Part shown: positions 1-64,000 of the stretch, piece after piece | How positions within the stretch are numbered: the stretch's first letter is position 1 | How the letters are laid out: every line of letters begins with the position of its first letter | Source: Bradyrhizobium sp. AZCC 1693 | GTDB taxonomy: Bacteria; Pseudomonadota; Alphaproteobacteria; Rhizobiales; Xanthobacteraceae | Direction: 5' to 3' | Assembly (NCBI RefSeq): GCF_036924745.1 | Contig: NZ_JAZHSD010000001.1 | Span: forward strand, 1,798,001 to 1,862,000 | Length of the DNA stretch: 64,000 nucleotides | Position numbers and translations under genes: made by a program | The notes under the pieces: model-generated | The model's database searches: none | What the model was told of the DNA's origin: nothing | What the model saw: the letters and a program-made list of their open reading frames with translations, nothing else

Positions 1-73
1 GGCCGTGCGCAGCTTGCGGACAACCGGCCATCAGTGCCGCCACGGCAACAAGCATGCAAGTGATCGTTCTCAT
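1..73 (-). CDS. Start of an ABC transporter substrate-binding lipoprotein (partial)
   Basis: Only the first 24 codons are inside the window. They encode a short signal peptide with a basic start, a hydrophobic core and a lipobox-like LMAGC around residues 14-18, so the product is probably an exported lipoprotein. The ATG at 71-73 overlaps the stop codon of the upstream livM-type gene (ATGA), so the two are translationally coupled. Following two Liv-type permeases, it is most likely a second periplasmic binding protein for the same importer. The mature part lies outside the window, so this rests on position and signal peptide only. Confidence 0.55.
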   Translation of the reverse strand, partial: MRTITCMLVAVAALMAGCPQAAHG

Positions 74-999
74 CGCGGTCCTCGTCCGCTTCGGGGCGTT
101 CCGGATATCGTATTCCGGAACAATCGGCCAATGCTGTTCACCAGTCGCTCATCGAGCAGGCCGCGCGGACGAACAATCAGCAGCAACGCAACCAGGCCGC
201 CGAAAATGATCATGCGGTAGCCCGCAAAAAGTCGCACTGATTCGAGGAGCCCGATGTCGATGACGACCCCGAGCAGCGGTCCAAGCGCAGTGCCGAGCCC
301 GCCGATCAGACCGTAGGCGAGAGAATGGACCCCGAGCATGACATCGAAGGTTCGCGGCTCGACATAAGTGGTCAGGTGGGCGTAGAGGCCGCCGCCGACC
401 GCCGCGAGCGCGCCGGCGATGCCGGCCGCGAGAACCTTGTAGCGGGCGACCGCAATCCCCTGCAGCGAGGCAAGCGTCGCATCCTCACCGATCATGCGGA
501 AGATGACGCCAAGCCGCGAGCGTTCGAGCAGCATGAAGCCGCCGAGCGTGACCGCCAGCACCGCATAGATCAGCATCATGAAATCGAAGGCTTCGATGTT
601 GTGATCGAAGATATAACGGATATTGCGAAAGCCGTCGGTGCCGTTGGGGCCAACTGGTTCGCCGTCGAGGTCGATCTGATAACGCAACAGCTCGAACAGG
701 ATCCGCACCATCTCGGCGAACGCAAGCGTCGCGATCGCGAACTGAAGGCCGCGAAGCCGCAACGTCGGGATGCCGAGCGACACGGCGCAAGCTGCGCCCG
801 CCGCTGCGCCCAAGGCAATGCCCAGCGCAAGCGGCCAGCCCCACATCGCGGTAGCCACGCCGGCCGCATACGCGCCGATCGCAAAGAACGCCTGCTGGCC
901 GAAGGAGATTTCCCCGGTGAGCAGCAGCAGATAGGCCGACAGCGCGACGAACGAGATGACGCCGATGTTGGACAGTACGCTGACCAGATAGTCGTCCAT
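70..999 (-). CDS. Branched-chain amino acid-type ABC permease, LivM family (second copy of unit A)
   Basis: Encodes a 309-residue hydrophobic inner-membrane protein of normal LivM length. It has many membrane segments and the conserved GGLGTALGPLLG loop near residues 232-243, typical of LivM permeases that form the channel with a LivH partner. The start lies 3 bases after the stop of the livH-type gene at 1003-1893, and its own stop overlaps the next gene. It is the last permease of a six-gene transport unit holding two livHM pairs but one livGF pair. The substrate is unknown; amino acids, amides, urea or aromatic/aliphatic carboxylates are all possible for this family. Confidence 0.85.
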   Translation of the reverse strand: MDDYLVSVLSNIGVISFVALSAYLLLLTGEISFGQQAFFAIGAYAAGVATAMWGWPLALGIALGAAAGAACAVSLGIPTLRLRGLQFAIATLAFAEMVRILFELLRYQIDLDGEPVGPNGTDGFRNIRYIFDHNIEAFDFMMLIYAVLAVTLGGFMLLERSRLGVIFRMIGEDATLASLQGIAVARYKVLAAGIAGALAAVGGGLYAHLTTYVEPRTFDVMLGVHSLAYGLIGGLGTALGPLLGVVIDIGLLESVRLFAGYRMIIFGGLVALLLIVRPRGLLDERLVNSIGRLFRNTISGTPRSGRGPR

Positions 1000-1002
1000 T
1001 GG

Positions 1003-1893
1003 TTACGCCCTGTGTGACAGCTCGACGTCAGCCATGCGGCCGAACAGGCCGCCGGGACGCGCCACAAGGAAAGCGAACAGCACGAAATAGGCAAACAGAT
1101 CGCGCACCTGCGGACCGAACAGCCAGTGGCTGTGCACCTCGACGACGCCGAGCAGCAGTCCGCCGAGCAGCGCGCCGGGTATCGATCCGAGGCCGCCGAT
1201 CATCATCGCGATCAGGCCCTTGAGCGTTGCCCACATGCCGAACATCGGCGTCACCTGCTGGTCGACCGCCAGCACGAGAAAACCGGCCACGCCGCCGATA
1301 GCCGATGCCGCAGCGAACGCCAGCGTGACCGAGCGCCTGACATCCACGCCGATCAGGTTCGCCGCAATCGGGTTGGCGATCACCGCACGCAGGCCAAGGC
1401 CGAAGCGCGTGTGATAGAGCGCAAGCTGCACGACAGCGGCGAGCAGGAGCGCGCTCGCCAGCATGATCAGGTGATCGGGACGGACGAGCAATGAACCGAT
1501 CTCGAGCGCTGCGCCGGTCGCGAGCGGCGGAAACGGGTAGGTGTGACGCGGCAGGACCAGGACCGCAGCCTGCTCCAGCTGCATCCAGATCGCAAAACTC
1601 GACACCATCGACGCGATCCCGGCACCCGCCTTCATCGGCGCGAAGCAGAGCCGCTCCACGTAGATGCCGGTGATCACCGCTCCGGTGACAACGGCGGCAG
1701 CGACCGCAAGCAGCCCGGCGCCAAGGTCCAGATAGAGCACGGTGCCGAAATAAGCGCCGATCATGACAGTGGGCCCGTAGGACAGGTTGAGGCGCCGCAT
1801 GACGCCGAAGATGACGGTGAAGCCGAGCGCGAGAAGCCCGTATGACGAGCCGATCATCACGCCGTCGATCGTATTCTGGATGAAATCGATCAT
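1003..1893 (-). CDS. Branched-chain amino acid-type ABC permease, LivH family (second copy of unit A)
   Basis: A 296-residue polytopic membrane protein. It opens with the typical LivH segment (GLLALGFTVIFGVM, then LNLSYG and GAYFG) and carries the conserved GGLGSIPGALLGG loop near residues 233-245. It should pair with the LivM-type product of 70-999 as the membrane channel of a Liv-type importer. It begins 19 bases after the end of the livF-type gene at 1913-2632 in the same operon. It is distinct from the LivH at 4298-5188, so the operon encodes two different channels. No substrate can be read from the sequence. Confidence 0.86.
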   Translation of the reverse strand: MIDFIQNTIDGVMIGSSYGLLALGFTVIFGVMRRLNLSYGPTVMIGAYFGTVLYLDLGAGLLAVAAAVVTGAVITGIYVERLCFAPMKAGAGIASMVSSFAIWMQLEQAAVLVLPRHTYPFPPLATGAALEIGSLLVRPDHLIMLASALLLAAVVQLALYHTRFGLGLRAVIANPIAANLIGVDVRRSVTLAFAAASAIGGVAGFLVLAVDQQVTPMFGMWATLKGLIAMMIGGLGSIPGALLGGLLLGVVEVHSHWLFGPQVRDLFAYFVLFAFLVARPGGLFGRMADVELSHRA

Positions 1894-1912
1894 CAGCTCT
1901 TGACCTGCCGGC

Positions 1913-2632
1913 TCATCCGGCGGCGCGGCGGGTACCGAGATAGGCCCGCTGGATCACCTCGTCTTCCGCCAGCTGACCGGGCGTGCCCTGGAAGGTGATG
2001 CGGCCTTGCTCCATCAGGAAAAACTGGTGCGCCACCTTCAGGGCCATATGCGCATTCTGCTCCACCAGCAGGATGGTGGTGCCGTCGCGATTGAGCGCAG
2101 CGACGATATCGAAGATCTCCGCCACGATAAGGGGCGCGAGGCCGAGCGAGGGCTCGTCCATCAACAGCACGCGCGGACGCGACATCAATGCGCGAGCAAC
2201 CGCCAGCATCTGTTGTTCGCCGCCGGACAGCGTGCCGGCAAGCTGTTCCCTCCGCTCCTTCAGCTGCGGGAAGCGCGCGTACATGCGCTCCATGTCGGCG
2301 GCGATCCCGCTCTTGTCCCTGCGCTGGTATGCCCCCGCCAGCAGGTTCTCGCGCACTGACATCTCCGGGAAGACCAGCCGGTTCTCCGGCACCAGCGCGA
2401 CACCGCGCGAGACGATTTTCGCGGGCGACAGGCCGACCAGCTCGGCGCCTTCGAGCCTGATCGAGCCGCGGCGGGGCCTGAGAATTCCGGCGATGGTCAT
2501 CATCAAGGTCGTCTTGCCGGCGCCGTTCGGTCCGAGCAGGCAGGTGATCTTCCCGCCCTCAACCTGCAGCGACACGCCCTTGAGCGCTTCGATCTTACCG
2601 TAAGTGGTGACGATGTCCGATACGTTCAGCAT
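1913..2632 (-). CDS. Liv-type ABC transporter ATP-binding protein, LivF family
   Basis: 239 residues, the standard LivF length. It has a complete nucleotide-binding domain: Walker A GPNGAGKTT at about residues 34-42, signature LSGGEQQMLAVARAL near 135-149, and Walker B with catalytic Glu in VLLMDEPSLGLAP. The protein sits on the cytoplasmic face and hydrolyses ATP with its LivG partner (2642-3382). It lies 9 bases after livG in the same operon. As the only ATPase pair for two permease pairs, it may energise both channels. Confidence 0.9.
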   Translation of the reverse strand: MLNVSDIVTTYGKIEALKGVSLQVEGGKITCLLGPNGAGKTTLMMTIAGILRPRRGSIRLEGAELVGLSPAKIVSRGVALVPENRLVFPEMSVRENLLAGAYQRRDKSGIAADMERMYARFPQLKERREQLAGTLSGGEQQMLAVARALMSRPRVLLMDEPSLGLAPLIVAEIFDIVAALNRDGTTILLVEQNAHMALKVAHQFFLMEQGRITFQGTPGQLAEDEVIQRAYLGTRRAAG

Positions 2633-2641
2633 GATTTCACC

Positions 2642-3382
2642 TCACCGCGTGCCGAGATAGGCTTCGCGCACGGCAGCATCGTCCTGCACGGCAGCCGGCG
2701 GCCCCTCGGCGATCTTGCGGCCAAAGTTCAGAACGGCGATCCGGTCAGCGACCGACATGACCAGCTCGACGTGATGCTCGATCAACAGGACGGTGAACCC
2801 GTCATCGCGCATCTTGCGGATGCGGGCATCGAGCTGATCTACCTCCTCGGCATTCATGCCCGCCGCCGGCTCGTCGAGCAGCAGCAGGCTGGGCCTGGCG
2901 GAAATGGCGCGGGCAAACTCCAGCCGCCGCTGCTCGCCGAAGGAGAGATTGGCGGCGAGCTCGTGGCGCTTGTGCGCAAGGTCGAAGAATTCGAGCGTCC
3001 GCTCGATTTCCGCCTGCACGTCTGCGGAGCCGCCGAACCAGCGCTTGAAGAACATTTCCTGCCGCTGCAGGCGGGAATTCTGCGCGACCCAGAGGTTCTG
3101 CCAGACCGACAGTTGCCCGAATAGCCGGATATTCTGAAAGGTTCGTGCAATGCCAAGGCTCACCCGCGCATGGGACGGCAGGGCCGAGATATCGTCGCCG
3201 TTGAAGAGAATCCGGCCTGAGGTCAATGGAAACAGGCCGGAGACCAGGTTGACGATCGTGCTCTTGCCGGAGCCGTTCGGCCCGATCAGGCCGAGAATCT
3301 CGCCGCGCTTCACGGTCAAGTCGATTCCGTCCACCGCGTGGACGCCGCCGAAATATTTGGCGATGCCCTGAAGGTCAAGCAC
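2642..3382 (-). CDS. Liv-type ABC transporter ATP-binding protein, LivG family
   Basis: 246 residues with Walker A GPNGSGKST, a LivG-type signature LSFGEQRRLEFARAI and Walker B LLLLDEPAAGMNAEE. The C-terminal LivG tail ending VREAYLGTR is present. It overlaps the end of the livM-type gene at 3375-4286 by 8 bases, implying coupled translation. It pairs with the LivF product of 1913-2632 to drive import. All catalytic motifs are intact. Confidence 0.9.
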   Translation of the reverse strand: MLDLQGIAKYFGGVHAVDGIDLTVKRGEILGLIGPNGSGKSTIVNLVSGLFPLTSGRILFNGDDISALPSHARVSLGIARTFQNIRLFGQLSVWQNLWVAQNSRLQRQEMFFKRWFGGSADVQAEIERTLEFFDLAHKRHELAANLSFGEQRRLEFARAISARPSLLLLDEPAAGMNAEEVDQLDARIRKMRDDGFTVLLIEHHVELVMSVADRIAVLNFGRKIAEGPPAAVQDDAAVREAYLGTR

Positions 3383-4286
3383 CGGAGCTCTCCTTGCCTG
3401 CGAACAGCATGCGTTTCAAGGACGCGATGCCGCCCGCGTCGAGAAAACCGCGCGGTCGCAGGTTCATCGCAAGCACGATCAGCGCGCCGAACAGCAGATT
3501 GCGCCAATCGCCGAGAAAGCGCAGGCCCTCGATCAGGAAGCCCTGGATGAAGATGACAGCGAGCAACGTGCCGAACACGTTCGAAAGCCCGCCGAGGATC
3601 GGATAGGCGATGGCGAAGGTAGCGAGAATGACGCCGAACTGTGCATGTTCGATGTGCGTCGTGTAGTGCGCGAAAATGCCGCCGCCGATTCCGGCGATGA
3701 CGCCGCCGATGGTCATCGCAGATACCTTCGCCGCCGTGACGTTGATGCCGGCGCTGTGCGCCGCAACCTCGTCTTCACCAACCGCGCGCATCACGGCACC
3801 GGCGCGCGATTGATCGAGCCACCACAGGCATGCCATGACGATCGCCACCATCAGCCAGATGAACACGAGGACGTCGAAGGTGGACCAGCCATGCTCCGGG
3901 AAGTAGCGGATCTGGCGAAAACCTTCGGCGCCGTGCGGACCGATCTTCAGCTCGCCCGCCTGGATCTGGTAGGTGAAATTGAAGAAGAACAGACGCACGG
4001 CCTCGCCGAAGGCGAGCGTGGCGACGACCAGCATCAATCCTTTCACGCGTAGCGCGGGGAAGCCGACGGCGCAGGCGGTCAGGCCGGAAACGACGGCGGA
4101 AACGCCGAGCGCGGCGAACAGATGCCACTTGAATATGACGGTGAGGATCGCCGCGACATAGGCGCCGACAGCGAAGAAGGCCGCCTGCGCCAGGCTCACC
4201 TGGCTGGTGAGCAGCACGCAATAAGCCGAGAGCCCCAGCAGCGTATGGACGCCGATGACCTGCGCGAGACCGAGATAGAAATCCAT
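3375..4286 (-). CDS. Branched-chain amino acid-type ABC permease, LivM family (first copy of unit A)
   Basis: 303 residues, strongly hydrophobic, with LivM hallmarks: SQVSLAQAAFFAVGAYVAA near residues 28-46, and a conserved GGLSNVFGTLLAV loop near residue 232 where the usual GGLGS is changed to GGLSN. It forms the channel with the LivH product of 4298-5188, 11 bases upstream. It differs clearly from the LivM at 70-999, so the two are paralogues and not a recent duplication. The substrate is undetermined. Confidence 0.86.
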   Translation of the reverse strand: MDFYLGLAQVIGVHTLLGLSAYCVLLTSQVSLAQAAFFAVGAYVAAILTVIFKWHLFAALGVSAVVSGLTACAVGFPALRVKGLMLVVATLAFGEAVRLFFFNFTYQIQAGELKIGPHGAEGFRQIRYFPEHGWSTFDVLVFIWLMVAIVMACLWWLDQSRAGAVMRAVGEDEVAAHSAGINVTAAKVSAMTIGGVIAGIGGGIFAHYTTHIEHAQFGVILATFAIAYPILGGLSNVFGTLLAVIFIQGFLIEGLRFLGDWRNLLFGALIVLAMNLRPRGFLDAGGIASLKRMLFAGKESSGA

Positions 4287-4297
4287 GCCTGCCCCTC

Positions 4298-5188
4298 TCA
4301 GTCGCGCCCTGGCGCCTTAGCGAAGATGCCTCCCGGCCGGAACACGAGGAAGGCGAACAAGAGCATCATAATGTAGAGGTCCCGTTCGGTCACACCGCGC
4401 AGGAACTGGAACAGGCTCTCCAGCCCGCCCACGATCAGGCCGGCGATGATCGCCCCCGGTATGCTGCCGAGGCCGCCGATCACGGTGACAATCAGGCCCT
4501 TGACGGTGAGCGGCTGGGCCAACAGCGGCGACAGCATGCCGATCGCCGCGCCGCTCATGGCACCGGCAATGCCGCCCAGTATGCCGGTGACCACGAAGGT
4601 CAGGACGTTCACCTGCAGGATACTGATGCCGCAGAGCTGCGAGGCGACCGGCTGCTGCGAGACGGCACGCGTGGCGATGCCCAGCCTGGTCCGATAAAGC
4701 AGCAGCAGGAACAGCACCATGCAGGCGCAACCAAGCACGAAGACGAACATCAGGTCTCCGCGCAGCATGAACGGGCCGAGCCGGACGACCACGTCGGAGT
4801 ACAGCGCCGGATAAGCCAGCGGCACGCCTTGGGTCGTGTGCACGATAATCTCGTCGATCAGCAACAGCAGGCCCACGGTCGACATCAAGGTGGCCAGCGG
4901 ATTGGCGACGGGGATGAACTTGAAGCCGATGAAATAGACGAGCGCGCCGATCACCCCGCCGCACAGCGCTGCGGCCATGAAGACGACGATGGCCGGCGCG
5001 GTGAAGCCGCTGAGAAGCAGCAGGCTTCCGTAAGCAGCACCGATCGACGCTGCGGCATAGGAAAGGTTAATCTTGTGCATCACACCGAAGATGAGTGTGA
5101 AACCTATTCCGAGCAGCGCGTAGGTGGAGCCGAACAGCAATCCGTCGGCGACGGACTGCACGGCATCGATCAGATCAAGCAGGTCCAC
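4298..5188 (-). CDS. Branched-chain amino acid-type ABC permease, LivH family (first copy of unit A)
   Basis: 296 residues with the LivH pattern: GSTYALLGIGFTLIFGVMHK near residues 20-39, INLSYAAASIGAAYG, and the loop VIGGLGSIPGAIIAG near residues 236-250. It is the first permease after the binding-protein gene at 5267-6463, from which it is separated by 78 bases holding a strong GC-rich stem-loop (5225-5255). It pairs with the LivM product of 3375-4286. Membrane import channel, substrate unknown. Confidence 0.87.
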   Translation of the reverse strand: MDLLDLIDAVQSVADGLLFGSTYALLGIGFTLIFGVMHKINLSYAAASIGAAYGSLLLLSGFTAPAIVVFMAAALCGGVIGALVYFIGFKFIPVANPLATLMSTVGLLLLIDEIIVHTTQGVPLAYPALYSDVVVRLGPFMLRGDLMFVFVLGCACMVLFLLLLYRTRLGIATRAVSQQPVASQLCGISILQVNVLTFVVTGILGGIAGAMSGAAIGMLSPLLAQPLTVKGLIVTVIGGLGSIPGAIIAGLIVGGLESLFQFLRGVTERDLYIMMLLFAFLVFRPGGIFAKAPGRD

Positions 5189-5224
5189 TGCGGTGCCCCC
5201 ACACTACAGGGTCAAGGTTGACAG

Positions 5225-5255
5225 GATGCGGCGGGCCAGCCGGGCCCGCCGCATC
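5225..5255 (-). promoter_or_regulatory. Perfect 12-bp GC-rich stem-loop between binding-protein gene and permease genes
   Basis: Bases 5225-5236 (GATGCGGCGGGC) and 5244-5255 (GCCCGCCGCATC) are perfect inverted repeats around a 7-base loop. There is no following T run, so it is not a classic intrinsic terminator. It lies just after the stop codon of the first gene of the operon. Such intercistronic structures usually stabilise the upstream binding-protein mRNA or reduce read-through. That role is inferred. Confidence 0.6.
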
Positions 5256-5266
5256 ATTGACGGCGA

Positions 5267-6463
5267 TCACGACGAAGGCTTGTGGAGGACCTGCCAGCTC
5301 CCCTCCTTCGCATGCACGTAGAGGTACGGCTTGATCGCTTCGCGGTCGTTGGTGCGCCCGACCGTGCCGAGCAGCCCTTTTGTTTCCTTCAACGCGGCCA
5401 ACCCCTGACGCATCTTGTTGCGGTCGGCCTGGACGGTGTCGGGCTTTGCCATGATCTTCTGGCTCTCGATCACGTCCTTGAGGATGAACATGATCTCGTA
5501 GGCCGCCGCGCTGTGCAGATCCATGCTGCCGCCTTGCTTGGAAACGTTCTCGGCCGCGGCTTTCGCCTCCGGGGTGACGGGCGCAAAACTGGTCGGTATG
5601 ATGATGCCCTCCGCCTGCTTGGCGCAACCCTGCAGCGTCTCGATGCTGGACGAACTGGTCAGGCCGATCAGGAGTTTCGGCTTCACGCCCTGGCGGTCCA
5701 TCTCACGCAGCACCCCGCAGGTCGTGAATGGGTGGGCGGAAATGGCGACGATCTCCGGATTGGCACGGCGCATTTCGCGCACCTGCGTCGAGAAGGTCGT
5801 GTCATTCAGCAGCCACTCGCCGGTCCCGAGCACCTGGAAGCCGTTCTCCTCGGCCTGCTTCTTCATCACGCCGTACGTGGCATTCGAATGCGCAAAGTCC
5901 TTTTCGACGCCGCCGTAGATCGTCTTCAGATTGGGATGCTCCCGCTTCAGCCACGCGAACAGCGACTTGTACATTTCGAGCTCACTCGGGACGTTGCGAA
6001 ACGCCCACTCGGAAATCGCAGCGAGGCCGCCCTTGGCAGCGACGTCGGCGAAAACGGGAAATTGCAGGCCGCTGTCGGAGGCATCGCCCACCTTCTTCTG
6101 CAGGATGCCGAAAAGCGACTCGGCAACGTTCGAGCAGGTCGGTCCGACTGCCACAAAGGCATCCGACGAAGCGATGCGGCGGATGACGGAGATTCCCTCT
6201 TCGGCATTGCAGCGATCATCGAGAAATTCGGCCGAAAGCTTCGCTTTCGTGCCGTCGCCCAGGGTGACGCCGCCCGCCTTGTTGATCTCCTCGGCCGCCG
6301 CCTTCATGGCCGCCTCGCTGTTGACGCCGAACACGCGGACGACGCCGGATTTGGCGCCGAAGCCGGTGATCTTGACTGTACGCTCCTGGGCCAGAGCGCC
6401 GCCCGAAAGACCGGTCATCGTGCCGGCAAGCAGCGCGGCCACCGCAACATTGACAATTCTCAT
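5267..6463 (-). CDS. Periplasmic substrate-binding protein of Liv-type ABC transporter (unit A)
   Basis: 398 residues. The ATG at 6461-6463 is chosen because it is preceded by a strong ribosome site (GGAGGAG, 6 bases upstream) and opens a clear Sec signal peptide ending SGGALAQ near residue 25; a longer in-frame extension to 6814 lacks these. The mature part is a type I periplasmic binding protein (LivJ/LivK, Peripla_BP_6 class): KITGFGAKSG at the N-terminus, DDRCNAEEGISVIRRI, and VGPTCSN around residue 95. It heads the minus-strand operon and delivers substrate to the LivHM pairs behind it. The ligand cannot be predicted; hydrophobic carboxylates or amino acids are typical for this family. 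Confidence 0.9.
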   Translation of the reverse strand: MRIVNVAVAALLAGTMTGLSGGALAQERTVKITGFGAKSGVVRVFGVNSEAAMKAAAEEINKAGGVTLGDGTKAKLSAEFLDDRCNAEEGISVIRRIASSDAFVAVGPTCSNVAESLFGILQKKVGDASDSGLQFPVFADVAAKGGLAAISEWAFRNVPSELEMYKSLFAWLKREHPNLKTIYGGVEKDFAHSNATYGVMKKQAEENGFQVLGTGEWLLNDTTFSTQVREMRRANPEIVAISAHPFTTCGVLREMDRQGVKPKLLIGLTSSSSIETLQGCAKQAEGIIIPTSFAPVTPEAKAAAENVSKQGGSMDLHSAAAYEIMFILKDVIESQKIMAKPDTVQADRNKMRQGLAALKETKGLLGTVGRTNDREAIKPYLYVHAKEGSWQVLHKPSS

Positions 6464-6653
6464 GGTGTCTCCTCCTGCTGAAAAGCGGGCGGTTTTTCCG
6501 CCTCCTTTGTGATTGAGAATTTGCAAAGGCCGGTCCCGCGTCGCACCCCCCATGCTTGACCGTCCGCGGACAATGGTGAGCCTGAGGAATGTCACGCCCG
6601 TTTGCAAGTGCCTTGTCTTCCGGCCCGGGCTTATGCCGTGCCGCAGCAATCGA

Positions 6654-6790
6654 ATGGCAGGCGAGCCGTCGCCCGAAACGCGCGCTGCCGTCGTTCGGGC
6701 TGCCCGCGACCTTGTGGCAGCCGTCAGCTTCGGCGACGCGCAAATGGCCGCGGTGGCCGAAGCAGTCGGTATCGCGCTCCGCGTGAAGTG
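6654..6790 (+). pseudogene. Remnant of a TetR-type regulator helix-turn-helix
   Basis: A short reading frame encodes SPETRAAVVRAARDLVA followed by FGDAQMAAVAEAVGIAL. It follows the N-terminal helix-turn-helix pattern of TetR regulators (initiation of the repeat, aliphatic spacing, AEAVGI in the recognition part). The similarity ends abruptly near 6790 with no TetR ligand domain after it. It lies in the 560-base gap between the divergent binding-protein gene (start 6463) and the acyl-CoA synthetase (start 7026), a usual place for a local regulator. Nothing else was recognised in the gap beyond a GGCGG-TTTTT-CCGCC hairpin at 6488-6502 in the leader of the minus-strand operon. Confidence 0.4.
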
Positions 6791-7025
6791 TAGCAAGGCC
6801 GACGCCGCCGGCATCTGGAGCCGCCGGCATCCGGATCGGCATCATCGACGGCCTGGTCAGGCTGGTCAGCCTTGCCAAGGCGCCGCCAGCGATCAACAAT
6901 GTCGCCTTGCCGGCAAATGGGGGGCGCGGTTCGGCATATGCTCAGCGTCCTGGTCCAAGAGAACCGGATCGGACGGCGCGCGCTGACGCTTCACAAAAGG
7001 CGCGGGCGCCGCGGGAGGAGCAGCG

Positions 7026-8759
7026 ATGGTACGATCACCGCAAGGTAAGCGCGCAGCGCGCCCAAAGCGAACGATCTCCAGGCCAGCACGCAAGACGCGT
7101 GCGGCGAAGTCCAATCGACGGTCGCCCGACAGCGCCGGCAACGGGGTGTTTTCCGGTCTCGGCCGCAGCGAAGCAAACTTCTCCTCGCTCACGCCCGTTT
7201 CCTTCCTGCCGCGCTCGGCCGAGATCTATCCGGATCGGATCGCGGTGATCCACGACGAGCGGCGCTACAGCTATCGCCAGTTCTATGAGCGCGTCCGTCG
7301 CCTCGCGTCGGCGCTCGCTGGCGCCGGCGTCAAGCGTGGCGATACCGTCTCGGTCATGCTGCCGAACGTACCGGCGATGGTCGAGGCGCATTATGGTGTG
7401 CCGATGCTCGGTGCGGTGCTGAACGCCATCAACACCCGTCTCGAGGCGGCAACGATCACCTATATTCTCCAGCACGCTGAGGCGAAGGTGCTGATCACCG
7501 ACCGCGAGTTCGCGGCGCAGGTTGGTCCCGCGCTTGCGGCGCTGAAAAGGCGGCCGCTGGTGATCGATGTCGACGACGAGCTCTATACCGGGCCCGGCGA
7601 ACGGCTCGGCAAGGTCGAGTACGAGGCGTTCATCGCCAAGGGCGATCCGAACTTCGCCTGGAGTGCGCCGGCCGACGAGAGCAGCGCGATCGCGCTCAAT
7701 TACACATCGGGCACCACCGGCAACCCGAAGGGCGTCGTCTATCATCACCGCGGCACTTTCCTCGAGTCCGTCGGCAACATCATGGCCTGGCCGATGCCCC
7801 CGAAGCCGGTCTATCTTTGGACTCTGCCGATGTTCCACTGCAACGGCTGGTGTTTCCCTTGGTCGGTGGTGGCGATGAGCGGCACGCATGTGTGCCTGCG
7901 CAAGGTCGATCCGGCGCTGATCTTCCCGATGATTGTCGAGAACGGCGTAACGCACATGTGTGGCGCGCCGACGGTGCTGACGATGCTGACGTCGGCGCCA
8001 GCCGAGCAACTTCGCCGATTCAACCATGTGGTGGAAATCCAGACCGGCGGTTCGCCGCCGCCGGCCAAGGTGATCAAAGCGATGGAGCAACTCGGCTTCC
8101 GCGTCACGCACATCTACGGCATGACAGAGCTGCAGGGTCCTTCGACCTATTGCGCGCCGCAGGATGACTGGTCGGTGCTGCCGCTCGCAGAACGCGCCGG
8201 CTTCGTCGCGCGCCAGGGCGTCCGCTATCCCGTGGTCGAAGGGCAGATGGTGGCCGATGCTAGGACGATGAAGCCGGTGCCCCGCGACGGCCGGTCGATC
8301 GGCGAGATCATGGTTCGCGGCAACACGGTGATGCTCGGCTACCTGAAGGAGCCGAAGGCGACGTTCGACGCCTTCCGCGGCGGCTGGATGCACACCGGCG
8401 ACCTCGCGGTCGAACATCCGAACGGCTACGTGGAGATCAAGGATCGCGCGAAGGACATCATCATCTCGGGCGGCGAGAACATCTCCAGCGTCGAAGTCGA
8501 GATCGCGCTCTACAAGCACCCGGCGGTGCAGCTCGCCGCCGTCGTCGCGCGGCCGGATTCGAAATGGGGCGAGACGCCCTGCGCCTTCGTGCAGCTCAAG
8601 CCCGGCGCTCAGGCGACCGAGGACGAGATCATCGCCTTCTGCCGCGACCGGCTCGCGCACTTCAAGGCGCCGAAGTCGGTGGTGTTCGGGCCGCTGCCGA
8701 CGACTGCAACCGGCAAGGTGCAGAAATTCACGCTGAGGGAGCGCGCGCGAAGCCTATAA
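7026..8759 (+). CDS. Acyl-CoA synthetase (AMP-forming), AlkK/DmdB-like
   Basis: 577 residues of the adenylate-forming (ANL) superfamily. It activates a carboxylic acid with ATP to an acyl-AMP and then to the CoA thioester, in the cytoplasm. Visible motifs are the P-loop-like YTSGTTGNPKGV near residues 229-240, YGMTEL, the hinge region GGWMHTGDLAV and IKDRAKDIIISGGENISS, and the C-terminal catalytic lysine in TATGKVQKF. The start at 7026 has a good ribosome site (GGGAGGAG) and gives an unusually basic 40-residue N-terminal extension; the family core starts near residue 45. It leads the plus-strand operon with transporter B, suggesting that the importer brings in an acid which this enzyme activates. 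Chain length is not predictable. Confidence 0.88.
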   Translation: MVRSPQGKRAARPKRTISRPARKTRAAKSNRRSPDSAGNGVFSGLGRSEANFSSLTPVSFLPRSAEIYPDRIAVIHDERRYSYRQFYERVRRLASALAGAGVKRGDTVSVMLPNVPAMVEAHYGVPMLGAVLNAINTRLEAATITYILQHAEAKVLITDREFAAQVGPALAALKRRPLVIDVDDELYTGPGERLGKVEYEAFIAKGDPNFAWSAPADESSAIALNYTSGTTGNPKGVVYHHRGTFLESVGNIMAWPMPPKPVYLWTLPMFHCNGWCFPWSVVAMSGTHVCLRKVDPALIFPMIVENGVTHMCGAPTVLTMLTSAPAEQLRRFNHVVEIQTGGSPPPAKVIKAMEQLGFRVTHIYGMTELQGPSTYCAPQDDWSVLPLAERAGFVARQGVRYPVVEGQMVADARTMKPVPRDGRSIGEIMVRGNTVMLGYLKEPKATFDAFRGGWMHTGDLAVEHPNGYVEIKDRAKDIIISGGENISSVEVEIALYKHPAVQLAAVVARPDSKWGETPCAFVQLKPGAQATEDEIIAFCRDRLAHFKAPKSVVFGPLPTTATGKVQKFTLRERARSL

Positions 8760-8902
8760 GAAGTAGTGGAGGACATGGTCTTTCCACACGCCAAGGTCTT
8801 CTGGCCCGGATCGGGGCAGCAACTCAGATGAGATACCGCAGCCTTACAAGGACCGTCAGGTCCATGGGTCCAATCAGACCGACAATGAGGAGGAGGAAAC
8901 AA

Positions 8903-10177
8903 ATGCGACCATTATCGAGCTTCGGGTTGCGCGCGGCCTTGGCCGCGTTCGTCTTTCTGCTGGCGGTGCCGGCTTCGCTGGCGCAACAGCCTATCAAGGT
9001 CGGCATCGTGACATTCCTGTCCGGTCCGGCCGCTGGTCCGTTCGGGATTCCCGCCCGCAACGCGGCCGAGCTGACGGCCGAGTTGCTCAACGCAGGCACC
9101 GTACCCGCACCCTATACCCAAAAGGGCTTCGGCGGAACGCCGATCGAGCTCGTCATCATCGACGAGGCGGGTGGCCCGCAGAAGCAAGTGGCCGAGTATC
9201 GCAATCTCGTGCCAAGAGTCGACATCGTGATCGGCTATATCTCGAGCGGCGATTGCCTTGCGATTGCGCCCGTTGCCGAGGAGCAGAAGAAGCTCACCGT
9301 CCTGTTCGACTGCGGCACGCCGCGCATCTTCGAGGACGCAAGCTACAAACATGTATTCCGCACCGGTCCGACCGGCACGATGGATAACGTGTCCGTCGCG
9401 CTTTATCTGGTGGAGCGCACCCCCAACGTAAAGTCGATTGCAGGCCTCAATCAGAACTATGCCTGGGGTCAGGACTCCTGGGCGGACTTCGAGAACGCCA
9501 TGAAGACCCTCAAGCCTGGCATCGAGGTGAAGACCTCGCAGATGCCGAAGCTTTTTGCGGGTCAGTTCGGCGCCGAAATCACCACGCTTCTCGGTAGTGG
9601 GGCGGAGGTAATCCATTCCAGCATGTGGGGCGGCGATCTTGAGGGCCTCGTGCTGCAGGGCGCACCGCGTGGCCTGTTCGAGAAGCACAAGGTGGTGCTG
9701 TCAGCCGGCGAACCGGCCATCAACAGGCTGGGCACGCGGATTCCGGACGGAACCATTCTGGGGGCGCGTGGTCCGTTCGGGCCGTTCGCACCGGACACTG
9801 ATCTCGCGCGCTGGCTGAAGACCACCTACCAGGACCGCTACCACGTTCCGCCGAACTATGCGTCCTTTAAGATGACGCAGGCAATCCTCGGCGTGAAGGC
9901 GGCCTACGAGAAGGCCAAGGGCAACGGCAAGGAGGCACCCGACCAGGACAAGATCATCGCCGCGCTCGAGAACCTGACCTTCCAAGGCCCCGGCGGGCCG
10001 GTAAAGATGGCGCTCGGCAAGGGCCATCAGGCGATCATGGATGCCGCCGTCGGCACGACCAAGGTCGAGGGCGGTGAGCTCAAGATCGTCGATATCGCGC
10101 GCTATTCCGCGGCCAAGGTGAATCCACCCGACGGCGTGAAAAGCGAAGCCTGGATCAAGTCTGGCCTCAAGAAATAA
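8903..10177 (+). CDS. Periplasmic substrate-binding protein of Liv-type ABC transporter (unit B)
   Basis: 424 residues. The ATG at 8903 follows an AGGAGGAGG ribosome site and begins a classic signal peptide (hydrophobic core LAAFVFLLAVPASLAQ). A reading frame extending upstream overlaps the synthetase gene and is rejected. The mature protein is a LivJ-like type I binding protein (PIKVGIVTFLSGPAAGPFG at the start, WGQDSW near residue 193, SSMWGGDLEG near 241). It resembles the unit C binding protein (30210-31586) in the SSxWGGDxxxL motif. It lies 143 bases after the synthetase and 32 bases before the permease gene. Ligand inferred, from the neighbouring CoA ligase, to be an organic acid; not proven. 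Confidence 0.88.
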   Translation: MRPLSSFGLRAALAAFVFLLAVPASLAQQPIKVGIVTFLSGPAAGPFGIPARNAAELTAELLNAGTVPAPYTQKGFGGTPIELVIIDEAGGPQKQVAEYRNLVPRVDIVIGYISSGDCLAIAPVAEEQKKLTVLFDCGTPRIFEDASYKHVFRTGPTGTMDNVSVALYLVERTPNVKSIAGLNQNYAWGQDSWADFENAMKTLKPGIEVKTSQMPKLFAGQFGAEITTLLGSGAEVIHSSMWGGDLEGLVLQGAPRGLFEKHKVVLSAGEPAINRLGTRIPDGTILGARGPFGPFAPDTDLARWLKTTYQDRYHVPPNYASFKMTQAILGVKAAYEKAKGNGKEAPDQDKIIAALENLTFQGPGGPVKMALGKGHQAIMDAAVGTTKVEGGELKIVDIARYSAAKVNPPDGVKSEAWIKSGLKK

Positions 10178-10187
10178 CAATTAGGGA

Positions 10188-10207
10188 CGGCAGCCTTGGG
10201 GCTACCG
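10188..10207 (+). promoter_or_regulatory. Stem-loop between binding-protein gene and livH (unit B)
   Basis: CGGCAGCC (10188-10195) can pair with GGCTACCG (10200-10207) across a 4-base loop with one mismatch. It lies between the binding-protein stop codon (10177) and the permease start (10210). It is weak alone, but sits where stronger structures are found in four other transporter operons of the window. Confidence 0.35.
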
Positions 10208-10209
10208 CC

Positions 10210-11118
10210 GTGTCGCTTCCGATGAGCAGTATCCTGCCCATTGCCTTCGACGGCATCGCCTATGCGTCCTGGCTGTTCCTGATCTCAGCCGGGCTGACGC
10301 TGATCTATGGCGTCATGCACATCCTCAACGTGGCCCATGGCAGCCTCTATGCCCTGGGCGCCTATGCGGCCTGCTCGCTTGCCGGCGCATGGCTCGGTGG
10401 CGGGCTGCCGGCCGCCGGCAGTTTCGCCATGCTGCTGCTCGCGGCCATCCTCGTCGGCTCCCTGGTCGGTCCGCTGATCGAGCGTGGCCTGCTGCAGTGG
10501 ATGTACGGCAAGGACGAGGTGGTGCTGGTGCTGATCACCTATGCTGTCTTCCTGATCATGGAGGACGTGATCAAGCTGGTGTGGGGCGTGGACTCGCTGC
10601 TGCTGCCCGAACCCTACGCGTTGCCCGGAACTTTTCAGCTCGGCGGCCTGCTTTACCCCGTCTACAACGTACTGCTGATCGCATTGGCGCTGGCGACCGG
10701 GCTCGCCGTTGCCTGGGCGCTCTATCGCACACGCCAGGGCAAGGTGCTGCTCGCCGTCATCCACGACCGTGAGATGAGCATGGCCATGGGCATCAACGTG
10801 AGCCGGGTCTATCTCGCCACCTTCGCCGTCGGTGCGACGCTGGCGGCGCTCGGCGGAGCATTCACGGCGCCGACGATAGCCGTGACGCCCGGCATCGGCG
10901 TGGAGGTGATTGTGCTCGCCTTCGCGGTGGTGGTGATCGGCGGTCTCGGCAGTCTCGGCGGAGCGGCGCTCGGCGCGCTTCTGGTCGGCCTCGTCCGCTC
11001 GGCCACGGTGCACTACTGGCCGGAGGCCGAGCTGTTCTCCATCTACGCGGTGATGGCCATGGTCCTCATTGCGCGCCCGAAGGGACTGTTCGCGGCGCAG
11101 GAGGCGCGCAAGATATGA
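10210..11118 (+). CDS. Branched-chain amino acid-type ABC permease, LivH family (unit B)
   Basis: 302 residues from a GTG at 10210; an in-frame ATG at 10222 would remove four residues and is equally possible. LivH hallmarks are LISAGLTLIYGVMHILNVAH near residues 25-44, LYALGAYAA, and VVVIGGLGSLGGAALGAL near residues 239-256. It is an inner-membrane channel half, overlapping the livM-type gene by 4 bases (ATGA). Shares the LNVAHG/LYALGAY form with the LivH of unit C (26866-27756), suggesting the two transporters belong to one subfamily. Confidence 0.87.
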   Translation: MSLPMSSILPIAFDGIAYASWLFLISAGLTLIYGVMHILNVAHGSLYALGAYAACSLAGAWLGGGLPAAGSFAMLLLAAILVGSLVGPLIERGLLQWMYGKDEVVLVLITYAVFLIMEDVIKLVWGVDSLLLPEPYALPGTFQLGGLLYPVYNVLLIALALATGLAVAWALYRTRQGKVLLAVIHDREMSMAMGINVSRVYLATFAVGATLAALGGAFTAPTIAVTPGIGVEVIVLAFAVVVIGGLGSLGGAALGALLVGLVRSATVHYWPEAELFSIYAVMAMVLIARPKGLFAAQEARKI

Positions 11119-12044
11119 AGGCTGCAATCGTCGCAATCGCTTCTCTCGTCGCGCTGACAGGGTTGGCTCTGCTCTCGCCGCAATGGCTGGTATTCATGGC
11201 CATGCTGGCGCTCGCCAAAGGCGTGGTGGTGCTTGGGCTTCTTGTGCTGATGCGCACCGGTCTCGTGTCGTTTGGGCAGGGGCTGTACTTCGGTATCGGC
11301 GCCTATGCGGCTGCGCTGCTCTCGCATCATCTGCATGTTGCCGATGCGGCCGTGATGCTGCTCGCGGGCGCCGCAGCCGCCGGATTGATGGCCGCTCTGC
11401 TGGGCCTGCTGCTCGCCAGGTATCGCGACATTTTCTTTGCCATGCTGTCGCTGGCATTTTCGATGATCCTGTACGGCGTGCTGGTGAAGAGCGCCACGCT
11501 CGGCAGCACGGACGGGTTCAATCTACATGCGCGCACATTCTTCGGAGTAGCCTTGGCTCCTGGCGTGGAACGGCGGGTGTTTCTCATTGCCGGCGCGGTC
11601 TGTGCAGTGGTTGTGGCGCTGCTGATGCACAGGCTGTTCCGTGGACACTGGGGACGGTTGGCCACCGGCGTGCGCGACAACGAGTTGCGGGTAACCTACC
11701 TCGGCGCCTCGCCCTACCGCGTGGTGTACGTCAACTACCTGATCGCGGGTGCCATGGCGGGTCTGGGCGGCGCCCTGGCGGCATTGGCGATCGGCCATGT
11801 CGATCCCGAGATGATTTATTGGACGACTTCGGGCGAGTTCGTGTTCATCGCCATCTTGGGCGGCACCCAGAGCATTCTGGCACCCTTCGCGGCTGCCGCC
11901 ATCTTCGAGGCTCTGCGCACGGTCGCCAGCCAGTACGCGCCCAACGTGTGGCAGATGTCGCTCGGCCTTGCCATGCTGGCCATCATCATGTTCCTGCCGG
12001 CCGGCCTGTGGACGCTCGCCGAGCGGCGGCGGAGGTCCGCATGA
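11115..12044 (+). CDS. Branched-chain amino acid-type ABC permease, LivM family (unit B)
   Basis: 309 residues, polytopic, with LivM features: RTGLVSFGQGLYFGIGAYAA near residues 47-66, RDNELRVTYLG, and the GEFVFIAILGGTQSILAPFA loop near 237-256. Start overlaps the livH stop (ATGA at 11115-11118), and its stop overlaps the start of the ATPase gene in the same way, so the operon is tightly coupled. It forms the channel with the LivH at 10210-11118. Confidence 0.87.
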   Translation: MKAAIVAIASLVALTGLALLSPQWLVFMAMLALAKGVVVLGLLVLMRTGLVSFGQGLYFGIGAYAAALLSHHLHVADAAVMLLAGAAAAGLMAALLGLLLARYRDIFFAMLSLAFSMILYGVLVKSATLGSTDGFNLHARTFFGVALAPGVERRVFLIAGAVCAVVVALLMHRLFRGHWGRLATGVRDNELRVTYLGASPYRVVYVNYLIAGAMAGLGGALAALAIGHVDPEMIYWTTSGEFVFIAILGGTQSILAPFAAAAIFEALRTVASQYAPNVWQMSLGLAMLAIIMFLPAGLWTLAERRRRSA

Positions 12045-12772
12045 GTGCGGTGCTGACTGCACAAGGGTTGCAGAAGAGCTTCGGCGCCGTGAAGGCGGCA
12101 GCCGACATCAGCCTGACGTTCGATCCCGACACCGTCGTCAGCCTGATCGGTGCCAACGGCGCCGGCAAGACGACCTTTCTCAATATGGTGACTGGCTACC
12201 TCAGGCCCGACAGCGGGCAAATCCTGTTCGGCGAACGCGACATCGTGGGCCTCAGCCCGCGCCAGATCACCAAGCTCGGCATCTCGCGCTCGTTTCAGAT
12301 ACCGCAGCTCTTCAATTCGCTGAGCGTTCGCGAGAATCTGCTGGTCGCCGAGAGTATCGCCGCGACTGACAATCCGCAGGCGGCGACCGATGAGGCGCTG
12401 GCGCGGTTCGAGCTCGCTTCCTATGCTGCACAGAAGGCCGGCCTGTTGCCTGAAGGAATCCGCAAGCTGCTCGACGTTGCCATGGCGCTCTCCAGCCGCT
12501 CCAAGCTGCTCCTTCTCGACGAGCCGACCAGTGGCGTCTCCGCCGATGAGAAGTTCGCCATCATGGACGTCGTGATGGGCGCGGCACGTGCTGCCGGGGT
12601 GACGGTGATCTTCGTCGAGCACGATATGGACATCGTCGCGCGATTTGCCGGGCGCGTGGTAGCGTTCTACGATGGCGGCATCATCGCGGGCGGATCGCCC
12701 GACACCGTGCTGCGCGCAGAGAACGTGCGCCGCTACGTGATCGGCGAGGAGATACCCCATGCTGCGGCTTGA
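12041..12772 (+). CDS. Liv-type ABC transporter ATP-binding protein, LivG family (unit B), atypical signature
   Basis: 243 residues from the ATG at 12041, which overlaps the livM stop; a frame running in from 11069 is a shadow of livM. Walker A is GANGAGKTTF and Walker B LLLLDEPTSGVSADE. The ABC signature is not the usual LSGGQ but LPEGIRKLLDVAMAL, where Pro-Glu replaces Ser-Gly. The LivG of unit C has a related form, LAQGERKLLDVALAY, so this seems to be a subfamily trait and not damage. It pairs with the LivF at 12759-13406. Confidence 0.87.
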   Translation: MSAVLTAQGLQKSFGAVKAAADISLTFDPDTVVSLIGANGAGKTTFLNMVTGYLRPDSGQILFGERDIVGLSPRQITKLGISRSFQIPQLFNSLSVRENLLVAESIAATDNPQAATDEALARFELASYAAQKAGLLPEGIRKLLDVAMALSSRSKLLLLDEPTSGVSADEKFAIMDVVMGAARAAGVTVIFVEHDMDIVARFAGRVVAFYDGGIIAGGSPDTVLRAENVRRYVIGEEIPHAAA

Positions 12773-13406
12773 CGGCGTCTCCGTGTCGATCGAGGCGGTG
12801 GCGATTCTGCGCGGCGTCGACCTCGAGGTCAGCGCCGGGGAGTTCGCCGGCCTGATCGGGCGCAATGGCGCAGGAAAGACCACCCTATTGCGGACCATCA
12901 TGGGGCTGCAGGCACCGGCGTCCGGAAAGCTCAACTTCGAGAGCCGGGAGCTGACGGACTTGCCGACTCACCGCCGCGCAGGGCTCGGCATCGGCTACAT
13001 GCCGGAGGACCGGCGGCTGGTGCCGGGCCTTTCGGCGGAGGAGAACCTCCTGCTGCCCGCCTGGGCCGCGAACGCGGAAGACGCCAAGGTGCAGCTCACG
13101 CGCATCTACGAGACCATCCCGGAACTGACGGGCTTGCGTGCGCGCAAGGCCTTGCAGCTCTCGGGCGGCCAGCAGAAGCTGGTGGCGCTGGGTCGGGCGA
13201 TGATGGCCGGACGCAAGCTTCTCTTGCTCGACGAACCGTTCGAGGGCGTTGCGCCGGTGCTGGCCCGGCGTCTGGCCGAGGTGATGTCGGGCCTGCGCAA
13301 ATCCGGATTGTCAGTGATTCTCGCCGAATCCAGCATGACGCACGCGCATGGCCTGCTTGATCGCGTGTTCACCATTGACCGCGGATCGGTAGGCGTGAGG
13401 AGTTGA
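12759..13406 (+). CDS. Liv-type ABC transporter ATP-binding protein, LivF family (unit B)
   Basis: 215 residues, slightly short for LivF (usually about 235) because the C-terminal tail ends soon after the H-loop region. Walker A is GRNGAGKTT, the signature LSGGQQKLVALGRAM, and Walker B LLLLDEPFEGVAPV. The usual switch histidine position reads AESSMTHA, with Glu-Ser in place of the common EQN. It overlaps the livG-type gene by 14 bases. Last gene of the plus-strand operon that starts with the acyl-CoA synthetase. Confidence 0.86.
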   Translation: MLRLDGVSVSIEAVAILRGVDLEVSAGEFAGLIGRNGAGKTTLLRTIMGLQAPASGKLNFESRELTDLPTHRRAGLGIGYMPEDRRLVPGLSAEENLLLPAWAANAEDAKVQLTRIYETIPELTGLRARKALQLSGGQQKLVALGRAMMAGRKLLLLDEPFEGVAPVLARRLAEVMSGLRKSGLSVILAESSMTHAHGLLDRVFTIDRGSVGVRS

Positions 13407-13630
13407 AGAAGAGCGCGCATGCCGGCACTGCGAGTGGCGCGACAGCCATCGCGCCGTACGGCACAGGGCGGCGGAGCACGTGGAAAGCCGCAAGCACGGC
13501 AATTCGGATCGCGTATTTGATCGGCTTGTCCGTTACCACCCGTCGAGCCATCGCGGGCGTCGCCTGTGCATCGAAGACAGCGCAGCTGTTATCCAATATT
13601 AGCCGTCATAAGACTTTTCTTGATCTCCCG

Positions 13631-13918
13631 GTGCACACGTCGTGCACACGCGGCTTTCTATCTCATTGAGGAAATTGTACTTTCGTTCCCATCCATCATG
13701 GGGGCGCAAGAAAATTTCCAGCGTAAGTCATTCATTTCGCTGACCTATTTTTCCTCCATTCGATCCTATATGTGATTGGACCGACTGAGGAATTTCGCGC
13801 GACCAAGCTTCCGCACACTGGTTTTTCTAGGATGATATCCGATGAGATTGGAAGCGAAAATCGCGCTTTCGCATTCTCAGTGCACACACAGCGTGCACAT
13901 GAAAGTCGAAGTGCACAC
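13631..13918. repeat. Five copies of the palindromic heptamer GTGCACA
   Basis: GTGCACA occurs at 13631, 13642, 13880, 13893 and 13911, in two clusters (11 bases apart, then 13 and 18 bases apart). GTGCAC is its own reverse complement, so each copy could be a half-site or a whole small operator. The second cluster overlaps the end of a decayed minus-strand gene. Chance enrichment in GC-rich DNA cannot be ruled out, but five in 290 bases is striking. Confidence 0.35.
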
Positions 13919-14021
13919 GCGTGGCGCCCACGGCGGATGCCCAATTGCCATCGACGACAACGCGTTCGTTGACCGGCGTCGCGCCGAAGAGCTGGCGCCC
14001 CCGGGGAAAGATTCGAAGTTC
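13900..14021 (-). pseudogene. C-terminal remnant resembling a DJ-1/PfpI family protein
   Basis: The frame reads LFGATPVNERVVVDGNW followed by VGATRVHFDF. This follows the DJ-1/PfpI C-terminal pattern (PV-x-x-R-VV-x-DGN, then G-x-T-x-G-x-DF). The nucleophile-elbow cysteine region is absent and the frame upstream is lost, so it is a fragment of about 40 codons. Assigned from family memory, without a search. Confidence 0.4.
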
Positions 14022-14079
14022 TGCGCCTCGATCGCGGTCCGGCGCGACCCTTAAAATCGTTCCGACTGCTGTCAGTCCG

Positions 14080-14268
14080 GACCGGCCGCACGGTAGTGCA
14101 GCCAAAATAAATCAGGCTATCCGCACAGTCCGATCTCTGCAGTGCCGCCACCACGCGGCAAAACAGCACGCCATGCTTATCCACATTAGCGACATCGATG
14201 ATGCGGCAATCGAAGGCGGCCGCGCTGTCGGCTAGAACCGGCGCACCGGTTTCCGCCGTCGACCGGAA
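14080..14268 (-). pseudogene. C-terminal remnant resembling a flavin reductase-like (FMN-binding) domain
   Basis: The frame contains TGAPVLADSAAAFDCRIIDV, then HGVLFCRVVA and DSLIYFG. These match the C-terminal half of small flavin reductase-like proteins (TGAP-x-L-x-x-A-x-FDC, H-x-x-x-x-G-x-V). The upstream half, with its FMN-binding residues, is missing and there is no matching start. Read as a decayed fragment on the minus strand. Confidence 0.4.
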
Positions 14269-14378
14269 TCCTGCCGCCGAATTGCCGCGACACTGCCCGG
14301 CATACTGGGACTTCTGCAACACAATCTGCCAAAAGCTGACATGGTATGTATGACGAAGAGCATATTTGGTTTCGCGCG

Positions 14379-15233
14379 TTACTTGATCGCGCCCATGGTA
14401 AAGCCAGCCACGAAACGAGCGACGAAGAAATTATAGATGATGGCAATTGGCAGGCTCGCGATCAGGCAGGCCGCCATCATCGAACCCCAGAAATAGACAT
14501 CGCCCCGCACGAGAAAGGTCGGCACGCCGACACTCACCGTATAACTCGACGACGCAGTGATGAACGTGACGCCATAGACAAATTCTTGCGTCACCAAAGT
14601 AAAGGCGAAGATCACCGCCGTCAGTATTCCAGCGACCGAAATCGGCATCACCACCTTGATGAATGCGCCAAAGCGGCTCAGCCCGTCGATCATGGCCGCG
14701 TCCTCAAGGTCGCGCGGGACCGCCTTGAAGAAGCCCATCAGAAGCCAGGTGCAAAACGGCACGGTGAAGCTCGGATAGACGAGTACCAAAGACCAAAGCG
14801 AATCCTGCAGGCCAAGCGTCGCGATGATGCGCGCGAACGGAATGAACAGGATGGTCGGCGGCACGAGATAGGTGAGAAAGATAGCGATGCCCAGCGTCTG
14901 CGCCCAAGGGCCGGTCATGCGCGCGAGCGCGTACCCCGCCGGCACCGCCAGTACAAGCGTGATGAAGACGACCGCGATCCCCACCGCGCCGGTATTGATC
15001 AGCCATTGCAGATACTGGGTGTCCTGAAACAGCACGGCGAGATGCTCAAGCGTCGGCGGCTCGTTGAACAGGAACGGGTTTTTGCTGACGTCGTGCAGAT
15101 CGATCGTGGTCTTGAACGTCGTCATCAGCATCCAGTAGAACGGAAATGCAAGGAAGATGATGAAGAAGACCAGGATGCCGGCATGTCCGCCGGCCCTGGC
15201 GATCCGCACCAGCTTGAACGGGCGGCGCGTCAT
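14379..15233 (-). CDS. Carbohydrate-type ABC transporter permease, MalG-like
   Basis: 284 residues from the ATG at 15231-15233, which overlaps the stop of the partner permease (ATGA). It has about six membrane segments and the binding-protein-dependent transport (EAA) loop reading EDAAMIDGLSRFGAF, where Gly at the usual position docks the ATPase. The N-terminal segment before FPFYWMLMTTFKT matches MalG/UgpE permeases for sugars, polyols or glycerol phosphate. It forms the channel with 15233-16168, energised by 16165-17193. It is the last gene of the operon and ends next to the remnant-filled gap. Confidence 0.87.
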   Translation of the reverse strand: MTRRPFKLVRIARAGGHAGILVFFIIFLAFPFYWMLMTTFKTTIDLHDVSKNPFLFNEPPTLEHLAVLFQDTQYLQWLINTGAVGIAVVFITLVLAVPAGYALARMTGPWAQTLGIAIFLTYLVPPTILFIPFARIIATLGLQDSLWSLVLVYPSFTVPFCTWLLMGFFKAVPRDLEDAAMIDGLSRFGAFIKVVMPISVAGILTAVIFAFTLVTQEFVYGVTFITASSSYTVSVGVPTFLVRGDVYFWGSMMAACLIASLPIAIIYNFFVARFVAGFTMGAIK

Positions 15234-16168
15234 CACGTCACCTCCGAACGCCGCGCAAGCAACAGGAACACGATCGCCACCGCCACCAATACCGGGAACA
15301 GGAACAGCGACACCGCCGCACCTCCCGCAAGATCGCCGCCCTGAATGCCGGTGAAGAAGGCCCAGGTTGCGAGCACCTGGGTCTGGTCATAGGGGCCGCC
15401 GCGGGTGAGCAAGAACACCACGATCATGTCAGTGAAGGTGAAAATGATCCCGAACAGCACGGCGACGAGCGTGATCGGCAGCAGCAGCGGGAATGTGATC
15501 TGCAAGGTGCGGCGCCAGAAGCCGGCGCCGTCGACAGCGGCGGCGTCATGGATGTCCTGGGGAATCGAGGTGAGCCCGGCAAGCAGGATCACGGTGGCGA
15601 GCGGCACGATGCGCCAGATCTGCACAACGATGATCGAGGCCATGGCGAGATTGGGCTGGCCAAGCCAGATTGGCCAATCGTTCGGTCCGAGAATGCGCAA
15701 GGCCTGCCCGGTCCAGTTGATCACCGAATAGATCGAATCGTAGATCCACAGCCAGCCGATTGCACCTAGCGAAATCGGAGCGACCCAAGGTAACAGGATA
15801 AGCAGGCGCACCAGCCACTTGCCGCGGAAATCGGCCGACAGCGCCATCGCAAGGATATTGGCGAAAAAAAGCACGAAGAATTGTGAGACGATCGTGAAGA
15901 TGAGGGTGTTCTTGAGCGCGGTCCAGAACGTGTTGGATGCCACCACGCGGTGGAAGTTCTCCAGGCCTACGAAGTTCATGCTGCGGCCGCCGACGGTGAT
16001 ATCGGAGACGCTGTAGAACAGCGAGAGAAGAAACGGAAAGCCGACCAGCAATACGATGTAAAGGATCGCCGGCGCGAGCATCAGCGGCCACAACAGGCGC
16101 TCGTTGTCGGCAAGCCGCGTGCGCCAGCCCGCTTTCGCAGCGAAGGCGTTAGCGTTTGCCGTCGTCAT
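15233..16168 (-). CDS. Carbohydrate-type ABC transporter permease, MalF/UgpA-like
   Basis: 311 residues with six hydrophobic segments and a typical MalF-type opening (LLWPLMLAPAILYIVLLVG, PFLLSLFYS). The EAA loop reads IHDAAAVDGAGFWRRT. It overlaps the ATPase gene at 16165-17193 by 4 bases. The domain order of the operon (binding protein, ATPase, permease, permease) is a common arrangement for sugar or polyol importers. Substrate is not predictable from the permease. Confidence 0.87.
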   Translation of the reverse strand: MTTANANAFAAKAGWRTRLADNERLLWPLMLAPAILYIVLLVGFPFLLSLFYSVSDITVGGRSMNFVGLENFHRVVASNTFWTALKNTLIFTIVSQFFVLFFANILAMALSADFRGKWLVRLLILLPWVAPISLGAIGWLWIYDSIYSVINWTGQALRILGPNDWPIWLGQPNLAMASIIVVQIWRIVPLATVILLAGLTSIPQDIHDAAAVDGAGFWRRTLQITFPLLLPITLVAVLFGIIFTFTDMIVVFLLTRGGPYDQTQVLATWAFFTGIQGGDLAGGAAVSLFLFPVLVAVAIVFLLLARRSEVT

Positions 16169-17193
16169 CGCCCGCTCCCATCGATGTGCCGGCCGCTGTT
16201 CCGGTCGAAGCGATGGATCTCGCGCTTACGCACCACGAAATCGTAGCGCTCGCCTGCGACGACTTCGGCGCGGATGTTGTTCGGCAGCTTCGAGATCACG
16301 TGCGCCTCGGCCGTGCGGCCTTCGAGCACGCCGTAGACCAGCCGATCGGCGCCCAGATATTCGACGCGGGTGACACGGAAGGGAAAGCCGATGCTGTCGT
16401 CCGAATTGCCTACCTCGCGCGGCAGAAACGCCTCCGGCCGAAAGCCGACATAGGAGGCGCCATCCTCCACCAGATTCATCGGCGGCGAGCCGATAAAGGT
16501 GGCGACGAAGGTGTCCATCGGCTTACCGTAAATCTCCTGCGGCGTGCCGATCTGGATCACCTGGCCCTGGTTCAGCACTGCAATGCGATCGCCGAGCCCC
16601 ATGGCTTCGGCCTGATCATGGGTGACGTAAATGGTGGTGGTGGCGAGGTCGCGCTGGAACTGCTTGAGCTCGTCGCGGGCGGAATTCCGCAACTTGGCGT
16701 CGAGATTGGACAGAGGCTCGTCGAGCAGGAACACCACCGGTTCGCGCACCACCGCGCGTGCGAGCGCCACGCGCTGACGTTCGCCGCCGGAGAGCTGGCG
16801 CGGCTTGCGATCGAGGAAGCGCTCGATCCCGAACATGCGGGCCGCCCAGTCCACCTTCTTGCGGATCGCGTCCCTTTGCATGCCGACCGCGCGCAACGGA
16901 AACGAGATGTTCTTCGCGACGGTGAGATGCGGATATAGCGCGTAGCTCTGGAACACCATCGCGACATTGCGCGCGCGCGGCGGTAGGTCGGTGACGACGC
17001 GGCCGTCGATGACGATGTCGCCCGCAGTTGGCTGTTCGAGTCCGGCGATCAGCCGCATCAACGTGGTCTTGCCGCAGCCGGAGGGGCCGAGCAGGACGAG
17101 GAATTCGCCTTCGCGCGCGAGGAGGTCGATGCCGTCGACCGCGCGCACCTCGTCAAAATGCTTCGATATGTGCCGTGCTTCGACCGTCGCCAT
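16165..17193 (-). CDS. Carbohydrate-type ABC transporter ATP-binding protein, MalK/UgpC-like
   Basis: 342 residues from the ATG at 17191-17193, which has an AGAGGC ribosome site; a TTG-started extension to 17226 is less likely. Walker A is GPSGCGKTT near residues 37-45, the signature LSGGERQRVALARAV, Walker B VFLLDEPLSNLDA, and the switch histidine VTHDQAEAM. The C-terminal third carries the TOBE-like regulatory region (GFRPEAF). It is a cytoplasmic ATPase for the two permeases behind it. Confidence 0.9.
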   Translation of the reverse strand: MATVEARHISKHFDEVRAVDGIDLLAREGEFLVLLGPSGCGKTTLMRLIAGLEQPTAGDIVIDGRVVTDLPPRARNVAMVFQSYALYPHLTVAKNISFPLRAVGMQRDAIRKKVDWAARMFGIERFLDRKPRQLSGGERQRVALARAVVREPVVFLLDEPLSNLDAKLRNSARDELKQFQRDLATTTIYVTHDQAEAMGLGDRIAVLNQGQVIQIGTPQEIYGKPMDTFVATFIGSPPMNLVEDGASYVGFRPEAFLPREVGNSDDSIGFPFRVTRVEYLGADRLVYGVLEGRTAEAHVISKLPNNIRAEVVAGERYDFVVRKREIHRFDRNSGRHIDGSGR

Positions 17194-17227
17194 GAATGCC
17201 TCTCGGCTCTCTCGCGTCGGCGTCAAA

Positions 17228-17253
17228 CGGGGCCGGGCCGCCGCCGGGCCCCG
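17228..17253 (-). promoter_or_regulatory. GC-rich stem-loop between binding-protein gene and ATPase gene
   Basis: CGGGGCC (17228-17234) pairs perfectly with GGCCCCG (17247-17253) around a 12-base GC-rich loop. It lies in the 81-base gap between the binding-protein stop and the ATPase start. A role in limiting downstream expression is inferred from position. Confidence 0.45.
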
Positions 17254-17274
17254 CTGATCACAATGCGCGCGCGA

Positions 17275-18615
17275 TCAGATCATCCCGCGCTCTTTCCACT
17301 TGGCCCAGATCGCCTTCATCTTGGTATCGAGCTTCTTCAAGGCGTCTTCGGGCGTCTCCGCGCCGGTCGCCGCCTCGGCGAAGGCGGTGTTGAGCAGCCA
17401 GGTCTGGTACGTGTCGGAAATGGGCGCAGTGGAGTAGCCGGGATAGCCAATGTTGGTCGCCCAATCGAGCACGTCCTCGAGCACCGCGTACTTCTCCGGC
17501 GGCACGGCCTTCTTGTCGTTGGAGATGAGCTGCTTGAGGTCTGCCACGGTCTGAGGGAAGCACGGGAAGTTGTAGAACTCGCTGGCCAGGAAGGCTTCCT
17601 TGAAGTTGGCAATGTAGTCGACCAGGAATTTCTGCGCGCCCGGGATATTCTCCGCGAACTTCCAGATCACGTAGCAGTCCATCACATGCTCGAGGCCCAT
17701 GCGGCGCACCGGACCCCTGGCGGCCTTGGCCACGGCGATCTTCTCGTGAATCGCCATCTTCTGATTCTCTCCGGTGCGCGTCACCGAGATAGCGTTGAGC
17801 ACCAGCGAGGAGCGGCCGGCGAGCATCTGCCGGTTGTTGGAGGAGGCATCCCAAGCCAGAACTTCCGGCGTCATGCAGTCCTCAAAGAGCCCCTTGACGA
17901 AGCGCAGCGCCTCCAGCGTGTTCTTGGAATTGATGGTGAGGTTGCCGGCCTCGTCCTGCTCATGCGCGCCGAACGAATACATGATCGCGCGCATGGCCAC
18001 GCCAGTGTCGATCTCGGCGGATAGACCGATGCCGACCGGAATACGGGTCTTGTCCTTGATCTTCTTGCCGCCGACACGGATGTCGTCCCAGGTGTCCGGC
18101 TTCATGCCAATGTCACCCCAGAGATCGGTACGGTAGTTCACCGGGTCCGGTACGTAGCTGTCGGAGAAGGCGAAGTATCTCTTGGTCTTCGGGTTGTATG
18201 TGCTCTTGATACCGAGATCGATCGCCTTGCCATTCGCCTTTTCGCATTCAGCATAGACGTCGTTCATGGGTACAACCTGATCCTCGAACACCGAAGGCGG
18301 CATGAGGAGCATGAAGAGGTCGTGGCCCTTCTGGGCCGACACCTCTGCTGCGGCGCGCGACTCGAGAAGAGCAAGATTGATGTTGTCGACGATCACCTCG
18401 GTGCCATTTTTGGCACCCCATTCCTTGGTGTAGGTGTTGTTGAACCACTTGTCGTAGGCGGGGACGAAGTGACTCCATTGCAGGATCTTCAGTGTCTTGG
18501 CAGCGCGAGCTGGCGTAACGTGGAAGAACGGTCCGACGGCTGCGGCTGCACCCACAGCGGTCTTGATGACGTCGCGGCGCGACAGGCCGTAGCGACGAGA
18601 TGCACGGGATTGCAT
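17275..18615 (-). CDS. Tat-exported extracellular solute-binding protein, family 1 (sugar-type)
   Basis: 446 residues. The N-terminus has a twin-arginine signal (LSRRDVIKTAVGAAAAVG, cleavage after TPARA near residue 38), so it is probably exported folded by Tat. The mature part is a family 1 (MalE/UgpB class) binding protein: LKILQWSHFVPAYDKWFNN at its start and mixed aromatic/acidic surface motifs typical of sugar or polyol binding. It is the first gene of the minus-strand operon 14379-18615 and delivers substrate to the two permeases. A palindrome, GATAAT-A-ATTATC (18697-18709), lies about 80 bases upstream. Confidence 0.88.
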   Translation of the reverse strand: MQSRASRRYGLSRRDVIKTAVGAAAAVGPFFHVTPARAAKTLKILQWSHFVPAYDKWFNNTYTKEWGAKNGTEVIVDNINLALLESRAAAEVSAQKGHDLFMLLMPPSVFEDQVVPMNDVYAECEKANGKAIDLGIKSTYNPKTKRYFAFSDSYVPDPVNYRTDLWGDIGMKPDTWDDIRVGGKKIKDKTRIPVGIGLSAEIDTGVAMRAIMYSFGAHEQDEAGNLTINSKNTLEALRFVKGLFEDCMTPEVLAWDASSNNRQMLAGRSSLVLNAISVTRTGENQKMAIHEKIAVAKAARGPVRRMGLEHVMDCYVIWKFAENIPGAQKFLVDYIANFKEAFLASEFYNFPCFPQTVADLKQLISNDKKAVPPEKYAVLEDVLDWATNIGYPGYSTAPISDTYQTWLLNTAFAEAATGAETPEDALKKLDTKMKAIWAKWKERGMI

Positions 18616-19161
18616 GTTTTCCTCCCATTGCTTGATCGTTCAGCGGGAGGTTTTGTGCCGGTCAACAGCAGAGACGAGCTCCCGCTGACTTTAGCTGATA
18701 ATAATTATCCCACGAACAGGCAATGTTGACAACGCGGCAACGGTGCTCTCATCCAGGAAGAACTCTGTTGCCCGATGGCAGCGGAATTTGTCCCTGACAA
18801 TCAGGCCCGGCTAGTCGCACAGTTCCTCGCGCCGTGGTGGCGCGCTTGATTTTCGGCTGCGGGTCTGCCGCGTCGCAATCTTACAAAGGTGTATATGGTA
18901 ATCAGCGGAATTAATCCCACGCAATCGATTTCATGAATTAGCTCGATTTTTCAATAGCATAGGACTAGGCTTCCTGGTCTGAGCGGTGCGCCATTCCGGA
19001 CGCGGGTTGCACTAGGCGCAGCTCTGGATCAATCACGACAAGGCGCAGGGCTGTGGCCATCGGAACGCAGCCCCCGGGACGCGGGAATGGTGCACCAGCC
19101 GGGATAAAGATAGACGCTGGAATTTGGGGAGATGCGCGATCACCTAACTGGAGGCAGACAC
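18616..19161. other. 546-base divergent intergenic region with a candidate operator
   Basis: It separates the divergent binding-protein gene (start 18615) and universal stress gene (start 19162), so promoters for both should lie here. The one clear element is a perfect 6-1-6 inverted repeat, GATAAT-A-ATTATC (18697-18709), a possible repressor site for the sugar transporter. No gene remnant was recognised; the 18.88-18.97 kb part is AT-rich for this genome. Confidence 0.4.
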
Positions 19162-19983
19162 ATGATCAAAGATATTCTTGTCAACCTGTCTTACGGGACA
19201 TCGCAAGATGGCGTTTCCAATTACGCTGTATCGGTTGCGGAGACATTCGGCGCACACATCATGGGGACCGCCTTCTATCCGGCAGTAGTCGGTGGCGTCG
19301 ACCTGTCGGCTAACTTTATTCGAGCCCAGCAAGCTGAAGCCCGAGAACACGCAGAGTCCGTGGCCACCGCGTTTGACGAGGCGACGCGTCGCGCCGGGGT
19401 TTCAGCCGAAACACGCAGAATTGAAACTGACGTCGGCGACGTACCAACCCAGTTTGCGCATATCGCGAGACGATTCGATCTTTCCGTCATTGGCCAATTT
19501 GAAAGGGACCGGGATCATCGAACCACGAATATCGTTCTTGAGGCAGCGCTGTTCGAATCCGGAAGACCGGTGCTCATCGTACCTTTTATTCAGAAGGATC
19601 GCCTCAAACTCGATCATATCATGGTGTGCTGGGATGGCAGCCGGGCAGCCGCCCGAGCGGTCGCCGATGCCATGCCGTTTCTTACCCGCTCCGGCACGAC
19701 GAGTATTGTTGTTGCCGACACTCAGAGCGCCAAAAGCGCAGACCTTCCGGGTGCGGATATCGCGACCCATCTGTCCCGTCACGGAGTAAATGCCACGATT
19801 GAGCGCATTCCCGTCAGCAAGATCGATGTTTCAAATACAATCCTGTCATATGCAGCCGATGCAGGTGCCGATCTCATTGTCATGGGCGGGTACGGGCATT
19901 CCCGGCTGCGGGAATTTATTCTTGGCGGGACGACACGTGGTATGCTTGCCTCGATGACCAAACCGACATTGATGTCGCACTGA
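19162..19983 (+). CDS. Universal stress protein, tandem UspA domains
   Basis: 273 residues, twice the single-domain length, so two Usp domains. The ATG at 19162 is taken because GGAGG lies 7 bases upstream. The C-terminal domain has the nucleotide-binding signature MGGYGHSRLREFILGGTTR near residues 242-260; the first domain lacks a clear copy. Cytoplasmic stress proteins of this family bind ATP or other ligands and are often induced by oxygen limitation or starvation. It is a single-gene unit, divergent from the sugar transporter and converging on the operon that ends at 20107. Confidence 0.88.
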   Translation: MIKDILVNLSYGTSQDGVSNYAVSVAETFGAHIMGTAFYPAVVGGVDLSANFIRAQQAEAREHAESVATAFDEATRRAGVSAETRRIETDVGDVPTQFAHIARRFDLSVIGQFERDRDHRTTNIVLEAALFESGRPVLIVPFIQKDRLKLDHIMVCWDGSRAAARAVADAMPFLTRSGTTSIVVADTQSAKSADLPGADIATHLSRHGVNATIERIPVSKIDVSNTILSYAADAGADLIVMGGYGHSRLREFILGGTTRGMLASMTKPTLMSH

Positions 19984-20106
19984 TCAACCGACGAGCATCA
20001 ATGTATGTCGCGACACATCGCAAAATGTCGGCGCAACGCTGAACGTTTCCTCAATTGACGGCCCGACCACCAGATTCCGGGAGAACCAATCCTTACGACC
20101 ACGCAA

Positions 20107-22731
20107 TCATCGATCGGATGCAATGGCGACAGGAATACGCCGGATATCCGGATTCATGACATTGCCGTTGACCGCGATGACGGCAAGCATGGTGTACTGG
20201 CCAGCCGGCAGCCGGCCGCCCAGATCGATCCGGAATGTCGCGTCGTCGCCGAGCAACGCGACATCGGCGAGCACGACTCGATCCTTGTCATCGGTCACCA
20301 CATAGCGACACTGCGGTGCGGCACGATTGCGCACGACGGGTGCGATCAACGGCAATGGCGTCCGCACCAGGCGATAGCTTCGCTGGAATCTATCGATCAT
20401 TTCGATCTCGCCCGAGAGCGTGACGCGGTCGCCGTTCCATTCCACCTTGGTGACATAGCCGTGCCGCGGGATCGCGTAGGCGTCGTATGATCCCACGCCC
20501 AGCGGGTAGGTCAGATCCCGGAAAGCCTCGAGCGCGACATTGTCGGCCGACCATTTCTTCAGCCGGTACGGTCCATTGGTGACCAGGAAGTGGCCGTGCT
20601 CACGGTAGAAGACCGCGAGCGCCGCCCATCGCTTGCGCGCCTCGTCGGCGGTCACCAAGGATCGCAGCGAGGCGGGACGGTATGCGTCGCGCTCGAATGC
20701 CTCGACCAACGGCACGAGCTTGCGTTTGAGTTCGTCAGAGCGGACCAGGTCGAGCCACTCGACATTGCGGCGCATGGCCTCTGCTTGCGAGAACGCCGCC
20801 CAGCCCCGGCTGACCGCCTCCTCCATGAGCACGACCAGATGCCACGGCAGCGTGCTCCAGGGCGGCGCCGCCAGAGCCTCCTGGTCTGGATTCTCCAGCA
20901 CCACCGTCAGATAGACGTCGATGACCAGCAACTCGCGAACGAAACTGACATCGCCGACGCGGAAGCTCTTGGAGGTGATGTCCGCGTCCGCGACCCGCAA
21001 TCCCGCAAGTGCCCGGCGCAGGGGTTCCGTTGCGGCGTCGACGACGGGGTCGTAATGCCCCTCATCGCCCTCGCGGCGAACGCCCCAGCGATACGCGAAT
21101 ATATAGGCATAGAGCAGATCGGCGACGGTCATGCGTGAACCGTCGTGGAAAGCCGAGCCGAGCACACGATAGGTCAATTTCGCAGCAGCGGACGTTTTTG
21201 CGCCGATCGGCTGCAGCCGGCCGTCGCCCGGCTCAGGCAACACCGCGTCAGCAGGGACGTGGATCACCTCCGTCACGGCGGATGGCTGGGCGGATTCACG
21301 CTGCTCGACGATGGGCTCCGCTGTGATGGACAGGCCAACAAAGGTGTAGACGACCATGAGCGCGGTCAGCGGAACTTGCGAACGAAGCGCGGCTCCACGT
21401 ACCGCTATCACACGCATCGCCTTGGTATGGCCGAGGTAGACCGCCGTGACATGGCCCGTCACGATCGCCGCAACCGCCGCGTACCAGGCAAAGCGCGCTC
21501 CGACGATCGCGATATCAACGCGGTAGCCGGCTGTGCCGAAGAGATTCCAGCCTTTGCCGAACGGATCGGACGCGAGCGGCACGATGTACTGGCCCTGGAT
21601 CAACAGGAACACCAGATAATGTGCCACGTGATAGCCGATGGCGATCGGGACGAGCGTCAATGCGAAGCTGCGGGCAAGCCCCATCGGCGAGCGAGCCATA
21701 GGCGTCGGCATGATCGCGCAGATCGCCAGGTAGGCGCCGAGGAACAAAAGCCAGAACCCCACGAGGCCGGCTGTCTTGATCGCGACCGGGGCGTGCTCGC
21801 CCAAGCCGGGGAGCGTGGCGCGAAGCCAGCTTTCGAGGTTCGACCATGTCGAGGTGCCGATGAGCCCGTCATAAAGCACGGTCGAGAGCAGGAGCAACAC
21901 GAATGCCATCATGGACGTCGAGACGGGCTCGTCGTCGAGCAGCCCTGCCCCGAATGGTCGAAGCAACAACTTCCGCCCTTGCGGCTGAACCTTCGCCTGA
22001 GTTGGCGCAAAACGGGCGAAGGTGCCGAACACGATGGTGAACACCTCGCCGTGCTGCATCCAGATGTCACGACCGAACACGAACATGCCGATCACGGTGA
22101 GGATCGAATACGCGGCGGCGAAACCGGCAATGTGAGCTGGCACGGCGGGGCTTGGGTAGACAAGCTCGATCCACGCAAAGGCGAGCAGCAGCAAGCACGC
22201 CGGCCAGACACCGAGCACCGGCCAGTACGGCAGCCGTCGCGACAGTTCGGTGCCGGTGGCCAGCCGATAGAGCCGCTCCGCCCCTTCGAACAGCGTCCGC
22301 CACGGATTGATCAGCTGCCACAGGTCTCCAGCGAAGGCCGAAACATAGGCAAGGCCGACCCAGAAGATGATCCACACAAGCGTTGGCGCAAGGTTCCGGT
22401 ATGGATTCTGATCGCCGATGAACCCGGCAAGTACCGTGACAATGAAAACGCCAAGCGCGACGAGCCGGAGCAGGAGAACAACACCAGGCTGTACGATCAG
22501 CCGGCCGGGCGCGGTGGCGAGCAGATCGACATGCGGGCCGCGACGGGTGACGGGGGCATGACGAACGAACAGCCCGAAGACGACGAATGACAATGCGACC
22601 GCGGCGGCACCTCCGAAGAGATAGAGCGAAAGCGGCAGCGGCAGATCATAGCGCTGGCCGAAGCCGTGGGCGGCAGCAGGTGCCGCGGTGCCGAGAGCGA
22701 CACAGGCCGCTGCTGCAAGCGTCCGCAACAT
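20107..22731 (-). CDS. Polytopic membrane protein with C-terminal solute-binding-like domain (unit C, unknown function)
   Basis: 874 residues from the ATG at 22731, seven bases after the cupredoxin-like gene; in-frame ATGs at 22779 and 22815 are alternatives without better ribosome sites. A signal-like start (CVALGTAAPAAAHGFG) leads into about ten membrane segments over residues 30-465. From about 487 there is a soluble domain homologous to residues 385-763 of the protein at 27834-30125; shared motifs are VPADA-x-x-PEPG, APPWS, LVTNGPYRL, TYP-x-G and LPAG-x-YT. That domain recalls family 5 (peptide/nickel) binding proteins (DGSRMTVADLLYAY, VTNGPYRLKKWS) but is not clearly one. Last gene of the nine-gene unit. 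Probably a membrane partner of the exported proteins encoded beside it; no function is assigned. Confidence 0.75.
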   Translation of the reverse strand: MLRTLAAAACVALGTAAPAAAHGFGQRYDLPLPLSLYLFGGAAAVALSFVVFGLFVRHAPVTRRGPHVDLLATAPGRLIVQPGVVLLLRLVALGVFIVTVLAGFIGDQNPYRNLAPTLVWIIFWVGLAYVSAFAGDLWQLINPWRTLFEGAERLYRLATGTELSRRLPYWPVLGVWPACLLLLAFAWIELVYPSPAVPAHIAGFAAAYSILTVIGMFVFGRDIWMQHGEVFTIVFGTFARFAPTQAKVQPQGRKLLLRPFGAGLLDDEPVSTSMMAFVLLLLSTVLYDGLIGTSTWSNLESWLRATLPGLGEHAPVAIKTAGLVGFWLLFLGAYLAICAIMPTPMARSPMGLARSFALTLVPIAIGYHVAHYLVFLLIQGQYIVPLASDPFGKGWNLFGTAGYRVDIAIVGARFAWYAAVAAIVTGHVTAVYLGHTKAMRVIAVRGAALRSQVPLTALMVVYTFVGLSITAEPIVEQRESAQPSAVTEVIHVPADAVLPEPGDGRLQPIGAKTSAAAKLTYRVLGSAFHDGSRMTVADLLYAYIFAYRWGVRREGDEGHYDPVVDAATEPLRRALAGLRVADADITSKSFRVGDVSFVRELLVIDVYLTVVLENPDQEALAAPPWSTLPWHLVVLMEEAVSRGWAAFSQAEAMRRNVEWLDLVRSDELKRKLVPLVEAFERDAYRPASLRSLVTADEARKRWAALAVFYREHGHFLVTNGPYRLKKWSADNVALEAFRDLTYPLGVGSYDAYAIPRHGYVTKVEWNGDRVTLSGEIEMIDRFQRSYRLVRTPLPLIAPVVRNRAAPQCRYVVTDDKDRVVLADVALLGDDATFRIDLGGRLPAGQYTMLAVIAVNGNVMNPDIRRIPVAIASDR

Positions 22732-22738
22732 GGCGGCG

Positions 22739-23122
22739 CTATTGCGGATAGACCTCGACAAGGACAAGCGGTGGCTCATGATGGGAAGGGCTGCCTGCGC
22801 GGTCGCGCGCATCATGGAGGTGGATGGGGAAGCGTCCGGTCGCGCGTGCCGTGAACTTCATTTCGGCGATCGTGCCGGCCTCGACTTTCTGCTCGATGTC
22901 ATAGCCGTGCAGGTGCAGGGTCAATGGCTGGTCCGTGCCCCAGCGCAGCTTGACTACGTCGAGCTGTTTGACGCGGATCAGGCGCATGTTCTGCGCCACC
23001 TTCCCGTGCTCGATCTTGAGGTCGAACGTCAGCTCCGCGGCTTGCGCGCTTACGCTCGGCGCGAGCGCACCCACCATTGGTATCAAGAGGCGTCGGCCCA
23101 GTGTAAGCGGAATTCGCAGCAT
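22739..23122 (-). CDS. Exported cupredoxin-like protein lacking the copper-ligand cysteine (unit C)
   Basis: 127 residues from the ATG at 23122, which has GGAG 7 bases upstream; an ATG at 23140 would add six residues. A signal peptide ends near SAQA at residues 25-28. The rest is a small beta-sandwich of the cupredoxin-like/EfeO type: LHLHGYDIEQ followed by GRFPIHLHD and SHHEPPLVLVEVYP. The position where type 1 copper proteins have Cys between strand and loop is Ile-His here, so a blue copper site is unlikely; the cluster of seven histidines may bind another metal form. It lies 18 bases after 23141-24289 and 7 bases before 20107-22731, so it is tightly linked to both. Confidence 0.72.
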   Translation of the reverse strand: MLRIPLTLGRRLLIPMVGALAPSVSAQAAELTFDLKIEHGKVAQNMRLIRVKQLDVVKLRWGTDQPLTLHLHGYDIEQKVEAGTIAEMKFTARATGRFPIHLHDARDRAGSPSHHEPPLVLVEVYPQ

Positions 23123-23140
23123 GGACCTGCTCCGACCCAT

Positions 23141-24289
23141 TCATCGACGCGGCTTGGACTCGACATCCGCGATCCGGTTGAACACCCAGTTCTCGTCATA
23201 TGGCGACGGCACAGCTGCCGGATCGCCGAGCGCGAACCACGTCAGGCGGCCGAACGGGTCCGTAAAGCCTGCGATCGGATTCCACGCTGCCTGCGGCCGC
23301 CCGTCGACCCCAAGAGCGAGCCAGCCATTCCAAGGAAAATCCTTGAGCTTCACCGTGCGGATGAACATCGGCGAATTGAAACCGTCGTGGGCGTCATACG
23401 CGATGTTCTCAATGCCAGCCGAGAATTCGGAATTGAAATATTCCCGCTTGACAGTGTAACCGGCAACGGTCTTGTGGCAGCTGCCGACGAGCATGCCGAC
23501 GAGGCCACGTTCCAGATTGATGCGCTCGACCGCGCCGTTATAGTCACCGGTCCGCAGGCGTTCGACATCGGATTCGATGCGACGCAGCCGCTCTGGATCG
23601 ACAATTGCATCCCCGAGCAGCCGATAGGCGGCGAACCAGCCGGTCCTGACCCAGCGCGGACCAAGCCAGCCGTTCAACGCCTCCCTCGCCGAGGCCACAA
23701 GGTCGGCGGCGTTCACCTCATGGATCGCGACATCCCAGTCGGAATCGCCTGCCTGCCATTCGGCGCGAACGAGGCTTCTTGCGAGCGCGCCTACCGCCCT
23801 CACCTTCAACTCGCCGACGATCGCACCGGTTGCCTCAGTGAGGCTGCCGAGAAGGCGCGCCTTCGCGGCTGCCGCCAGATCGACATGGTTGAGAAAATCG
23901 CCGTGAAACGGCGTGACCGGATAGGGATGCGTGATCAGCTCACTGGCCTTGCCACCGATCTCGCGGATCGCGGCCCGGGTAAGCGCACAGATGGACGCCT
24001 CGTCCTTCGCCAGCGGCGATGCCGGATTGACGCGAACAATCACAAACGAGCCAAACGACTCGACAGCGGTGATGGTCTCGGGCATCGCACCAGCAAATCG
24101 CGGCGTACCGCCAACATAAGCATGCATCTTGCCGTCGCGCAGGAGGTCGGCCGCTCGCTCGGACGCCACCGTCGCGATCTCGATCTCATGGGGATAATAG
24201 GACGGATAGACCGGCAACTCGTGGCCGCTGCGGGCCACGGTGATCGCGATGGACGTCATCGCGGCGATGAGAAGGCTGCATCTGGTCAT
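23141..24289 (-). CDS. Exported protein homologous to the N-terminal half of 27834-30125 (unit C, unknown function)
   Basis: 382 residues from the ATG at 24289. After a signal peptide the mature start GHELPVYPSYYPHEI matches GHEVPYYPSFYPQEI of the 27834-30125 product. Further shared blocks are the pair HPYPVTPFHGDFLNH and HRYPITPYHADYIGH, IENIA, LKD-x-PWNGW and AWNP-x-AGFTD. Two cysteines are conserved between the pair (ICALTRA/RCRAIEN and GSCHKTVAGY/RGCDRAVIGY), suggesting a periplasmic disulfide. No known family is recognised. It follows livF by 56 bases and ends where the cupredoxin-like gene starts. It probably acts in the periplasm with its neighbours. Confidence 0.72.
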   Translation of the reverse strand: MTRCSLLIAAMTSIAITVARSGHELPVYPSYYPHEIEIATVASERAADLLRDGKMHAYVGGTPRFAGAMPETITAVESFGSFVIVRVNPASPLAKDEASICALTRAAIREIGGKASELITHPYPVTPFHGDFLNHVDLAAAAKARLLGSLTEATGAIVGELKVRAVGALARSLVRAEWQAGDSDWDVAIHEVNAADLVASAREALNGWLGPRWVRTGWFAAYRLLGDAIVDPERLRRIESDVERLRTGDYNGAVERINLERGLVGMLVGSCHKTVAGYTVKREYFNSEFSAGIENIAYDAHDGFNSPMFIRTVKLKDFPWNGWLALGVDGRPQAAWNPIAGFTDPFGRLTWFALGDPAAVPSPYDENWVFNRIADVESKPRR

Positions 24290-24345
24290 TTGCCATCCGG
24301 AACGTTCAGACACGGCGTTTCGCAGTCGTGTCGGCTTGCGCGCAA

Positions 24346-25071
24346 CTAGCCGCGCAACGCCTTCATCACTTTTTCGTCGGCGAGCGCTTCCCTCGGCGAC
24401 CCGTGGAAGATGATCTCGCCACGGTCGATGGCGTAGAGCCGGTCGCCGATGCGCGTCGCCGCACCCAGATTCGATTCCGCCATGAGGATGGAAACGCCCA
24501 TCGCCTTGATTTTCATGACCGCCTCGGTGAAGCGATTGACCACGACCGGCGCCAGGCCCTCGAAGGCTTCGTCGAGCAACAACAGCGACGGCGACAGCAT
24601 CATGGCGCGCGCGATCGCCACCATCTTGCGCTGACCGCCGCTGAGGTGCAAGCCTTGACGCTGCAGCAGGTTCTGCACTTCGGGAAAGAGGCTGAACGTC
24701 TGGGCTTCGGGGTCTACCCGCTGACCGCCGTTACGGCGCTTGGCGACCTCATCGCCGAGCCAGCGACTGATCATCAGGTTCTCGCTCACCGACAAATCAG
24801 GAAAAACCCCGCAATCCTCGGGCGAATAGCCGATGCCACGTTTCGCCCGCTCGTGCGGCGGGAGCCTCGTCACGTCCTCGTCATCGAACAGGATCTGTCC
24901 GGCCCGGACGGGGAGAAATCCCATGATGCTCTCGATCGTGGTGGTCTTGCCCGCTCCGTTGCGCCCGACGAGGCATACCACTTCCTCCTTGTCGACGCGC
25001 AGCGACACGCCGTTGAGGATGTGGGCCGGGCCGCGGTAGGTGTCGATCGCATTGACATCGAGCACGATCAA
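24346..25071 (-). CDS. Liv-type ABC transporter ATP-binding protein, LivF family (unit C)
   Basis: 241 residues. Walker A is GRNGAGKTTT near residues 36-45, the signature LSGGQRKMVAIARAM, and Walker B LLLLDEAFEGLAPV, where the usual Pro after the catalytic Glu is Ala. The EGLAPV ending and the AESN switch region resemble the LivF of unit B (12759-13406). It overlaps the livG gene by 4 bases. Cytoplasmic ATPase subunit of the importer embedded in the nine-gene unit. Confidence 0.88.
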   Translation of the reverse strand: MIVLDVNAIDTYRGPAHILNGVSLRVDKEEVVCLVGRNGAGKTTTIESIMGFLPVRAGQILFDDEDVTRLPPHERAKRGIGYSPEDCGVFPDLSVSENLMISRWLGDEVAKRRNGGQRVDPEAQTFSLFPEVQNLLQRQGLHLSGGQRKMVAIARAMMLSPSLLLLDEAFEGLAPVVVNRFTEAVMKIKAMGVSILMAESNLGAATRIGDRLYAIDRGEIIFHGSPREALADEKVMKALRG

Positions 25072-25841
25072 TCCTTTCGTGAGAAGGCGTCGGTACCGGA
25101 AGAGCCGATCAGGATCATTGCGACCTGCTCGTTCTTCCTGATCTCGGCGGGGGTACCTTGCGCAAGAATCGCGCCCTGGTGCATCACGACGATGCGATCG
25201 GAATATTTGAACACGACGTCCATGTCGTGCTCGATGACCACGGCTGTTATGCCCTCGCCGCGCACGACCGAAGCGATCGTGTCCATGATCTGGCCCTTGT
25301 CGCGCGTGCTCACCCCGCTCGTGGGCTCGTCGAGGAACAGGAGCTTGGGCCGCAGCGCATAGGCGAGCGCTACGTCGAGCAGCTTGCGCTCGCCTTGCGC
25401 GAGGCCGCGCGCAAGCTCGTTGTGCTTCCCGGCGAGCCCGAATTGGTCGAGCACCCCGTCGGCTTCCCGCGTCACCTTGCCGTCGCGGCGGGCGAGCGCC
25501 GCAATGTTGCGGGTCTTGCCTTCGCGGGAAAAGATCGCCAGCGCGACGTTGTCGAAGGCGGTAAGGTCGTCGAACAGATTTACGAGCTGGAAGCTGCGCG
25601 CAATTCCTGCCTTGACGCGCTGGGTCACCGAGGCGTTGCTGACGTCCTGGCCCTGGAAGATGATTTTTCCGGAATCGGCGCTGTAATATGCGCTCACGAT
25701 GTTGCAGAACGAAGTCTTGCCGGCCCCATTGGGGCCGACCAGCGATATGAACTCGCCCTCCTCAATGGTCAGATTGACGTCGTCGACAGCATGCGTATCG
25801 CCGAAGTACTTCTTGAGATGGACCGTCTCGAGCAGGCTCAT
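25068..25841 (-). CDS. Liv-type ABC transporter ATP-binding protein, LivG family (unit C), atypical signature
   Basis: 257 residues from the ATG at 25839-25841, which overlaps the livM stop; a frame extending to 26879 is a shadow of livM. Walker A is GPNGAGKTS, Walker B LLFLDEPTSGVSTRD, and the switch histidine VIEHDMDVV. The signature is LAQGERKLLDVALAY instead of LSGGQ, like that of unit B, which supports a shared subfamily. Pairs with the LivF at 24346-25071. Confidence 0.88.
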   Translation of the reverse strand: MSLLETVHLKKYFGDTHAVDDVNLTIEEGEFISLVGPNGAGKTSFCNIVSAYYSADSGKIIFQGQDVSNASVTQRVKAGIARSFQLVNLFDDLTAFDNVALAIFSREGKTRNIAALARRDGKVTREADGVLDQFGLAGKHNELARGLAQGERKLLDVALAYALRPKLLFLDEPTSGVSTRDKGQIMDTIASVVRGEGITAVVIEHDMDVVFKYSDRIVVMHQGAILAQGTPAEIRKNEQVAMILIGSSGTDAFSRKD

Positions 25842-26869
25842 GAGGTCCCCCTGGTAAACCTGGTCGCAAGGCGCGCGGCCGTCCCCACGATGCCCGACGG
25901 CAGCGCTAACACCAGGACCACGAGCACCACGCCGAGCAGGAGCTGCCAATATTCCGTGCTCGCGACCGCATAGGTCTTGAGATAGTTGAACACCACAGCG
26001 CCGACGATCGGCCCGGTGAACGTACGGAACCCGCCGAGCACGCTCATGAACACGATCTCGCCCGAGAACGGCCAATAAAGGATGTCGGGCGTGGTCAGCC
26101 CATTGAGCGGAACCCAGAGGATGCCGGCAAGACCGGTGAACGCGCCCGATATCACGAAGGCGATCCAGCGGTAGCGCCGCACTGATATGCCGACGAAGCT
26201 CGCGCGCGTCTCGTTGTCGCGAATTGCCTGCAGCGCTTTGCCGAACGGCGAGTGCACAACGACCCACATGATGACCGTCGCCAACGCGAACAGGCCAAGT
26301 ACATAATAATAGTAGGCGAAAACGAAGCGTTGGAACGAGCCGGGGCCGGCGAAGTTGACGAGACCGCCGAGCAGCGTGAGCTTGGCAGAGGCGACGCGGA
26401 TGCCGTCGGTGCCGCCGGTCACCCAGAAAAACTTGAAGGCAAGGCTCCACAACACCTGCGACAATGCCAGTGTCAGGATGCTGAAGAAGATGCGCGTGTG
26501 CCGTACGCACACGAACCCGAACAGCGCGGAGATGAGCAGCGTGCCCAGGAGCCCGCCGGCGATGCAGAGCTCCATGGATTGCGCGCCGAGGTCGCGTACG
26601 ATGAACGCAACCGTATAGGCGCCGGCGCCGAAATAGGCAGAATGGCCGAACGACAAGAGTCCGGTATAGCCGAGCAGCAGATTGAAGCCGAGCGCCGCGA
26701 TGGCCATGATCAGACCATAGGTGAGCAGCACCGTCTGGTAGGGATCGACCAAACTCGGCAGCATCGCGAGCACAAGGAGTATTGCGAGCGCGACCACAGC
26801 CGGCCGCCAAGCAGACGGGCCAGTGCTCGTGATCGCGGCTTTTTTTGCGACGGTGAGGCTCATCGTCAT
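25838..26869 (-). CDS. Branched-chain amino acid-type ABC permease, LivM family (unit C)
   Basis: 343 residues with a somewhat long N-terminus (about 25 residues before the first membrane segment). LivM signs are GYTGLLSFGHSAYFGAGAYT near residues 68-87, RDNETRASFVGI, and FSGEIVFMSVLGGFRTFTG near 268-286. Start overlaps the livH stop by 4 bases and its end overlaps livG. Channel half for the unit C importer, together with 26866-27756. Confidence 0.88.
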   Translation of the reverse strand: MTMSLTVAKKAAITSTGPSAWRPAVVALAILLVLAMLPSLVDPYQTVLLTYGLIMAIAALGFNLLLGYTGLLSFGHSAYFGAGAYTVAFIVRDLGAQSMELCIAGGLLGTLLISALFGFVCVRHTRIFFSILTLALSQVLWSLAFKFFWVTGGTDGIRVASAKLTLLGGLVNFAGPGSFQRFVFAYYYYVLGLFALATVIMWVVVHSPFGKALQAIRDNETRASFVGISVRRYRWIAFVISGAFTGLAGILWVPLNGLTTPDILYWPFSGEIVFMSVLGGFRTFTGPIVGAVVFNYLKTYAVASTEYWQLLLGVVLVVLVLALPSGIVGTAARLATRFTRGTS

Positions 26870-27756
26870 GCCCTCCCAAACAGTCCGGTCGGGCGAATGA
26901 GCAGGACCGCGGTCGCGATCAGGTAGAGCACGGCAAGCTCGATCTCAGGGAAGAACTGGATGCCGGCGGTGCGGACGAGGCCGACGATCAGTGCACCGGC
27001 CAGTGCGCCTTCGAGGCTCCCGAGCCCGCCGATCACCACGACAACGAACGCCAAGATGAGGGCCTCAATGCCCATGCCGAGCACGGCGGCCTGCGCCGGC
27101 ACCACGACCGCGCCGCCCAACCCTGCCATGAAGCAGCCGATGGCGAAGGCTTGCACGTAGACACGGCTGACATTGATCCCGAGCGCTGCGGCCATGCGCC
27201 GATCCTGCGAAGTGGCGCGCAGGATGACGCCGAACTTGGTACGGTAGATGAACCACCACAGGCCGAGAGCGGCGATCAGCCCAATGGCGATGACGAACAG
27301 GTTGTAGGTCGGATAGAGCAGCCGGCCGATCGGGATGCTGCCCATGTGATCCATGATCGATCCGGCGGTGAGCGGCGTGCCGCCGAACAGGAACTTCATG
27401 GCGTCTTCGAGGATCATGAGCAGGCCGAACGTGACCAGCAGATGGTACTCCTCCGGCCGTCGGTAGAGCGGACGCAGCAGCGTGGGCTCGATTACCGCGC
27501 CCACGACCGCGATCGCGACGGCGCCGACGGGCAGCAGGAGCAGGAGGCCGGCAAGGCCGAGCGTACCGCTCGCCGCATGGCCGACCGCCCCGCCGACGAC
27601 CCAGGCCGAGACGTAGGCACCGAGCGCATAGAGCGTCCCATGGGCGAGATTGACGATGCGCATGACACCATAGATGAGGCTCAGGCCCGCGGCGATCAGA
27701 AACAAAACCGCTGCGTAGAAAAATGAATTGAGCAATTGGATGATGAAGATCGTCAT
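26866..27756 (-). CDS. Branched-chain amino acid-type ABC permease, LivH family (unit C)
   Basis: 296 residues with LivH hallmarks: IAAGLSLIYGVMRIVNLAHG near residues 21-40, LYALGAYVSA, and VVVIGGLGSLEGALAGALIV near 239-258. It begins 77 bases after the end of the large exported-protein gene 27834-30125 and overlaps livM. No stem-loop or terminator was seen in that gap, which supports one transcript for the whole unit. Substrate unknown. Confidence 0.88.
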   Translation of the reverse strand: MTIFIIQLLNSFFYAAVLFLIAAGLSLIYGVMRIVNLAHGTLYALGAYVSAWVVGGAVGHAASGTLGLAGLLLLLPVGAVAIAVVGAVIEPTLLRPLYRRPEEYHLLVTFGLLMILEDAMKFLFGGTPLTAGSIMDHMGSIPIGRLLYPTYNLFVIAIGLIAALGLWWFIYRTKFGVILRATSQDRRMAAALGINVSRVYVQAFAIGCFMAGLGGAVVVPAQAAVLGMGIEALILAFVVVVIGGLGSLEGALAGALIVGLVRTAGIQFFPEIELAVLYLIATAVLLIRPTGLFGRA

Positions 27757-27833
27757 CGTTCTTCCTCACGCGATCTGTGGCGTCTCAGATCTTCTGACGC
27801 GAACTGCGGCGCCTCGGATTTCCCTCCACTGTC

Positions 27834-30125
27834 TCAGTTGCTCCGAAAGTCCATGCGGCCGATGGTCGGATTGATCGTGTTGCCGTCGAGAAAGATAGCC
27901 GTGAAGACTGTGTAATTGCCTGCCGGGAGATTCGGCGGCAGCGACACGGCAAAGCGTTCGTCGCCTTCCCGGCTCGCGCCCCCGGCTGCGACCACCTTGC
28001 CAGTCTCGCCGAGGAGGACATACCGTGCCACCGGCCGGATTGGCAGCATCTCGCGCAGCGTGTCGCGCTTGAGCGGCACGCGAACGATACGGCGATCGCG
28101 CTGCTGCTTGAGCGCGATCTCGGCGTCGGCCGTCACCAGAATGCGATTGCCGATGTGCTCGACCCGCGTCACGAACGCCTTGGCTGGATAGGCATAGAAG
28201 TCGAACGTGCCAAGGCCAACCGGATAGGTGAACTCGCGAATGACGTCGAATGTGTAGACGTCGGGCGAGAAGCTCCTGAGCCGGTAGGGACCATTGGTCA
28301 CGAGCAAGTGGTTGTTGGCTTCGACGAATTGATCGAGCGCCTGCCAGCGTGCGGTCGCGGCTTGCGCGCTCACCAGGCTTTCGAGCGCCGCCGGTCGGTA
28401 GCCGGCCGTGGCGAATTCCTTGATCAACGCGCGCAGCTTGTTGCGCTGTGCAGGATCGCGCGCGAGGTCGAGCCACGGCAAATTGCGCCGCTTGGCCTCG
28501 CTTTGCGAGAAAGCCGCGATTTCGCGCTCGACGGCGGCTTCCATCAGCGCCAGCACGTGCCACGGCATCGAGCTCCACGGCGGCGCCACCAGCGCATCCT
28601 CATGCTCGTCGGTCGGGATGGCGTCGACATAAACCTCCACTATTGGCGAGCGATAGGTGAAGACGAGATCGGCGATCGGGAGCTTCGATTCCTCCACGCG
28701 AATGACGCGGACACCCTTGAGGCGGCCCCGCATCAGGTTGGTCGCGGCGGAAACCTCGGCATCGAAGGTCGCGGCGGTCGGCGAGCTACCCCATCGGTAC
28801 GCAAAGGCGTAAGGGTAGATCAGGTCGGCGGTCTCCATTTCGCTGCCGTCCTGGAATGACGATGCCAGGACGCGGTAGACGACTTTGGTCATCGCGCTCC
28901 CGCCAACGCCGATCGGAACGAGCCGGCCGGTGCCGGGCTCCGGCACGAGGGCATCGGCGGGGACACGGATGGATTGCCGCGTCGATTGCTCCGTAGGCCG
29001 AACCTCCGCGCGATTGGGAGCCCACAGACTGTTGTACGGGACGGCTAAAAACGCATCGTCGCCGACGATCGCCCACACCAGCCGGCCGGGCGCGTCCGTG
29101 AACCCGGCAACCGGGTTCCAGGCTGCGGTTGCGCGGATGTCGATGCCCAGTCGGAGCCAGCCATTCCATGGCAGGTCCTTGAGCTTGAGCGTCCGCAGGA
29201 CGACGGCTGAGTTGAATCCGAACTGCGAGTCGACCGCTATATTCTCGATCCCGTTGGAAAAGTCGTCGCTGTAGAACTCGCGCCGGAGCCGATAGCCAAT
29301 CACCGCGCGGTCGCAACCGCGGGTCAGCTCCGTTATCAGGTCGCGTGCGATGTTGAGGTGATCAGCGGGGTCTCTGTAATCCGCTTCGACTAGCCGCCCA
29401 TAGAGCTCGTCGGCGTGTTTACGATCAACCTCGCCGCTGACGGCGGGATACAGCAGGTGATAAGCTTGGAACCAGCCCTCCTTGATCCAGGGCGGTGCTG
29501 GCCAGGCATTAAAGCCAACATTGGCGGCGCGCAGCACCTCGTTGACCGCAACCTCGTCGAAGCGGACGTCCCAGTCTGTCGGATGAAGCGCAAGTCGGTG
29601 AAGTACCATGTCCTCGCTGCCGGCGTCTTGCGCGCGCACGGTCACCGGGGCATCGACGTCAGCGGTAATCAACGCGGAGGGTTTCGTGTCTGCGCCGCGA
29701 TCCGCATGACCGATGTAGTCCGCATGATACGGCGTGATCGGGTAGCGGTGCGGAACCACGTCCGGATCTGACACCAGAGCATTCGCGGCATTTTCGATCG
29801 CGCGACAGCGCGCTTCACGCACCTGCACGCGCTGCGGATTGACGCTGACGGTGATGAATGAGCGCAGTGAAACGACTGACTTGAGGTGCGACGGCGTTTC
29901 TCCTGAAAACTGCGGGGTGGCGCCGAGATAGGCGTGGAGCGGGTCCTTGGCGTTGCTGAATTCTCGGGCCGCCGCTCCGGGATCGAGCGGCTCGATGCGG
30001 ATTTCCTGCGGGTAGAACGAGGGATAGTACGGCACCTCATGCCCGGCCTGCGCCGCCGGCGCAGTGGCGCACAGCAGCATCGCTGCGAGCGTGCCGCTTT
30101 GCATGAGGGGTCTTCGCACGGACAT
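27834..30125 (-). CDS. Large exported two-domain protein, natural fusion of two domains encoded separately downstream (unit C, unknown function)
   Basis: 763 residues from the ATG at 30125, which has a GAGGG ribosome site; a longer frame to 30206 lacks one. A signal peptide ends near APAAQA before GHEVPYY. Domain 1 (about residues 30-380) is homologous to the whole 23141-24289 product. Domain 2 (about 385-763) is homologous to the C-terminal 390 residues of 20107-22731 and has family 5 binding-protein-like features (VTNGPYRL). No membrane segment follows the signal, so it is probably free in the periplasm. It sits between the binding-protein gene (84 bases upstream) and livH (77 bases downstream), so it is produced with the importer. 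No known family was recognised. Confidence 0.75.
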   Translation of the reverse strand: MSVRRPLMQSGTLAAMLLCATAPAAQAGHEVPYYPSFYPQEIRIEPLDPGAAAREFSNAKDPLHAYLGATPQFSGETPSHLKSVVSLRSFITVSVNPQRVQVREARCRAIENAANALVSDPDVVPHRYPITPYHADYIGHADRGADTKPSALITADVDAPVTVRAQDAGSEDMVLHRLALHPTDWDVRFDEVAVNEVLRAANVGFNAWPAPPWIKEGWFQAYHLLYPAVSGEVDRKHADELYGRLVEADYRDPADHLNIARDLITELTRGCDRAVIGYRLRREFYSDDFSNGIENIAVDSQFGFNSAVVLRTLKLKDLPWNGWLRLGIDIRATAAWNPVAGFTDAPGRLVWAIVGDDAFLAVPYNSLWAPNRAEVRPTEQSTRQSIRVPADALVPEPGTGRLVPIGVGGSAMTKVVYRVLASSFQDGSEMETADLIYPYAFAYRWGSSPTAATFDAEVSAATNLMRGRLKGVRVIRVEESKLPIADLVFTYRSPIVEVYVDAIPTDEHEDALVAPPWSSMPWHVLALMEAAVEREIAAFSQSEAKRRNLPWLDLARDPAQRNKLRALIKEFATAGYRPAALESLVSAQAATARWQALDQFVEANNHLLVTNGPYRLRSFSPDVYTFDVIREFTYPVGLGTFDFYAYPAKAFVTRVEHIGNRILVTADAEIALKQQRDRRIVRVPLKRDTLREMLPIRPVARYVLLGETGKVVAAGGASREGDERFAVSLPPNLPAGNYTVFTAIFLDGNTINPTIGRMDFRSN

Positions 30126-30209
30126 CACGACCCTCGAGGCAACGCCGGCCCTGAAACAAACCGACCACGCCCTCGCGGAACGAAGGCATGGTTGGTGGAT
30201 GGGCAAGCT

Positions 30210-31586
30210 TCAGGCCACCTGTGGCCAAGTCTCCTTGATCCAATTGTAGGTCGACGTCGGATCGTTGTGCGAGGTGCCCGGCTTCGGCCAGTTCGGCGGC
30301 GCCGTGATGTTGCGGATCGGGATTGTGATCATCCTGCCCGGATCGAGTATCTGGAACGGGTACTCGGCCACGTTCTTGCTGAACCCGGTCACCGCGTCCT
30401 TGTAGCCCTGGTGATTGTCGGGCCGGATGTAGAGATAGCCCGCTGCGGTCTCGAAATACATGCCTTCGAGCTGGCTGATGATCGCCTCTTCGTCCGGCCA
30501 GCCGCCGACGAGCCTGTTCGCTTTCTCGACCGCCGTACGGTACATATGAAGCGTGTGGTACGCGCCATCCGACTGGAAGTTCGGATACTCGTTCCAGCGC
30601 TTGAAATACTTCTCCACGAAGGTCTTGTTGGCCGGCCAGCGATTTCCCGGCGGGAAGGTGAAGTAGTAGTTGGAGTGGACGCCAGCGATGACACCTTCCG
30701 GGTGATCCTTGCCGATGGCGTGCGGCGCGACGCCGAAGGCGATCGTGCTGGCGAACTTGGCAATGTTGAACATGCCGTAGCGCAGCGCCTGTTTGTAGAG
30801 CGCCACATAGTCACCGCCCCACACCGACGACATGATCAGGTCCGGATTCGAGGACATCGTTTTTGTGATGTGCGCCGTGAAGTCGGTCGTGCCGAGCTTC
30901 GGCCAGGCTTCCGATACGACCTCGGCGCCGGGCACCAGTTTCTTGTAGGCGATCATGAAGTGGTCGAAGGCGTTGCGGCCGTAAGAGTAGTCGGGATGGA
31001 TGTGGGCGATCTTCTTTGCGGTTGGCCAAGTCTGCGCGGCCGCGACCGCGCAGGTCACGCCGTCGGCCGACTGGATGTTGGTGATGCGGAACGCGAACTT
31101 GGGGTTCGGCACCGCCTTGTCCCACAAGAAGTCGGTGCAGCCGTCAACGAAGATGGTGAGCAGACCGAGTTCCTCGGCGACCGGTCCGAGCGCGGGGGTA
31201 TTGCCGCTCGATATGACGCCGGTGAACATGTCGATCTTCTCGGAGAGCTTCATGCGGCGAAGCTCTTTCACGTTGGCGTCGGTGCCGGCGTTCTCGTCCG
31301 CCGTGATGGTCTCGATCTTACGTTTGCCGAGAATTCCGCCCTGCGCGTTGATCTCCTCGGCGGCCAGCATGTGGCCCTTGAGCGAGGGCTCTCCGAGCAC
31401 TGCCGCGGGGCCGGTAAGGAAGGTCATGTGGCCGAACTTGAGCGGGGTGGCGGGAATATTCCCCTTCGGAGGCCTGTCGACCTGCGCCACGGCCGGAACA
31501 ATCGCCGGCACCGTTGCTGCCGCGGCCCCTACCGTAATACCTAGACTATTCAGGAAATTTCTGCGATTCAGCTGCTGCTGCGTCAT
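30210..31586 (-). CDS. Periplasmic substrate-binding protein of Liv-type ABC transporter (unit C), Tat-type signal
   Basis: 458 residues from the ATG at 31584-31586, with a strong ribosome site (GGAGGA). The N-terminus NRRNFLNSLGITVGAAAAT is a twin-arginine signal (RRNFL), unusual for a LivJ-class protein. The mature part is a type I periplasmic binding protein: LKFGHMTFLTGPAAVLGEP, then YSYGRNAFDHF near residue 222 and SSVWGGDYVALY near 272. The WGGD block is shared with the unit B binding protein. Long for the family (usually about 370-400). First gene of the nine-gene unit ending at 20107. Confidence 0.88.
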   Translation of the reverse strand: MTQQQLNRRNFLNSLGITVGAAAATVPAIVPAVAQVDRPPKGNIPATPLKFGHMTFLTGPAAVLGEPSLKGHMLAAEEINAQGGILGKRKIETITADENAGTDANVKELRRMKLSEKIDMFTGVISSGNTPALGPVAEELGLLTIFVDGCTDFLWDKAVPNPKFAFRITNIQSADGVTCAVAAAQTWPTAKKIAHIHPDYSYGRNAFDHFMIAYKKLVPGAEVVSEAWPKLGTTDFTAHITKTMSSNPDLIMSSVWGGDYVALYKQALRYGMFNIAKFASTIAFGVAPHAIGKDHPEGVIAGVHSNYYFTFPPGNRWPANKTFVEKYFKRWNEYPNFQSDGAYHTLHMYRTAVEKANRLVGGWPDEEAIISQLEGMYFETAAGYLYIRPDNHQGYKDAVTGFSKNVAEYPFQILDPGRMITIPIRNITAPPNWPKPGTSHNDPTSTYNWIKETWPQVA

Positions 31587-31762
31587 GGACCGTCCTCCGT
31601 TTCGAGGGTCGGGTGCGACGCTCCCGCCACGCGCGGAGCACACACCTCCGGCCTTTTCGTGGCTTATTACAACATCTTAGTCTCGCGGCGCCTCCGAGTA
31701 AATCAACTTCCGCCGATTTCGAGCGCAATCGCGAACCGGCGATGTCGGAGCTTAACGCGAGG

Positions 31763-31975
31763 CTACACCTTGAAGCGTGGATCGAGGCAAGCTGTCGCCA
31801 AACAAATTGAAGGCGAATACTGCAATGCTGATGGCAACGCCCGGGACAAAATCATCCACGGCGCCTGACGGTAAAAGTCAGCGGCGTTACCCGACAGCAT
31901 CAGGCCCCAGGCCGCGGTCGGCTCCTGCACGCCGAGCCCCAGGAAAGACAGCGATGCCTCCGCCAGGATCGCTGA
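31763..31975 (-). pseudogene. C-terminal remnant of a dipeptide-type ABC permease (DppC-like), frameshifted
   Basis: The minus strand reads [17 protein letters not shown], then [15 protein letters not shown] and APWMI, ending LDPRFKV and a stop at 31763-31765. This matches the C-terminus of the intact dppC-type gene at 45475-46377 ([21 protein letters not shown]). Between APWMI and LDPRF the expected [19 protein letters not shown] is present only in a shifted frame, so two frameshifts have occurred. The match starts abruptly at about 31975. A decayed fragment of a different dipeptide-type transporter. Confidence 0.65.
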
Positions 31976-32124
31976 ACATCGATCAGGTCTCTCGCACCTT
32001 CCCTGCGCGTCAGGGCAATGTGCCGACGCGGGCTCTGGAACCGATTGATCTCAGCGTCGGCGATAATGACTTCGTCACCATCCTCGGCCCGTCGGGCTGC
32101 GGAAAATCAACGCTGCTCCTTCTC
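31966..32124 (+). pseudogene. N-terminal fragment of a nitrate/taurine-type ABC ATPase
   Basis: About 53 codons read [16 protein letters not shown] and then [20 protein letters not shown] with Walker [10 protein letters not shown]. This is the start of a NrtD/SsuB/TauB-type ATPase. It is cut right after STLLLL, where the sequence changes into an IS630-type transposase in the same frame. Its start meets the DppC-like remnant on the other strand. No signature, Walker B or helical domain is present, so it cannot function as an ATPase. Confidence 0.65.
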
Positions 32125-32478
32125 GACGGTCCGATGGACGGAGTATCCTTCCTCGCCTGGGTCGAGCAGATGTTGGCGCCAACCTTGCGGCCAGGCGACA
32201 TCGTCGTCATGGACAATCTGTCCGCCCACAAGGTCGCGAGCATCAGGCAAGCTATTGAAGCCTGCGGCGCCGAACTCCACTATCTGCCGCCTTACAGCCC
32301 CGATCTCAATCCGATCGAAAATGCCTTCGCCAAGCTCAAGGCGCATGCGCGAAAGTCCGCCGCGCGAACCCTCGACGCACTCGATCGAGCCGCCGCCAGC
32401 GCATTGCGACGCTTTAAATCCGGCGAATGCGCTTCGCTCACGCCGGATACGGCTTGGATTGAGAGGAACCTGCTCTAG
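32125..32478 (+). mobile_element. 3' fragment of an IS630-family transposase gene
   Basis: The frame reads [15 protein letters not shown], then [36 protein letters not shown] and a stop at 32476-32478. These are the second Asp (MDNL) and the third acidic residue (DLNPIE) of the DDE catalytic core of IS630-type transposases. The first catalytic Asp and the N-terminal helix-turn-helix are missing, replaced by the ABC ATPase fragment in frame. It is a dead element end; terminal inverted repeats could not be identified with confidence. Confidence 0.75.
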
Positions 32479-32529
32479 GCTAGCCGATCACTAACTCTCG
32501 CGCACAATTCCACGAACCCAAGGTCCGCT

Positions 32530-33234
32530 TCAATCCGCGCCGAGATATGCCGCCTTGACCTTCGGATCGGACAACAGCGCCGCCGCTGCGCCGGTCGATG
32601 CGATTCGGCCGGTCTCCAGCACGTAGCCGCGGTCGGCGATTTCGAGCGCCGCGGTGACGTTCTGCTCGACCAGCAGCACGGTGATGCCGCTCGCCTTCAG
32701 CGCCACGATGGCGGCGAGGATCTGGTCGACGAGAATGGGCGACAGCCCCAGCGACGGCTCGTCGAGCAACAGCAGTTTGGGTTTTCCCATCAGCGCGCGG
32801 CCGATTGCCAGCATCTGCTGCTGACCGCCGGACAACCCGCCGGCGGCGAGGTGGCGCTTCTCGCGCAGCACCGGGAACATCTCAAACACCCGCTCGCGGT
32901 CCTGCTCGATCTCGCTGTCGCGGCGCATGTAGGCGCCGAGCCGCAGATTATCCTCGACGCTCAAGGGGCCGAACACCTGCCGCCCCTCCGGCGACTGCGT
33001 CATGCCGCGCTCGACGCGGCGGTGCGGTGGCAATTTGTCGATGCGCGCGCCGAGGAAGCGGATTTCGCCTTCGCTAATCGGCTGCACGCCCGACAGCGCG
33101 CGCAACAGCGTGGTCTTGCCGGCGCCGTTGGAGCCAATCAGCGCCACCACCTCGCCTGTGCGCACCTCGAGGCTGACGCCCTTCAGCACCTCGATGCGAC
33201 CGTAGGCGCTGTGTAGGTTCGAAACCTCAAGCAC
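32530..33234 (-). CDS. Liv-type ABC transporter ATP-binding protein, LivF family (unit D)
   Basis: 234 residues, standard length. Walker A is GSNGAGKTT near residues 34-42, the signature LSGGQQQMLAIGRAL, Walker B LLLLDEPSLGLSPI, and the switch region VEQN. It overlaps livG by 8 bases and is the last gene of the unit D operon (37283 to 32530). It ends 50 bases from the IS630 fragment, so the operon was not cut by that insertion. Confidence 0.9.
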   Translation of the reverse strand: MLEVSNLHSAYGRIEVLKGVSLEVRTGEVVALIGSNGAGKTTLLRALSGVQPISEGEIRFLGARIDKLPPHRRVERGMTQSPEGRQVFGPLSVEDNLRLGAYMRRDSEIEQDRERVFEMFPVLREKRHLAAGGLSGGQQQMLAIGRALMGKPKLLLLDEPSLGLSPILVDQILAAIVALKASGITVLLVEQNVTAALEIADRGYVLETGRIASTGAAAALLSDPKVKAAYLGAD

Positions 33235-34009
33235 GTGCCGCCTCCCCCGCCCCGTGTTTGCCGAGATAGGCCTCCAGCACCGCCGGGTTGTCGCGCACTT
33301 CGCGCGGCGTACCTTCTGTCAGCGGCCGGCCGCGCTCCAGCACCAGGATCCGGTCAGAAATCTTCATCACCAGCTTCATGTCGTGCTCGACCAGCACCAC
33401 CGCGATGCCTTTTGCAGCAACCCGGCGCACCAGCTGATCGATCTCTTCAGTTTCCACCGCGTTGCAGCCGGCCGCCGGCTCGTCGAGCAGCAGCACGCGC
33501 GGCTCGGCGGCGAGCGCGCGGGCGATTTCGAGCCGCTTACAGGCGCCGTACGGCAGCGATCCGGCCAATTGATCGGCGCTGCCACGCAGGCCCACACTGT
33601 CGAGCAGTGCCAGCGCCGCCTCGCGTGTTGCGCGGTTCTGCCGCGTCACCGACGGCAGCCGGAACAGGTCGGAAAGCAGATGACACCTTTCGCGCAAATG
33701 CCGTCCGACCATCACGTTCTCGGCGGCGGTCATGCGCTGGAAAATCTGTAGGTTCTGGAAAGTGCGCGACAGGCCAAGGGTGGCTAGCGCCTCCGGCGCA
33801 CGCCCGGTCACGTCTTCTCCCATCAGCTCGACGCGGCCCTGATCCGCCTCGTAGAGACCCGACACCACATTGAACAGCGTGGTCTTGCCTGCGCCGTTCG
33901 GCCCGATGATGGAGAGAATCTGGCCCGCATCGACAGCGAAGCTGACGCCGTCGATGGCTTTGATGCCGCCGAACGAAATTCCGATGTTGCTGGCAGCCAG
34001 GATCGTCAT
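33227..34009 (-). CDS. Liv-type ABC transporter ATP-binding protein, LivG family (unit D)
   Basis: 260 residues from the ATG at 34007-34009, which overlaps the livM stop; a longer frame to 34033 is unlikely. Walker A is GPNGAGKTT, and the signature SLPYGACKRLEIARAL is a common LivG variant. Walker B is VLLLDEPAAGCNAVE and the switch histidine VEHDMKLV. Pairs with the LivF at 32530-33234. Confidence 0.9.
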   Translation of the reverse strand: MTILAASNIGISFGGIKAIDGVSFAVDAGQILSIIGPNGAGKTTLFNVVSGLYEADQGRVELMGEDVTGRAPEALATLGLSRTFQNLQIFQRMTAAENVMVGRHLRERCHLLSDLFRLPSVTRQNRATREAALALLDSVGLRGSADQLAGSLPYGACKRLEIARALAAEPRVLLLDEPAAGCNAVETEEIDQLVRRVAAKGIAVVLVEHDMKLVMKISDRILVLERGRPLTEGTPREVRDNPAVLEAYLGKHGAGEAARA

Positions 34010-34953
34010 GCGCGCACCCGCCTTGCCAGCCATTTCGACGCGGTGGGCACGATGCCGTCGCGCATGAAGATCATCGACACAATGATGATCAGGCCGAGCA
34101 GCACATGCTCATACTCCTGGAACACCGTCAGCACCTGCGGCAGCGTGATCAGGACAGCGGCGCCGATGATACTGCCGACCACCGAGCCGAGCCCGCCCAG
34201 CACCACCATGGTGACGAGCTCGACCGAGTGCAGGAAGCCGGCCTGATCCGGATTGATGAAGCCGTTCATCATCGCGAGCATGGAACCCGCCAGCGACGCA
34301 TAGACCGCCGCAATGACGAAGGCCTGTAGCTTGAAGCGGGCGACGTCGATGCCGGCGACGCGCGCGGCGACTTCGCTATCGTGCAAAGCGCGAAAGGCGC
34401 GGCCGGTCGGCGTCTCGCCGAGATTGAGTGCGATCCAGGTGCCGACGACCAGCACGCTGCCGGAGATCCAGTACCAGGTGCTCGATCCACTGGCGCGCCA
34501 TCCGAACAGCGACAATTTTGCCACCGACATGCCGTCCGGCCCGCCGGTCCAGCGGCTTTCGGTGGTGATCACCAGCGCCACCAGCACGCCGAGGCCGAGC
34601 GTCGCGATCGCGAGGTAATGCCCTTTCAGGCGCAGGATCGGACGGCCGACGAGCCAGGCCGACGCTGCCGAGATCACCGCGCCGATGAGCAGCGCACCCC
34701 ACGACGGCAGGCCGAGATGCGCCGGCCCGATCGCGACCGCATAGGCACCGATGCCGAAGAACCCGGCATGGCCGAGGCTGACCTGGCCCGCCTGCCCCAT
34801 CAGGATGTTGAGGCCGATAGCCGCGAACGCCGACACCCACACCAGCGATGCGACGCGAAAGTAATAGCTGGACGGAAACAGCAGCGGCAGCACGATCACG
34901 ATCGCGGCCAGCACGATCAGCGTCACACTGCGATGGCCGAACCATGCCGGCAT
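34006..34953 (-). CDS. Branched-chain amino acid-type ABC permease, LivM family (unit D)
   Basis: 315 residues with LivM hallmarks: GQAGQVSLGHAGFFGIGAYA near residues 53-72, LHDSEVAARVAGIDVARFK, and VVLGGLGSVVGSIIGAA near 252-268. Its start overlaps the livH stop by one base and its end overlaps livG by 4. Canonical in every visible feature, closer to classic LivM than the unit B and C forms. Confidence 0.88.
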   Translation of the reverse strand: MPAWFGHRSVTLIVLAAIVIVLPLLFPSSYYFRVASLVWVSAFAAIGLNILMGQAGQVSLGHAGFFGIGAYAVAIGPAHLGLPSWGALLIGAVISAASAWLVGRPILRLKGHYLAIATLGLGVLVALVITTESRWTGGPDGMSVAKLSLFGWRASGSSTWYWISGSVLVVGTWIALNLGETPTGRAFRALHDSEVAARVAGIDVARFKLQAFVIAAVYASLAGSMLAMMNGFINPDQAGFLHSVELVTMVVLGGLGSVVGSIIGAAVLITLPQVLTVFQEYEHVLLGLIIIVSMIFMRDGIVPTASKWLARRVRA

Positions 34954-35825
34954 CAGACCCTCTCCACCACGCGCCGCCCGAACAGGCCTTGCGGCATGGC
35001 GAACAGCACGACGAGAATGACGATGAAGGCGAACGCATCCTTGTAGGTCGAGCTGATGTAGCCTGCCCCGAACGCCTCGAGCAGGCCGAGCAGGAGCCCG
35101 CCCGCCACCGCGCCGAGCGGATTGCCCATGCCGCCGAGCATCGCCGCAGCAAAACCTTTCAGCGCGAGCAGTGTACCGACGTCATAGCTCGTCAGGGTGA
35201 TCGGCGTGATCAGGATGCCGGCGATGGCGCCGATGGCCGCCGATCCGCCGAACGCCAAGGCCATCACCGTTGCGGTGTTGATCCCGACGAGGCGCGCCGC
35301 CAGCCGGTTCGCCGCGGTGGCGAGCACCGCCTTGCCGAGCACAGTGCGTTCAAGAAACGCGTACAGCAACAAGACGATCACCGCGGTGCCGCCGAGCACC
35401 CAGAAACTCTGCGGCTGCACCGCGGCGCCGAACAGATTGACCGGCGTGTCGCCGGAGAACGACGGCAGCTTGTGGAATTGCTTGTCGAAAAGGATCTGCG
35501 CCGCGCCGCGCAGCAGGATCGAAGCGCCGATGGTGATGATGATCAAAGTGACGGCGGAGGCGCCGCGCGCCGGCTCGATCGCAAGCCAATACAGCAGAAG
35601 TCCGACGGCAACGGCGGCGACAACTGCAATGAGCGCCGCGAGCGGCAGCGGAACGCCGGCGGCGGTAACAAACACCGTCACCATGCCGCCCAGCATGACG
35701 AACTCACCCTGCGCAAAATTCACTACGTCGGAGGCGTTGTAGACCAGCGTGAAGCCGAGCGCGACCAGCGCATAGACCGCGCCCACGGTCAGCCCCGACA
35801 TCAGGAATTGGAAAAATTCGGCCAT
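34953..35825 (-). CDS. Branched-chain amino acid-type ABC permease, LivH family (unit D)
   Basis: 290 residues from the ATG at 35823-35825; a longer frame to 35876 runs into the repeat region and is rejected. LivH signs are GAVYALVALGFTLVYNASDV near residues 17-36, VNFAQGEFVMLGG, and AAMLGGMGNPLGAVAGGL near 237-254. It forms the channel with 34006-34953. It is separated from its binding-protein gene by 291 bases that hold three palindromic repeats. Confidence 0.88.
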   Translation of the reverse strand: MAEFFQFLMSGLTVGAVYALVALGFTLVYNASDVVNFAQGEFVMLGGMVTVFVTAAGVPLPLAALIAVVAAVAVGLLLYWLAIEPARGASAVTLIIITIGASILLRGAAQILFDKQFHKLPSFSGDTPVNLFGAAVQPQSFWVLGGTAVIVLLLYAFLERTVLGKAVLATAANRLAARLVGINTATVMALAFGGSAAIGAIAGILITPITLTSYDVGTLLALKGFAAAMLGGMGNPLGAVAGGLLLGLLEAFGAGYISSTYKDAFAFIVILVVLFAMPQGLFGRRVVERV

Positions 35826-35870
35826 GACCCTCAGCGGCTCGCGTTGCCGCGCGTTCAAGCATTGCGGTGG

Positions 35871-35913
35871 CCTCATCCTTCGAGACGGCGCTTCGCGCCT
35901 CCTCAGGATGAGG
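35871..35913. repeat. Palindromic intergenic repeat, CCTCATCCT type
   Basis: CCTCATCCT (35871-35879) and AGGATGAGG (35905-35913) form the outer stem and GGCGC/GCGCC (35887-35891, 35895-35899) the inner stem. From memory, elements with these stems are abundant intergenic repeats in Bradyrhizobium and Rhodopseudomonas genomes. It lies between the binding-protein and permease genes of unit D. Confidence 0.65.
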
Positions 35914-35937
35914 GTCTGGTGTCATATTTTCTGCGTC

Positions 35938-35960
35938 ATACGCGGGCTTGCCCCGCGTAT
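35938..35960. repeat. Perfect 9-bp palindromic repeat ATACGCGGG / CCCGCGTAT
   Basis: ATACGCGGG (35938-35946) and CCCGCGTAT (35952-35960) are perfect inverted repeats around a 5-base loop. It is the second of three palindromic elements in the 35826-36116 gap and resembles a common short hairpin repeat of the same bacterial group. Confidence 0.55.
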
Positions 35961-36035
35961 CCATTTCTTGCAGCGCGCATCTATCTCCTTGAATAAAGAT
36001 GGATTGCCGGATCAAGTGCAGCGCGCTCCCTCTTC

Positions 36036-36082
36036 CCTCATGGTGAGGCGCGCGGCGCAGTCGCGCGTCTCGAACCATGAGG
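36036..36082. repeat. Palindromic intergenic repeat, CCTCATGGT type
   Basis: CCTCATGGT (36036-36044) and ACCATGAGG (36074-36082) form the outer stem, with GAGGCGCGC (36045-36053) nearly complementary to GCGCGTCTC (36063-36071) inside. Third palindrome of the gap between the unit D binding protein and permease genes. It could act as an mRNA-protecting structure at the 3' end of the binding-protein gene. Confidence 0.6.
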
Positions 36083-36116
36083 CCGTTAGCCCTGGAGTCT
36101 CGAACGCGATCATGCC

Positions 36117-37283
36117 TCAGGTCCCCGGCGCCAGCAGGCTCCAGTCGCCGCCCTTGATTTCGAGCGTGCGGAACGCCGAGAGATCGAGCCCGAGGTGGTC
36201 GGTAGGCGACATGTTAACCACGCCGCCGGTGCCGACAAACCCCTTGGTCTTCTCGATTTCGTCGCGCAGCTTTTTCGGGTCGGTCGAATTCGCCCGCTTC
36301 ATGGCCTCGACCAGGATGAAGAGGCCGTCATAGGCATGGCCGCCGAAGGTCGAGACCGGCTGCTTCGTGGTGTCTTCATAGGTCTTCTTATAGTCGACCA
36401 CGACCTTCTTCTGCGGATCGCTGTCCGGCAGCTTGTCACCGACAAGCAGCGCTGCCGCCGGCAGGCGCACGCCTTCCGCCGCCGGGCCTGCGAGCTCGAT
36501 GAAGCTCTTCGAGGCCACGCCATGGCTTTGATAGAGCGGCGTCGCGGTCATGCCGAGCTGGGCGTAGTTGCGGGTCACGATCGCCGGGCCCTGGCCGAAG
36601 CCGGCATTGACCACCGCCTGGATCCCGGCGGTGTTCTTGATCTTGGTCAGCTGCGCGGTCATGTCGCTGTCGCGCGGACCGTAGGTCTCTTCGGTGATGA
36701 TCTGGATGCCGTAGTTCGGCGCCACCTTGGTGCACTGCGCCCGCATCGACGTGCTAAAGCCTTCAGTGCCGGAGATCATGGCGATCTTCGTCAGGTTGCG
36801 CTGCTTCAGGTTCTCGAAGATTTTTTCGCAAGCCATCCTGTCGGTGTGCGGCGTCTTGAAGACATACTTGCGGACCGGCTCGATGATTTCGATCGCGCCG
36901 CCCAGCGAAATGAGCGGCACCTGCGCTTCCTCGAACACCGGAATCATCGCCATGGTGGTGCCGGTGGTCGATCCGCCCACCATCGCCACGACCTTGTCGT
37001 CCTCGATCAGCCGGGTGGCAAAGGTGCGTGCCTTGTTGGCGTCGCCGCCGTCGTCATAGATCACGAGCTCGATCTTCTTGCCGCCGACGCCGCCGGTGCT
37101 GTTGATCTTGTCGACGTACATCCGCAGCGTCTTGTCCTCCGGCTCGCCGAGGAACGAGGCCGGGCCGGTGATCGAGAGGATCGAACCGATCTTGATGGTC
37201 TGCTGCGCAAATGCGGGAAGGCACAGCGCCAGGCCGAGCGCGCCGGCCCCAACAAGACGTTTCACGGCTGAGAGTGGTGTCAT
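36117..37283 (-). CDS. Periplasmic substrate-binding protein of Liv-type ABC transporter (unit D)
   Basis: 388 residues from the ATG at 37281-37283, preceded by AGGAGG. A Sec signal peptide ends LPAFAQ near residue 27. The mature part is a LivJ-class type I binding protein: TIKIGSILSITGPASFLGEP, VIYDDGGDANKARTFATRLI, MVGGSTTGTTMA near residue 97. It heads the minus-strand operon down to 32530. The ligand is unknown; no catabolic gene lies beside it to give a hint. Confidence 0.9.
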   Translation of the reverse strand: MTPLSAVKRLVGAGALGLALCLPAFAQQTIKIGSILSITGPASFLGEPEDKTLRMYVDKINSTGGVGGKKIELVIYDDGGDANKARTFATRLIEDDKVVAMVGGSTTGTTMAMIPVFEEAQVPLISLGGAIEIIEPVRKYVFKTPHTDRMACEKIFENLKQRNLTKIAMISGTEGFSTSMRAQCTKVAPNYGIQIITEETYGPRDSDMTAQLTKIKNTAGIQAVVNAGFGQGPAIVTRNYAQLGMTATPLYQSHGVASKSFIELAGPAAEGVRLPAAALLVGDKLPDSDPQKKVVVDYKKTYEDTTKQPVSTFGGHAYDGLFILVEAMKRANSTDPKKLRDEIEKTKGFVGTGGVVNMSPTDHLGLDLSAFRTLEIKGGDWSLLAPGT

Positions 37284-37744
37284 GAGTTCCTCCTGGTTTC
37301 GGGGTGCTCGTTTTTGCAGAGGGCTTGCCCGGCGCATCCATTCGAGGGATGAGCGGCTTCCCTCCTCAATATATTCGACCGAACGGATCAGCGCCGTCAG
37401 AAACTATCACGGTGGGCGGACGTATTTCCTTATGTCAACGGCGGCCTGTTCGCCGGCAGCTCAGGATGTCCGCGCTTCAGTCGCATCGCCGGCTTCATTC
37501 CCACCCGCAACTGAATTCACGAAAGCGATATATTCATTTTACCACCGCGCGCGGTGCGCGCGAAGTGCCGACTCGATTGCACCTGCCCGGAGACGAGCTA
37601 TTCAGGCGACGAACGACGCAGGTGCACCGCGCACACTGCGGCGCAGCAATTCATGAACTCATTAGTGAAGTCAGTGGTTCGAGCTGAGCGCTGGCTGTCC
37701 CTGTCGGAAATAAAGGCTCACCTATCACTACACGAACCAAGAAA
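37284..37744. other. Upstream region of unit D without a recognised gene
   Basis: About 460 bases containing the presumed promoter of the unit D operon near 37300-37400. Short frames here have no ribosome site and no recognisable family pattern. The right part grades into the transposase remnant at 37745-38066. Confidence 0.35.
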
Positions 37745-38066
37745 ATGGGATTGGTCCTGCGCCGCTACTGTACCAACGCCTGCCAGAGCTGCGCCCTCAA
37801 GCACGACGGATCACCCGATGAGAGCAGGAACACGTTCCCGAGGCGGTCCAACGCCGGCTCGACGAACATCCGCAGAAGATGCGTCAGCGCCGCGAAACCG
37901 TCGCACCCCTTCGGCAACGATCAAGGCCCGGATGGGAGCGACCCACTTCCTGGTGACGTTGCCCCCGGGTTGCTGCCGAGATGGCCTGCACGTATTGGCC
38001 TACAACCTCACGCGCATCATGAACATCGTGGGCGTCCGACCGCTGCTGGCGGCGATGCGGGCATAG
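37745..38066 (+). mobile_element. Remnant of an IS1182-type transposase gene (3' end, several frameshifts)
   Basis: Three frames in succession give pieces of one transposase C-terminus. RRYCTNACQSCALK starts at about 37760, EAVQRRLDEHPQKMRQRRETV lies in another frame, and the end of the gene is MGATHFL, HVLAYNLTRIMNIVGV and PLLAAMRA before the stop at 38064-38066. This order (zinc-type cysteine cluster, R-R-L-D, G-A-x-HFL, L-AYN-x-x-R) is the IS1182 type. The 5' two thirds are missing. The 38.07-38.35 kb tail holds no gene and may be the decayed element end. Confidence 0.6.
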
Positions 38067-38354
38067 TCGTCGCAGAGCCGATCAAGACGGCTGGAATCTG
38101 CATCAGGAGCCGTTCCAGACAGAAAAGGCCGCCAAACACGGCAAGATGACCAAAGACGGCGCTTCGCTGAAATCGCGAGTCGTCAGTGCTTCTGCCAGGG
38201 CGTTTTCACACAACCAAGACCCCAAGCGGACGCTCCGCGCAACTTAGTGCATACAGTTGGCGTCACCCCTGAGTTGCTCCAATAGCGCCTTGGCTTCCTT
38301 CAGAACCGGCATGTCGAAGCCTTCGGCGAACCCAGCCGTAGATCGGCTACCTGG

Positions 38355-39421
38355 CTATGCTGCCGCGGGTTTCATCTTCCGATTGGCTTCCAGCCTTCGA
38401 TCGACCAGTGCCACTATTGCATCAACGGCGGGGTGCCTCATGCCCTTCTGCTTCGCGGCAAGTTGAACGAGCTTGTCCGCGCGCTCGATATTCGGGGCAC
38501 CGTTGTTCAGGGCGCGGGCGGCAGAGGCGGGACGCGACAGGCTCTCCGCCGCCGCGTACTTTTCGAAAGGCACCAATTCGTCACGCGAGGCACCAATCCT
38601 GACACATACGTCGAGCACGAAATCGTAGATGGAGCGCGACGCTTCCAGATCCGAATGAACGGCCTCCCGGGCGGTCCGCATCCCGTTCTCGGTTATGCAC
38701 CGGTAGTTCCCGGCCATCAGCATGGCCCACTTGGCCAAGGGTACGAAGATCGAGTCATAGAACCGCAACTTCACCGGCAATTGTATCCTGCCCTCGGGAG
38801 CATCGAAGCGCGCAGCATCGATCTCCTTCTCCAACCGCCGCACGATCTCGTTCCCCTTCTCGACATCGAAGCGGGCGACCTTGAAGTTCGTCGGCAGAGT
38901 CACTTGCAGTACGTTGGCCTTTTCGTCCGGCGGCCTTATTGCCTGGGGATCGGGACTGCAGAGCGTCAGGGTAGCGGGGTCAAATTCCTCCCAGACTTCC
39001 GGCGCCGTATAAGCGGGCTTAAGCAGTTCGGAATCTATCCCAGGAACGCGCCTCATATAGGGAAACGGCGGCATGTTCATGATCGACATACACGGCACCC
39101 GCGATGTCGCCACAGCGTTCATAAGCTCCCGCACTCCGGGCGATCCATATTGGGGCTCCTGCATCGCAAGGCCGATGAGATCATATTCGCGAGGGTCGAC
39201 GTCCGTCGCTCCCGCCGCCGACACTCGGCCGGGCATCTTGCGAGCTCGATGGGTTCGCTCCAGCCGCGGATCGGAATCCGAACACGAAACCCTTCGGAAT
39301 TGATCAGATCTGCCTCGGCCGGAAGACAGACAAGTTTCACCGAATGCGCGCCGAGCAGAATCTTCGACGCGAGCAACGAACCGTATGAAGCGCCTAGGAT
39401 GAGAATGTTGTATGTCGACAT
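38355..39421 (-). pseudogene. Ketopantoate reductase-like Rossmann-fold oxidoreductase, split by a frameshift
   Basis: The N-terminus (ATG at 39421) reads NILILGASYGSLLASKILLG, a nucleotide-binding motif with G-A-S-Y-G in place of the usual G-x-G-x-x-G, followed by VKLVCLPAEAD. Near 39240 the frame shifts by one base; the rest continues as GATDVDPREYDLIGLAMQEP to the stop at 38355. The continuation is about 300 residues without stops, so only one event separates the parts. Together about 355 residues, near the length of PanE/ApbA-type NAD(P)H-dependent reductases. A rescued frame or sequence error is possible because the downstream frame looks well conserved. Flanked by transposase remnants on both sides. 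Confidence 0.55.
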
Positions 39422-40562
39422 CGTCGGGTTTCCTTTGAGATCTTAGCTCGGGTTTATTGCGGCCTGCTTTGTGCCATCGGCCGGCTCGATGCCACGGGTG
39501 CGGTGACGACAAGCGGCACATCCGGCCGAACCGTGACGACTGCAGCTGCGCCGGCCAACCGGATTCCTAGACCCGAGGCGAACAGTACGGTCCCGTTGGC
39601 GGTTGGATCAACGCGCCAGCCTAACGCCCCTAGAGAAACGACGCCCGCGAAGCCGATACTCATTGATGACGTACGGCTGGTGACGCCTACCCGGGTACGG
39701 ACGACCGTTTTCGACAAGCGCCGAGAGTCCGCGCACGCGATAATCCGGCGTCAAGCAGAGCTCATCCATTTGCTCCGTTCGCGTACTGAGCACAAGCACC
39801 CGAATTTCCGAATGTGCCTACCCCGGAGCTCATCCAAGGATAGTTCTTCGTCAGGTTCGTGTTGGCTTCCGGGGATGGAATAGCTCTTCGACGGACTGTT
39901 TCGGTTCCTTGATTCGAGAGCGGTCCTTGCGATCGTTCTTCTGTGCTTCGAGCTTCTGCAGGAAACGGAAACGCGGCGATCGGGTCGCGTGCCCCGATCG
40001 GCCGTGCTTGGTCATGCCGAAACCCTTTTGGCCGCCATGCGTCATTTGATCACCAACGAAAGCTGTGCGGCTCATTTCTTGCACCGGGAGCCGCCACCGG
40101 GGCCAAGCTTCATGCGGTTCGCCGAAAGCACAATTAGGGGGAAAGGATAGCCCTGATCGTCAAAAGGCGCGAGGCTGGGACTGGTGACTGACCGCCCGGA
40201 ATGGAAGCCGCTGTTGGCCGAGATGGAGGCCAAAGGTGTTCCCCGTACCGTCGCGGACGTGCTCTCGATCGGGTTGATCGTTCGCAGGTGCAACCAATAC
40301 TCAGGCGGGAAGTCGTAGAACGCCACGAGGGCGTCGCGATCCTTGATCGGGCAATCGACGGCCTTCTGGCAGCCCTCCTGCGTCGCGCCATTGATGACCA
40401 GGTGCATTGCGCCTGGTCCGCCAGCCGGGCCGACGCGTTGAAGGCAGTGGTCCAAATTGTCTCAGTACTAAAGGAATGGTTTGACTTGCGACCAAAAGAT
40501 TCGAAAAATCAAGACCCTAAAAGGAAGGCGGGTCAGGTCAACGGCTGAAAGGCCGTCTGTGC
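39422..40562. other. 1.1-kb region of decayed DNA before the dipeptide transporter
   Basis: No intact gene was recognised. A minus-strand piece of an IS256-type transposase (40243-40370) is listed separately. A minus-strand frame at 39851-40084 (77 codons) has a basic, charged product without family resemblance. The promoter for the plus-strand dipeptide operon should lie in about 40450-40560. The region with its neighbour (37.7-40.5 kb) looks like an insertion hot spot. Confidence 0.4.
40243..40370 (-). mobile_element. Fragment of an IS256-type transposase gene
   Basis: The frame reads KAVDCPIKDRDALVAFYDFP, then EYWLHLRTINPIEST and ATVR. This is the IS256 transposase block containing the last catalytic Glu (NPIES). 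The sequence before and after no longer matches the family, so only about 40 codons survive. Terminal repeats are not identifiable. Confidence 0.65.
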
Positions 40563-41588
40563 GTGACCGATGATGAGAGGCGCGAGGTGTCCAGGCTTCT
40601 CGAGATAGACAGTTTGCAAACCTACTTCCTCTCGGCGGCCGGTGTGGTCAAGGCCGTCGACGGTATCAGCTTTGATGTCAATCAGGGCGAAACAATCGCC
40701 GTCGTGGGCGAGTCCGGATGCGGCAAGTCCGTCAGTGCGCTCTCGATCCTGCGGCTGGTCGCCGATCCGCCCGGCCGCATCATTGGTGGCAGCATTCGCT
40801 TCCAGGACAGAGACCTTCTCAAGCTGAGCGATGAGGAAATCCGAAGGGTCCGAGGCAAGGACATTGCCATGGTATTTCAGGAGCCGATGACCTCGCTCAA
40901 TCCAGTACTGACGATCGGGCGACAGCTCACCGAGACCATGGAGCAGCACCTCGACGTGACCCGAGACCAAGCGGTCGCGCGTGCGATCGAGCTGTTGGGC
41001 ATGGTGGGGATATCGGATCCGGAGCGTCGACTCAGGCAGTACCCGCACCACTTCAGTGGTGGCATGCGCCAACGCGTGATGATCGCTATGGCCTTGTGTT
41101 GCGAGCCCAAGCTGATCATTGCCGACGAGCCGACAACTGCGCTCGACGTGACGGTTCAGGCGCAGATTCTCGAGCTGATGAAGGATCTGACGCGGCGTCT
41201 GGGCGTGGCACTGATCATCATCACCCACAATCTTGGTATCGTCGCGCGCTATGCTGACAGGGTCAATGTCATGTACGCGGGCAGGATCATCGAGAGTGGA
41301 ACTGCGCACGACATCTATCACCATCCCCACCATCCATACACGCTGGCGCTGCTGCGTTCGGTGCCGCGCATGGATCAGCCGCGCCGGGCTCGGCTCGATC
41401 CGGTGCAGGGACAGCCGCCCGACCTTTCGCGCCTCGGCCCCGGCTGCTCGTTCCAGCCGCGCTGCGGCTTCGCCGTTGCGCGCTGCGCCAGTCAGTCGCC
41501 TCCATTGGAGCAGGTCGATGGCGGCGATCACCTTGCCGCATGCTGGGAGGCGGGCACGGTGGCACGATCCCTGATGAGGTCGTCATGA
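40563..41588 (+). CDS. Dipeptide/oligopeptide-type ABC transporter ATP-binding protein, DppD/OppD-like
   Basis: 341 residues from a GTG at 40563 (another in-frame GTG lies at 40587). Walker A is GESGCGKSV, the signature [15 protein letters not shown], Walker [14 protein letters not shown], and the switch histidine ITHNLG. The C-terminal oligopeptide domain has the iron-sulfur-type cysteine pattern C-x5-RC-x7-C ending at [15 protein letters not shown] near residue 308. Pairs with the DppF-like product (41585-42682), which it overlaps by 4 bases. First gene of the five-gene plus-strand operon. Confidence 0.88.
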
Positions 41589-42682
41589 CCAACTTGGAAT
41601 CAACCGGCGCGGTGCGGCAGAGCGCGGAAGCGGCTGCGCAGGCATCGGCCCTCGCGCAGGACGTCGCGCTCGAGCACAGGCGCCAATCGGAACGGCGCAT
41701 CGCCTCGGCGCCGGCATTGGTCACGATTCGCGACCTGAAAATGCACTTTCCGGTGGCTGAGGGCGCTCTCTTCTCGAGCGTCGTCGCTCACGTGAGGGCT
41801 GTCGACGGAATCAGCTTCACCATCCGCAAAGGAGAGACGCTCGGATTGGTCGGCGAGTCGGGTTGCGGCAAGACGACCACGGGCCGGTGCATCCTGCGGC
41901 TCGAGCATCCGACCGGAGGCGAAATCCTGTTCGACGGCAAGAATCTGGTCGATCTCGATCAGAAATCGATGCGGGCGCTGCGGCAGAAGATCCAGGTCAT
42001 TTTCCAGGATCCTTACAGCTCCCTCAATCCCCGCATGAAGATCGGGGAGATCATTTCCGAGCCGATGAAGGTGCATCGGACCGAGCCGAACAAGGCAGCG
42101 CGCGATGCGCGGGTCACGGAATTGCTCAGCCTGTGTGGCCTGGACCCCAAGTTTGCCGACCGCTATCCCCACGAAATGAGCGGCGGCCAACGCCAGCGCG
42201 TCGGCATCGCACGTGCCCTGTCGGTACGTCCGGAATTCATCATCTGCGACGAGGCGATCTCGGCACTGGATGTGTCGATTCAGGCGCAGATCATCAACCT
42301 GCTGGAGGACCTGCGGGACCAGTTCGGACTGACCTATCTGTTCATCGCGCACGATCTCAGCGTCGTCCGCCACCTGTGCCATCGCGTCGCAGTCATGTAT
42401 CTCGGTAAGATCGTCGAACTGGCGGATTGCGACGAGTTGTACAGCAATCCTCTGCACCCCTATACTCAGGCGCTTCTCGCGGCCGTGCCGGTGCCGGATC
42501 CTGACCTGGAGAAGGCGCGCGCCCACCGGATCGTGAAAGGCGAAGTGCCGAGTCCGATCAATCCGCCGAAGGGATGCGTGTTTCATCCGCGATGCCCGCT
42601 TGCGGTCGACAGCTGTGCGAAGAATGTCCCGGAGTTCAGGGAATTGCGGCCCGGCCATTGGGTGGCTTGTTCCGTGATTTGA
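41585..42682 (+). CDS. Dipeptide/oligopeptide-type ABC transporter ATP-binding protein, DppF/OppF-like
   Basis: 365 residues from the ATG at 41585, which overlaps the previous stop. Walker A is GESGCGKTT, the signature [15 protein letters not shown], Walker [14 protein letters not shown] (Ala where Pro is usual after the Glu), and the H-loop IAHDLS. The C-terminus has the cysteine block [16 protein letters not shown]. An extra 40-residue N-terminal part before the ATPase core is alanine-rich. Cytoplasmic partner of DppD-like 40563-41588. Confidence 0.88.
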
Positions 42683-42712
42683 AATGAAAGCCCCGTAAGA
42701 AGGCGACCAGGC

Positions 42713-42731
42713 CCGGGGCGTAAGACCCCGG
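42713..42731 (+). promoter_or_regulatory. Stem-loop between dppF-like and binding-protein genes
   Basis: CCGGGG (42713-42718) pairs with CCCCGG (42726-42731) around a 7-base loop. It lies between the ATPase stop (42682) and the binding-protein start (42775), just ahead of the AGGAGGAA ribosome site. It may affect translation of the binding protein. Confidence 0.35.
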
Positions 42732-42774
42732 TCCTTAAAAACCAGGAGGAATAGGTTCCAGAGGAGGAAAGGTC

Positions 42775-44385
42775 ATGAACCTGTCGAAATATCTGAGAGC
42801 GGTATCGATCGTGGCGATCGGCGCGGCCGTTGCCTTCTTTTCCGAGGTTCCAGCGCAGGCTGCGCCGAAGAAAGGCGGAATCCTGAATTTCGTCGTGCCG
42901 GACGAGCCGCCGAGCTGGGACGGTCACCGCGAGACGACGTTCGCGCTGATCCATCCCTTTGCGCCGTTCTACAGCCTGCTCATCAAGGTCAATCCGGAAA
43001 ATCCCTCCTCACCGACGGACTTCGTGTGCGACCTGTGTACGGGGATGCCGACGCCGGCCGATGGCGGCAAGACCTACACATTCAAGATCAAGCAGGGCGT
43101 GAAATTCCACGACGGTACGCCTTTGACGGCGCACGACATCGTCGCGTCATTCAACAAGATCATCTTCCCGCCGGAAGGCACGACCAGCGCACGCGTCGCC
43201 TATTTCGTCATGGTCGAGAGCGTGAGCGCGCCGGACGACCACACGGTCGTGTTCAAGCTCAAGTATCCATCGGGCGCGTTTATCCCAGCGCTGGCGACGC
43301 CCTTCAACTTCATCTACTCGAAGGCAAAGCTCGCGGGAGACATTCGCTGGTACGAGAAGAATGTCATGGGCTCGGGACCCTTCAAGTTCGCCGGACGCGA
43401 GGCCGGCGCCTACGTGCGGGGCGAGCGCAACAAGGACTTCCACGTTGCCGGGCAGCCCTATCTCGACGGCTTCGAAGCGATCTTCTCCAACAAGCAGGCG
43501 GTGCAGGTGCAAGCGATCCGCGGCGACCGGGCCGCAATCCAATTCCGCGGCTTCCCGCCGAAGAGCACCGAGGACCTCGTCAACGCGCTCGGAAAGGACA
43601 TCACGGTTCAGGAGAGTGACTGGAACTGCGTGCTGCTGTTTACCCCCAACCACAAGAAGAAGCCGTTCGACGATGTCCGCGTTCGCCGCGCGCTGACGCT
43701 GGCGGTCGATCGCTGGGGCGGATCGCAGAGCCTTTCGCGCATCGCGATCGTCAGGGCGGTCGGTGGTGTCGCGTTCCCGGGTCATCCGCTGGCGGCGGCG
43801 AAGGCGGAGCTCGAGCAGCTTCCCGGCTACTGGCCCGACATCAACAAGTCGCGTGCCGAGGCCAAGCGGCTGTTGCAGGAGGCCGGAGTCCCGGGCCTGA
43901 AGTTCGAGTTGTCCAACCGCGCCGTCGACCAGCCCTATACGATCGTGGGCACGTGGCTGATCGACCAGTGGCGGCAGATCGGGGTGACGGTCGAGCAAAA
44001 GATGGAGCCGACCGGTCCATTCTACGCGCGGCTCAGGTCGGCTGATTTCGACGTGACGGTGGACTTCAACTGCCAGTCGGTCATCAACCCGCTGCTCGAC
44101 ATCGGCAAGTTCCTGTCGGAGGACATCGGCAACGAAAGCTACGGCGCATACGTCGATCGCGACCTCGACAAGATGTTCGAGGCGATGAACCGCACGTCCG
44201 ACGAGGCCGAGCAGCGCAAGCTGATGCGGCAGTTCGAGAAGCGTGTGCTCGATGAGCAGGGGCATTCGTTCGTCACGCTGTGGTGGAACCGGATCATCCC
44301 GCACCGCTCGTACGTGAAGGGCTGGAAGATCAGTCCGAGCCACTACCTCAATCAGGACCTCGCCAACGTATGGCTCGACAAGTAA
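42775..44385 (+). CDS. Periplasmic peptide/nickel-type solute-binding protein, family 5
   Basis: 536 residues, normal for DppA/OppA class. A GAGGAAAGGTC ribosome site precedes the ATG at 42775. A signal peptide ends VPAQA near residue 29, followed by the family 5 core: GGILNFVVPDEPPSWDGH, GVKFHDGTPLTAHDIVASF near residues 108-126, GSGPFKFAG near 200, RRALTLAVDR near 303. It binds peptides or other large solutes in the periplasm and feeds the DppBC-like channel. The gene order ATPase, ATPase, binding protein, permease, permease is unusual; most dpp operons start with the binding protein. Confidence 0.9.
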   Translation: MNLSKYLRAVSIVAIGAAVAFFSEVPAQAAPKKGGILNFVVPDEPPSWDGHRETTFALIHPFAPFYSLLIKVNPENPSSPTDFVCDLCTGMPTPADGGKTYTFKIKQGVKFHDGTPLTAHDIVASFNKIIFPPEGTTSARVAYFVMVESVSAPDDHTVVFKLKYPSGAFIPALATPFNFIYSKAKLAGDIRWYEKNVMGSGPFKFAGREAGAYVRGERNKDFHVAGQPYLDGFEAIFSNKQAVQVQAIRGDRAAIQFRGFPPKSTEDLVNALGKDITVQESDWNCVLLFTPNHKKKPFDDVRVRRALTLAVDRWGGSQSLSRIAIVRAVGGVAFPGHPLAAAKAELEQLPGYWPDINKSRAEAKRLLQEAGVPGLKFELSNRAVDQPYTIVGTWLIDQWRQIGVTVEQKMEPTGPFYARLRSADFDVTVDFNCQSVINPLLDIGKFLSEDIGNESYGAYVDRDLDKMFEAMNRTSDEAEQRKLMRQFEKRVLDEQGHSFVTLWWNRIIPHRSYVKGWKISPSHYLNQDLANVWLDK

Positions 44386-44395
44386 GCGCCCGACG

Positions 44396-44449
44396 GCGGT
44401 CGTTTCCGCGTCCCCTGCCATAGCAAGGCGGTGAACGGGAAACGGCCGC
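44396..44449 (+). promoter_or_regulatory. 12-bp stem-loop between the peptide-type binding protein and permease genes
   Basis: GCGGTCGTTTCC (44396-44407) can pair with GGAAACGGCCGC (44438-44449) with one G-T wobble, with a loop of 30 bases. It occupies most of the 95-base gap after the binding-protein gene. No T run follows, so an mRNA-stabilising or attenuating role is likelier than termination. Confidence 0.5.
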
Positions 44450-44480
44450 GGGGACGGGCAAGAGTGGTGCAGGAACGATC

Positions 44481-45452
44481 ATGTACCAGTACGTTCTGAA
44501 GCGACTCCTGTTGATGATCCCGACGCTGCTCGGCGCCGCGCTGCTTGTCTTCCTGCTGCTGCGGCTGGTGCCGGGCGACGTCTGTGTGCTGCGCATGACG
44601 GGCGGGGCTGGATACGTCGATCCCAAGGCGATTGCTCTCTGTCGCTCCGAGCTTGGTCTTGATCGTTCCCATGTCGTGCAGTTCCTGACCTTCATCTGGG
44701 ACTTCGTCCGGTTCGACTTCGGCAAGTCGATGTGGACCGGACGTCCGATCAGGGAAGAGGTCGGACTCCGCTTCGAGCTCTCGCTGCAGATCGCGATCAT
44801 GGCCACGATCACCGCCATCATGCTCGCGATCCCGCTCGGAACGATCTCCGCGGTCAAGCAGAACACCTGGATCGACTACATGGTGCGCGGCTTCAGCATC
44901 GCCGGGATCGCAATGCCTTCGTTCTGGCTCGGCATCCTGATCATCCTCGGCCTGCTGATCACCACGAAGTCGCTATTCGGAATCCCGTGGATGCCGCCGA
45001 TCAAGTATGTGCCGATCTGGGTCGACCCGTTGTACAACCTAAGCATGACCATCTTCCCGGCGCTGGCGACCGGCTACCGCTATTCCGCCGTTGCGACACG
45101 CATGACGCGTTCGGCGCTGCTCGAAGTGCTGCGCGAGGACTACGTCCGCACGGCGCGCGCCAAGGGGCTCGTCCATAAGCTCATCATCCGGCGGCATGCG
45201 CTCGGAAACGCGCTGCTGCCGGTGGTCACCATCATCGGCATCGAATTCGCATTCCTGATGGGCGGCCTGGTGGTCACCGAGCAGGTGTTCAATCTCAACG
45301 GGCTCGGCAAGCTGTTTGTCGCGTCCGTGAGCAATCACGATTACACGATGACACAAGCGCTGGTCATGCTGGTGGTGACGATCTTCGTCGTCACCAACTT
45401 CGTGGTGGACATCATCTACGCGTGGCTCGACCCGCGGATTCGGTACAAATGA
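44481..45452 (+). CDS. Dipeptide-type ABC transporter permease, DppB-like
   Basis: 323 residues with the DppB opening (MYQYVLKRLLLMIPTLLGAA) and the EAA loop EVLREDYVRTARAKGLV near residues 214-230, the ATPase contact. Other family signs: LVPGDVC, GKSMWTGRPI, and AFLMGGLVVTEQVFNLNGLG near residue 256. It is a polytopic inner-membrane channel half with DppC-like 45475-46377, which follows after 22 bases. Confidence 0.9.
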   Translation: MYQYVLKRLLLMIPTLLGAALLVFLLLRLVPGDVCVLRMTGGAGYVDPKAIALCRSELGLDRSHVVQFLTFIWDFVRFDFGKSMWTGRPIREEVGLRFELSLQIAIMATITAIMLAIPLGTISAVKQNTWIDYMVRGFSIAGIAMPSFWLGILIILGLLITTKSLFGIPWMPPIKYVPIWVDPLYNLSMTIFPALATGYRYSAVATRMTRSALLEVLREDYVRTARAKGLVHKLIIRRHALGNALLPVVTIIGIEFAFLMGGLVVTEQVFNLNGLGKLFVASVSNHDYTMTQALVMLVVTIFVVTNFVVDIIYAWLDPRIRYK

Positions 45453-45474
45453 CGGTTGGAATCGGAGGTTTTGC

Positions 45475-46377
45475 ATGACTGTCGCGACCGACCTCGGGAC
45501 GAGAGCCGAACTGACGGAAGAGCGGAAGCCGCGGAGCAGGCTTTCGGCCATTGGCCGGTTCGCACGCCGCAACCCGCTGGGCGCCGCCGGCGCCGCAGTC
45601 ATCATCGTCATGGTGGTGGTTGCCGCGTTTGCCGACTTCATCGCCCCGTACAACCCGGTCGCCAACGCCTTCGACCGCATGCACGAACCGCCGAGCCTCG
45701 AGAACTGGCTCGGCACGGATCAATACGGACGCGACGTGTTCTCGCGCATCGTCTATGGATCGCGCACGGCCCTGCTGGTCGGCTTTGCGTCGTCGTTCGT
45801 CGGCGCCACCCTCGGCCTCGTGCTCGGCGTGGCGAGCGCCTATTTCGGCGGCAAGATCGATTTGATCTTCCAGCGTATCCTCGATGTATTCATGGCGTTC
45901 CCGCTGATCATCCTGGCACTCTCCGTGATCGCAATCTTCGGAACGGGGGCGGAGAACGTGATCATCGCAATCACTATACCGTTCATACCGCGCTGCGCCC
46001 GCGTCGTGCGTTCGAGTGCGCTGGCGATCCGCGAACTCCCCTACATCGACGCCGCCCGCGCCAATGGCTTTAGCCATGCCCGCATCATTCTGCGGCATAT
46101 GGTTCCGAACGTCATGGCGCCGTTTCTCATCATGATCACCGCCTTCGTCGGTCAGGCGATCCTGCTCGAGGCATCGCTTTCCTATCTCGGTCTCGGAGTG
46201 CAGGAGCCAACGCCGGCATGGGGCCTGATGCTTCAGGGCGGCGCCGAGGAATACGCCGAGAGCGCTCCCTGGATAGCGATCTTTCCGGGCATTGCCATCA
46301 GTCTCGCGGTGTTCGGTTTCAGCCTGTTCGGCGATGCGGTACGCGACGAGTTCGATCCCAGGCTACGATCCCAGTAA
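45475..46377 (+). CDS. Dipeptide-type ABC transporter permease, DppC-like
   Basis: 300 residues with a GGAGG ribosome site at 45464-45468. The N-terminal cytoplasmic tail of about 30 residues is followed by the first membrane segment and then NWLGTDQYGRDVFSRI near residues 75-90. The EAA loop is ELPYIDAARANGFSHARI, and the ending [17 protein letters not shown] then FDPRL is conserved. A decayed homologue of this C-terminus lies at 31763-31975. Last gene of the operon begun at 40563. Confidence 0.9.
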   Translation: MTVATDLGTRAELTEERKPRSRLSAIGRFARRNPLGAAGAAVIIVMVVVAAFADFIAPYNPVANAFDRMHEPPSLENWLGTDQYGRDVFSRIVYGSRTALLVGFASSFVGATLGLVLGVASAYFGGKIDLIFQRILDVFMAFPLIILALSVIAIFGTGAENVIIAITIPFIPRCARVVRSSALAIRELPYIDAARANGFSHARIILRHMVPNVMAPFLIMITAFVGQAILLEASLSYLGLGVQEPTPAWGLMLQGGAEEYAESAPWIAIFPGIAISLAVFGFSLFGDAVRDEFDPRLRSQ

Positions 46378-46973
46378 GCAGCAGGCGACACGCCTCGGGC
46401 ACGGATCGCTTTTTTGTAGCGTTGCTGCAGGGTTACAAGCTGCAGGGATACGCGATTGTCCGCCTTCGTGACGGACAGCCCGGCGACAGGGCGGTTTTTG
46501 GTGAATTTCGCGGCCCAGCGCCGCGACAAGTTCTGATTTAAGGTTGTAATTTTAGCGTTTCGGAGACCCTGGTAGTCGGTCGCAACGACGGCAAAACCCA
46601 GTTCCAGCCCAGTTGTTGATATACGCGGCGTCGCGGGGCCGATGCCTGCTTCAGGACGGAGCACACCTGTCGGAAACGCCGAGTGTGCCATGTGCCCATG
46701 CAACGAGCGGCCAAGAATGACAAAGCGGGGCTCCAAATCTTGTCCAGAATGGGCGTCACCCGGTGACGACCAGAGATTGTCAGAGCCAAGCTGCGCTTTG
46801 GTTCGATTGTGTTGGGCATTGCGCAACGTCTCCGGTAGCGATGCCGATACGATCCAATGCTTCGCAGGTTGCTACCGCCGGACTTTCGGCCGCCGGAGGC
46901 TGGTGCTATGCTGCCAGCGTTCGCTTGACACTCATAGCTTCCTTCACCCCCGTGATGATCTGGGAGGCAGCGC
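46378..46973. other. 596-base gap before acetyl-CoA synthetase; mostly unrecognised
   Basis: It should contain the terminator of the dipeptide operon and the promoter of acs. A minus-strand frame at 46557-46619 reads LELGFAVVATDYQGL, which resembles a short piece of a secretory lipase (alpha/beta hydrolase) and may be a remnant. No other feature was recognised. Confidence 0.35.
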
Positions 46974-49004
46974 ATGTCACAGCAGGGAACCCCAGAAGCG
47001 TCTGAAGCCGAGATCGCGGTCCACTGGCAGGAAGAGGTCAACGTCAGCCCGCCAGAGAAGTTCGTTGTTCAAGCCAACCTGACCGACGAGAAGGTCCTTG
47101 AACGATTCGGTCTCGACAACTTCCCGGACTGCTTCAAGGAATACGCCGATCTTCTCGACTGGTACAGGACCTGGGACGTTACGCTCGACGTGAGCAATCC
47201 GCCGTTCTGGAGATGGTTCGTCGGCGGCAGAATAAACGCCAGTTACAACTGCGTCGATCGCCATCTCGCCAAGTACAAGAACAAGACGGCGATCCACTTC
47301 GTTCCCGAACCGGAGCAGGAGGCTATCCAGCACGTCACTTACCAGGAACTCTTCGTGCGCGTGAACCAGGTTGCCGCGCTGTTGCGAGAGTTCTGCGGCT
47401 TGAAGAAAGGCGACCGGGTGACGCTGCACATGCCGATGGTGCCCGAGCTTCCGATCACGATGCTCGCGTGCGCCAGGCTCGGCGTCATTCACTCGCAGGT
47501 CTTCAGTGGCTTCAGTGGCAAGGCCACGGCGGACCGCATCGTCGATTCCGAAAGCCATGTGCTGATCACGATGGACGCCTATTACCGCGGCGGCCAGCTG
47601 CTCGATCACAAAGAGAAGGCGGACGTTGCCGTCAACGAGGCGGAAAAAGAGGGCGCTAAAGTCGAGAAGGTGCTCGTATGGCAGAGGTACCCCGGCCGGT
47701 ATTCGAGTTCAACGCCATTGGTTGTGGGCCGGGACTTCGTCATGAATGAGGTGTTGTCCGGTTTTCGGCGCCACTGGATCGACCCGGTGGAGATGCTGGC
47801 CGAGGAGCCGCTGTTCCTGATGTACACGAGCGGCACTACCGGACGGCCGAAGGGCTGTCAGCACAGTACCGGTGGATACCTGTCCTACGTCGCCGGGACG
47901 TCGAAATATATCCAGGACATCCACCCGGAGGATGTCTATTGGTGCATGGCCGACATCGGCTGGGTTACGGGTCACTCCTATATCGTCTACGGGCCGTTAG
48001 CGTTGGCCGCTTCCTCAGTGGTGTATGAGGGGCTTCCCACCCATCCGGACGCCGGACGGCCGTGGCGTATCGCCGAAGAGCTTGCCGTCAATATCTTTCA
48101 CACCTCGCCGACTGCGATACGGGCGCTTAGGCGTGCCGGGCCTGACGAGCCGCGAAAATACAATCAACGCTTCAAGCATATGACTACGGTGGGCGAGCCG
48201 ATCGAGCCGGCGGTGTGGAGGTGGTACTACGACGTCGTAGGCAAGGGCGAGGCGGTCATTGTCGACACCTGGTGGCAAACCGAGAACGGCGGTTTCCTGT
48301 GCAGCACGGTCCCGGCACTCCACCCGATGAAGCCGGGAAGCGCCGGGCCGGGCGTGCCCGGCATTCATCCGATCATCTATGACGAGGTCGGCAACGAGAT
48401 TCCTCCGCGCTCCGGCCGCGCTGGGAACATCTGTATCCAAAACCCCTGGCCGGGTTCATTTCAGACGATCTGGAGAGATCCCGATCGCTTCGTCCAACAG
48501 TACTACGCGCGCTACTGCAAGGACCGAACGAGTCGTGACTGGCGCGATTGGCCCTACATGGCCGGCGACGGCGCTCTGCAGGCGGCGGATGGCTATTATC
48601 GCATCCTGGGCCGAATCGACGACGTCATCAACGTGGCCGGGCATAGGCTCGGGACCAAGGAGATCGAGTCCGCCAGTCTGCTTGTTGAGGAGATCGCCGA
48701 GGCGGCAGTGGTTCCCGCTCGAGATGAGATCAAGGGCAAGGTCCCAGACCTCTACGTATCGCTGAAGCCCGGGCTCGCCCCAAGCGAGGACATCCGCAAA
48801 CGAGTGGAAGACTCCGTGATCCGCGAGATAGGGCCGATTGCCCGCCCGCGCCGTGTCGTGATCGTCCCCGACATGCCAAAGACCCGTTCCGGGAAGATCA
48901 TGCGCCGCGTCCTCGGAGCGATTTCGAACAACGAGGATGCCGGCGACATCTCGACATTGGCCAATCCTGAAATCGTCGATGAGATTCGGAAGATCAAGGC
49001 CTAG
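46974..49004 (+). CDS. acs: Acetyl-CoA synthetase (AMP-forming)
   Basis: 676 residues, slightly longer than typical Acs (about 650), with GGGAGG upstream of the ATG. It makes acetyl-AMP and then acetyl-CoA from acetate in the cytoplasm. Motifs: YTSGTTGRPKGCQHSTGGYL near residues 283-302, DTWWQTENGG with the conserved Trp that limits the acyl pocket, and the C-terminal KTRSGKIMRR with the catalytic, acetylation-controlled lysine near residue 643. It lies upstream of a symporter-type sensor kinase system, the arrangement known for acetate-switch control. Propionyl-CoA synthetase is less likely because of the WWQTENGG pocket. Confidence 0.92.
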   Translation: MSQQGTPEASEAEIAVHWQEEVNVSPPEKFVVQANLTDEKVLERFGLDNFPDCFKEYADLLDWYRTWDVTLDVSNPPFWRWFVGGRINASYNCVDRHLAKYKNKTAIHFVPEPEQEAIQHVTYQELFVRVNQVAALLREFCGLKKGDRVTLHMPMVPELPITMLACARLGVIHSQVFSGFSGKATADRIVDSESHVLITMDAYYRGGQLLDHKEKADVAVNEAEKEGAKVEKVLVWQRYPGRYSSSTPLVVGRDFVMNEVLSGFRRHWIDPVEMLAEEPLFLMYTSGTTGRPKGCQHSTGGYLSYVAGTSKYIQDIHPEDVYWCMADIGWVTGHSYIVYGPLALAASSVVYEGLPTHPDAGRPWRIAEELAVNIFHTSPTAIRALRRAGPDEPRKYNQRFKHMTTVGEPIEPAVWRWYYDVVGKGEAVIVDTWWQTENGGFLCSTVPALHPMKPGSAGPGVPGIHPIIYDEVGNEIPPRSGRAGNICIQNPWPGSFQTIWRDPDRFVQQYYARYCKDRTSRDWRDWPYMAGDGALQAADGYYRILGRIDDVINVAGHRLGTKEIESASLLVEEIAEAAVVPARDEIKGKVPDLYVSLKPGLAPSEDIRKRVEDSVIREIGPIARPRRVVIVPDMPKTRSGKIMRRVLGAISNNEDAGDISTLANPEIVDEIRKIKA

Positions 49005-49094
49005 GTCGAGGTCGTCGAATGTTGTCCTGAGAAAGGAATCATACGGAGCACAGGGAAGCGATCAATTATCCTGGAAAGCTGGAGGACCGACGAA

Positions 49095-49337
49095 ATGGTC
49101 GAACGCATCCGATCATTGCTGGCGAGGTTCTCGGAGAATGAAGAGACCGTGCGCCAGCTAGTGGCGACAGACCCAGGCTTCGACGCGCTTTGTGACGCGT
49201 ATCGCGAGGTCATCGAGCGCCTCGATGGTCTCGAAGGACTCGATGGTCTCGAAGCGGAAGTTGAGCGGCTCGAGGAGCGGAGAGCTAGGCTGGAAGAAGA
49301 TCTGCTGATGCACATCGAGGGATATCAGCCACAATAG
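49095..49337 (+). CDS. Small coiled-coil protein of the DUF465/YdcH type
   Basis: 80 residues, almost all charged helix with heptad spacing (LEAEVERLEERRARLEED), matching DUF465/YdcH-type short helical proteins. It contains an internal near-repeat, DGLEGLDGLE. The likely ATG at 49095 has GGAGGACCG upstream. It follows acs by 90 bases. Function of the family is unknown; association with the acetate module is only positional. Confidence 0.6.
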   Translation: MVERIRSLLARFSENEETVRQLVATDPGFDALCDAYREVIERLDGLEGLDGLEAEVERLEERRARLEEDLLMHIEGYQPQ

Positions 49338-49721
49338 CGCAAGTTCTGCGAGACGCGGAGCGGAACGGCGTGGTCGTCTTTCCGCTTCGGAGCGAGCATG
49401 GCTGCAGTTCCGCACGTCTGGCGAGTCGGACTCCAGAAGCCACTCGGCCAATGATATCTCGAAAGAGATCGCAGCGTTGAGCGAGCGTTGCGCCGCCCGC
49501 CAGCCCATGCGGCTGCCTCGCACGCACTGCACCGCAGCATTCCTGCCGGATGCCCAGGTTCGGAAAAGGGTGGAAGGACAAACAGGGGCGGAGGATGTAA
49601 GGTCAGTCCGCGCGACCTTGGATGCCAGCAGTCTGACTTGCTGCGCGAATCGGCGGGTCGCTGTGTCATCGGGCGGGCTCGGCTGAGGTTTGGGAGGGCG
49701 AGAGCGAAAACGGAGGAACCG
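49338..49721. other. 384-base region without a recognised gene
   Basis: Frames here lack ribosome sites and give low-complexity, Arg/Ala-rich products. No remnant or repeat was recognised. The ribosome site for the small gene at 49722 lies at its right end. Confidence 0.35.
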
Positions 49722-49856
49722 ATGAAAAAGGATATCTGGCAAGAAAACAAAGAGCGCTACTTCGAGTGGAACCCCATCGAAAGTCTCGGTGCCAAGTTCA
49801 CATGGGCTGCGATCGGGGCAGCCGTGGCTGTCGTCGCCATGTACCTGCTGCGCTAG
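49722..49856 (+). CDS. Small single-span membrane protein, 44 residues
   Basis: 44 residues with a strong ribosome site (CGGAGGAACCG). A charged, aromatic N-terminus (KDIWQENKERYFEWNPIE) is followed by one hydrophobic stretch, WAAIGAAVAVVAMYLL, near residues 28-43, so it is probably a bitopic inner-membrane peptide with a cytoplasmic N-terminus. No family is recognised. It lies between acs and the response regulator on the same strand. Confidence 0.5.
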   Translation: MKKDIWQENKERYFEWNPIESLGAKFTWAAIGAAVAVVAMYLLR

Positions 49857-49901
49857 AGCCGCGACGGGATCGACTTGCGATCGCGCTCGAGGTTTTTGAT
49901 T

Positions 49902-49973
49902 GAGCATGATCTTTTCGGAAAACCGGTACCCACCCCCGACCACGTCGAGGGCAAGCTCTTCCGGATCATGCTC
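49902..49973. repeat. Palindromic intergenic repeat, GAGCATGATC type
   Basis: GAGCATGATC (49902-49911) and GATCATGCTC (49964-49973) are perfect 10-base inverted repeats, with CTTTTCGGAAAACCGGTACCC inside near the left arm. From memory this matches a frequent intergenic palindrome of Bradyrhizobium-type genomes. It lies between the 44-residue gene and the response regulator, so it may influence the shared transcript. Confidence 0.65.
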
Positions 49974-50059
49974 TAGCTAGGTGGCGCGGAGTTTGGCGGA
50001 GCGCACTTTCGCTTGCCGCGCTCTCGCGTGGTCGAGCAAGGCGACCCCTGGAGGATGCA

Positions 50060-50434
50060 ATGCCGCAAAGCGTGCTCGTGGTCGATGACGAGGCCAACAT
50101 CCTGCTGTCCCTCGAATTCCTGATGAAGAAGGCCGGCTACGAAGTTCGCCTCGCCCGCGACGGCGAAGAGGCGCTCGCGGAGATAGGCAAGGCGCGGCCA
50201 GATCTCGTGCTCCTCGATGTCATGATGCCGAAGCGCAACGGTTTCGACGTGTGCGAGGCCATCCGGGCCAATCCAGAGTGGCGACCGGTGCGTGTCATCC
50301 TGCTGACGGCCAAGGGCCGCGACATCGAACGCGAAAAGGGCTTGGCGCTGGGCGCCGACGACTACATCACTAAACCGTTCTCGACGCGCGAGGTCGTTGA
50401 ACGGGTCACCGCTTGGATCGGGCCGGCCAAGTAA
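50060..50434 (+). CDS. CheY-like single-domain response regulator
   Basis: 124 residues with only a receiver domain. Acidic pocket VVDDE near residues 7-11, phosphoacceptor Asp53 in [13 protein letters not shown], and a C-terminal KPFSTREV block with the conserved lysine. No DNA-binding output domain is present, so it must act through partners. The GGAGG site is 6 bases before the ATG. It is followed by the pseudo-kinase/exonuclease gene after 20 bases. In the Vibrio/Pseudomonas CrbS/CrbR system the regulator carries a DNA-binding domain, so this one is different and probably a phospho-relay element. Confidence 0.85.
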
Positions 50435-50454
50435 CCGGGCAACAAGGGCGTGCG

Positions 50455-52560
50455 ATGCAGGCTGCCGTTGCGATACCAATCCTCCTCGCAGCGTTGGCGC
50501 TTGCCGCCTTCGCTGTGTCCGGCGTTGCGCTGTGGCTGGCGGTGCAAGGTGGCGGAGCGGTCGGCGTTTACATGTCCATCGCATTTGCCGTCGTCGCCGC
50601 TTTGGTTGGGCTGGCTTGGGCTCTGCTGCATGTCAAGCTCCTCAAGCCCCTGGCCGCTCTGAAGCGGGAGCTGCTGATGCAGTCGCAGATACGCGTCGAT
50701 CGACCGCTCGCGGTCGATCGCGGCCACTTGCTCAATGGACTCCCAACGGCGGTCGACAAAATACTCGGCGCGCTCCGAGCCGCGCGTGGCGAGACACAGG
50801 AGGCCGTGGATGCTGCCACGCGGCGTGCGGAGGAACAGAAGAGCCGGCTCGAGGCCATCCTGCTCGATCTCTCCGAAGGTGTGATCGTCTGCAATCTCGA
50901 GCACCGCATACTCCTCTACAACCAGGTCGCCACCCGGATCCTCAAGGCGCGCGATACGCTTGGGCTTGCCCGCTCATTGTTTGGCGTGCTGACGCGAGAG
51001 CCCGTGCTATTGACGCTCGAGCTGCTCCTGCAACGGTCAGAAGATGCAGCCGGCGATGAAGCCCAGTCCACCGGAGAATCGACGCTCGATTCCACGACGC
51101 GCCGCTTCGTCTGTGCGTCGGTCGACCTTGCTACTTTGCTGCAGGCGAGGCTCAGCTTGGTGCGCGAACCTTCGGGCCGCGCCTCAGGCTACGTGTTGAC
51201 CTTTGCCGATGTCGGCGCCGAGCTCGAAAACGTGGCCCAGCGCGATGCGCTCTTGCGTGAGGTCGCCATGGAATGGCGACGGCCACTTGCAAGCTTGCGC
51301 GCCGCTGCCGAAATGCTGGCGGGAGAGCTCGAAGCGGGCGAGCGCCGCGTCTTTCAAGAAGTCATTGGCAAGGAGGTCGGAACGCTCGATCGGAGCTTTG
51401 CCGACGTTGCGCAGCGTTACGAACGCCTTGCGACGGGTCAGTGGCCGTTGGCCGACATCTACTCGCTGGATCTGTTCCGCGCCGTCCGCAGGCATTTGGC
51501 AGACGCCGACGGCATCCAGGTCACGCCCGTGGGTGTGCCGGTCTGGATTCATGCCGACAGCCACTCGCTGGTGCTTGCGCTCGAGCATCTCATCCGCGCC
51601 GTTGCCAGGTACACGGCGAAAGCCGCCTTCGATATCGGCGCCGTGGTGCGAGACGAGTACGTCTACGTCGAGGTGGTTTGGGACGGCGCACCGCTCGCCT
51701 CGGCGATTATCGAAGCCTGGCTGGCGGAGCCGCTGAAGGGCACGATCGGCAACCGCACAGTCCGCCAGATCGTGGAGCGGCATGGCAGCGAGCTATGGAG
51801 CCAGGCGCTGCCAGAGGGGCGCACATGCCTCAGATTGCCGCTAAGGAAGACCGAGCAGCCACGCGCCCCGGAACGGTCGGACCGCGTTGCGCCGATGCCG
51901 GAACTATATGACTTCGACCTGTTTGCTCCTTCGACTGAGGCAATCAGGGACACGCCGTTGCGCAAGCTCAACCTGGTCGTCTTCGACACCGAGACCACCG
52001 GCCTCAGGCCCAACGAGGGCGATGAGCTCATCTCAATCGGAGCGGTTCGTGTGGTCAACGGTCGCATCCTGACGGGCGAGACGTTCGAGCGGCTGATCAA
52101 TCCGAGCCGCGTTATCCCGGCCAGCACCACGCGAATTCACGGCATCACCACCGAAATGGTGCGCGACAAGCCCCCTGCCCATGTCATCTTGCCACAGTTC
52201 AAGTCCTTCATCGGCGACTCCGTGCTCGTCGCCTATAACGCCGCGTTCGACATGAAATTCCTTGAGAACGGAGCGGAGCAGGCAGGCGTCAAATTCGACA
52301 ATCCGGTGCTCGATGCCCTGCTTCTGTCCGTGTATCTGCAGCCGGATGTATCCGATTTTTCGCTGACTGCCACCGCTGAACGACTGGGTGTCGAGGTCAT
52401 TCGCAGGCACACCGCAATCGGCGACGCCATGACCACGGCCGCGATCTTCGTAAAGCTCCTGGATCTGTTGAGAGCCCGCGGGATCGAGACGCTCGGTCAG
52501 GCTGCCAGGATTTCCAGCCGGATGATGGAGCATCGCCGTCAGCAGGCGCAACTCATATGA
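50455..52560 (+). CDS. Membrane pseudo-histidine kinase fused to a DnaQ-type 3'-5' exonuclease domain
   Basis: 701 residues from the ATG at 50455 (AAGGGCG upstream); a TTG-started longer frame overlaps the regulator. Two membrane segments near residues 1-55 are followed by a PAS-like part (LSEGVIVCNLEHRILLYN) and a dimerisation helix. The phosphoacceptor box reads AMEWRRPL instead of SHELRTPL, with Met272 where His is needed, and a clear ATPase domain is not visible. From about residue 500 there is a complete RNase T/DnaQ-type exonuclease with DEDDh residues Asp511, Glu513, Asp599, His652 and Asp657 (FDTETTGL, NAAFDMKFL, HTAIGDAM). The exonuclease should be active; the kinase part should not phosphorylate itself. 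It sits between the regulator and symporter-kinase genes. Confidence 0.85.
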   Translation: MQAAVAIPILLAALALAAFAVSGVALWLAVQGGGAVGVYMSIAFAVVAALVGLAWALLHVKLLKPLAALKRELLMQSQIRVDRPLAVDRGHLLNGLPTAVDKILGALRAARGETQEAVDAATRRAEEQKSRLEAILLDLSEGVIVCNLEHRILLYNQVATRILKARDTLGLARSLFGVLTREPVLLTLELLLQRSEDAAGDEAQSTGESTLDSTTRRFVCASVDLATLLQARLSLVREPSGRASGYVLTFADVGAELENVAQRDALLREVAMEWRRPLASLRAAAEMLAGELEAGERRVFQEVIGKEVGTLDRSFADVAQRYERLATGQWPLADIYSLDLFRAVRRHLADADGIQVTPVGVPVWIHADSHSLVLALEHLIRAVARYTAKAAFDIGAVVRDEYVYVEVVWDGAPLASAIIEAWLAEPLKGTIGNRTVRQIVERHGSELWSQALPEGRTCLRLPLRKTEQPRAPERSDRVAPMPELYDFDLFAPSTEAIRDTPLRKLNLVVFDTETTGLRPNEGDELISIGAVRVVNGRILTGETFERLINPSRVIPASTTRIHGITTEMVRDKPPAHVILPQFKSFIGDSVLVAYNAAFDMKFLENGAEQAGVKFDNPVLDALLLSVYLQPDVSDFSLTATAERLGVEVIRRHTAIGDAMTTAAIFVKLLDLLRARGIETLGQAARISSRMMEHRRQQAQLI

Positions 52561-52611
52561 TTCCGCGCTGTCGCGGCAGGGACGCAGCGAAGCGCACATC
52601 GAGGTGATACC

Positions 52612-52881
52612 ATGCCAAGGCGAGGATTGACCGGCGAGCGCTTGATCGGCTTGTTCCTGTTCGGTTTGCTTCTGCTCACACCGCCGCTGATCGGCGCCTT
52701 CGACAAGGCCACCTTAGTGGGCGGGATACCGTCGCTTTACCTCTATTTATTTTTATCATGGGCGTCGCTGATCGCCCTCACGGGCTTGATCGTCGAGCGG
52801 CCGGACCCCGACGAGGAGATTGCCGAAAGCGAGCCTGGCCCGAATTCCGACCAGGGTCCCAACCGCAGACCGCGAGCCTGA
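52612..52881 (+). CDS. Small two-span membrane protein partner of the symporter/kinase
   Basis: 89 residues with two hydrophobic stretches (LIGLFLFGLLLLTPPLIGAF, then LYLYLFLSWASLIALTGLIV) and an acidic tail rich in Asp/Glu/Pro. The PSLYLYLFLSW block is typical of small proteins encoded just before SSS-family symporter/kinase genes. It ends 3 bases before 52885-55662, so coupled translation is likely. Probably assembles with the symporter in the inner membrane. Confidence 0.7.
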   Translation: MPRRGLTGERLIGLFLFGLLLLTPPLIGAFDKATLVGGIPSLYLYLFLSWASLIALTGLIVERPDPDEEIAESEPGPNSDQGPNRRPRA

Positions 52882-52884
52882 GCC

Positions 52885-55662
52885 ATGCTGGGCGGGTACG
52901 TCATAGTCACGGTCTCCTTCCTCTATCTCTCGATCCTGTTCGCCATCGCCTACTATGGCGACCGCCGCGCGGATCAGGGTCGGAGCATTATCGCGAGCCC
53001 CTACATCTTTGCGCTGTCCATTGCCGTGTACGCCACAGCCTGGACCTTCTACGGCAGCGTCGGACGGGCCGCGTCCTCCGGCGTCAGTTTCCTGCCCATC
53101 TATCTTGGCCCGACGCTGACCTTCATCCTTGGCTGGTTTCTGATCCGCAAGATCATACGCATCAGCAAGGTCAATCGCATTACCTCGATCGCCGACTTCG
53201 TTGCCTCGCGCTATGGCAAGAGTTCCTTTCTGGGCGGGCTGGTGACCATCATCGCGGTCGTCGGCATCATGCCGTACATCTCGCTGCAGCTGAAGGCGAT
53301 CTCGACGAGCTTCGCCGTGCTCCAGCACTACCCGGACATCGTGATGCCGGCCAAGCTTGGCTCGACTCCGGTCCTGCAGGACACAGCGCTCTACGTCGCG
53401 GTGATCATGGCCGCATTTGCCATCCTGTTTGGCACGCGGCACATCGACGCCAGCGAGCGTCATGAAGGCATGGTGGCGGCGATTGCCTTCGAGTCGGTGG
53501 TCAAGCTGTTCGCTTTCCTGGCGGTTGGGCTATTCGTCACCTTCGGCATCTATGGCGGCTTCGGCGAAGTGTTCTCGCGCGCGGCCACCGATCCAGCCCT
53601 CGCGCGTCTCTTTACGCTCGAGGCAGCCGGCGGGTACACGAGCTGGATTTCGCTGACGCTGGTCTCGATGGTAGCCATTGTCTTGCTGCCGCGCCAGTTT
53701 CAGGTGCTGGTGGTCGAGAATGTGGATGAGCGCCACATCAAGAAGGCCATCTGGCTGTTCCCGGTCTACATGTTGCTCATCAACATTTTCGTCTTGCCGA
53801 TCGCTTTTGGCGGGCTCCTCCACTTTCCCGGAAATACGGTCGATACCGACACCTTCGTGTTGACCGTGCCGATGGCCGAGCATTTTTGGACCGTCGCGTT
53901 GTTCGCATTCATCGGCGGCCTCTCCGCGGCAACGGGCATGATCATTGTCGAAACCATTGCCCTGGCCACCATGGTGTCGAACGATCTCGTCATGCCCCTG
54001 CTGTTGCGCTTCGGCCGACTGCATCTCTCGGAGCGCAAGGATCTGTCTGGCCTCATGCTCGCCATCCGCCGCAGCGCCATCATCTTCGTGATCCTGCTCG
54101 GCTATGCGTATGTCCGGTTGATCGGCGAATCCTACGCGCTCGTCTCCATCGGGCTGATGTCATTCGTCGCTGCCGCACAGTTCGCGCCCGCTATCCTCGG
54201 CGGCATCCTGTGGAAGGGAGCGACCCGCCTCGGCGCTATGGCTGGAATGAGCGCCGGGTTCCTGGTGTGGATCTACACCCTGCTGCTGCCTTCGTTCGCA
54301 CGATCGGGGTGGATCTCGGAGAGCTTCGTGCAGGACGGCCCATGGGGGCTTGCGCTGTTCAGCCCCTATGCGTTGCTCGGGCTTTCCGGCCTCGATCCCA
54401 TCGCGCACGCCCTGTTCTGGACCATGGTGATCAATGTCGGACTTTATGCTGCTGTATCGCTTATGACGACGCAGACCATGATCGAGCGCAGCCAGGCCGT
54501 ACAGTTCGTGGACATCTTCAAGCAGCCGTCCGAGGGCGCGCGCATTTGGCGCGGCAGGGCCACTATTGGCGACCTCCGTCGCCTCTCGAATCGCTTCATC
54601 GGTGAGACCTTGACGGATCAAGCCTTCCAGCGCTTCGAGCGCGACCGAGGGCGCCGGCTCGACGATGCGCATGCGGCGGACGCGGACATCGTGCATTACG
54701 CGGAGCGGCAACTCGCCGGCGCCATTGGCGCGGCCTCCGCGCGAATTATGATCGCCTCAGTGTTGAGGGAGGAGATGCACGACATCGATGAGGTCATGCA
54801 GATCCTCGATGAGGCTTCTCAGCTCGTTGTCTACAGCCGTCAACTGGAGGAGAAGTCGCAGCAGCTCGAGGCTGCGACGGCCGAGCTCAGGGCCGCTAAC
54901 GAGCGGCTCAAGGAGCTCGACAAGATGAAAGACGACTTCGTCTCGACGATCAGCCATGAGTTCAGGACACCGCTCACCTCGATCCGCTCCTTCAGTGAGA
55001 TCGTGCACGACAATCCGGACATTCCCGTCGAGCAGCGCAAGATGTTCCTCGGTACTATCGTTCAGGAAACCGAGCGGCTGACCAGGCTTGTCAACGACAT
55101 CCTCGATCTCGCCAAGATGCAGGCGGGCCAGACGGATTGGCAACTGGCCAGGATCGAGCCAAGGAAGGTGATCGACAACGCGCTCGCCGCAACGGCCGGC
55201 CTCTTCGCCAAGAACCCGCGCATCAAGCTTGAGTGCCGCGTGGCCGAGGATCTGCCGAGGATTCTCGTTGACGCCGATCGGATCACGCAAGTGCTCGTCA
55301 ATCTGATTTCGAATGCGGTCAAGTTCTGCGACAAGGACAATGGTTTGATAACCATTGTTGGGCGAGCAGAAGAAGCGGGGTCCGTCCTGGTCAGCGTGCA
55401 TGACAATGGTGTCGGCATCGCGAGGGAGGATCACAAGAAGATTTTCGAGCGGTTCCGCCAGGCGGGCGACACATTGATCGGTAAGCCGCAGGGCACCGGT
55501 CTGGGGCTGCCGATCAGTTTGCATATCCTTGAGCGCTTCGGGGGTACCATCTGGGTCGAGAGCGAACTCGGCCAGGGTGCGACTTTTTTCGTCCGCATCC
55601 CTTCGGCCGCCTCTTCGGCCGAGCTCCCCCACCCGGCCACGGCCGCTGGCGAAATCACTTGA
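52885..55662 (+). CDS. Sodium/solute symporter fused to a sensor histidine kinase (CrbS-like)
   Basis: 925 residues. Residues about 1-555 carry some 13 membrane segments of the SSS (ActP/PutP) symporter family, with YVIVTVSFLYLSILFAIAYY at the start and YATAWTFYGSVG. A coiled linker (LEEKSQQLEAATAELRAANE) leads to a HisKA domain with His691 in STISHEFRTPLTS, then N-box LVNLISNAVKFC, G1 box HDNGVGIA and G2 GTGLGLPIS. It should transport or sense a small carboxylate and phosphorylate a regulator. In Vibrio and Pseudomonas, CrbS-type proteins of this build control acs; acs lies 4 kb upstream here. Regulator identity (50060-50434 or another) is inferred. Confidence 0.88.
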   Translation: MLGGYVIVTVSFLYLSILFAIAYYGDRRADQGRSIIASPYIFALSIAVYATAWTFYGSVGRAASSGVSFLPIYLGPTLTFILGWFLIRKIIRISKVNRITSIADFVASRYGKSSFLGGLVTIIAVVGIMPYISLQLKAISTSFAVLQHYPDIVMPAKLGSTPVLQDTALYVAVIMAAFAILFGTRHIDASERHEGMVAAIAFESVVKLFAFLAVGLFVTFGIYGGFGEVFSRAATDPALARLFTLEAAGGYTSWISLTLVSMVAIVLLPRQFQVLVVENVDERHIKKAIWLFPVYMLLINIFVLPIAFGGLLHFPGNTVDTDTFVLTVPMAEHFWTVALFAFIGGLSAATGMIIVETIALATMVSNDLVMPLLLRFGRLHLSERKDLSGLMLAIRRSAIIFVILLGYAYVRLIGESYALVSIGLMSFVAAAQFAPAILGGILWKGATRLGAMAGMSAGFLVWIYTLLLPSFARSGWISESFVQDGPWGLALFSPYALLGLSGLDPIAHALFWTMVINVGLYAAVSLMTTQTMIERSQAVQFVDIFKQPSEGARIWRGRATIGDLRRLSNRFIGETLTDQAFQRFERDRGRRLDDAHAADADIVHYAERQLAGAIGAASARIMIASVLREEMHDIDEVMQILDEASQLVVYSRQLEEKSQQLEAATAELRAANERLKELDKMKDDFVSTISHEFRTPLTSIRSFSEIVHDNPDIPVEQRKMFLGTIVQETERLTRLVNDILDLAKMQAGQTDWQLARIEPRKVIDNALAATAGLFAKNPRIKLECRVAEDLPRILVDADRITQVLVNLISNAVKFCDKDNGLITIVGRAEEAGSVLVSVHDNGVGIAREDHKKIFERFRQAGDTLIGKPQGTGLGLPISLHILERFGGTIWVESELGQGATFFVRIPSAASSAELPHPATAAGEIT

Positions 55663-55689
55663 CCGCAACGTGGCGGGTTGCGCGCCAGA

Positions 55690-57174
55690 CTAGAGCGAGC
55701 GTTCCGCGAATTCCATATTCAGTGTTGCACGCAGGTTTTCGATGGCGCGGAAAGACGCCACGAGATGTTTGTTATCGCGTTGTGAGAGATCAGCCACGGG
55801 GACATAGTTGGTGATCTTGCGCCCGGCCTTGAAGTCCTCCAGCTGCTGGCGCAGCAGGAGACGGGTGATATGCCTGAACGCGTCGGCAAGATCCTCATGA
55901 TCTCCAGCGCTGATGGCCCCCTTCTCCTTGAGGCAGTCAAGCCGGGCGAGAGTCGACGTGGCCGGAATGCCGGCTTTAAGCGCAAGCAGCCGCGCACCTT
56001 CCACGAGCGGTAGCGTTCCACGAAGCTTCAGGTTCACCACACCCTGCCGATCCTCTCCATGGTACTCCTTGCGCAAGCGTCCGAACCAGCCGAGTGCCAC
56101 CTTGTGCTCGGCTTCGATGGCGAACAGGTGTCGGATGAACTGAGGGTACTCCGACGCTACTGCGGTGACATGGGTGCGGAGCTCGCTCGAGAGTGCGGGA
56201 TCGCCGAACGCATGACGGAAATCGAAGAAGATATCGCAGTTCAACAGCATCTCGGACTCGCGCCGCCTGATCCAGCTGTCGATCTGCCGGCGCCAATCCG
56301 ACAGGCTCTTGCGCCAGACGGGATTGGTGGCCATAACATCGCCGACGCAGAGGCGAAAGCCGACCGCGTCAAGCATCCGCGTCATGCGCTCGGCAAGTTC
56401 CAAGAAATATGCGTCCGCACGCTTGCCCTGGCCGCCGACGTCGTCAGCGAGGATGAAGCCATTGTCCTGGTCGGGCGCCAGAAAGTTTTCGCCGCGCCCA
56501 CCCGACCCCATGATAATGAGAGCGAACCGCGCAGGAGGTTCCCCCCAGCCGTCGTCGCGCATCGCCGCTTCGACCAGTCTCAAGACACGCTGGTGGATAT
56601 CGTTGTTGATTTCCGTGAGCAGCGATTGCACCTCCGGTGCCGGAACGTTGTTGTCCAACAGTGCGCTGGCAAGCTGGGCCTGCGCCTCCCTTATGAGGTG
56701 CAGGCCCTCGACGCTCTCCTCGTGCGTGAGCTGCTCGATGAGCGACATACTCTCGCTCGACAAAGAGGCGAGCGCTTCGTCCAAGGCGAGCATGCCGATC
56801 ATCGCTCCGCTCCAGTCCACGACGGGGACATGCCGAAGCTTGCTACGGCGCATCAAGGCGACCGCCTGGAAAAGGTAGTCGTCGGCCCCCGTCACGACGA
56901 CCGGCGACGTCATCACCGACTCGACGCCTTGATCGGGCTCCGTACGCCACGCGATCCGGCGCACGACGTCCTGTTCCGTCACGATGCCCCTGGGGCGGCC
57001 CGCACCATCGATGACGACAGCACAGGACGCAGGCGTCGTTGTCATCAGGCTTACGACCTCGCTCACCGTCGCGCTCGGTGCAACGCGCACAGGCGGCGGT
57101 CGCATATGGTCGCGTACGAGGCGCCGGAAGATCTCGGTTTGCGTACTCAAGGGTGGCTTGCTCCGCGGACCCAC
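55690..57174 (-). CDS. CBS-domain / DUF294-type putative nucleotidyltransferase
   Basis: 494 residues from a GTG at 57174 with GGGAG upstream. Two CBS motifs fill residues about 20-150 (VRDHMRPPPVRV, VVDWSGAMIGMLALDEAL), a sensor module for adenine nucleotides. The centre has GSGGRGENFLAPDQDNGFI near residues 228-246, the nucleotidyltransferase GS-x-x-R-x-E-x7-D-x-D pattern of GlnD-like enzymes. The C-terminal part is the helical DUF294 region. It converges on the symporter/kinase gene with a 27-base gap. Equivalents sit beside acs and symporter-kinase genes in other proteobacteria, so a regulatory role in acetate metabolism is likely but not shown. Confidence 0.82.
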   Translation of the reverse strand: MGPRSKPPLSTQTEIFRRLVRDHMRPPPVRVAPSATVSEVVSLMTTTPASCAVVIDGAGRPRGIVTEQDVVRRIAWRTEPDQGVESVMTSPVVVTGADDYLFQAVALMRRSKLRHVPVVDWSGAMIGMLALDEALASLSSESMSLIEQLTHEESVEGLHLIREAQAQLASALLDNNVPAPEVQSLLTEINNDIHQRVLRLVEAAMRDDGWGEPPARFALIIMGSGGRGENFLAPDQDNGFILADDVGGQGKRADAYFLELAERMTRMLDAVGFRLCVGDVMATNPVWRKSLSDWRRQIDSWIRRRESEMLLNCDIFFDFRHAFGDPALSSELRTHVTAVASEYPQFIRHLFAIEAEHKVALGWFGRLRKEYHGEDRQGVVNLKLRGTLPLVEGARLLALKAGIPATSTLARLDCLKEKGAISAGDHEDLADAFRHITRLLLRQQLEDFKAGRKITNYVPVADLSQRDNKHLVASFRAIENLRATLNMEFAERSL

Positions 57175-57232
57175 ATGCTCCCAGCACGTCCATCAGGCTT
57201 CCATCTCACGCCGGCGTTCTGCGCGTGCGCGA

Positions 57233-57807
57233 TCAAGGAAGCCAACGCTTGCGCCGCTCGTAGCGCTTCACGTCGCGATAGGATTTGCGTGAGCCGGCCT
57301 CGTTCAGTCCCAGATAGAAGTCACGAATGTCGGAGTTCGAACGCAGCTGTTCGGCGCTGCCCTCCAGAACGATGCGGCCGGTCTCCATGACGTAGCCATG
57401 ATCGGCGACCTCAAGCGCCATCGTGGCGTTCTGCTCGACCAGCAGCACGGCGAGCTTCTCCTCGCTCACCAGACGGCGCCCGATGCCGAAGATCTCCTCG
57501 ACCAGCATCGGCGCCAGGCCGAGCGACGGTTCGTCCAGGAGGATGACCTTCGGCTCTGACATCAGCGCACGACCGATCGCCAGCATCTGCTGCTCGCCCC
57601 GGAGAGGTACCCTGACACCTTCGCGCGCCGGTTCTTCAGGACGGGGAAGTAGGCATCCACGCGCTCGATCCCGCTGTGCACCTTCGCCGCGTCGCGCTGC
57701 AGATGTGCACCAGCGATCAGGTTCTCCTCCGTGGTGAGGTGCTCGAAGACGCACCGGCCCTCGAACACCTGCGAGATTCCGAGCTTCGTCACCTCGAACG
57801 CGGGCAT
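57233..57807 (-). pseudogene. Truncated and frameshifted livF-type ATPase gene
   Basis: The piece starts in the middle of the domain (GISQVFEGRCVFEHLTTEEN) with no Walker A. Near 57600 it reads GYLSG then shifts one base; with one more G it would read GYLSGGEQQMLAIGRAL, the normal signature. The rest is a good LivF end: VILLDEPSLGLAPMLV, VEQNATMALEVADHGYV, YLGL, plus about 20 extra residues. Missing the ATP-binding loop, it cannot work. No other liv genes lie beside it, so it is a leftover of a lost importer. Confidence 0.75.
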
Positions 57808-57821
57808 GCTTCATCCAGCCA

Positions 57822-58307
57822 CTACAGCTTGTAGCCGATCTTGCGCAGCAGGTCTTTCCGCCACGCAATGTCGGCGTCGGTTTCGATACCCAGCGGCGAG
57901 GCGCCATCCACCACGCCGAGCACGCCGCGGCCCAGCTCCGTTTGTGCGACGATCACCTGTGTCGCGTTGGCCGTCGCGCAATAGATGCGGCAGACCTCCG
58001 GCACCGCGCGTACCGCTGCCAGCACGTTGACGGGAAAGAACCCGTCGCCCAGGAAGATCAGGAAAGTGTGGCCGGCGCCGATGGCCGATGCGCTGTCGCG
58101 TGCGAGTGCGAGGGCGGGTTCGTCATTACCCGACCAGCGCACCAGCCGCTTACCAGAGGCCTCGCAGAAGACCAGCCCGAAGCGGATGCGCGGAACCGCG
58201 CCCACCAGCGCCTCGTGGAGGTCTTCCACGGTCTTGATGAAATGCGACTGGCCGAAGATGAAGTTGGCGTCGTCCGGCTTGACGATGGGCACCACGGTGA
58301 GTTCCAT
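57822..58307 (-). CDS. Adenosine-specific kinase family protein (PF04008 type)
   Basis: 161 residues from the ATG at 58305-58307 (GGAGCG upstream). Matches a compact family found in archaea and some bacteria and described from an archaeal member as adenosine-specific kinase: FIFGQSHFIKTVEDLHEAL, FGLVFCEASGKRLVRWSGND, GHTFLIFL, EVCRIYCATANATQVIVAQT, RGVLGVVDG. All these blocks are intact and full length. Activity is uncertain even for the family. It starts a minus-strand stretch that ends with the broken livF gene 14 bases away. Confidence 0.8.
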   Translation of the reverse strand: MELTVVPIVKPDDANFIFGQSHFIKTVEDLHEALVGAVPRIRFGLVFCEASGKRLVRWSGNDEPALALARDSASAIGAGHTFLIFLGDGFFPVNVLAAVRAVPEVCRIYCATANATQVIVAQTELGRGVLGVVDGASPLGIETDADIAWRKDLLRKIGYKL

Positions 58308-58435
58308 GGCTTCGCTCCTGCAGCGCGAGCTACGCAATCGATGGTAAGCCGCCGGAAGGTGATTGCAAGCCGCACAGGCGGCCGATTTCGTCCCTTACTG
58401 CCCTGCCATCATGTCAACCAAAGGCACCGTCGACA

Positions 58436-58900
58436 AGTTTCATCGGCGATGCCGTGATGGGCGATGTGGAACGCCGGCGGCGGATCCCGATCACGTTAGG
58501 CTTGCATGTCGGAAACATCGTGGTCGGCAATATCGGTTCAGCCGATCGCAAGAATTACACTGTGCTCGACGCCACGGTGAATCTGGCGGCACGGAAGGCC
58601 CTGGTGAGTGATCAAATCATATTGCGGGCGGAGGCTCATTTTCTGTTTCGCAGTGTCGATCGCATCAGCCCGAAGGGCTTCGCGGAAAAAATCCCAATCT
58701 TCGAGATCAGATGCACGCGCGAATGCGCGTCAGAGTCGGAAGACAGTTCTGCAACGAGTGGGAAGGAATCTACGCGACGTTCGATGCCGGAAATCTCGCG
58801 CACTCGCTCGAGCTGGTGGAAGAATTCCTCCGGCGCCATGCTGACCATGGCGTGGCCAGCTATCACGCCAATGATATCCGGATAGGCCTAAGCAGTGCTC
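58436..58900 (+). pseudogene. Remnant of a class III adenylate/guanylate cyclase gene
   Basis: A first frame has FIGDAVM at 58439-58459, then GLHVGNIVVGNIGSADRKNY, TVNLAARKAL and RISPKGFAEKIPIFEIR. These are the metal-binding and C-terminal blocks of class III cyclases, but about 60 residues between FIGDAVM and GLHVG are missing. A second frame from about 58736 continues NEWEGIYATFDAGNLAHSLE and EFLRRHADHGVA, a typical TPR-like tail of these proteins. At least two frameshifts are needed. The N-terminal sensing part is absent. The gap 58308-58435 holds nothing else recognisable. Confidence 0.6.
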
Positions 58901-58990
58901 CCAGCAATTCGAAGCTCTCGCCATCGGGAACTCCGGCAACCGAGCCTCTGCAACGGGCCAAGGTGCGGTGGCTGGAAATGATGTCTGTGA

Positions 58991-59311
58991 TCACTTGATG
59001 GGTGAGAAGCTGACTGGCACCACGATCTTGTCCTCCTGGTAGAGCAGCGCCCCTAGTTCTTCGTTGCGCCGAAGAAACTCCTGCCAGTCGGGGTCGATGG
59101 CCATAGCCGCCCGGCGGCGCTGCCGCTCATCAAGCGTATCGAAGCCCCAGAGGTGCACGACCTGGTTCAGCGGACCGATCTCGGTCTGAAAGAAGCCGAT
59201 CAAGTTGCCGAGGTGTCGAAGCTGGACCGGCAAGCCGAATTCCTCATAGAGCTTGAGCCATTTGCCAAGTTTCAGGGGATGCATCGTGTAGGTGCGATGA
59301 TCAATGACCAT
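58991..59311 (-). CDS. NIPSNAP family protein
   Basis: 106 residues, full length for a single NIPSNAP domain. Typical blocks are DHRTYTMHPLKLGKWLKLYE, GFFQTEIGPLNQVVHLWGF, DERQRRRAAMAIDP and WQEFLRRNEEL. This ferredoxin-like fold family is common in soil bacteria beside catabolic or transport genes; its biochemical role is not established. It starts 18 bases after the ABC ATPase (59330-60481), so it is the last gene of the operon from 63694. Confidence 0.82.
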   Translation of the reverse strand: MVIDHRTYTMHPLKLGKWLKLYEEFGLPVQLRHLGNLIGFFQTEIGPLNQVVHLWGFDTLDERQRRRAAMAIDPDWQEFLRRNEELGALLYQEDKIVVPVSFSPIK

Positions 59312-59329
59312 AGGATGTCCTCGCGATAG

Positions 59330-60481
59330 TCAGATGGCGAACCGGTGCGCATGTTCCGGTGCCGCGGTGTCGCTTTCGAGCGGCGGCACCACGCGTTCGG
59401 TCTGGGGATCGATCAGGTGCATATGCCGAAGCTGCGCGCATAGCCGTAAAGGCTCGCCGGCACCGCACACGCGGCCAGCGTCGCCGATTGCAATATAGGC
59501 GGCGCCAGCGAGCGTGAAGGTGATCAGGCTTGTGGCCCCCATCGGCTCGATCACGTCGACCACGCCATCCAGAAACTGGCAATCGCCATCTGGCGGCTCC
59601 GCACGGTCGGTGAGATGCTCGGGGCGCAAGCCAATCTCAACTTCAGTTCCCGCATAGGCGCGATAAGAGGCGAACCGGTCGCGCGGCAAAGCGATCGCAG
59701 CGCCGTTGCGCAGTTCAGCCGCCAATTCGCCCTTTTCGAGAACAAGTCGCGCCGCGATGAAGTTCATTTTCGGCGAACCGATGAAGCCGGCCACAAACTT
59801 GTTCACCGGCGCCCGATAAACCGACATGGGATCGCCGACTTGCTCGATGCGCCCGCTGCGCATAACGACAATCTTGTCAGCCAGCGTCATCGCTTCGATC
59901 TGATCGTGCGTGACATAGACGACGGTGGTCTTGAGGCGCTGATGAATGCGCTTGATCTCGATCCGCATCTGAGCCCGCAATGCTGCATCGAGATTGCTCA
60001 GGGGTTCGTCGAACAGGAAGGCACGCGGCTCGCGCACGAGGGCACGACCCATCGCCACCCGTTGGCGCTGTCCGCCCGAAAGTTGCCGCGGTTTGCGATC
60101 GAGCAAGGATTCGATCCCCAGCATTGTCGCCGCCCGCTGCACCAGGCGTTCGCGTTCCGCCCGTGGAACGCCCTTCATTTTGAGGCTGAAGGCGAGATTG
60201 CCGCGCACTGTCATGTGCGGATAAAGCGCGTATGACTGGAACACCATCGCGATGTCGCGATCTTTCGACGCCAGATGCTCCACCGCCTTGCCGTCGAAAC
60301 GAATCGAACCCTCGCTGACGTCCTCCAGCCCGGCAATCATCCGCAGTGTCGTCGTCTTTCCGCAGCCCGAAGGACCAACGAGGACCGCAAATTCGCCCTC
60401 TGCGATGTCGAGGTCGATGCCATGGATCACCGGGACACTGCCGAAGCGCTTCGTCAGTTTCTCAAGCCGAATCTCGGTCAT
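59330..60481 (-). CDS. Sugar/glycerol-phosphate-type ABC transporter ATP-binding protein, UgpC/MalK-like
   Basis: 383 residues. Walker A is GPSGCGKTT near residues 36-44, the signature [15 protein letters not shown], Walker B AFLFDEPLSNLDA, and the H-loop VTHDQIEAM. The C-terminal regulatory region has the TOBE-type GLRPEHL. It is the ATPase of the second sugar-type importer of the window and is similar in plan to 16165-17193. It lies 13 bases after the permease gene. Confidence 0.9.
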   Translation of the reverse strand: MTEIRLEKLTKRFGSVPVIHGIDLDIAEGEFAVLVGPSGCGKTTTLRMIAGLEDVSEGSIRFDGKAVEHLASKDRDIAMVFQSYALYPHMTVRGNLAFSLKMKGVPRAERERLVQRAATMLGIESLLDRKPRQLSGGQRQRVAMGRALVREPRAFLFDEPLSNLDAALRAQMRIEIKRIHQRLKTTVVYVTHDQIEAMTLADKIVVMRSGRIEQVGDPMSVYRAPVNKFVAGFIGSPKMNFIAARLVLEKGELAAELRNGAAIALPRDRFASYRAYAGTEVEIGLRPEHLTDRAEPPDGDCQFLDGVVDVIEPMGATSLITFTLAGAAYIAIGDAGRVCGAGEPLRLCAQLRHMHLIDPQTERVVPPLESDTAAPEHAHRFAI

Positions 60482-60494
60482 ACGTTTTCGGTCC

Positions 60495-61334
60495 CTAGCC
60501 TTTCACGCCGCCGCTGCCCCAGCCGGCGACGAGAAACTTCTGAATATAAGAGAACACGATCACGACGGGAACAATCACCAGCATCCCGCTAGCCATGATC
60601 ATTCCCCAATCGATGACGCTGGAATTGTAGAGATCGGCAATGCCGATCGGCAGCGTCTTCAATTCGTCGGAGGTGATCAGGATGCGCGCGAAAATATAGT
60701 CGTTCCAGGCGAGGATGAACGTAAAGATGCCGGTCGCGATAATGCCCGGCAGCGCCATCGGAAGAACGACGTACAGAACAGCGCGTCCACGATCGGCGCC
60801 ATCAGTCAGCGCCGCCTCTTCCAGATCGAGCGGGATACTCTGGAAGAAAGTACGCAACATCCATAACGCAAACGGCATGCTGAATGCCGTGTATCCGAGA
60901 ACAAGGGCGAGATGGGTATTGGCGATGCCGAAATAGCGCACCATCACGTAGAACGGAATGATGATCATGATCGGCGCGAACATGTAGGTGAACAGTATTG
61001 TCGCCGCCAGCGTCTCGCGGCCGCGGAAGCGGAAACGTGTCAGGCTGTACGCGCCGGGCGTGGCCAGGGCGAGCGTCAACAGCACCGTTGCAGACGCGAC
61101 AACGACGCTGTTGCGGAAATAGTCGAGGAAGCGCGTCTCCTCAAACAGCCGCACGATATTGGATAGCGTCGCCTGTTCGGGGAAGAAGCGCGGCGGCCAG
61201 TAGAACACCTCTTGCGACGGCTTGAATGCCGTCGCCGCCATCCATGCGAACGGGAACGCCGTGAACAGGAGCAATGCGATAATGGCAATGGTGAGCGAAA
61301 AACGCTGCAAAAAAAGCGCGGAACGGCGATTCAT
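60495..61334 (-). CDS. Sugar-type ABC transporter permease, UgpE/MalG-like
   Basis: 279 residues with six membrane segments. The MalG-type opening FPFAWMAATAFKPSQEVFYW is followed by the EAA loop EEAALTDGADRGRAV near residues 173-187. Overlaps the end of the partner permease by 4 bases. It forms the channel with 61331-62206 and is powered by 59330-60481. The substrate is probably a sugar, polyol or glycerol phosphate, inferred from the family. Confidence 0.88.
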   Translation of the reverse strand: MNRRSALFLQRFSLTIAIIALLLFTAFPFAWMAATAFKPSQEVFYWPPRFFPEQATLSNIVRLFEETRFLDYFRNSVVVASATVLLTLALATPGAYSLTRFRFRGRETLAATILFTYMFAPIMIIIPFYVMVRYFGIANTHLALVLGYTAFSMPFALWMLRTFFQSIPLDLEEAALTDGADRGRAVLYVVLPMALPGIIATGIFTFILAWNDYIFARILITSDELKTLPIGIADLYNSSVIDWGMIMASGMLVIVPVVIVFSYIQKFLVAGWGSGGVKG

Positions 61335-62206
61335 AGCTGCTCCTCTCGCCTGAACATCGCGAAATAGACGGCAGCGAAGACCACCAGCAGCAAGAACATC
61401 ACCACCGAGGCAGCCGCTCCCGTGCCCGCTTCATAGTAATGGAAGGCGCGCAGATAAGCGTAAACCGGCAAGGTGCGGATATATTTTTCCGCGCCGCCGC
61501 CCTGGGTCATCAGCCAAACGGTGTCGAATTTGGTGAACATCCAGATCGTGCGAAGCAGCACGACGATGAAGAGAACCGATGCCAATTGCGGCAACGTCAC
61601 GTGAAAAAAGCGGCTCAACGCGCCCGCTCCGTCCACACACGCCGCTTCATAGAGCTCGGTTGGAATGGTCTGCAGGCGCGCCAGAACCGCGAGAACGACA
61701 AACGGAAAGAACTGCCATACCGAGATCAGGATGAGGGACGTCATGATGTAAGTGTGGCCCATCCAGTTGATCGGCTCGTCAGTCAGGCCGAGCTTCACCA
61801 TGCCGTAATTGACGAGGCCGAACTGGTTGTTGAGCAGCCATTTCCAAAGGATCACGGCCACGACGGTCGGGATCACGTACGGGAAAAGAACGATCCCGCG
61901 CACCAGACTACGTCCGGGGAAGTACTGATTGAGAACGAGCGCCGCCCCCACGCCGATAATGATTTGGAGCGCAATCGTCGAAACCGAATAGACGACGCCG
62001 CGCCAGACGCTCTCGCTGAACTCAGGATCGGCGAGCAGGAACCAGTAGTTCTCCAGGCCGGCCCAGCTTTGCTGGGGAAAGAACGAATGCTTGTGATGCA
62101 GGCTCAGCCAAACCCCGTAGAGGACAGGATAGAGTGTCAGCCCCGCGAGCAGGAGCATGGCCGGCAGCAAGAGCAGAATACCAAGTCTCGCTTGGGAAAT
62201 CTGCAT
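61331..62206 (-). CDS. Sugar-type ABC transporter permease, UgpA/MalF-like
   Basis: 291 residues from the ATG at 62204-62206; an in-frame ATG at 62239 would add 11 residues, and neither has a strong ribosome site. MalF/UgpA signs: LLLLPAMLLLAGLTLYPVLYG at the start and the EAA loop LYEAACVDGAGALSRF. Six hydrophobic segments. It lies 124 bases after the binding-protein gene, with a GC-rich stem-loop in the gap. Confidence 0.87.
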   Translation of the reverse strand: MQISQARLGILLLLPAMLLLAGLTLYPVLYGVWLSLHHKHSFFPQQSWAGLENYWFLLADPEFSESVWRGVVYSVSTIALQIIIGVGAALVLNQYFPGRSLVRGIVLFPYVIPTVVAVILWKWLLNNQFGLVNYGMVKLGLTDEPINWMGHTYIMTSLILISVWQFFPFVVLAVLARLQTIPTELYEAACVDGAGALSRFFHVTLPQLASVLFIVVLLRTIWMFTKFDTVWLMTQGGGAEKYIRTLPVYAYLRAFHYYEAGTGAAASVVMFLLLVVFAAVYFAMFRREEQL

Positions 62207-62283
62207 GCTGGCCGTTCGTCTGTGGTGCGGCGAGTGCATGGTGTGGGACTCAAGAGCGCGAGGAGAAACATGACCGTGCCCGT

Positions 62284-62309
62284 GGCGGGGTGGCGCCTTC
62301 GCCCCCGCC
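62284..62309 (-). promoter_or_regulatory. GC-rich stem-loop between sugar-type binding protein and permease genes
   Basis: GGCGGGG (62284-62290) pairs perfectly with CCCCGCC (62303-62309) around a 12-base loop, 20 bases after the stop of the binding-protein gene. No T run. It matches the position of similar structures at 5225, 17228 and 44396. Confidence 0.5.
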
Positions 62310-62329
62310 GTTCCGGCCTCACGCGTGCT

Positions 62330-63694
62330 TTACCACTTGGCGTAGCCGGCTTTCTTGATCAACGCCTCGGCACGAGTCTGCGCCTTGGCTGCGGCTTCTT
62401 CCGATTTCTTTCCTTCCACTGCTGTTTCGAGCACCATGTCGCGGATGATGCCGGAGCCGAGAACCTGCATCAGGTAAGGTTTGGTGTTCAGATCCTCGTA
62501 TTCCACGACCAATGTCGGCCTGGCGAGGTCACCGTCGAGCGCCTCTTGCTGCACTTGCAGCCAGCCGCCCCAGCGCTTCACCATCGGGAGTTCCTTATAG
62601 GCAGCCGACTGTCGAAGCGATTTGGTGATCGGGAAGAAGTGGATCGGCACCGACTTGATGTACTCGATATAGTTCTCGTCCTTGTAGAAGAACTTCAGGA
62701 ATTCCTTCGCGGCTTCCGGATTCTTCGAGCCCTTGAACAGCATCCAGGGCTCCTCATCGACCTGGACGGCGGGCTTGCTGCCGCTCGGTCCGATTGGCTT
62801 CATCCAGACATCGAAGTGATCCGTATTCTGCATCTCCTTGGGAACGTACTTCTCGATCAGCGACGCGCCGCGGCCATAGCCCTGGAACATCATTGCCGCC
62901 TTTTGACCGTACATATTCGCGAATGTGTCGAGATAGCCGTGACCTTCCCATCCCGGCGGCAGCGCCGTGGTGAGCTCTTTCCAGAAATTCAGCACCTCGA
63001 TCATTTTCTTGTCGGTGAACAGCGGCTTGTTCTTGTCATCGAAGAGTTGACCGCCATTGGCCGCGATCAGCTCGCCAACGAGGATGTTGATGAACAGGTT
63101 GTCGCCCGGAATGGTGAGACCATACACGTCCGGCTTGCCATCGCCGTTGGTGTCCATCGTCAGCGCTTTCGCGTTGGCGATGAGGTCGGACCAGCTCTTG
63201 GGTGCTTTCAAACCTTTTTGCTTTGCCCAATCGGCGCGATAGATCAGCAGTGATGTGCCGGCGGCATGGACGAGACCATAATACTTGCCGTCAGCTCTGC
63301 ACACCTTCTTGATCTGATCCCAGACATTGCTCTCGCCGATGGCCTTCACCACGTCGTCAAGCGGCAGCAGCAGACCTTGTTGCTGCAGCGCTGTGCAGGT
63401 GATGGGTTGACCGTGTGAGAGCTCGGGTGGAGCGCCCGCGGCGAGTGCGGCCTGTATCTTTGGCTCCAGGTCACCCCAGGCCAATGCCTCGGCCTCGATC
63501 TTGATGTCCGGATGCGCCTTCGCGAAGCGCGCGACGATCTCCGCCATCGCTTTCACCGAGGCCGGGTCGGTCTCGGTATGCCAAACCCGCACAACCTTGG
63601 TCTGAGCGACCGCCGCACCGGCCACGGCTCCCGCGAGCAGAATGGCGCAGATCATGCTCAGAGCCAGTTGTCGAACCCTTTCAATGCTCTGCAT
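62330..63694 (-). CDS. Extracellular sugar-type solute-binding protein, family 1
   Basis: 454 residues. A signal peptide (hydrophobic core AILLAGAVAGAAVA, end AVAQ near residue 30) is followed by a family 1 (UgpB/MalE class) binding protein: VVRVWHTETDPASVKAMAEI, AHPDIKIEAEALAWGD, and DGKYYGLVHAAGTSLLIYR near residue 134. First gene of the operon down to 58991. The preceding 300 bases should hold its promoter. Substrate not predictable. Confidence 0.88.
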   Translation of the reverse strand: MQSIERVRQLALSMICAILLAGAVAGAAVAQTKVVRVWHTETDPASVKAMAEIVARFAKAHPDIKIEAEALAWGDLEPKIQAALAAGAPPELSHGQPITCTALQQQGLLLPLDDVVKAIGESNVWDQIKKVCRADGKYYGLVHAAGTSLLIYRADWAKQKGLKAPKSWSDLIANAKALTMDTNGDGKPDVYGLTIPGDNLFINILVGELIAANGGQLFDDKNKPLFTDKKMIEVLNFWKELTTALPPGWEGHGYLDTFANMYGQKAAMMFQGYGRGASLIEKYVPKEMQNTDHFDVWMKPIGPSGSKPAVQVDEEPWMLFKGSKNPEAAKEFLKFFYKDENYIEYIKSVPIHFFPITKSLRQSAAYKELPMVKRWGGWLQVQQEALDGDLARPTLVVEYEDLNTKPYLMQVLGSGIIRDMVLETAVEGKKSEEAAAKAQTRAEALIKKAGYAKW

Positions 63695-63808
63695 TTTCTC
63701 CTCCCATTTCTTTTCGGCAATGACGCTGCCAGTGCGGTCGTCGGCGTTTCTGGTGCCGGTCTCGCCTGCGAGTGGACAAGGCTTGAACCACTTCGCATGC
63801 TCATCATC

Positions 63809-64000
63809 GGTCTTGCCTTCGTTGACGACGATGTTAGGCGCAGATCCTCAATCGGCTGGGCGCGCCTTTGGCCGCAATCAGCGTCAGCGTTCCGCGCTTC
63901 CGGCTGCGCGAGGATCGGCAGAATGCCTACATGCGGCCCTGGCTGCAGAGCTGCGATCGAATCTCGAGACTGCTGGTGCTCCCAGCGCGATCACAGAGCA
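63809..64000 (+). pseudogene. C-terminal remnant of an IclR-type regulator, at the window edge
   Basis: Pieces in different frames give GLAFVDDDV, then LGAPLAAISVSVPRFRL, RISRLL and, after a further shift, GAPSAITE. This is the order of the IclR effector-binding C-terminus (G-x-A-x-DDEE, AP-x-AAISVS, ISR-LG). At least two frameshifts separate them, and the DNA-binding part is absent. The gap 63695-63808 shows nothing else. A divergent IclR gene beside a sugar importer would fit local regulation, but this copy looks dead unless the sequence has errors. Confidence 0.5.

What the first reader, a model, noticed from the sequence alone, without database searches (positions are those of the whole stretch)
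20107..31586. Nine-gene unit coupling a Liv-type importer to four exported or membrane proteins of unknown function
All nine genes run on the minus strand with gaps of at most 84 bases, four of the junctions overlapping or nearly so: binding protein, two-domain exported protein, LivH, LivM, LivG, LivF, exported protein, cupredoxin-like protein, membrane/solute-binding-like fusion. The four extra genes are unlike normal transporter companions and share domains with one another. This may be a periplasmic handling or oxidation/capture system feeding a dedicated importer. It is the best candidate in the window for an undescribed system.
Basis: partly seen in the sequence, partly recalled or inferred. 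Interest (0 to 1): 0.88.

Follow-up and report, generated by a model that had tools for sequence, protein, structure and literature searches.

The report
Split, rearranged receptor beside a transporter
A nine-gene bacterial transport unit, found in several distant bacteria, pairs an ordinary ABC importer with a solute-binding fold whose two halves have been swapped in order and, in a second copy, cut into two proteins, one of them fused to a membrane protein; what it imports is unknown.

Summary
The nine minus-strand genes are real, tightly packed and conserved as a unit. Of 52 related bacterial loci, 14 carry all nine in order, 12 the first six, 6 lack the two-domain gene, 3 have the liv genes convergent, 15 are cut by contig ends, one is a stub, one lacks liv genes. 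It is patchy: 12 of 265 genomes of the genus.

Best reading: a Liv-type importer with a second, family-5 capture module, partly split and membrane-tethered, perhaps handling a copper-linked solute. Anatomy well supported; ligand, copper and hand-over inferred. New variant of a known kind.

The parts
30210..31586 (-). Liv-type periplasmic solute-binding protein (Peripla_BP_6), twin-arginine-like signal
   Evidence: 187 bits, cut-off 31.7, scanned from 31643; nearest solved chains are Liv/Tat-type binding proteins
30164..30192 (-). 13-pair stem-loop in the gap after the SBP gene
   Evidence: stem of 9 or more pairs after the SBP stop in 35 of 46 related loci
27834..30125 (-). 790-aa ORF (ATG at 30125 gives about 763 aa): exported, circularly permuted family-5 solute-binding protein with C-terminal Ig-like beta sandwich; predicted mature N-terminus Gly-His-Glu (codon of Gly at 30042-30044)
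26866..27756 (-). LivH-type permease (BPD_transp_2)
25838..26869 (-). LivM-type permease (BPD_transp_2)
25068..25841 (-). LivG-type ATPase
   Evidence: scanned from 25790, first 17 residues left out
24346..25071 (-). LivF-type ATPase
23141..24313 (-). 390-aa exported protein = homologue of the N-half of the 790-aa protein (second half of the family-5 fold); predicted mature N-terminus Gly-His-Glu
22739..23140 (-). 133-aa exported cupredoxin-like protein, conserved HLHGY and a C-terminal His cluster
   Evidence: all family matches weak
20107..22731 (-). 902-aa ORF (874 aa from the ATG at 22731): predicted mature N-terminal His, about 11 membrane helices, then the homologue of the C-half of the 790-aa protein (first half of the family-5 fold) and an Ig-like domain

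Best explanation
A dedicated Liv-type ABC importer (SBP + LivHMGF) whose operon also carries a family-5 (Opp/Dpp/Nik-type) solute-binding module in two paralogous forms. Form 1 is one exported chain with the two halves of the fold in swapped order (790 aa). Form 2 is the same two halves on two chains: the free 390-aa half, and the other half carried by the about 11-helix membrane domain of the 902-aa protein. SHOWN: the unit and its conservation, homology of the halves between the three proteins, and (by structure comparison and archaeal relatives) the swapped order. INFERRED: the 390-aa chain docks on the 902-aa chain to rebuild a binding cleft at the membrane surface; this module captures or conditions a solute too bulky for, or in a form not taken by, the ordinary Liv SBP and hands it to LivHM. 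INFERRED MORE WEAKLY: the solute or the handling step involves copper (His-rich cupredoxin-like partner; predicted N-terminal His or X-His on the three module proteins).
Confidence: 0.42

Rival explanations
1. The family-5 halves are a sensor or gate, not a capture module: the 902-aa membrane domain reads occupancy of the periplasmic cleft and adjusts the importer or another membrane process.
For: Membrane domain is large and conserved, more than an anchor needs; it exists alone beside other Liv operons. The stem-loop after the SBP gene suggests that only the Liv SBP is made in bulk (inference).
Against: Form 1 (790 aa) has no membrane part and accompanies the same importer alone: in 25 of 26 genomes searched (21 Rokubacteria, 3 ANGP1, 1 Actinobacteria MAG) the 902-aa profile found the soluble half but no full membrane fusion; one of the 25 (G758) has two weak membrane-domain matches elsewhere.
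Confidence: 0.2
2. A redox step: the membrane protein and the cupredoxin-like protein oxidise or reduce the solute (or its metal) before import.
For: Distant relatives of the membrane domain carry Fer4_5 and weak NapH matches (2 tested, L132 and L138) and lie beside NapA/NapH-like genes; L058's copy keeps a Cys-rich insert.
Against: In 18 other membrane fusions examined, 17 have no CxxC in that loop and one has a single CxxC; no oxidase family matches over cut-off in the window; no cupredoxin match in the 12 six-gene loci.
Confidence: 0.15
3. A copper or metal-chelate importer: the Liv permease takes up a metal complex, and the module strips or delivers the metal.
For: Predicted N-terminal His or X-His on three proteins, HLHGY in 20 of 20 and a C-terminal His cluster in most cupredoxin-like proteins; nickel- and haem-binding proteins are among the family-5 matches of the archaeal relative.
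Against: No metal-related gene or receptor seen to recur beside the unit; X-His is GDE in 2 of 120; no family match for copper proteins is firmly over cut-off.
Confidence: 0.17
4. Loose association: the extra genes hitch-hike with the liv genes and have no joint function.
For: Patchy: 12 of 265 genomes of the genus; L058 lacks liv genes.
Against: Same order across Alphaproteobacteria and, for six genes, Rokubacteria; in all 12 matching genomes of the genus both halves of form 2 are neighbours.
Confidence: 0.06

Closest known systems
Thermococcus kodakarensis OppA (PDB 7fi3) and family-5 solute-binding proteins (OppA, DppA, NikA)
   Different: Halves in swapped order; in one copy on two chains; fused to a membrane domain; placed with a Liv-type instead of an Opp-type permease; below Pfam's SBP_bac_5 cut-off
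Liv/HAAT branched-chain amino acid and urea/amide importers (LivKHMGF, UrtABCDE)
   Same: SBP, two BPD_transp_2 permeases, two ATPases
   Different: All five are far below the Urt and Liv cut-offs of NCBIfam; extra family-5 module
Thaumarchaeal (Nitrosotalea and kin) OppA-like proteins, loci L064-L084
   Same: Same permutation, shown for L065; C-half 26-30% identical
   Different: OppB beside it in 20 of 21 and OppC in 19 of 21 loci, the missing ones at contig ends; one chain with a C-terminal hydrophobic tail
Stand-alone about 500-aa membrane proteins with predicted N-terminal His
   Same: Membrane domain of the 902-aa protein, 52-55% identical in 13 aligned; some beside other Liv operons
   Different: No family-5 half; no cupredoxin match among the genes listed around 18 of them

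Membership tests
Liv/HAAT-type ABC importer | Peripla_BP_6 SBP, two BPD_transp_2 permeases, two ABC ATPases together | tested here: met
Liv/HAAT-type ABC importer | Amino acid or amide substrate | not testable with these tools
   no ligand assay
Urea importer Urt | NCBIfam cut-offs for UrtA-E | tested here: not met
   90.5 of 492.75, 172.1 of 250.3, 148.5 of 296.2, 172.5 of 304.1, 203.7 of 285.8 bits
Family-5 solute-binding protein (Pfam SBP_bac_5) | Match over Pfam's gathering score | tested here: not met
   none for 790 and 390 aa; 10.5 of 32.4 bits for 902 aa
Family-5 solute-binding protein (fold) | Both halves of the fold present in the 790-aa protein | tested here: met
Family-5 solute-binding protein (fold) | Canonical order of halves | tested here: not met
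   for the 790-aa protein, for an archaeal relative: order swapped
Cupredoxin | Pfam Cupredoxin_1 or Cu-oxidase_2 over cut-off | tested here: inconclusive
   window copy 16.4 of 20.4 bits; L059 copy 20.4 of 20.4; L023 and L063 copies below
Cupredoxin (type 1 copper) | Conserved Cys copper ligand | tested here: not met
   no Cys after residue 45 in 16 of 20; by eye the other 4 have Cys at differing places, partly in upstream extensions or a frame-shifted tail
CopC/CopD copper proteins | CopC fold with copper ligands; CopD membrane domain | tested here: inconclusive
NapH/MauN ferredoxin-type membrane protein | Cys-rich iron-sulfur insert | tested here: not met
   no CxxC in the loop in 17 of 18 fusions; window copy also without it; L058 has it

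The most novel reading that the evidence does not exclude
A naturally split, circularly permuted solute receptor: two separately exported half-folds assemble on the outer face of the inner membrane, tethered by a membrane copper protein with an N-terminal histidine, and feed a permease class (Liv) that normally uses an unrelated receptor fold; one importer thus served by two receptor classes.
Probability: 0.3. Interest if true: 0.82.

Novelty: new variant of a known kind. Interest (0 to 1): 0.62.

Why it matters
It explains several large 'hypothetical protein' families at once (at least 957 and 2101 relatives, whose candidate lists were capped), offers a natural example of circular permutation and of a receptor cut in two within one operon, and gives a testable case of an ABC importer with two receptor classes. 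If copper is involved, it would be a new link between copper handling and ABC uptake.

Tried and rejected
Urea or branched-chain amino acid importer in the strict sense: below every NCBIfam cut-off listed. Plasmid-borne relatives of the 790-aa protein: none found. Structured RNA: no Rfam match at gathering score in 19000-34000. Promoters inside the unit: 3 sigma-70-like sites, none on the minus strand, chance expectation 2.4. Enzymes beside the unit as a clue to substrate: in the 14 loci listed no flanking gene, ABC-transporter genes and antisense ORFs aside, recurs in more than 3 other loci. Fold of the membrane domain: Foldseek found nothing under E 0.001 and most VIA-align rows lay in the C-terminal Ig-like domain; this does not show a new fold. 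N-half profile against the PDB: only a chance hit, E 0.36. hhalign of the whole N-half against the archaeal family found only the last 119 columns; the in-register alignment appeared after trimming to a stretch chosen by eye, so the shuffle test is not blind. Folding energy of the SBP-790 gap against simple shuffles was uneven: z from 0.5 to -7.0 in the window and 18 loci; the stem count was made after that.

Papers: nine searches (listings only) and passages of PMC2588589 and PMC6588880, neither about this. No paper on a permuted or split natural family-5 binding protein was found in this library, which holds openly licensed papers only. The 7fi3 paper was not seen.

Recalled, from no call: the -3/-1 signal-peptide rule, copper binding by N-terminal His and Gly-His motifs, that 5za4 and 2grv are family-5 proteins, the use of stem-loops to raise SBP levels in ABC operons, and the naming by eye of transposase, NapA/NapG, DppC, OppD/OppF and FixH-like genes.

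Full report
OBSERVATION. The window is bases 1798001-1862000 of a 7.6-Mb single-contig genome; the nearest named full-length relative at this locus is in Bradyrhizobium sp. URHD0069 (93%). The nine minus-strand genes exist as described, with gaps of at most 84 bases and three 4-base overlaps among the liv genes. Pfam and NCBIfam recognise the five transporter genes; the other four have no match over cut-off.

CONSERVATION. One scan of named genomes with the 790-aa family found 88 relatives, of which the best 80 were kept as 73 loci; 52 (L012-L063) are bacterial, 21 archaeal. Read with the nine window proteins: 14 have all nine genes in order (L012-14, L016-21, L023, L026, L029, L030, L032; L030 is cut at both ends, in L016 the last gene is in two pieces). 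12 have SBP-790-LivHMGF and no 390-aa gene or cupredoxin match in the 1.9 to 6.7 kb held beyond LivF (L025, L031, L033, L034, L036, L039-42, L045, L046, L052; in L034, L039 and L052 the SBP gene is cut by the contig start, and in L039 the end of the 790-aa gene is rearranged). 3 (L050, L051, L055) have SBP-790 with LivHMGF convergent. 15 are cut by contig ends (L015, L022, L024, L027, L028, L035, L037, L038, L043, L044, L047-49, L053, L054): 13 fit as far as they go, while L028 and L035 have 394 and 337 bases after their last matched gene without a match to the next. 6 (L057, L059-63) have SBP-LivHMGF-390-(cupredoxin)-902 without the 790-aa gene, the cupredoxin not being detected in L062. L056 is a stub with cupredoxin and 902; L058 is the exception. 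Because the scan started from two peptide patterns, the sample is not random. In the genus 12 of 265 genomes match, own genome included; in all 12 the matches to the two halves of form 2 lie close together, and 9 also have a full 790-aa match. In the class sample 3 of 385 genomes match, own included. In the 14 loci listed no flanking gene recurs in more than 3 other loci, ABC-transporter genes and antisense ORFs aside.

THE MEMBRANE DOMAIN. Residues about 60-503 of the 902-aa protein hold 11 hydrophobic segments. The same domain occurs alone in about 500-aa proteins, 52-55% identical in the 13 aligned; a sample of the phylum has relatives in 45 of 398 genomes, own included. Of 18 such loci read, 8 (L124-L129, L133, L134) lie beside a different Liv operon, 10 do not. 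In L124-126 a gene that is NAPRTase by Pfam in L124 is adjacent, and in L127 molybdopterin-hydroxylase and AA_synth genes are. More distant members carry a Cys-rich insert (7 of the 18), with Fer4_5 and weak NapH matches in the two tested. The predicted mature N-terminus is His in 118 of 120 listed proteins of the 902-aa family by motif, and the two misses read HGFGQRF; 115 have small residues at -3 and -1. It is found in 95 of 119 listed in the separate search with the membrane domain; the 8 misses printed begin inside the domain. In the 790-aa family the end is X-His in 117 of 120 (100 with small -3/-1; of the 3 misses two read GDE and one lacks the start), in the 390-aa family GHE in 21 of 22 by motif, the miss reading GGHEW. 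The cupredoxin-like protein keeps HLHGY in 20 of 20. These are possible metal sites; none was shown to bind metal.

L058 AND ROKUBACTERIA. L058 has M55 D-aminopeptidase, canonical SBP_bac_5 and a BPD_transp_1 (DppB-like) permease by Pfam, a DppC-like gene by eye, then the 390 and 902 genes, the latter with the Cys-rich insert; no liv genes on the 11-kb contig. Of 26 genomes behind such loci (22 Rokubacteria, 3 ANGP1, 1 Actinobacteria MAG), 25 match the 902-aa profile only over its soluble half, as expected of the 790-aa gene, apart from two weak membrane-domain matches in G758; L058's genome has the full 902-type match. So the module can be served by two classes of permease, and either form can stand alone.

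EXPRESSION. After the SBP stop a strong stem-loop is kept in place though not in sequence: stem of 9 or more pairs in 35 of 46 loci, 0 of 46 in a control inside the SBP gene; after the 790-aa gene 2 of 41 (control 5 of 41), after LivF 3 of 32 (control 5 of 32). By analogy with other ABC operons (recalled) this would let the SBP be made in excess.

VERDICT. A real and conserved system. The anatomy (a permuted, and in one copy split, family-5 module with a Liv importer) I hold at about 0.8; the capture-and-hand-over mechanism with split assembly at about 0.4; copper at less. No paper describing it was found in the searches named.

Noticed in passing
window 31777-32478 (+): ORF that reads as a fragment of an ABC ATPase running into an IS630-like transposase tail (named by eye), just upstream of the unit.
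   Followed up: no
L124-L129, L133, L134: Stand-alone membrane proteins, most with a predicted N-terminal His, next to a second kind of Liv operon; NAPRTase-like gene adjacent in L124-L126, molybdopterin hydroxylase genes in L127.
   Followed up: partly
L058:122-9418: Rokubacterial operon: M55 D-aminopeptidase, canonical family-5 SBP, DppB-like and DppC-like permeases, 390-aa and 902-aa homologues; its membrane domain keeps a Cys-rich insert.
   Followed up: partly
L064-L084: Thaumarchaeal OppA-like proteins, with swapped halves in the one examined closely (L065), beside OppB/OppC.
   Followed up: partly
L130, L132, L138: Distant membrane-domain relatives with Fe-S motifs beside NapA/NapG/NapH-like genes (by eye except L138) and, in L132 and L138, a small FixH-like protein (by eye).
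   Followed up: partly
L057:8955-9878: An extra LivM-like gene (40%) between LivF and the 390-aa gene.
   Followed up: no
L059:7031-8374: A transposase-like ORF (named by eye) between the cupredoxin and the 902-aa gene.
   Followed up: no
L016:11836-14509; G889:C34: The 902-aa gene lies in two pieces, probably broken.
   Followed up: no
whole genome G000; window 32530-34033: 63 matches to Peripla_BP_6 at E 0.001 or better, a large stock of Liv-type binding proteins; two further Liv-type ATPase genes (by eye) lie just upstream of the unit.
   Followed up: no
L014:18590-20721, L018: OppD/OppF-like ATPase genes (named by eye in L014, by position in L018) directly downstream of the 902-aa gene.
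   Followed up: no
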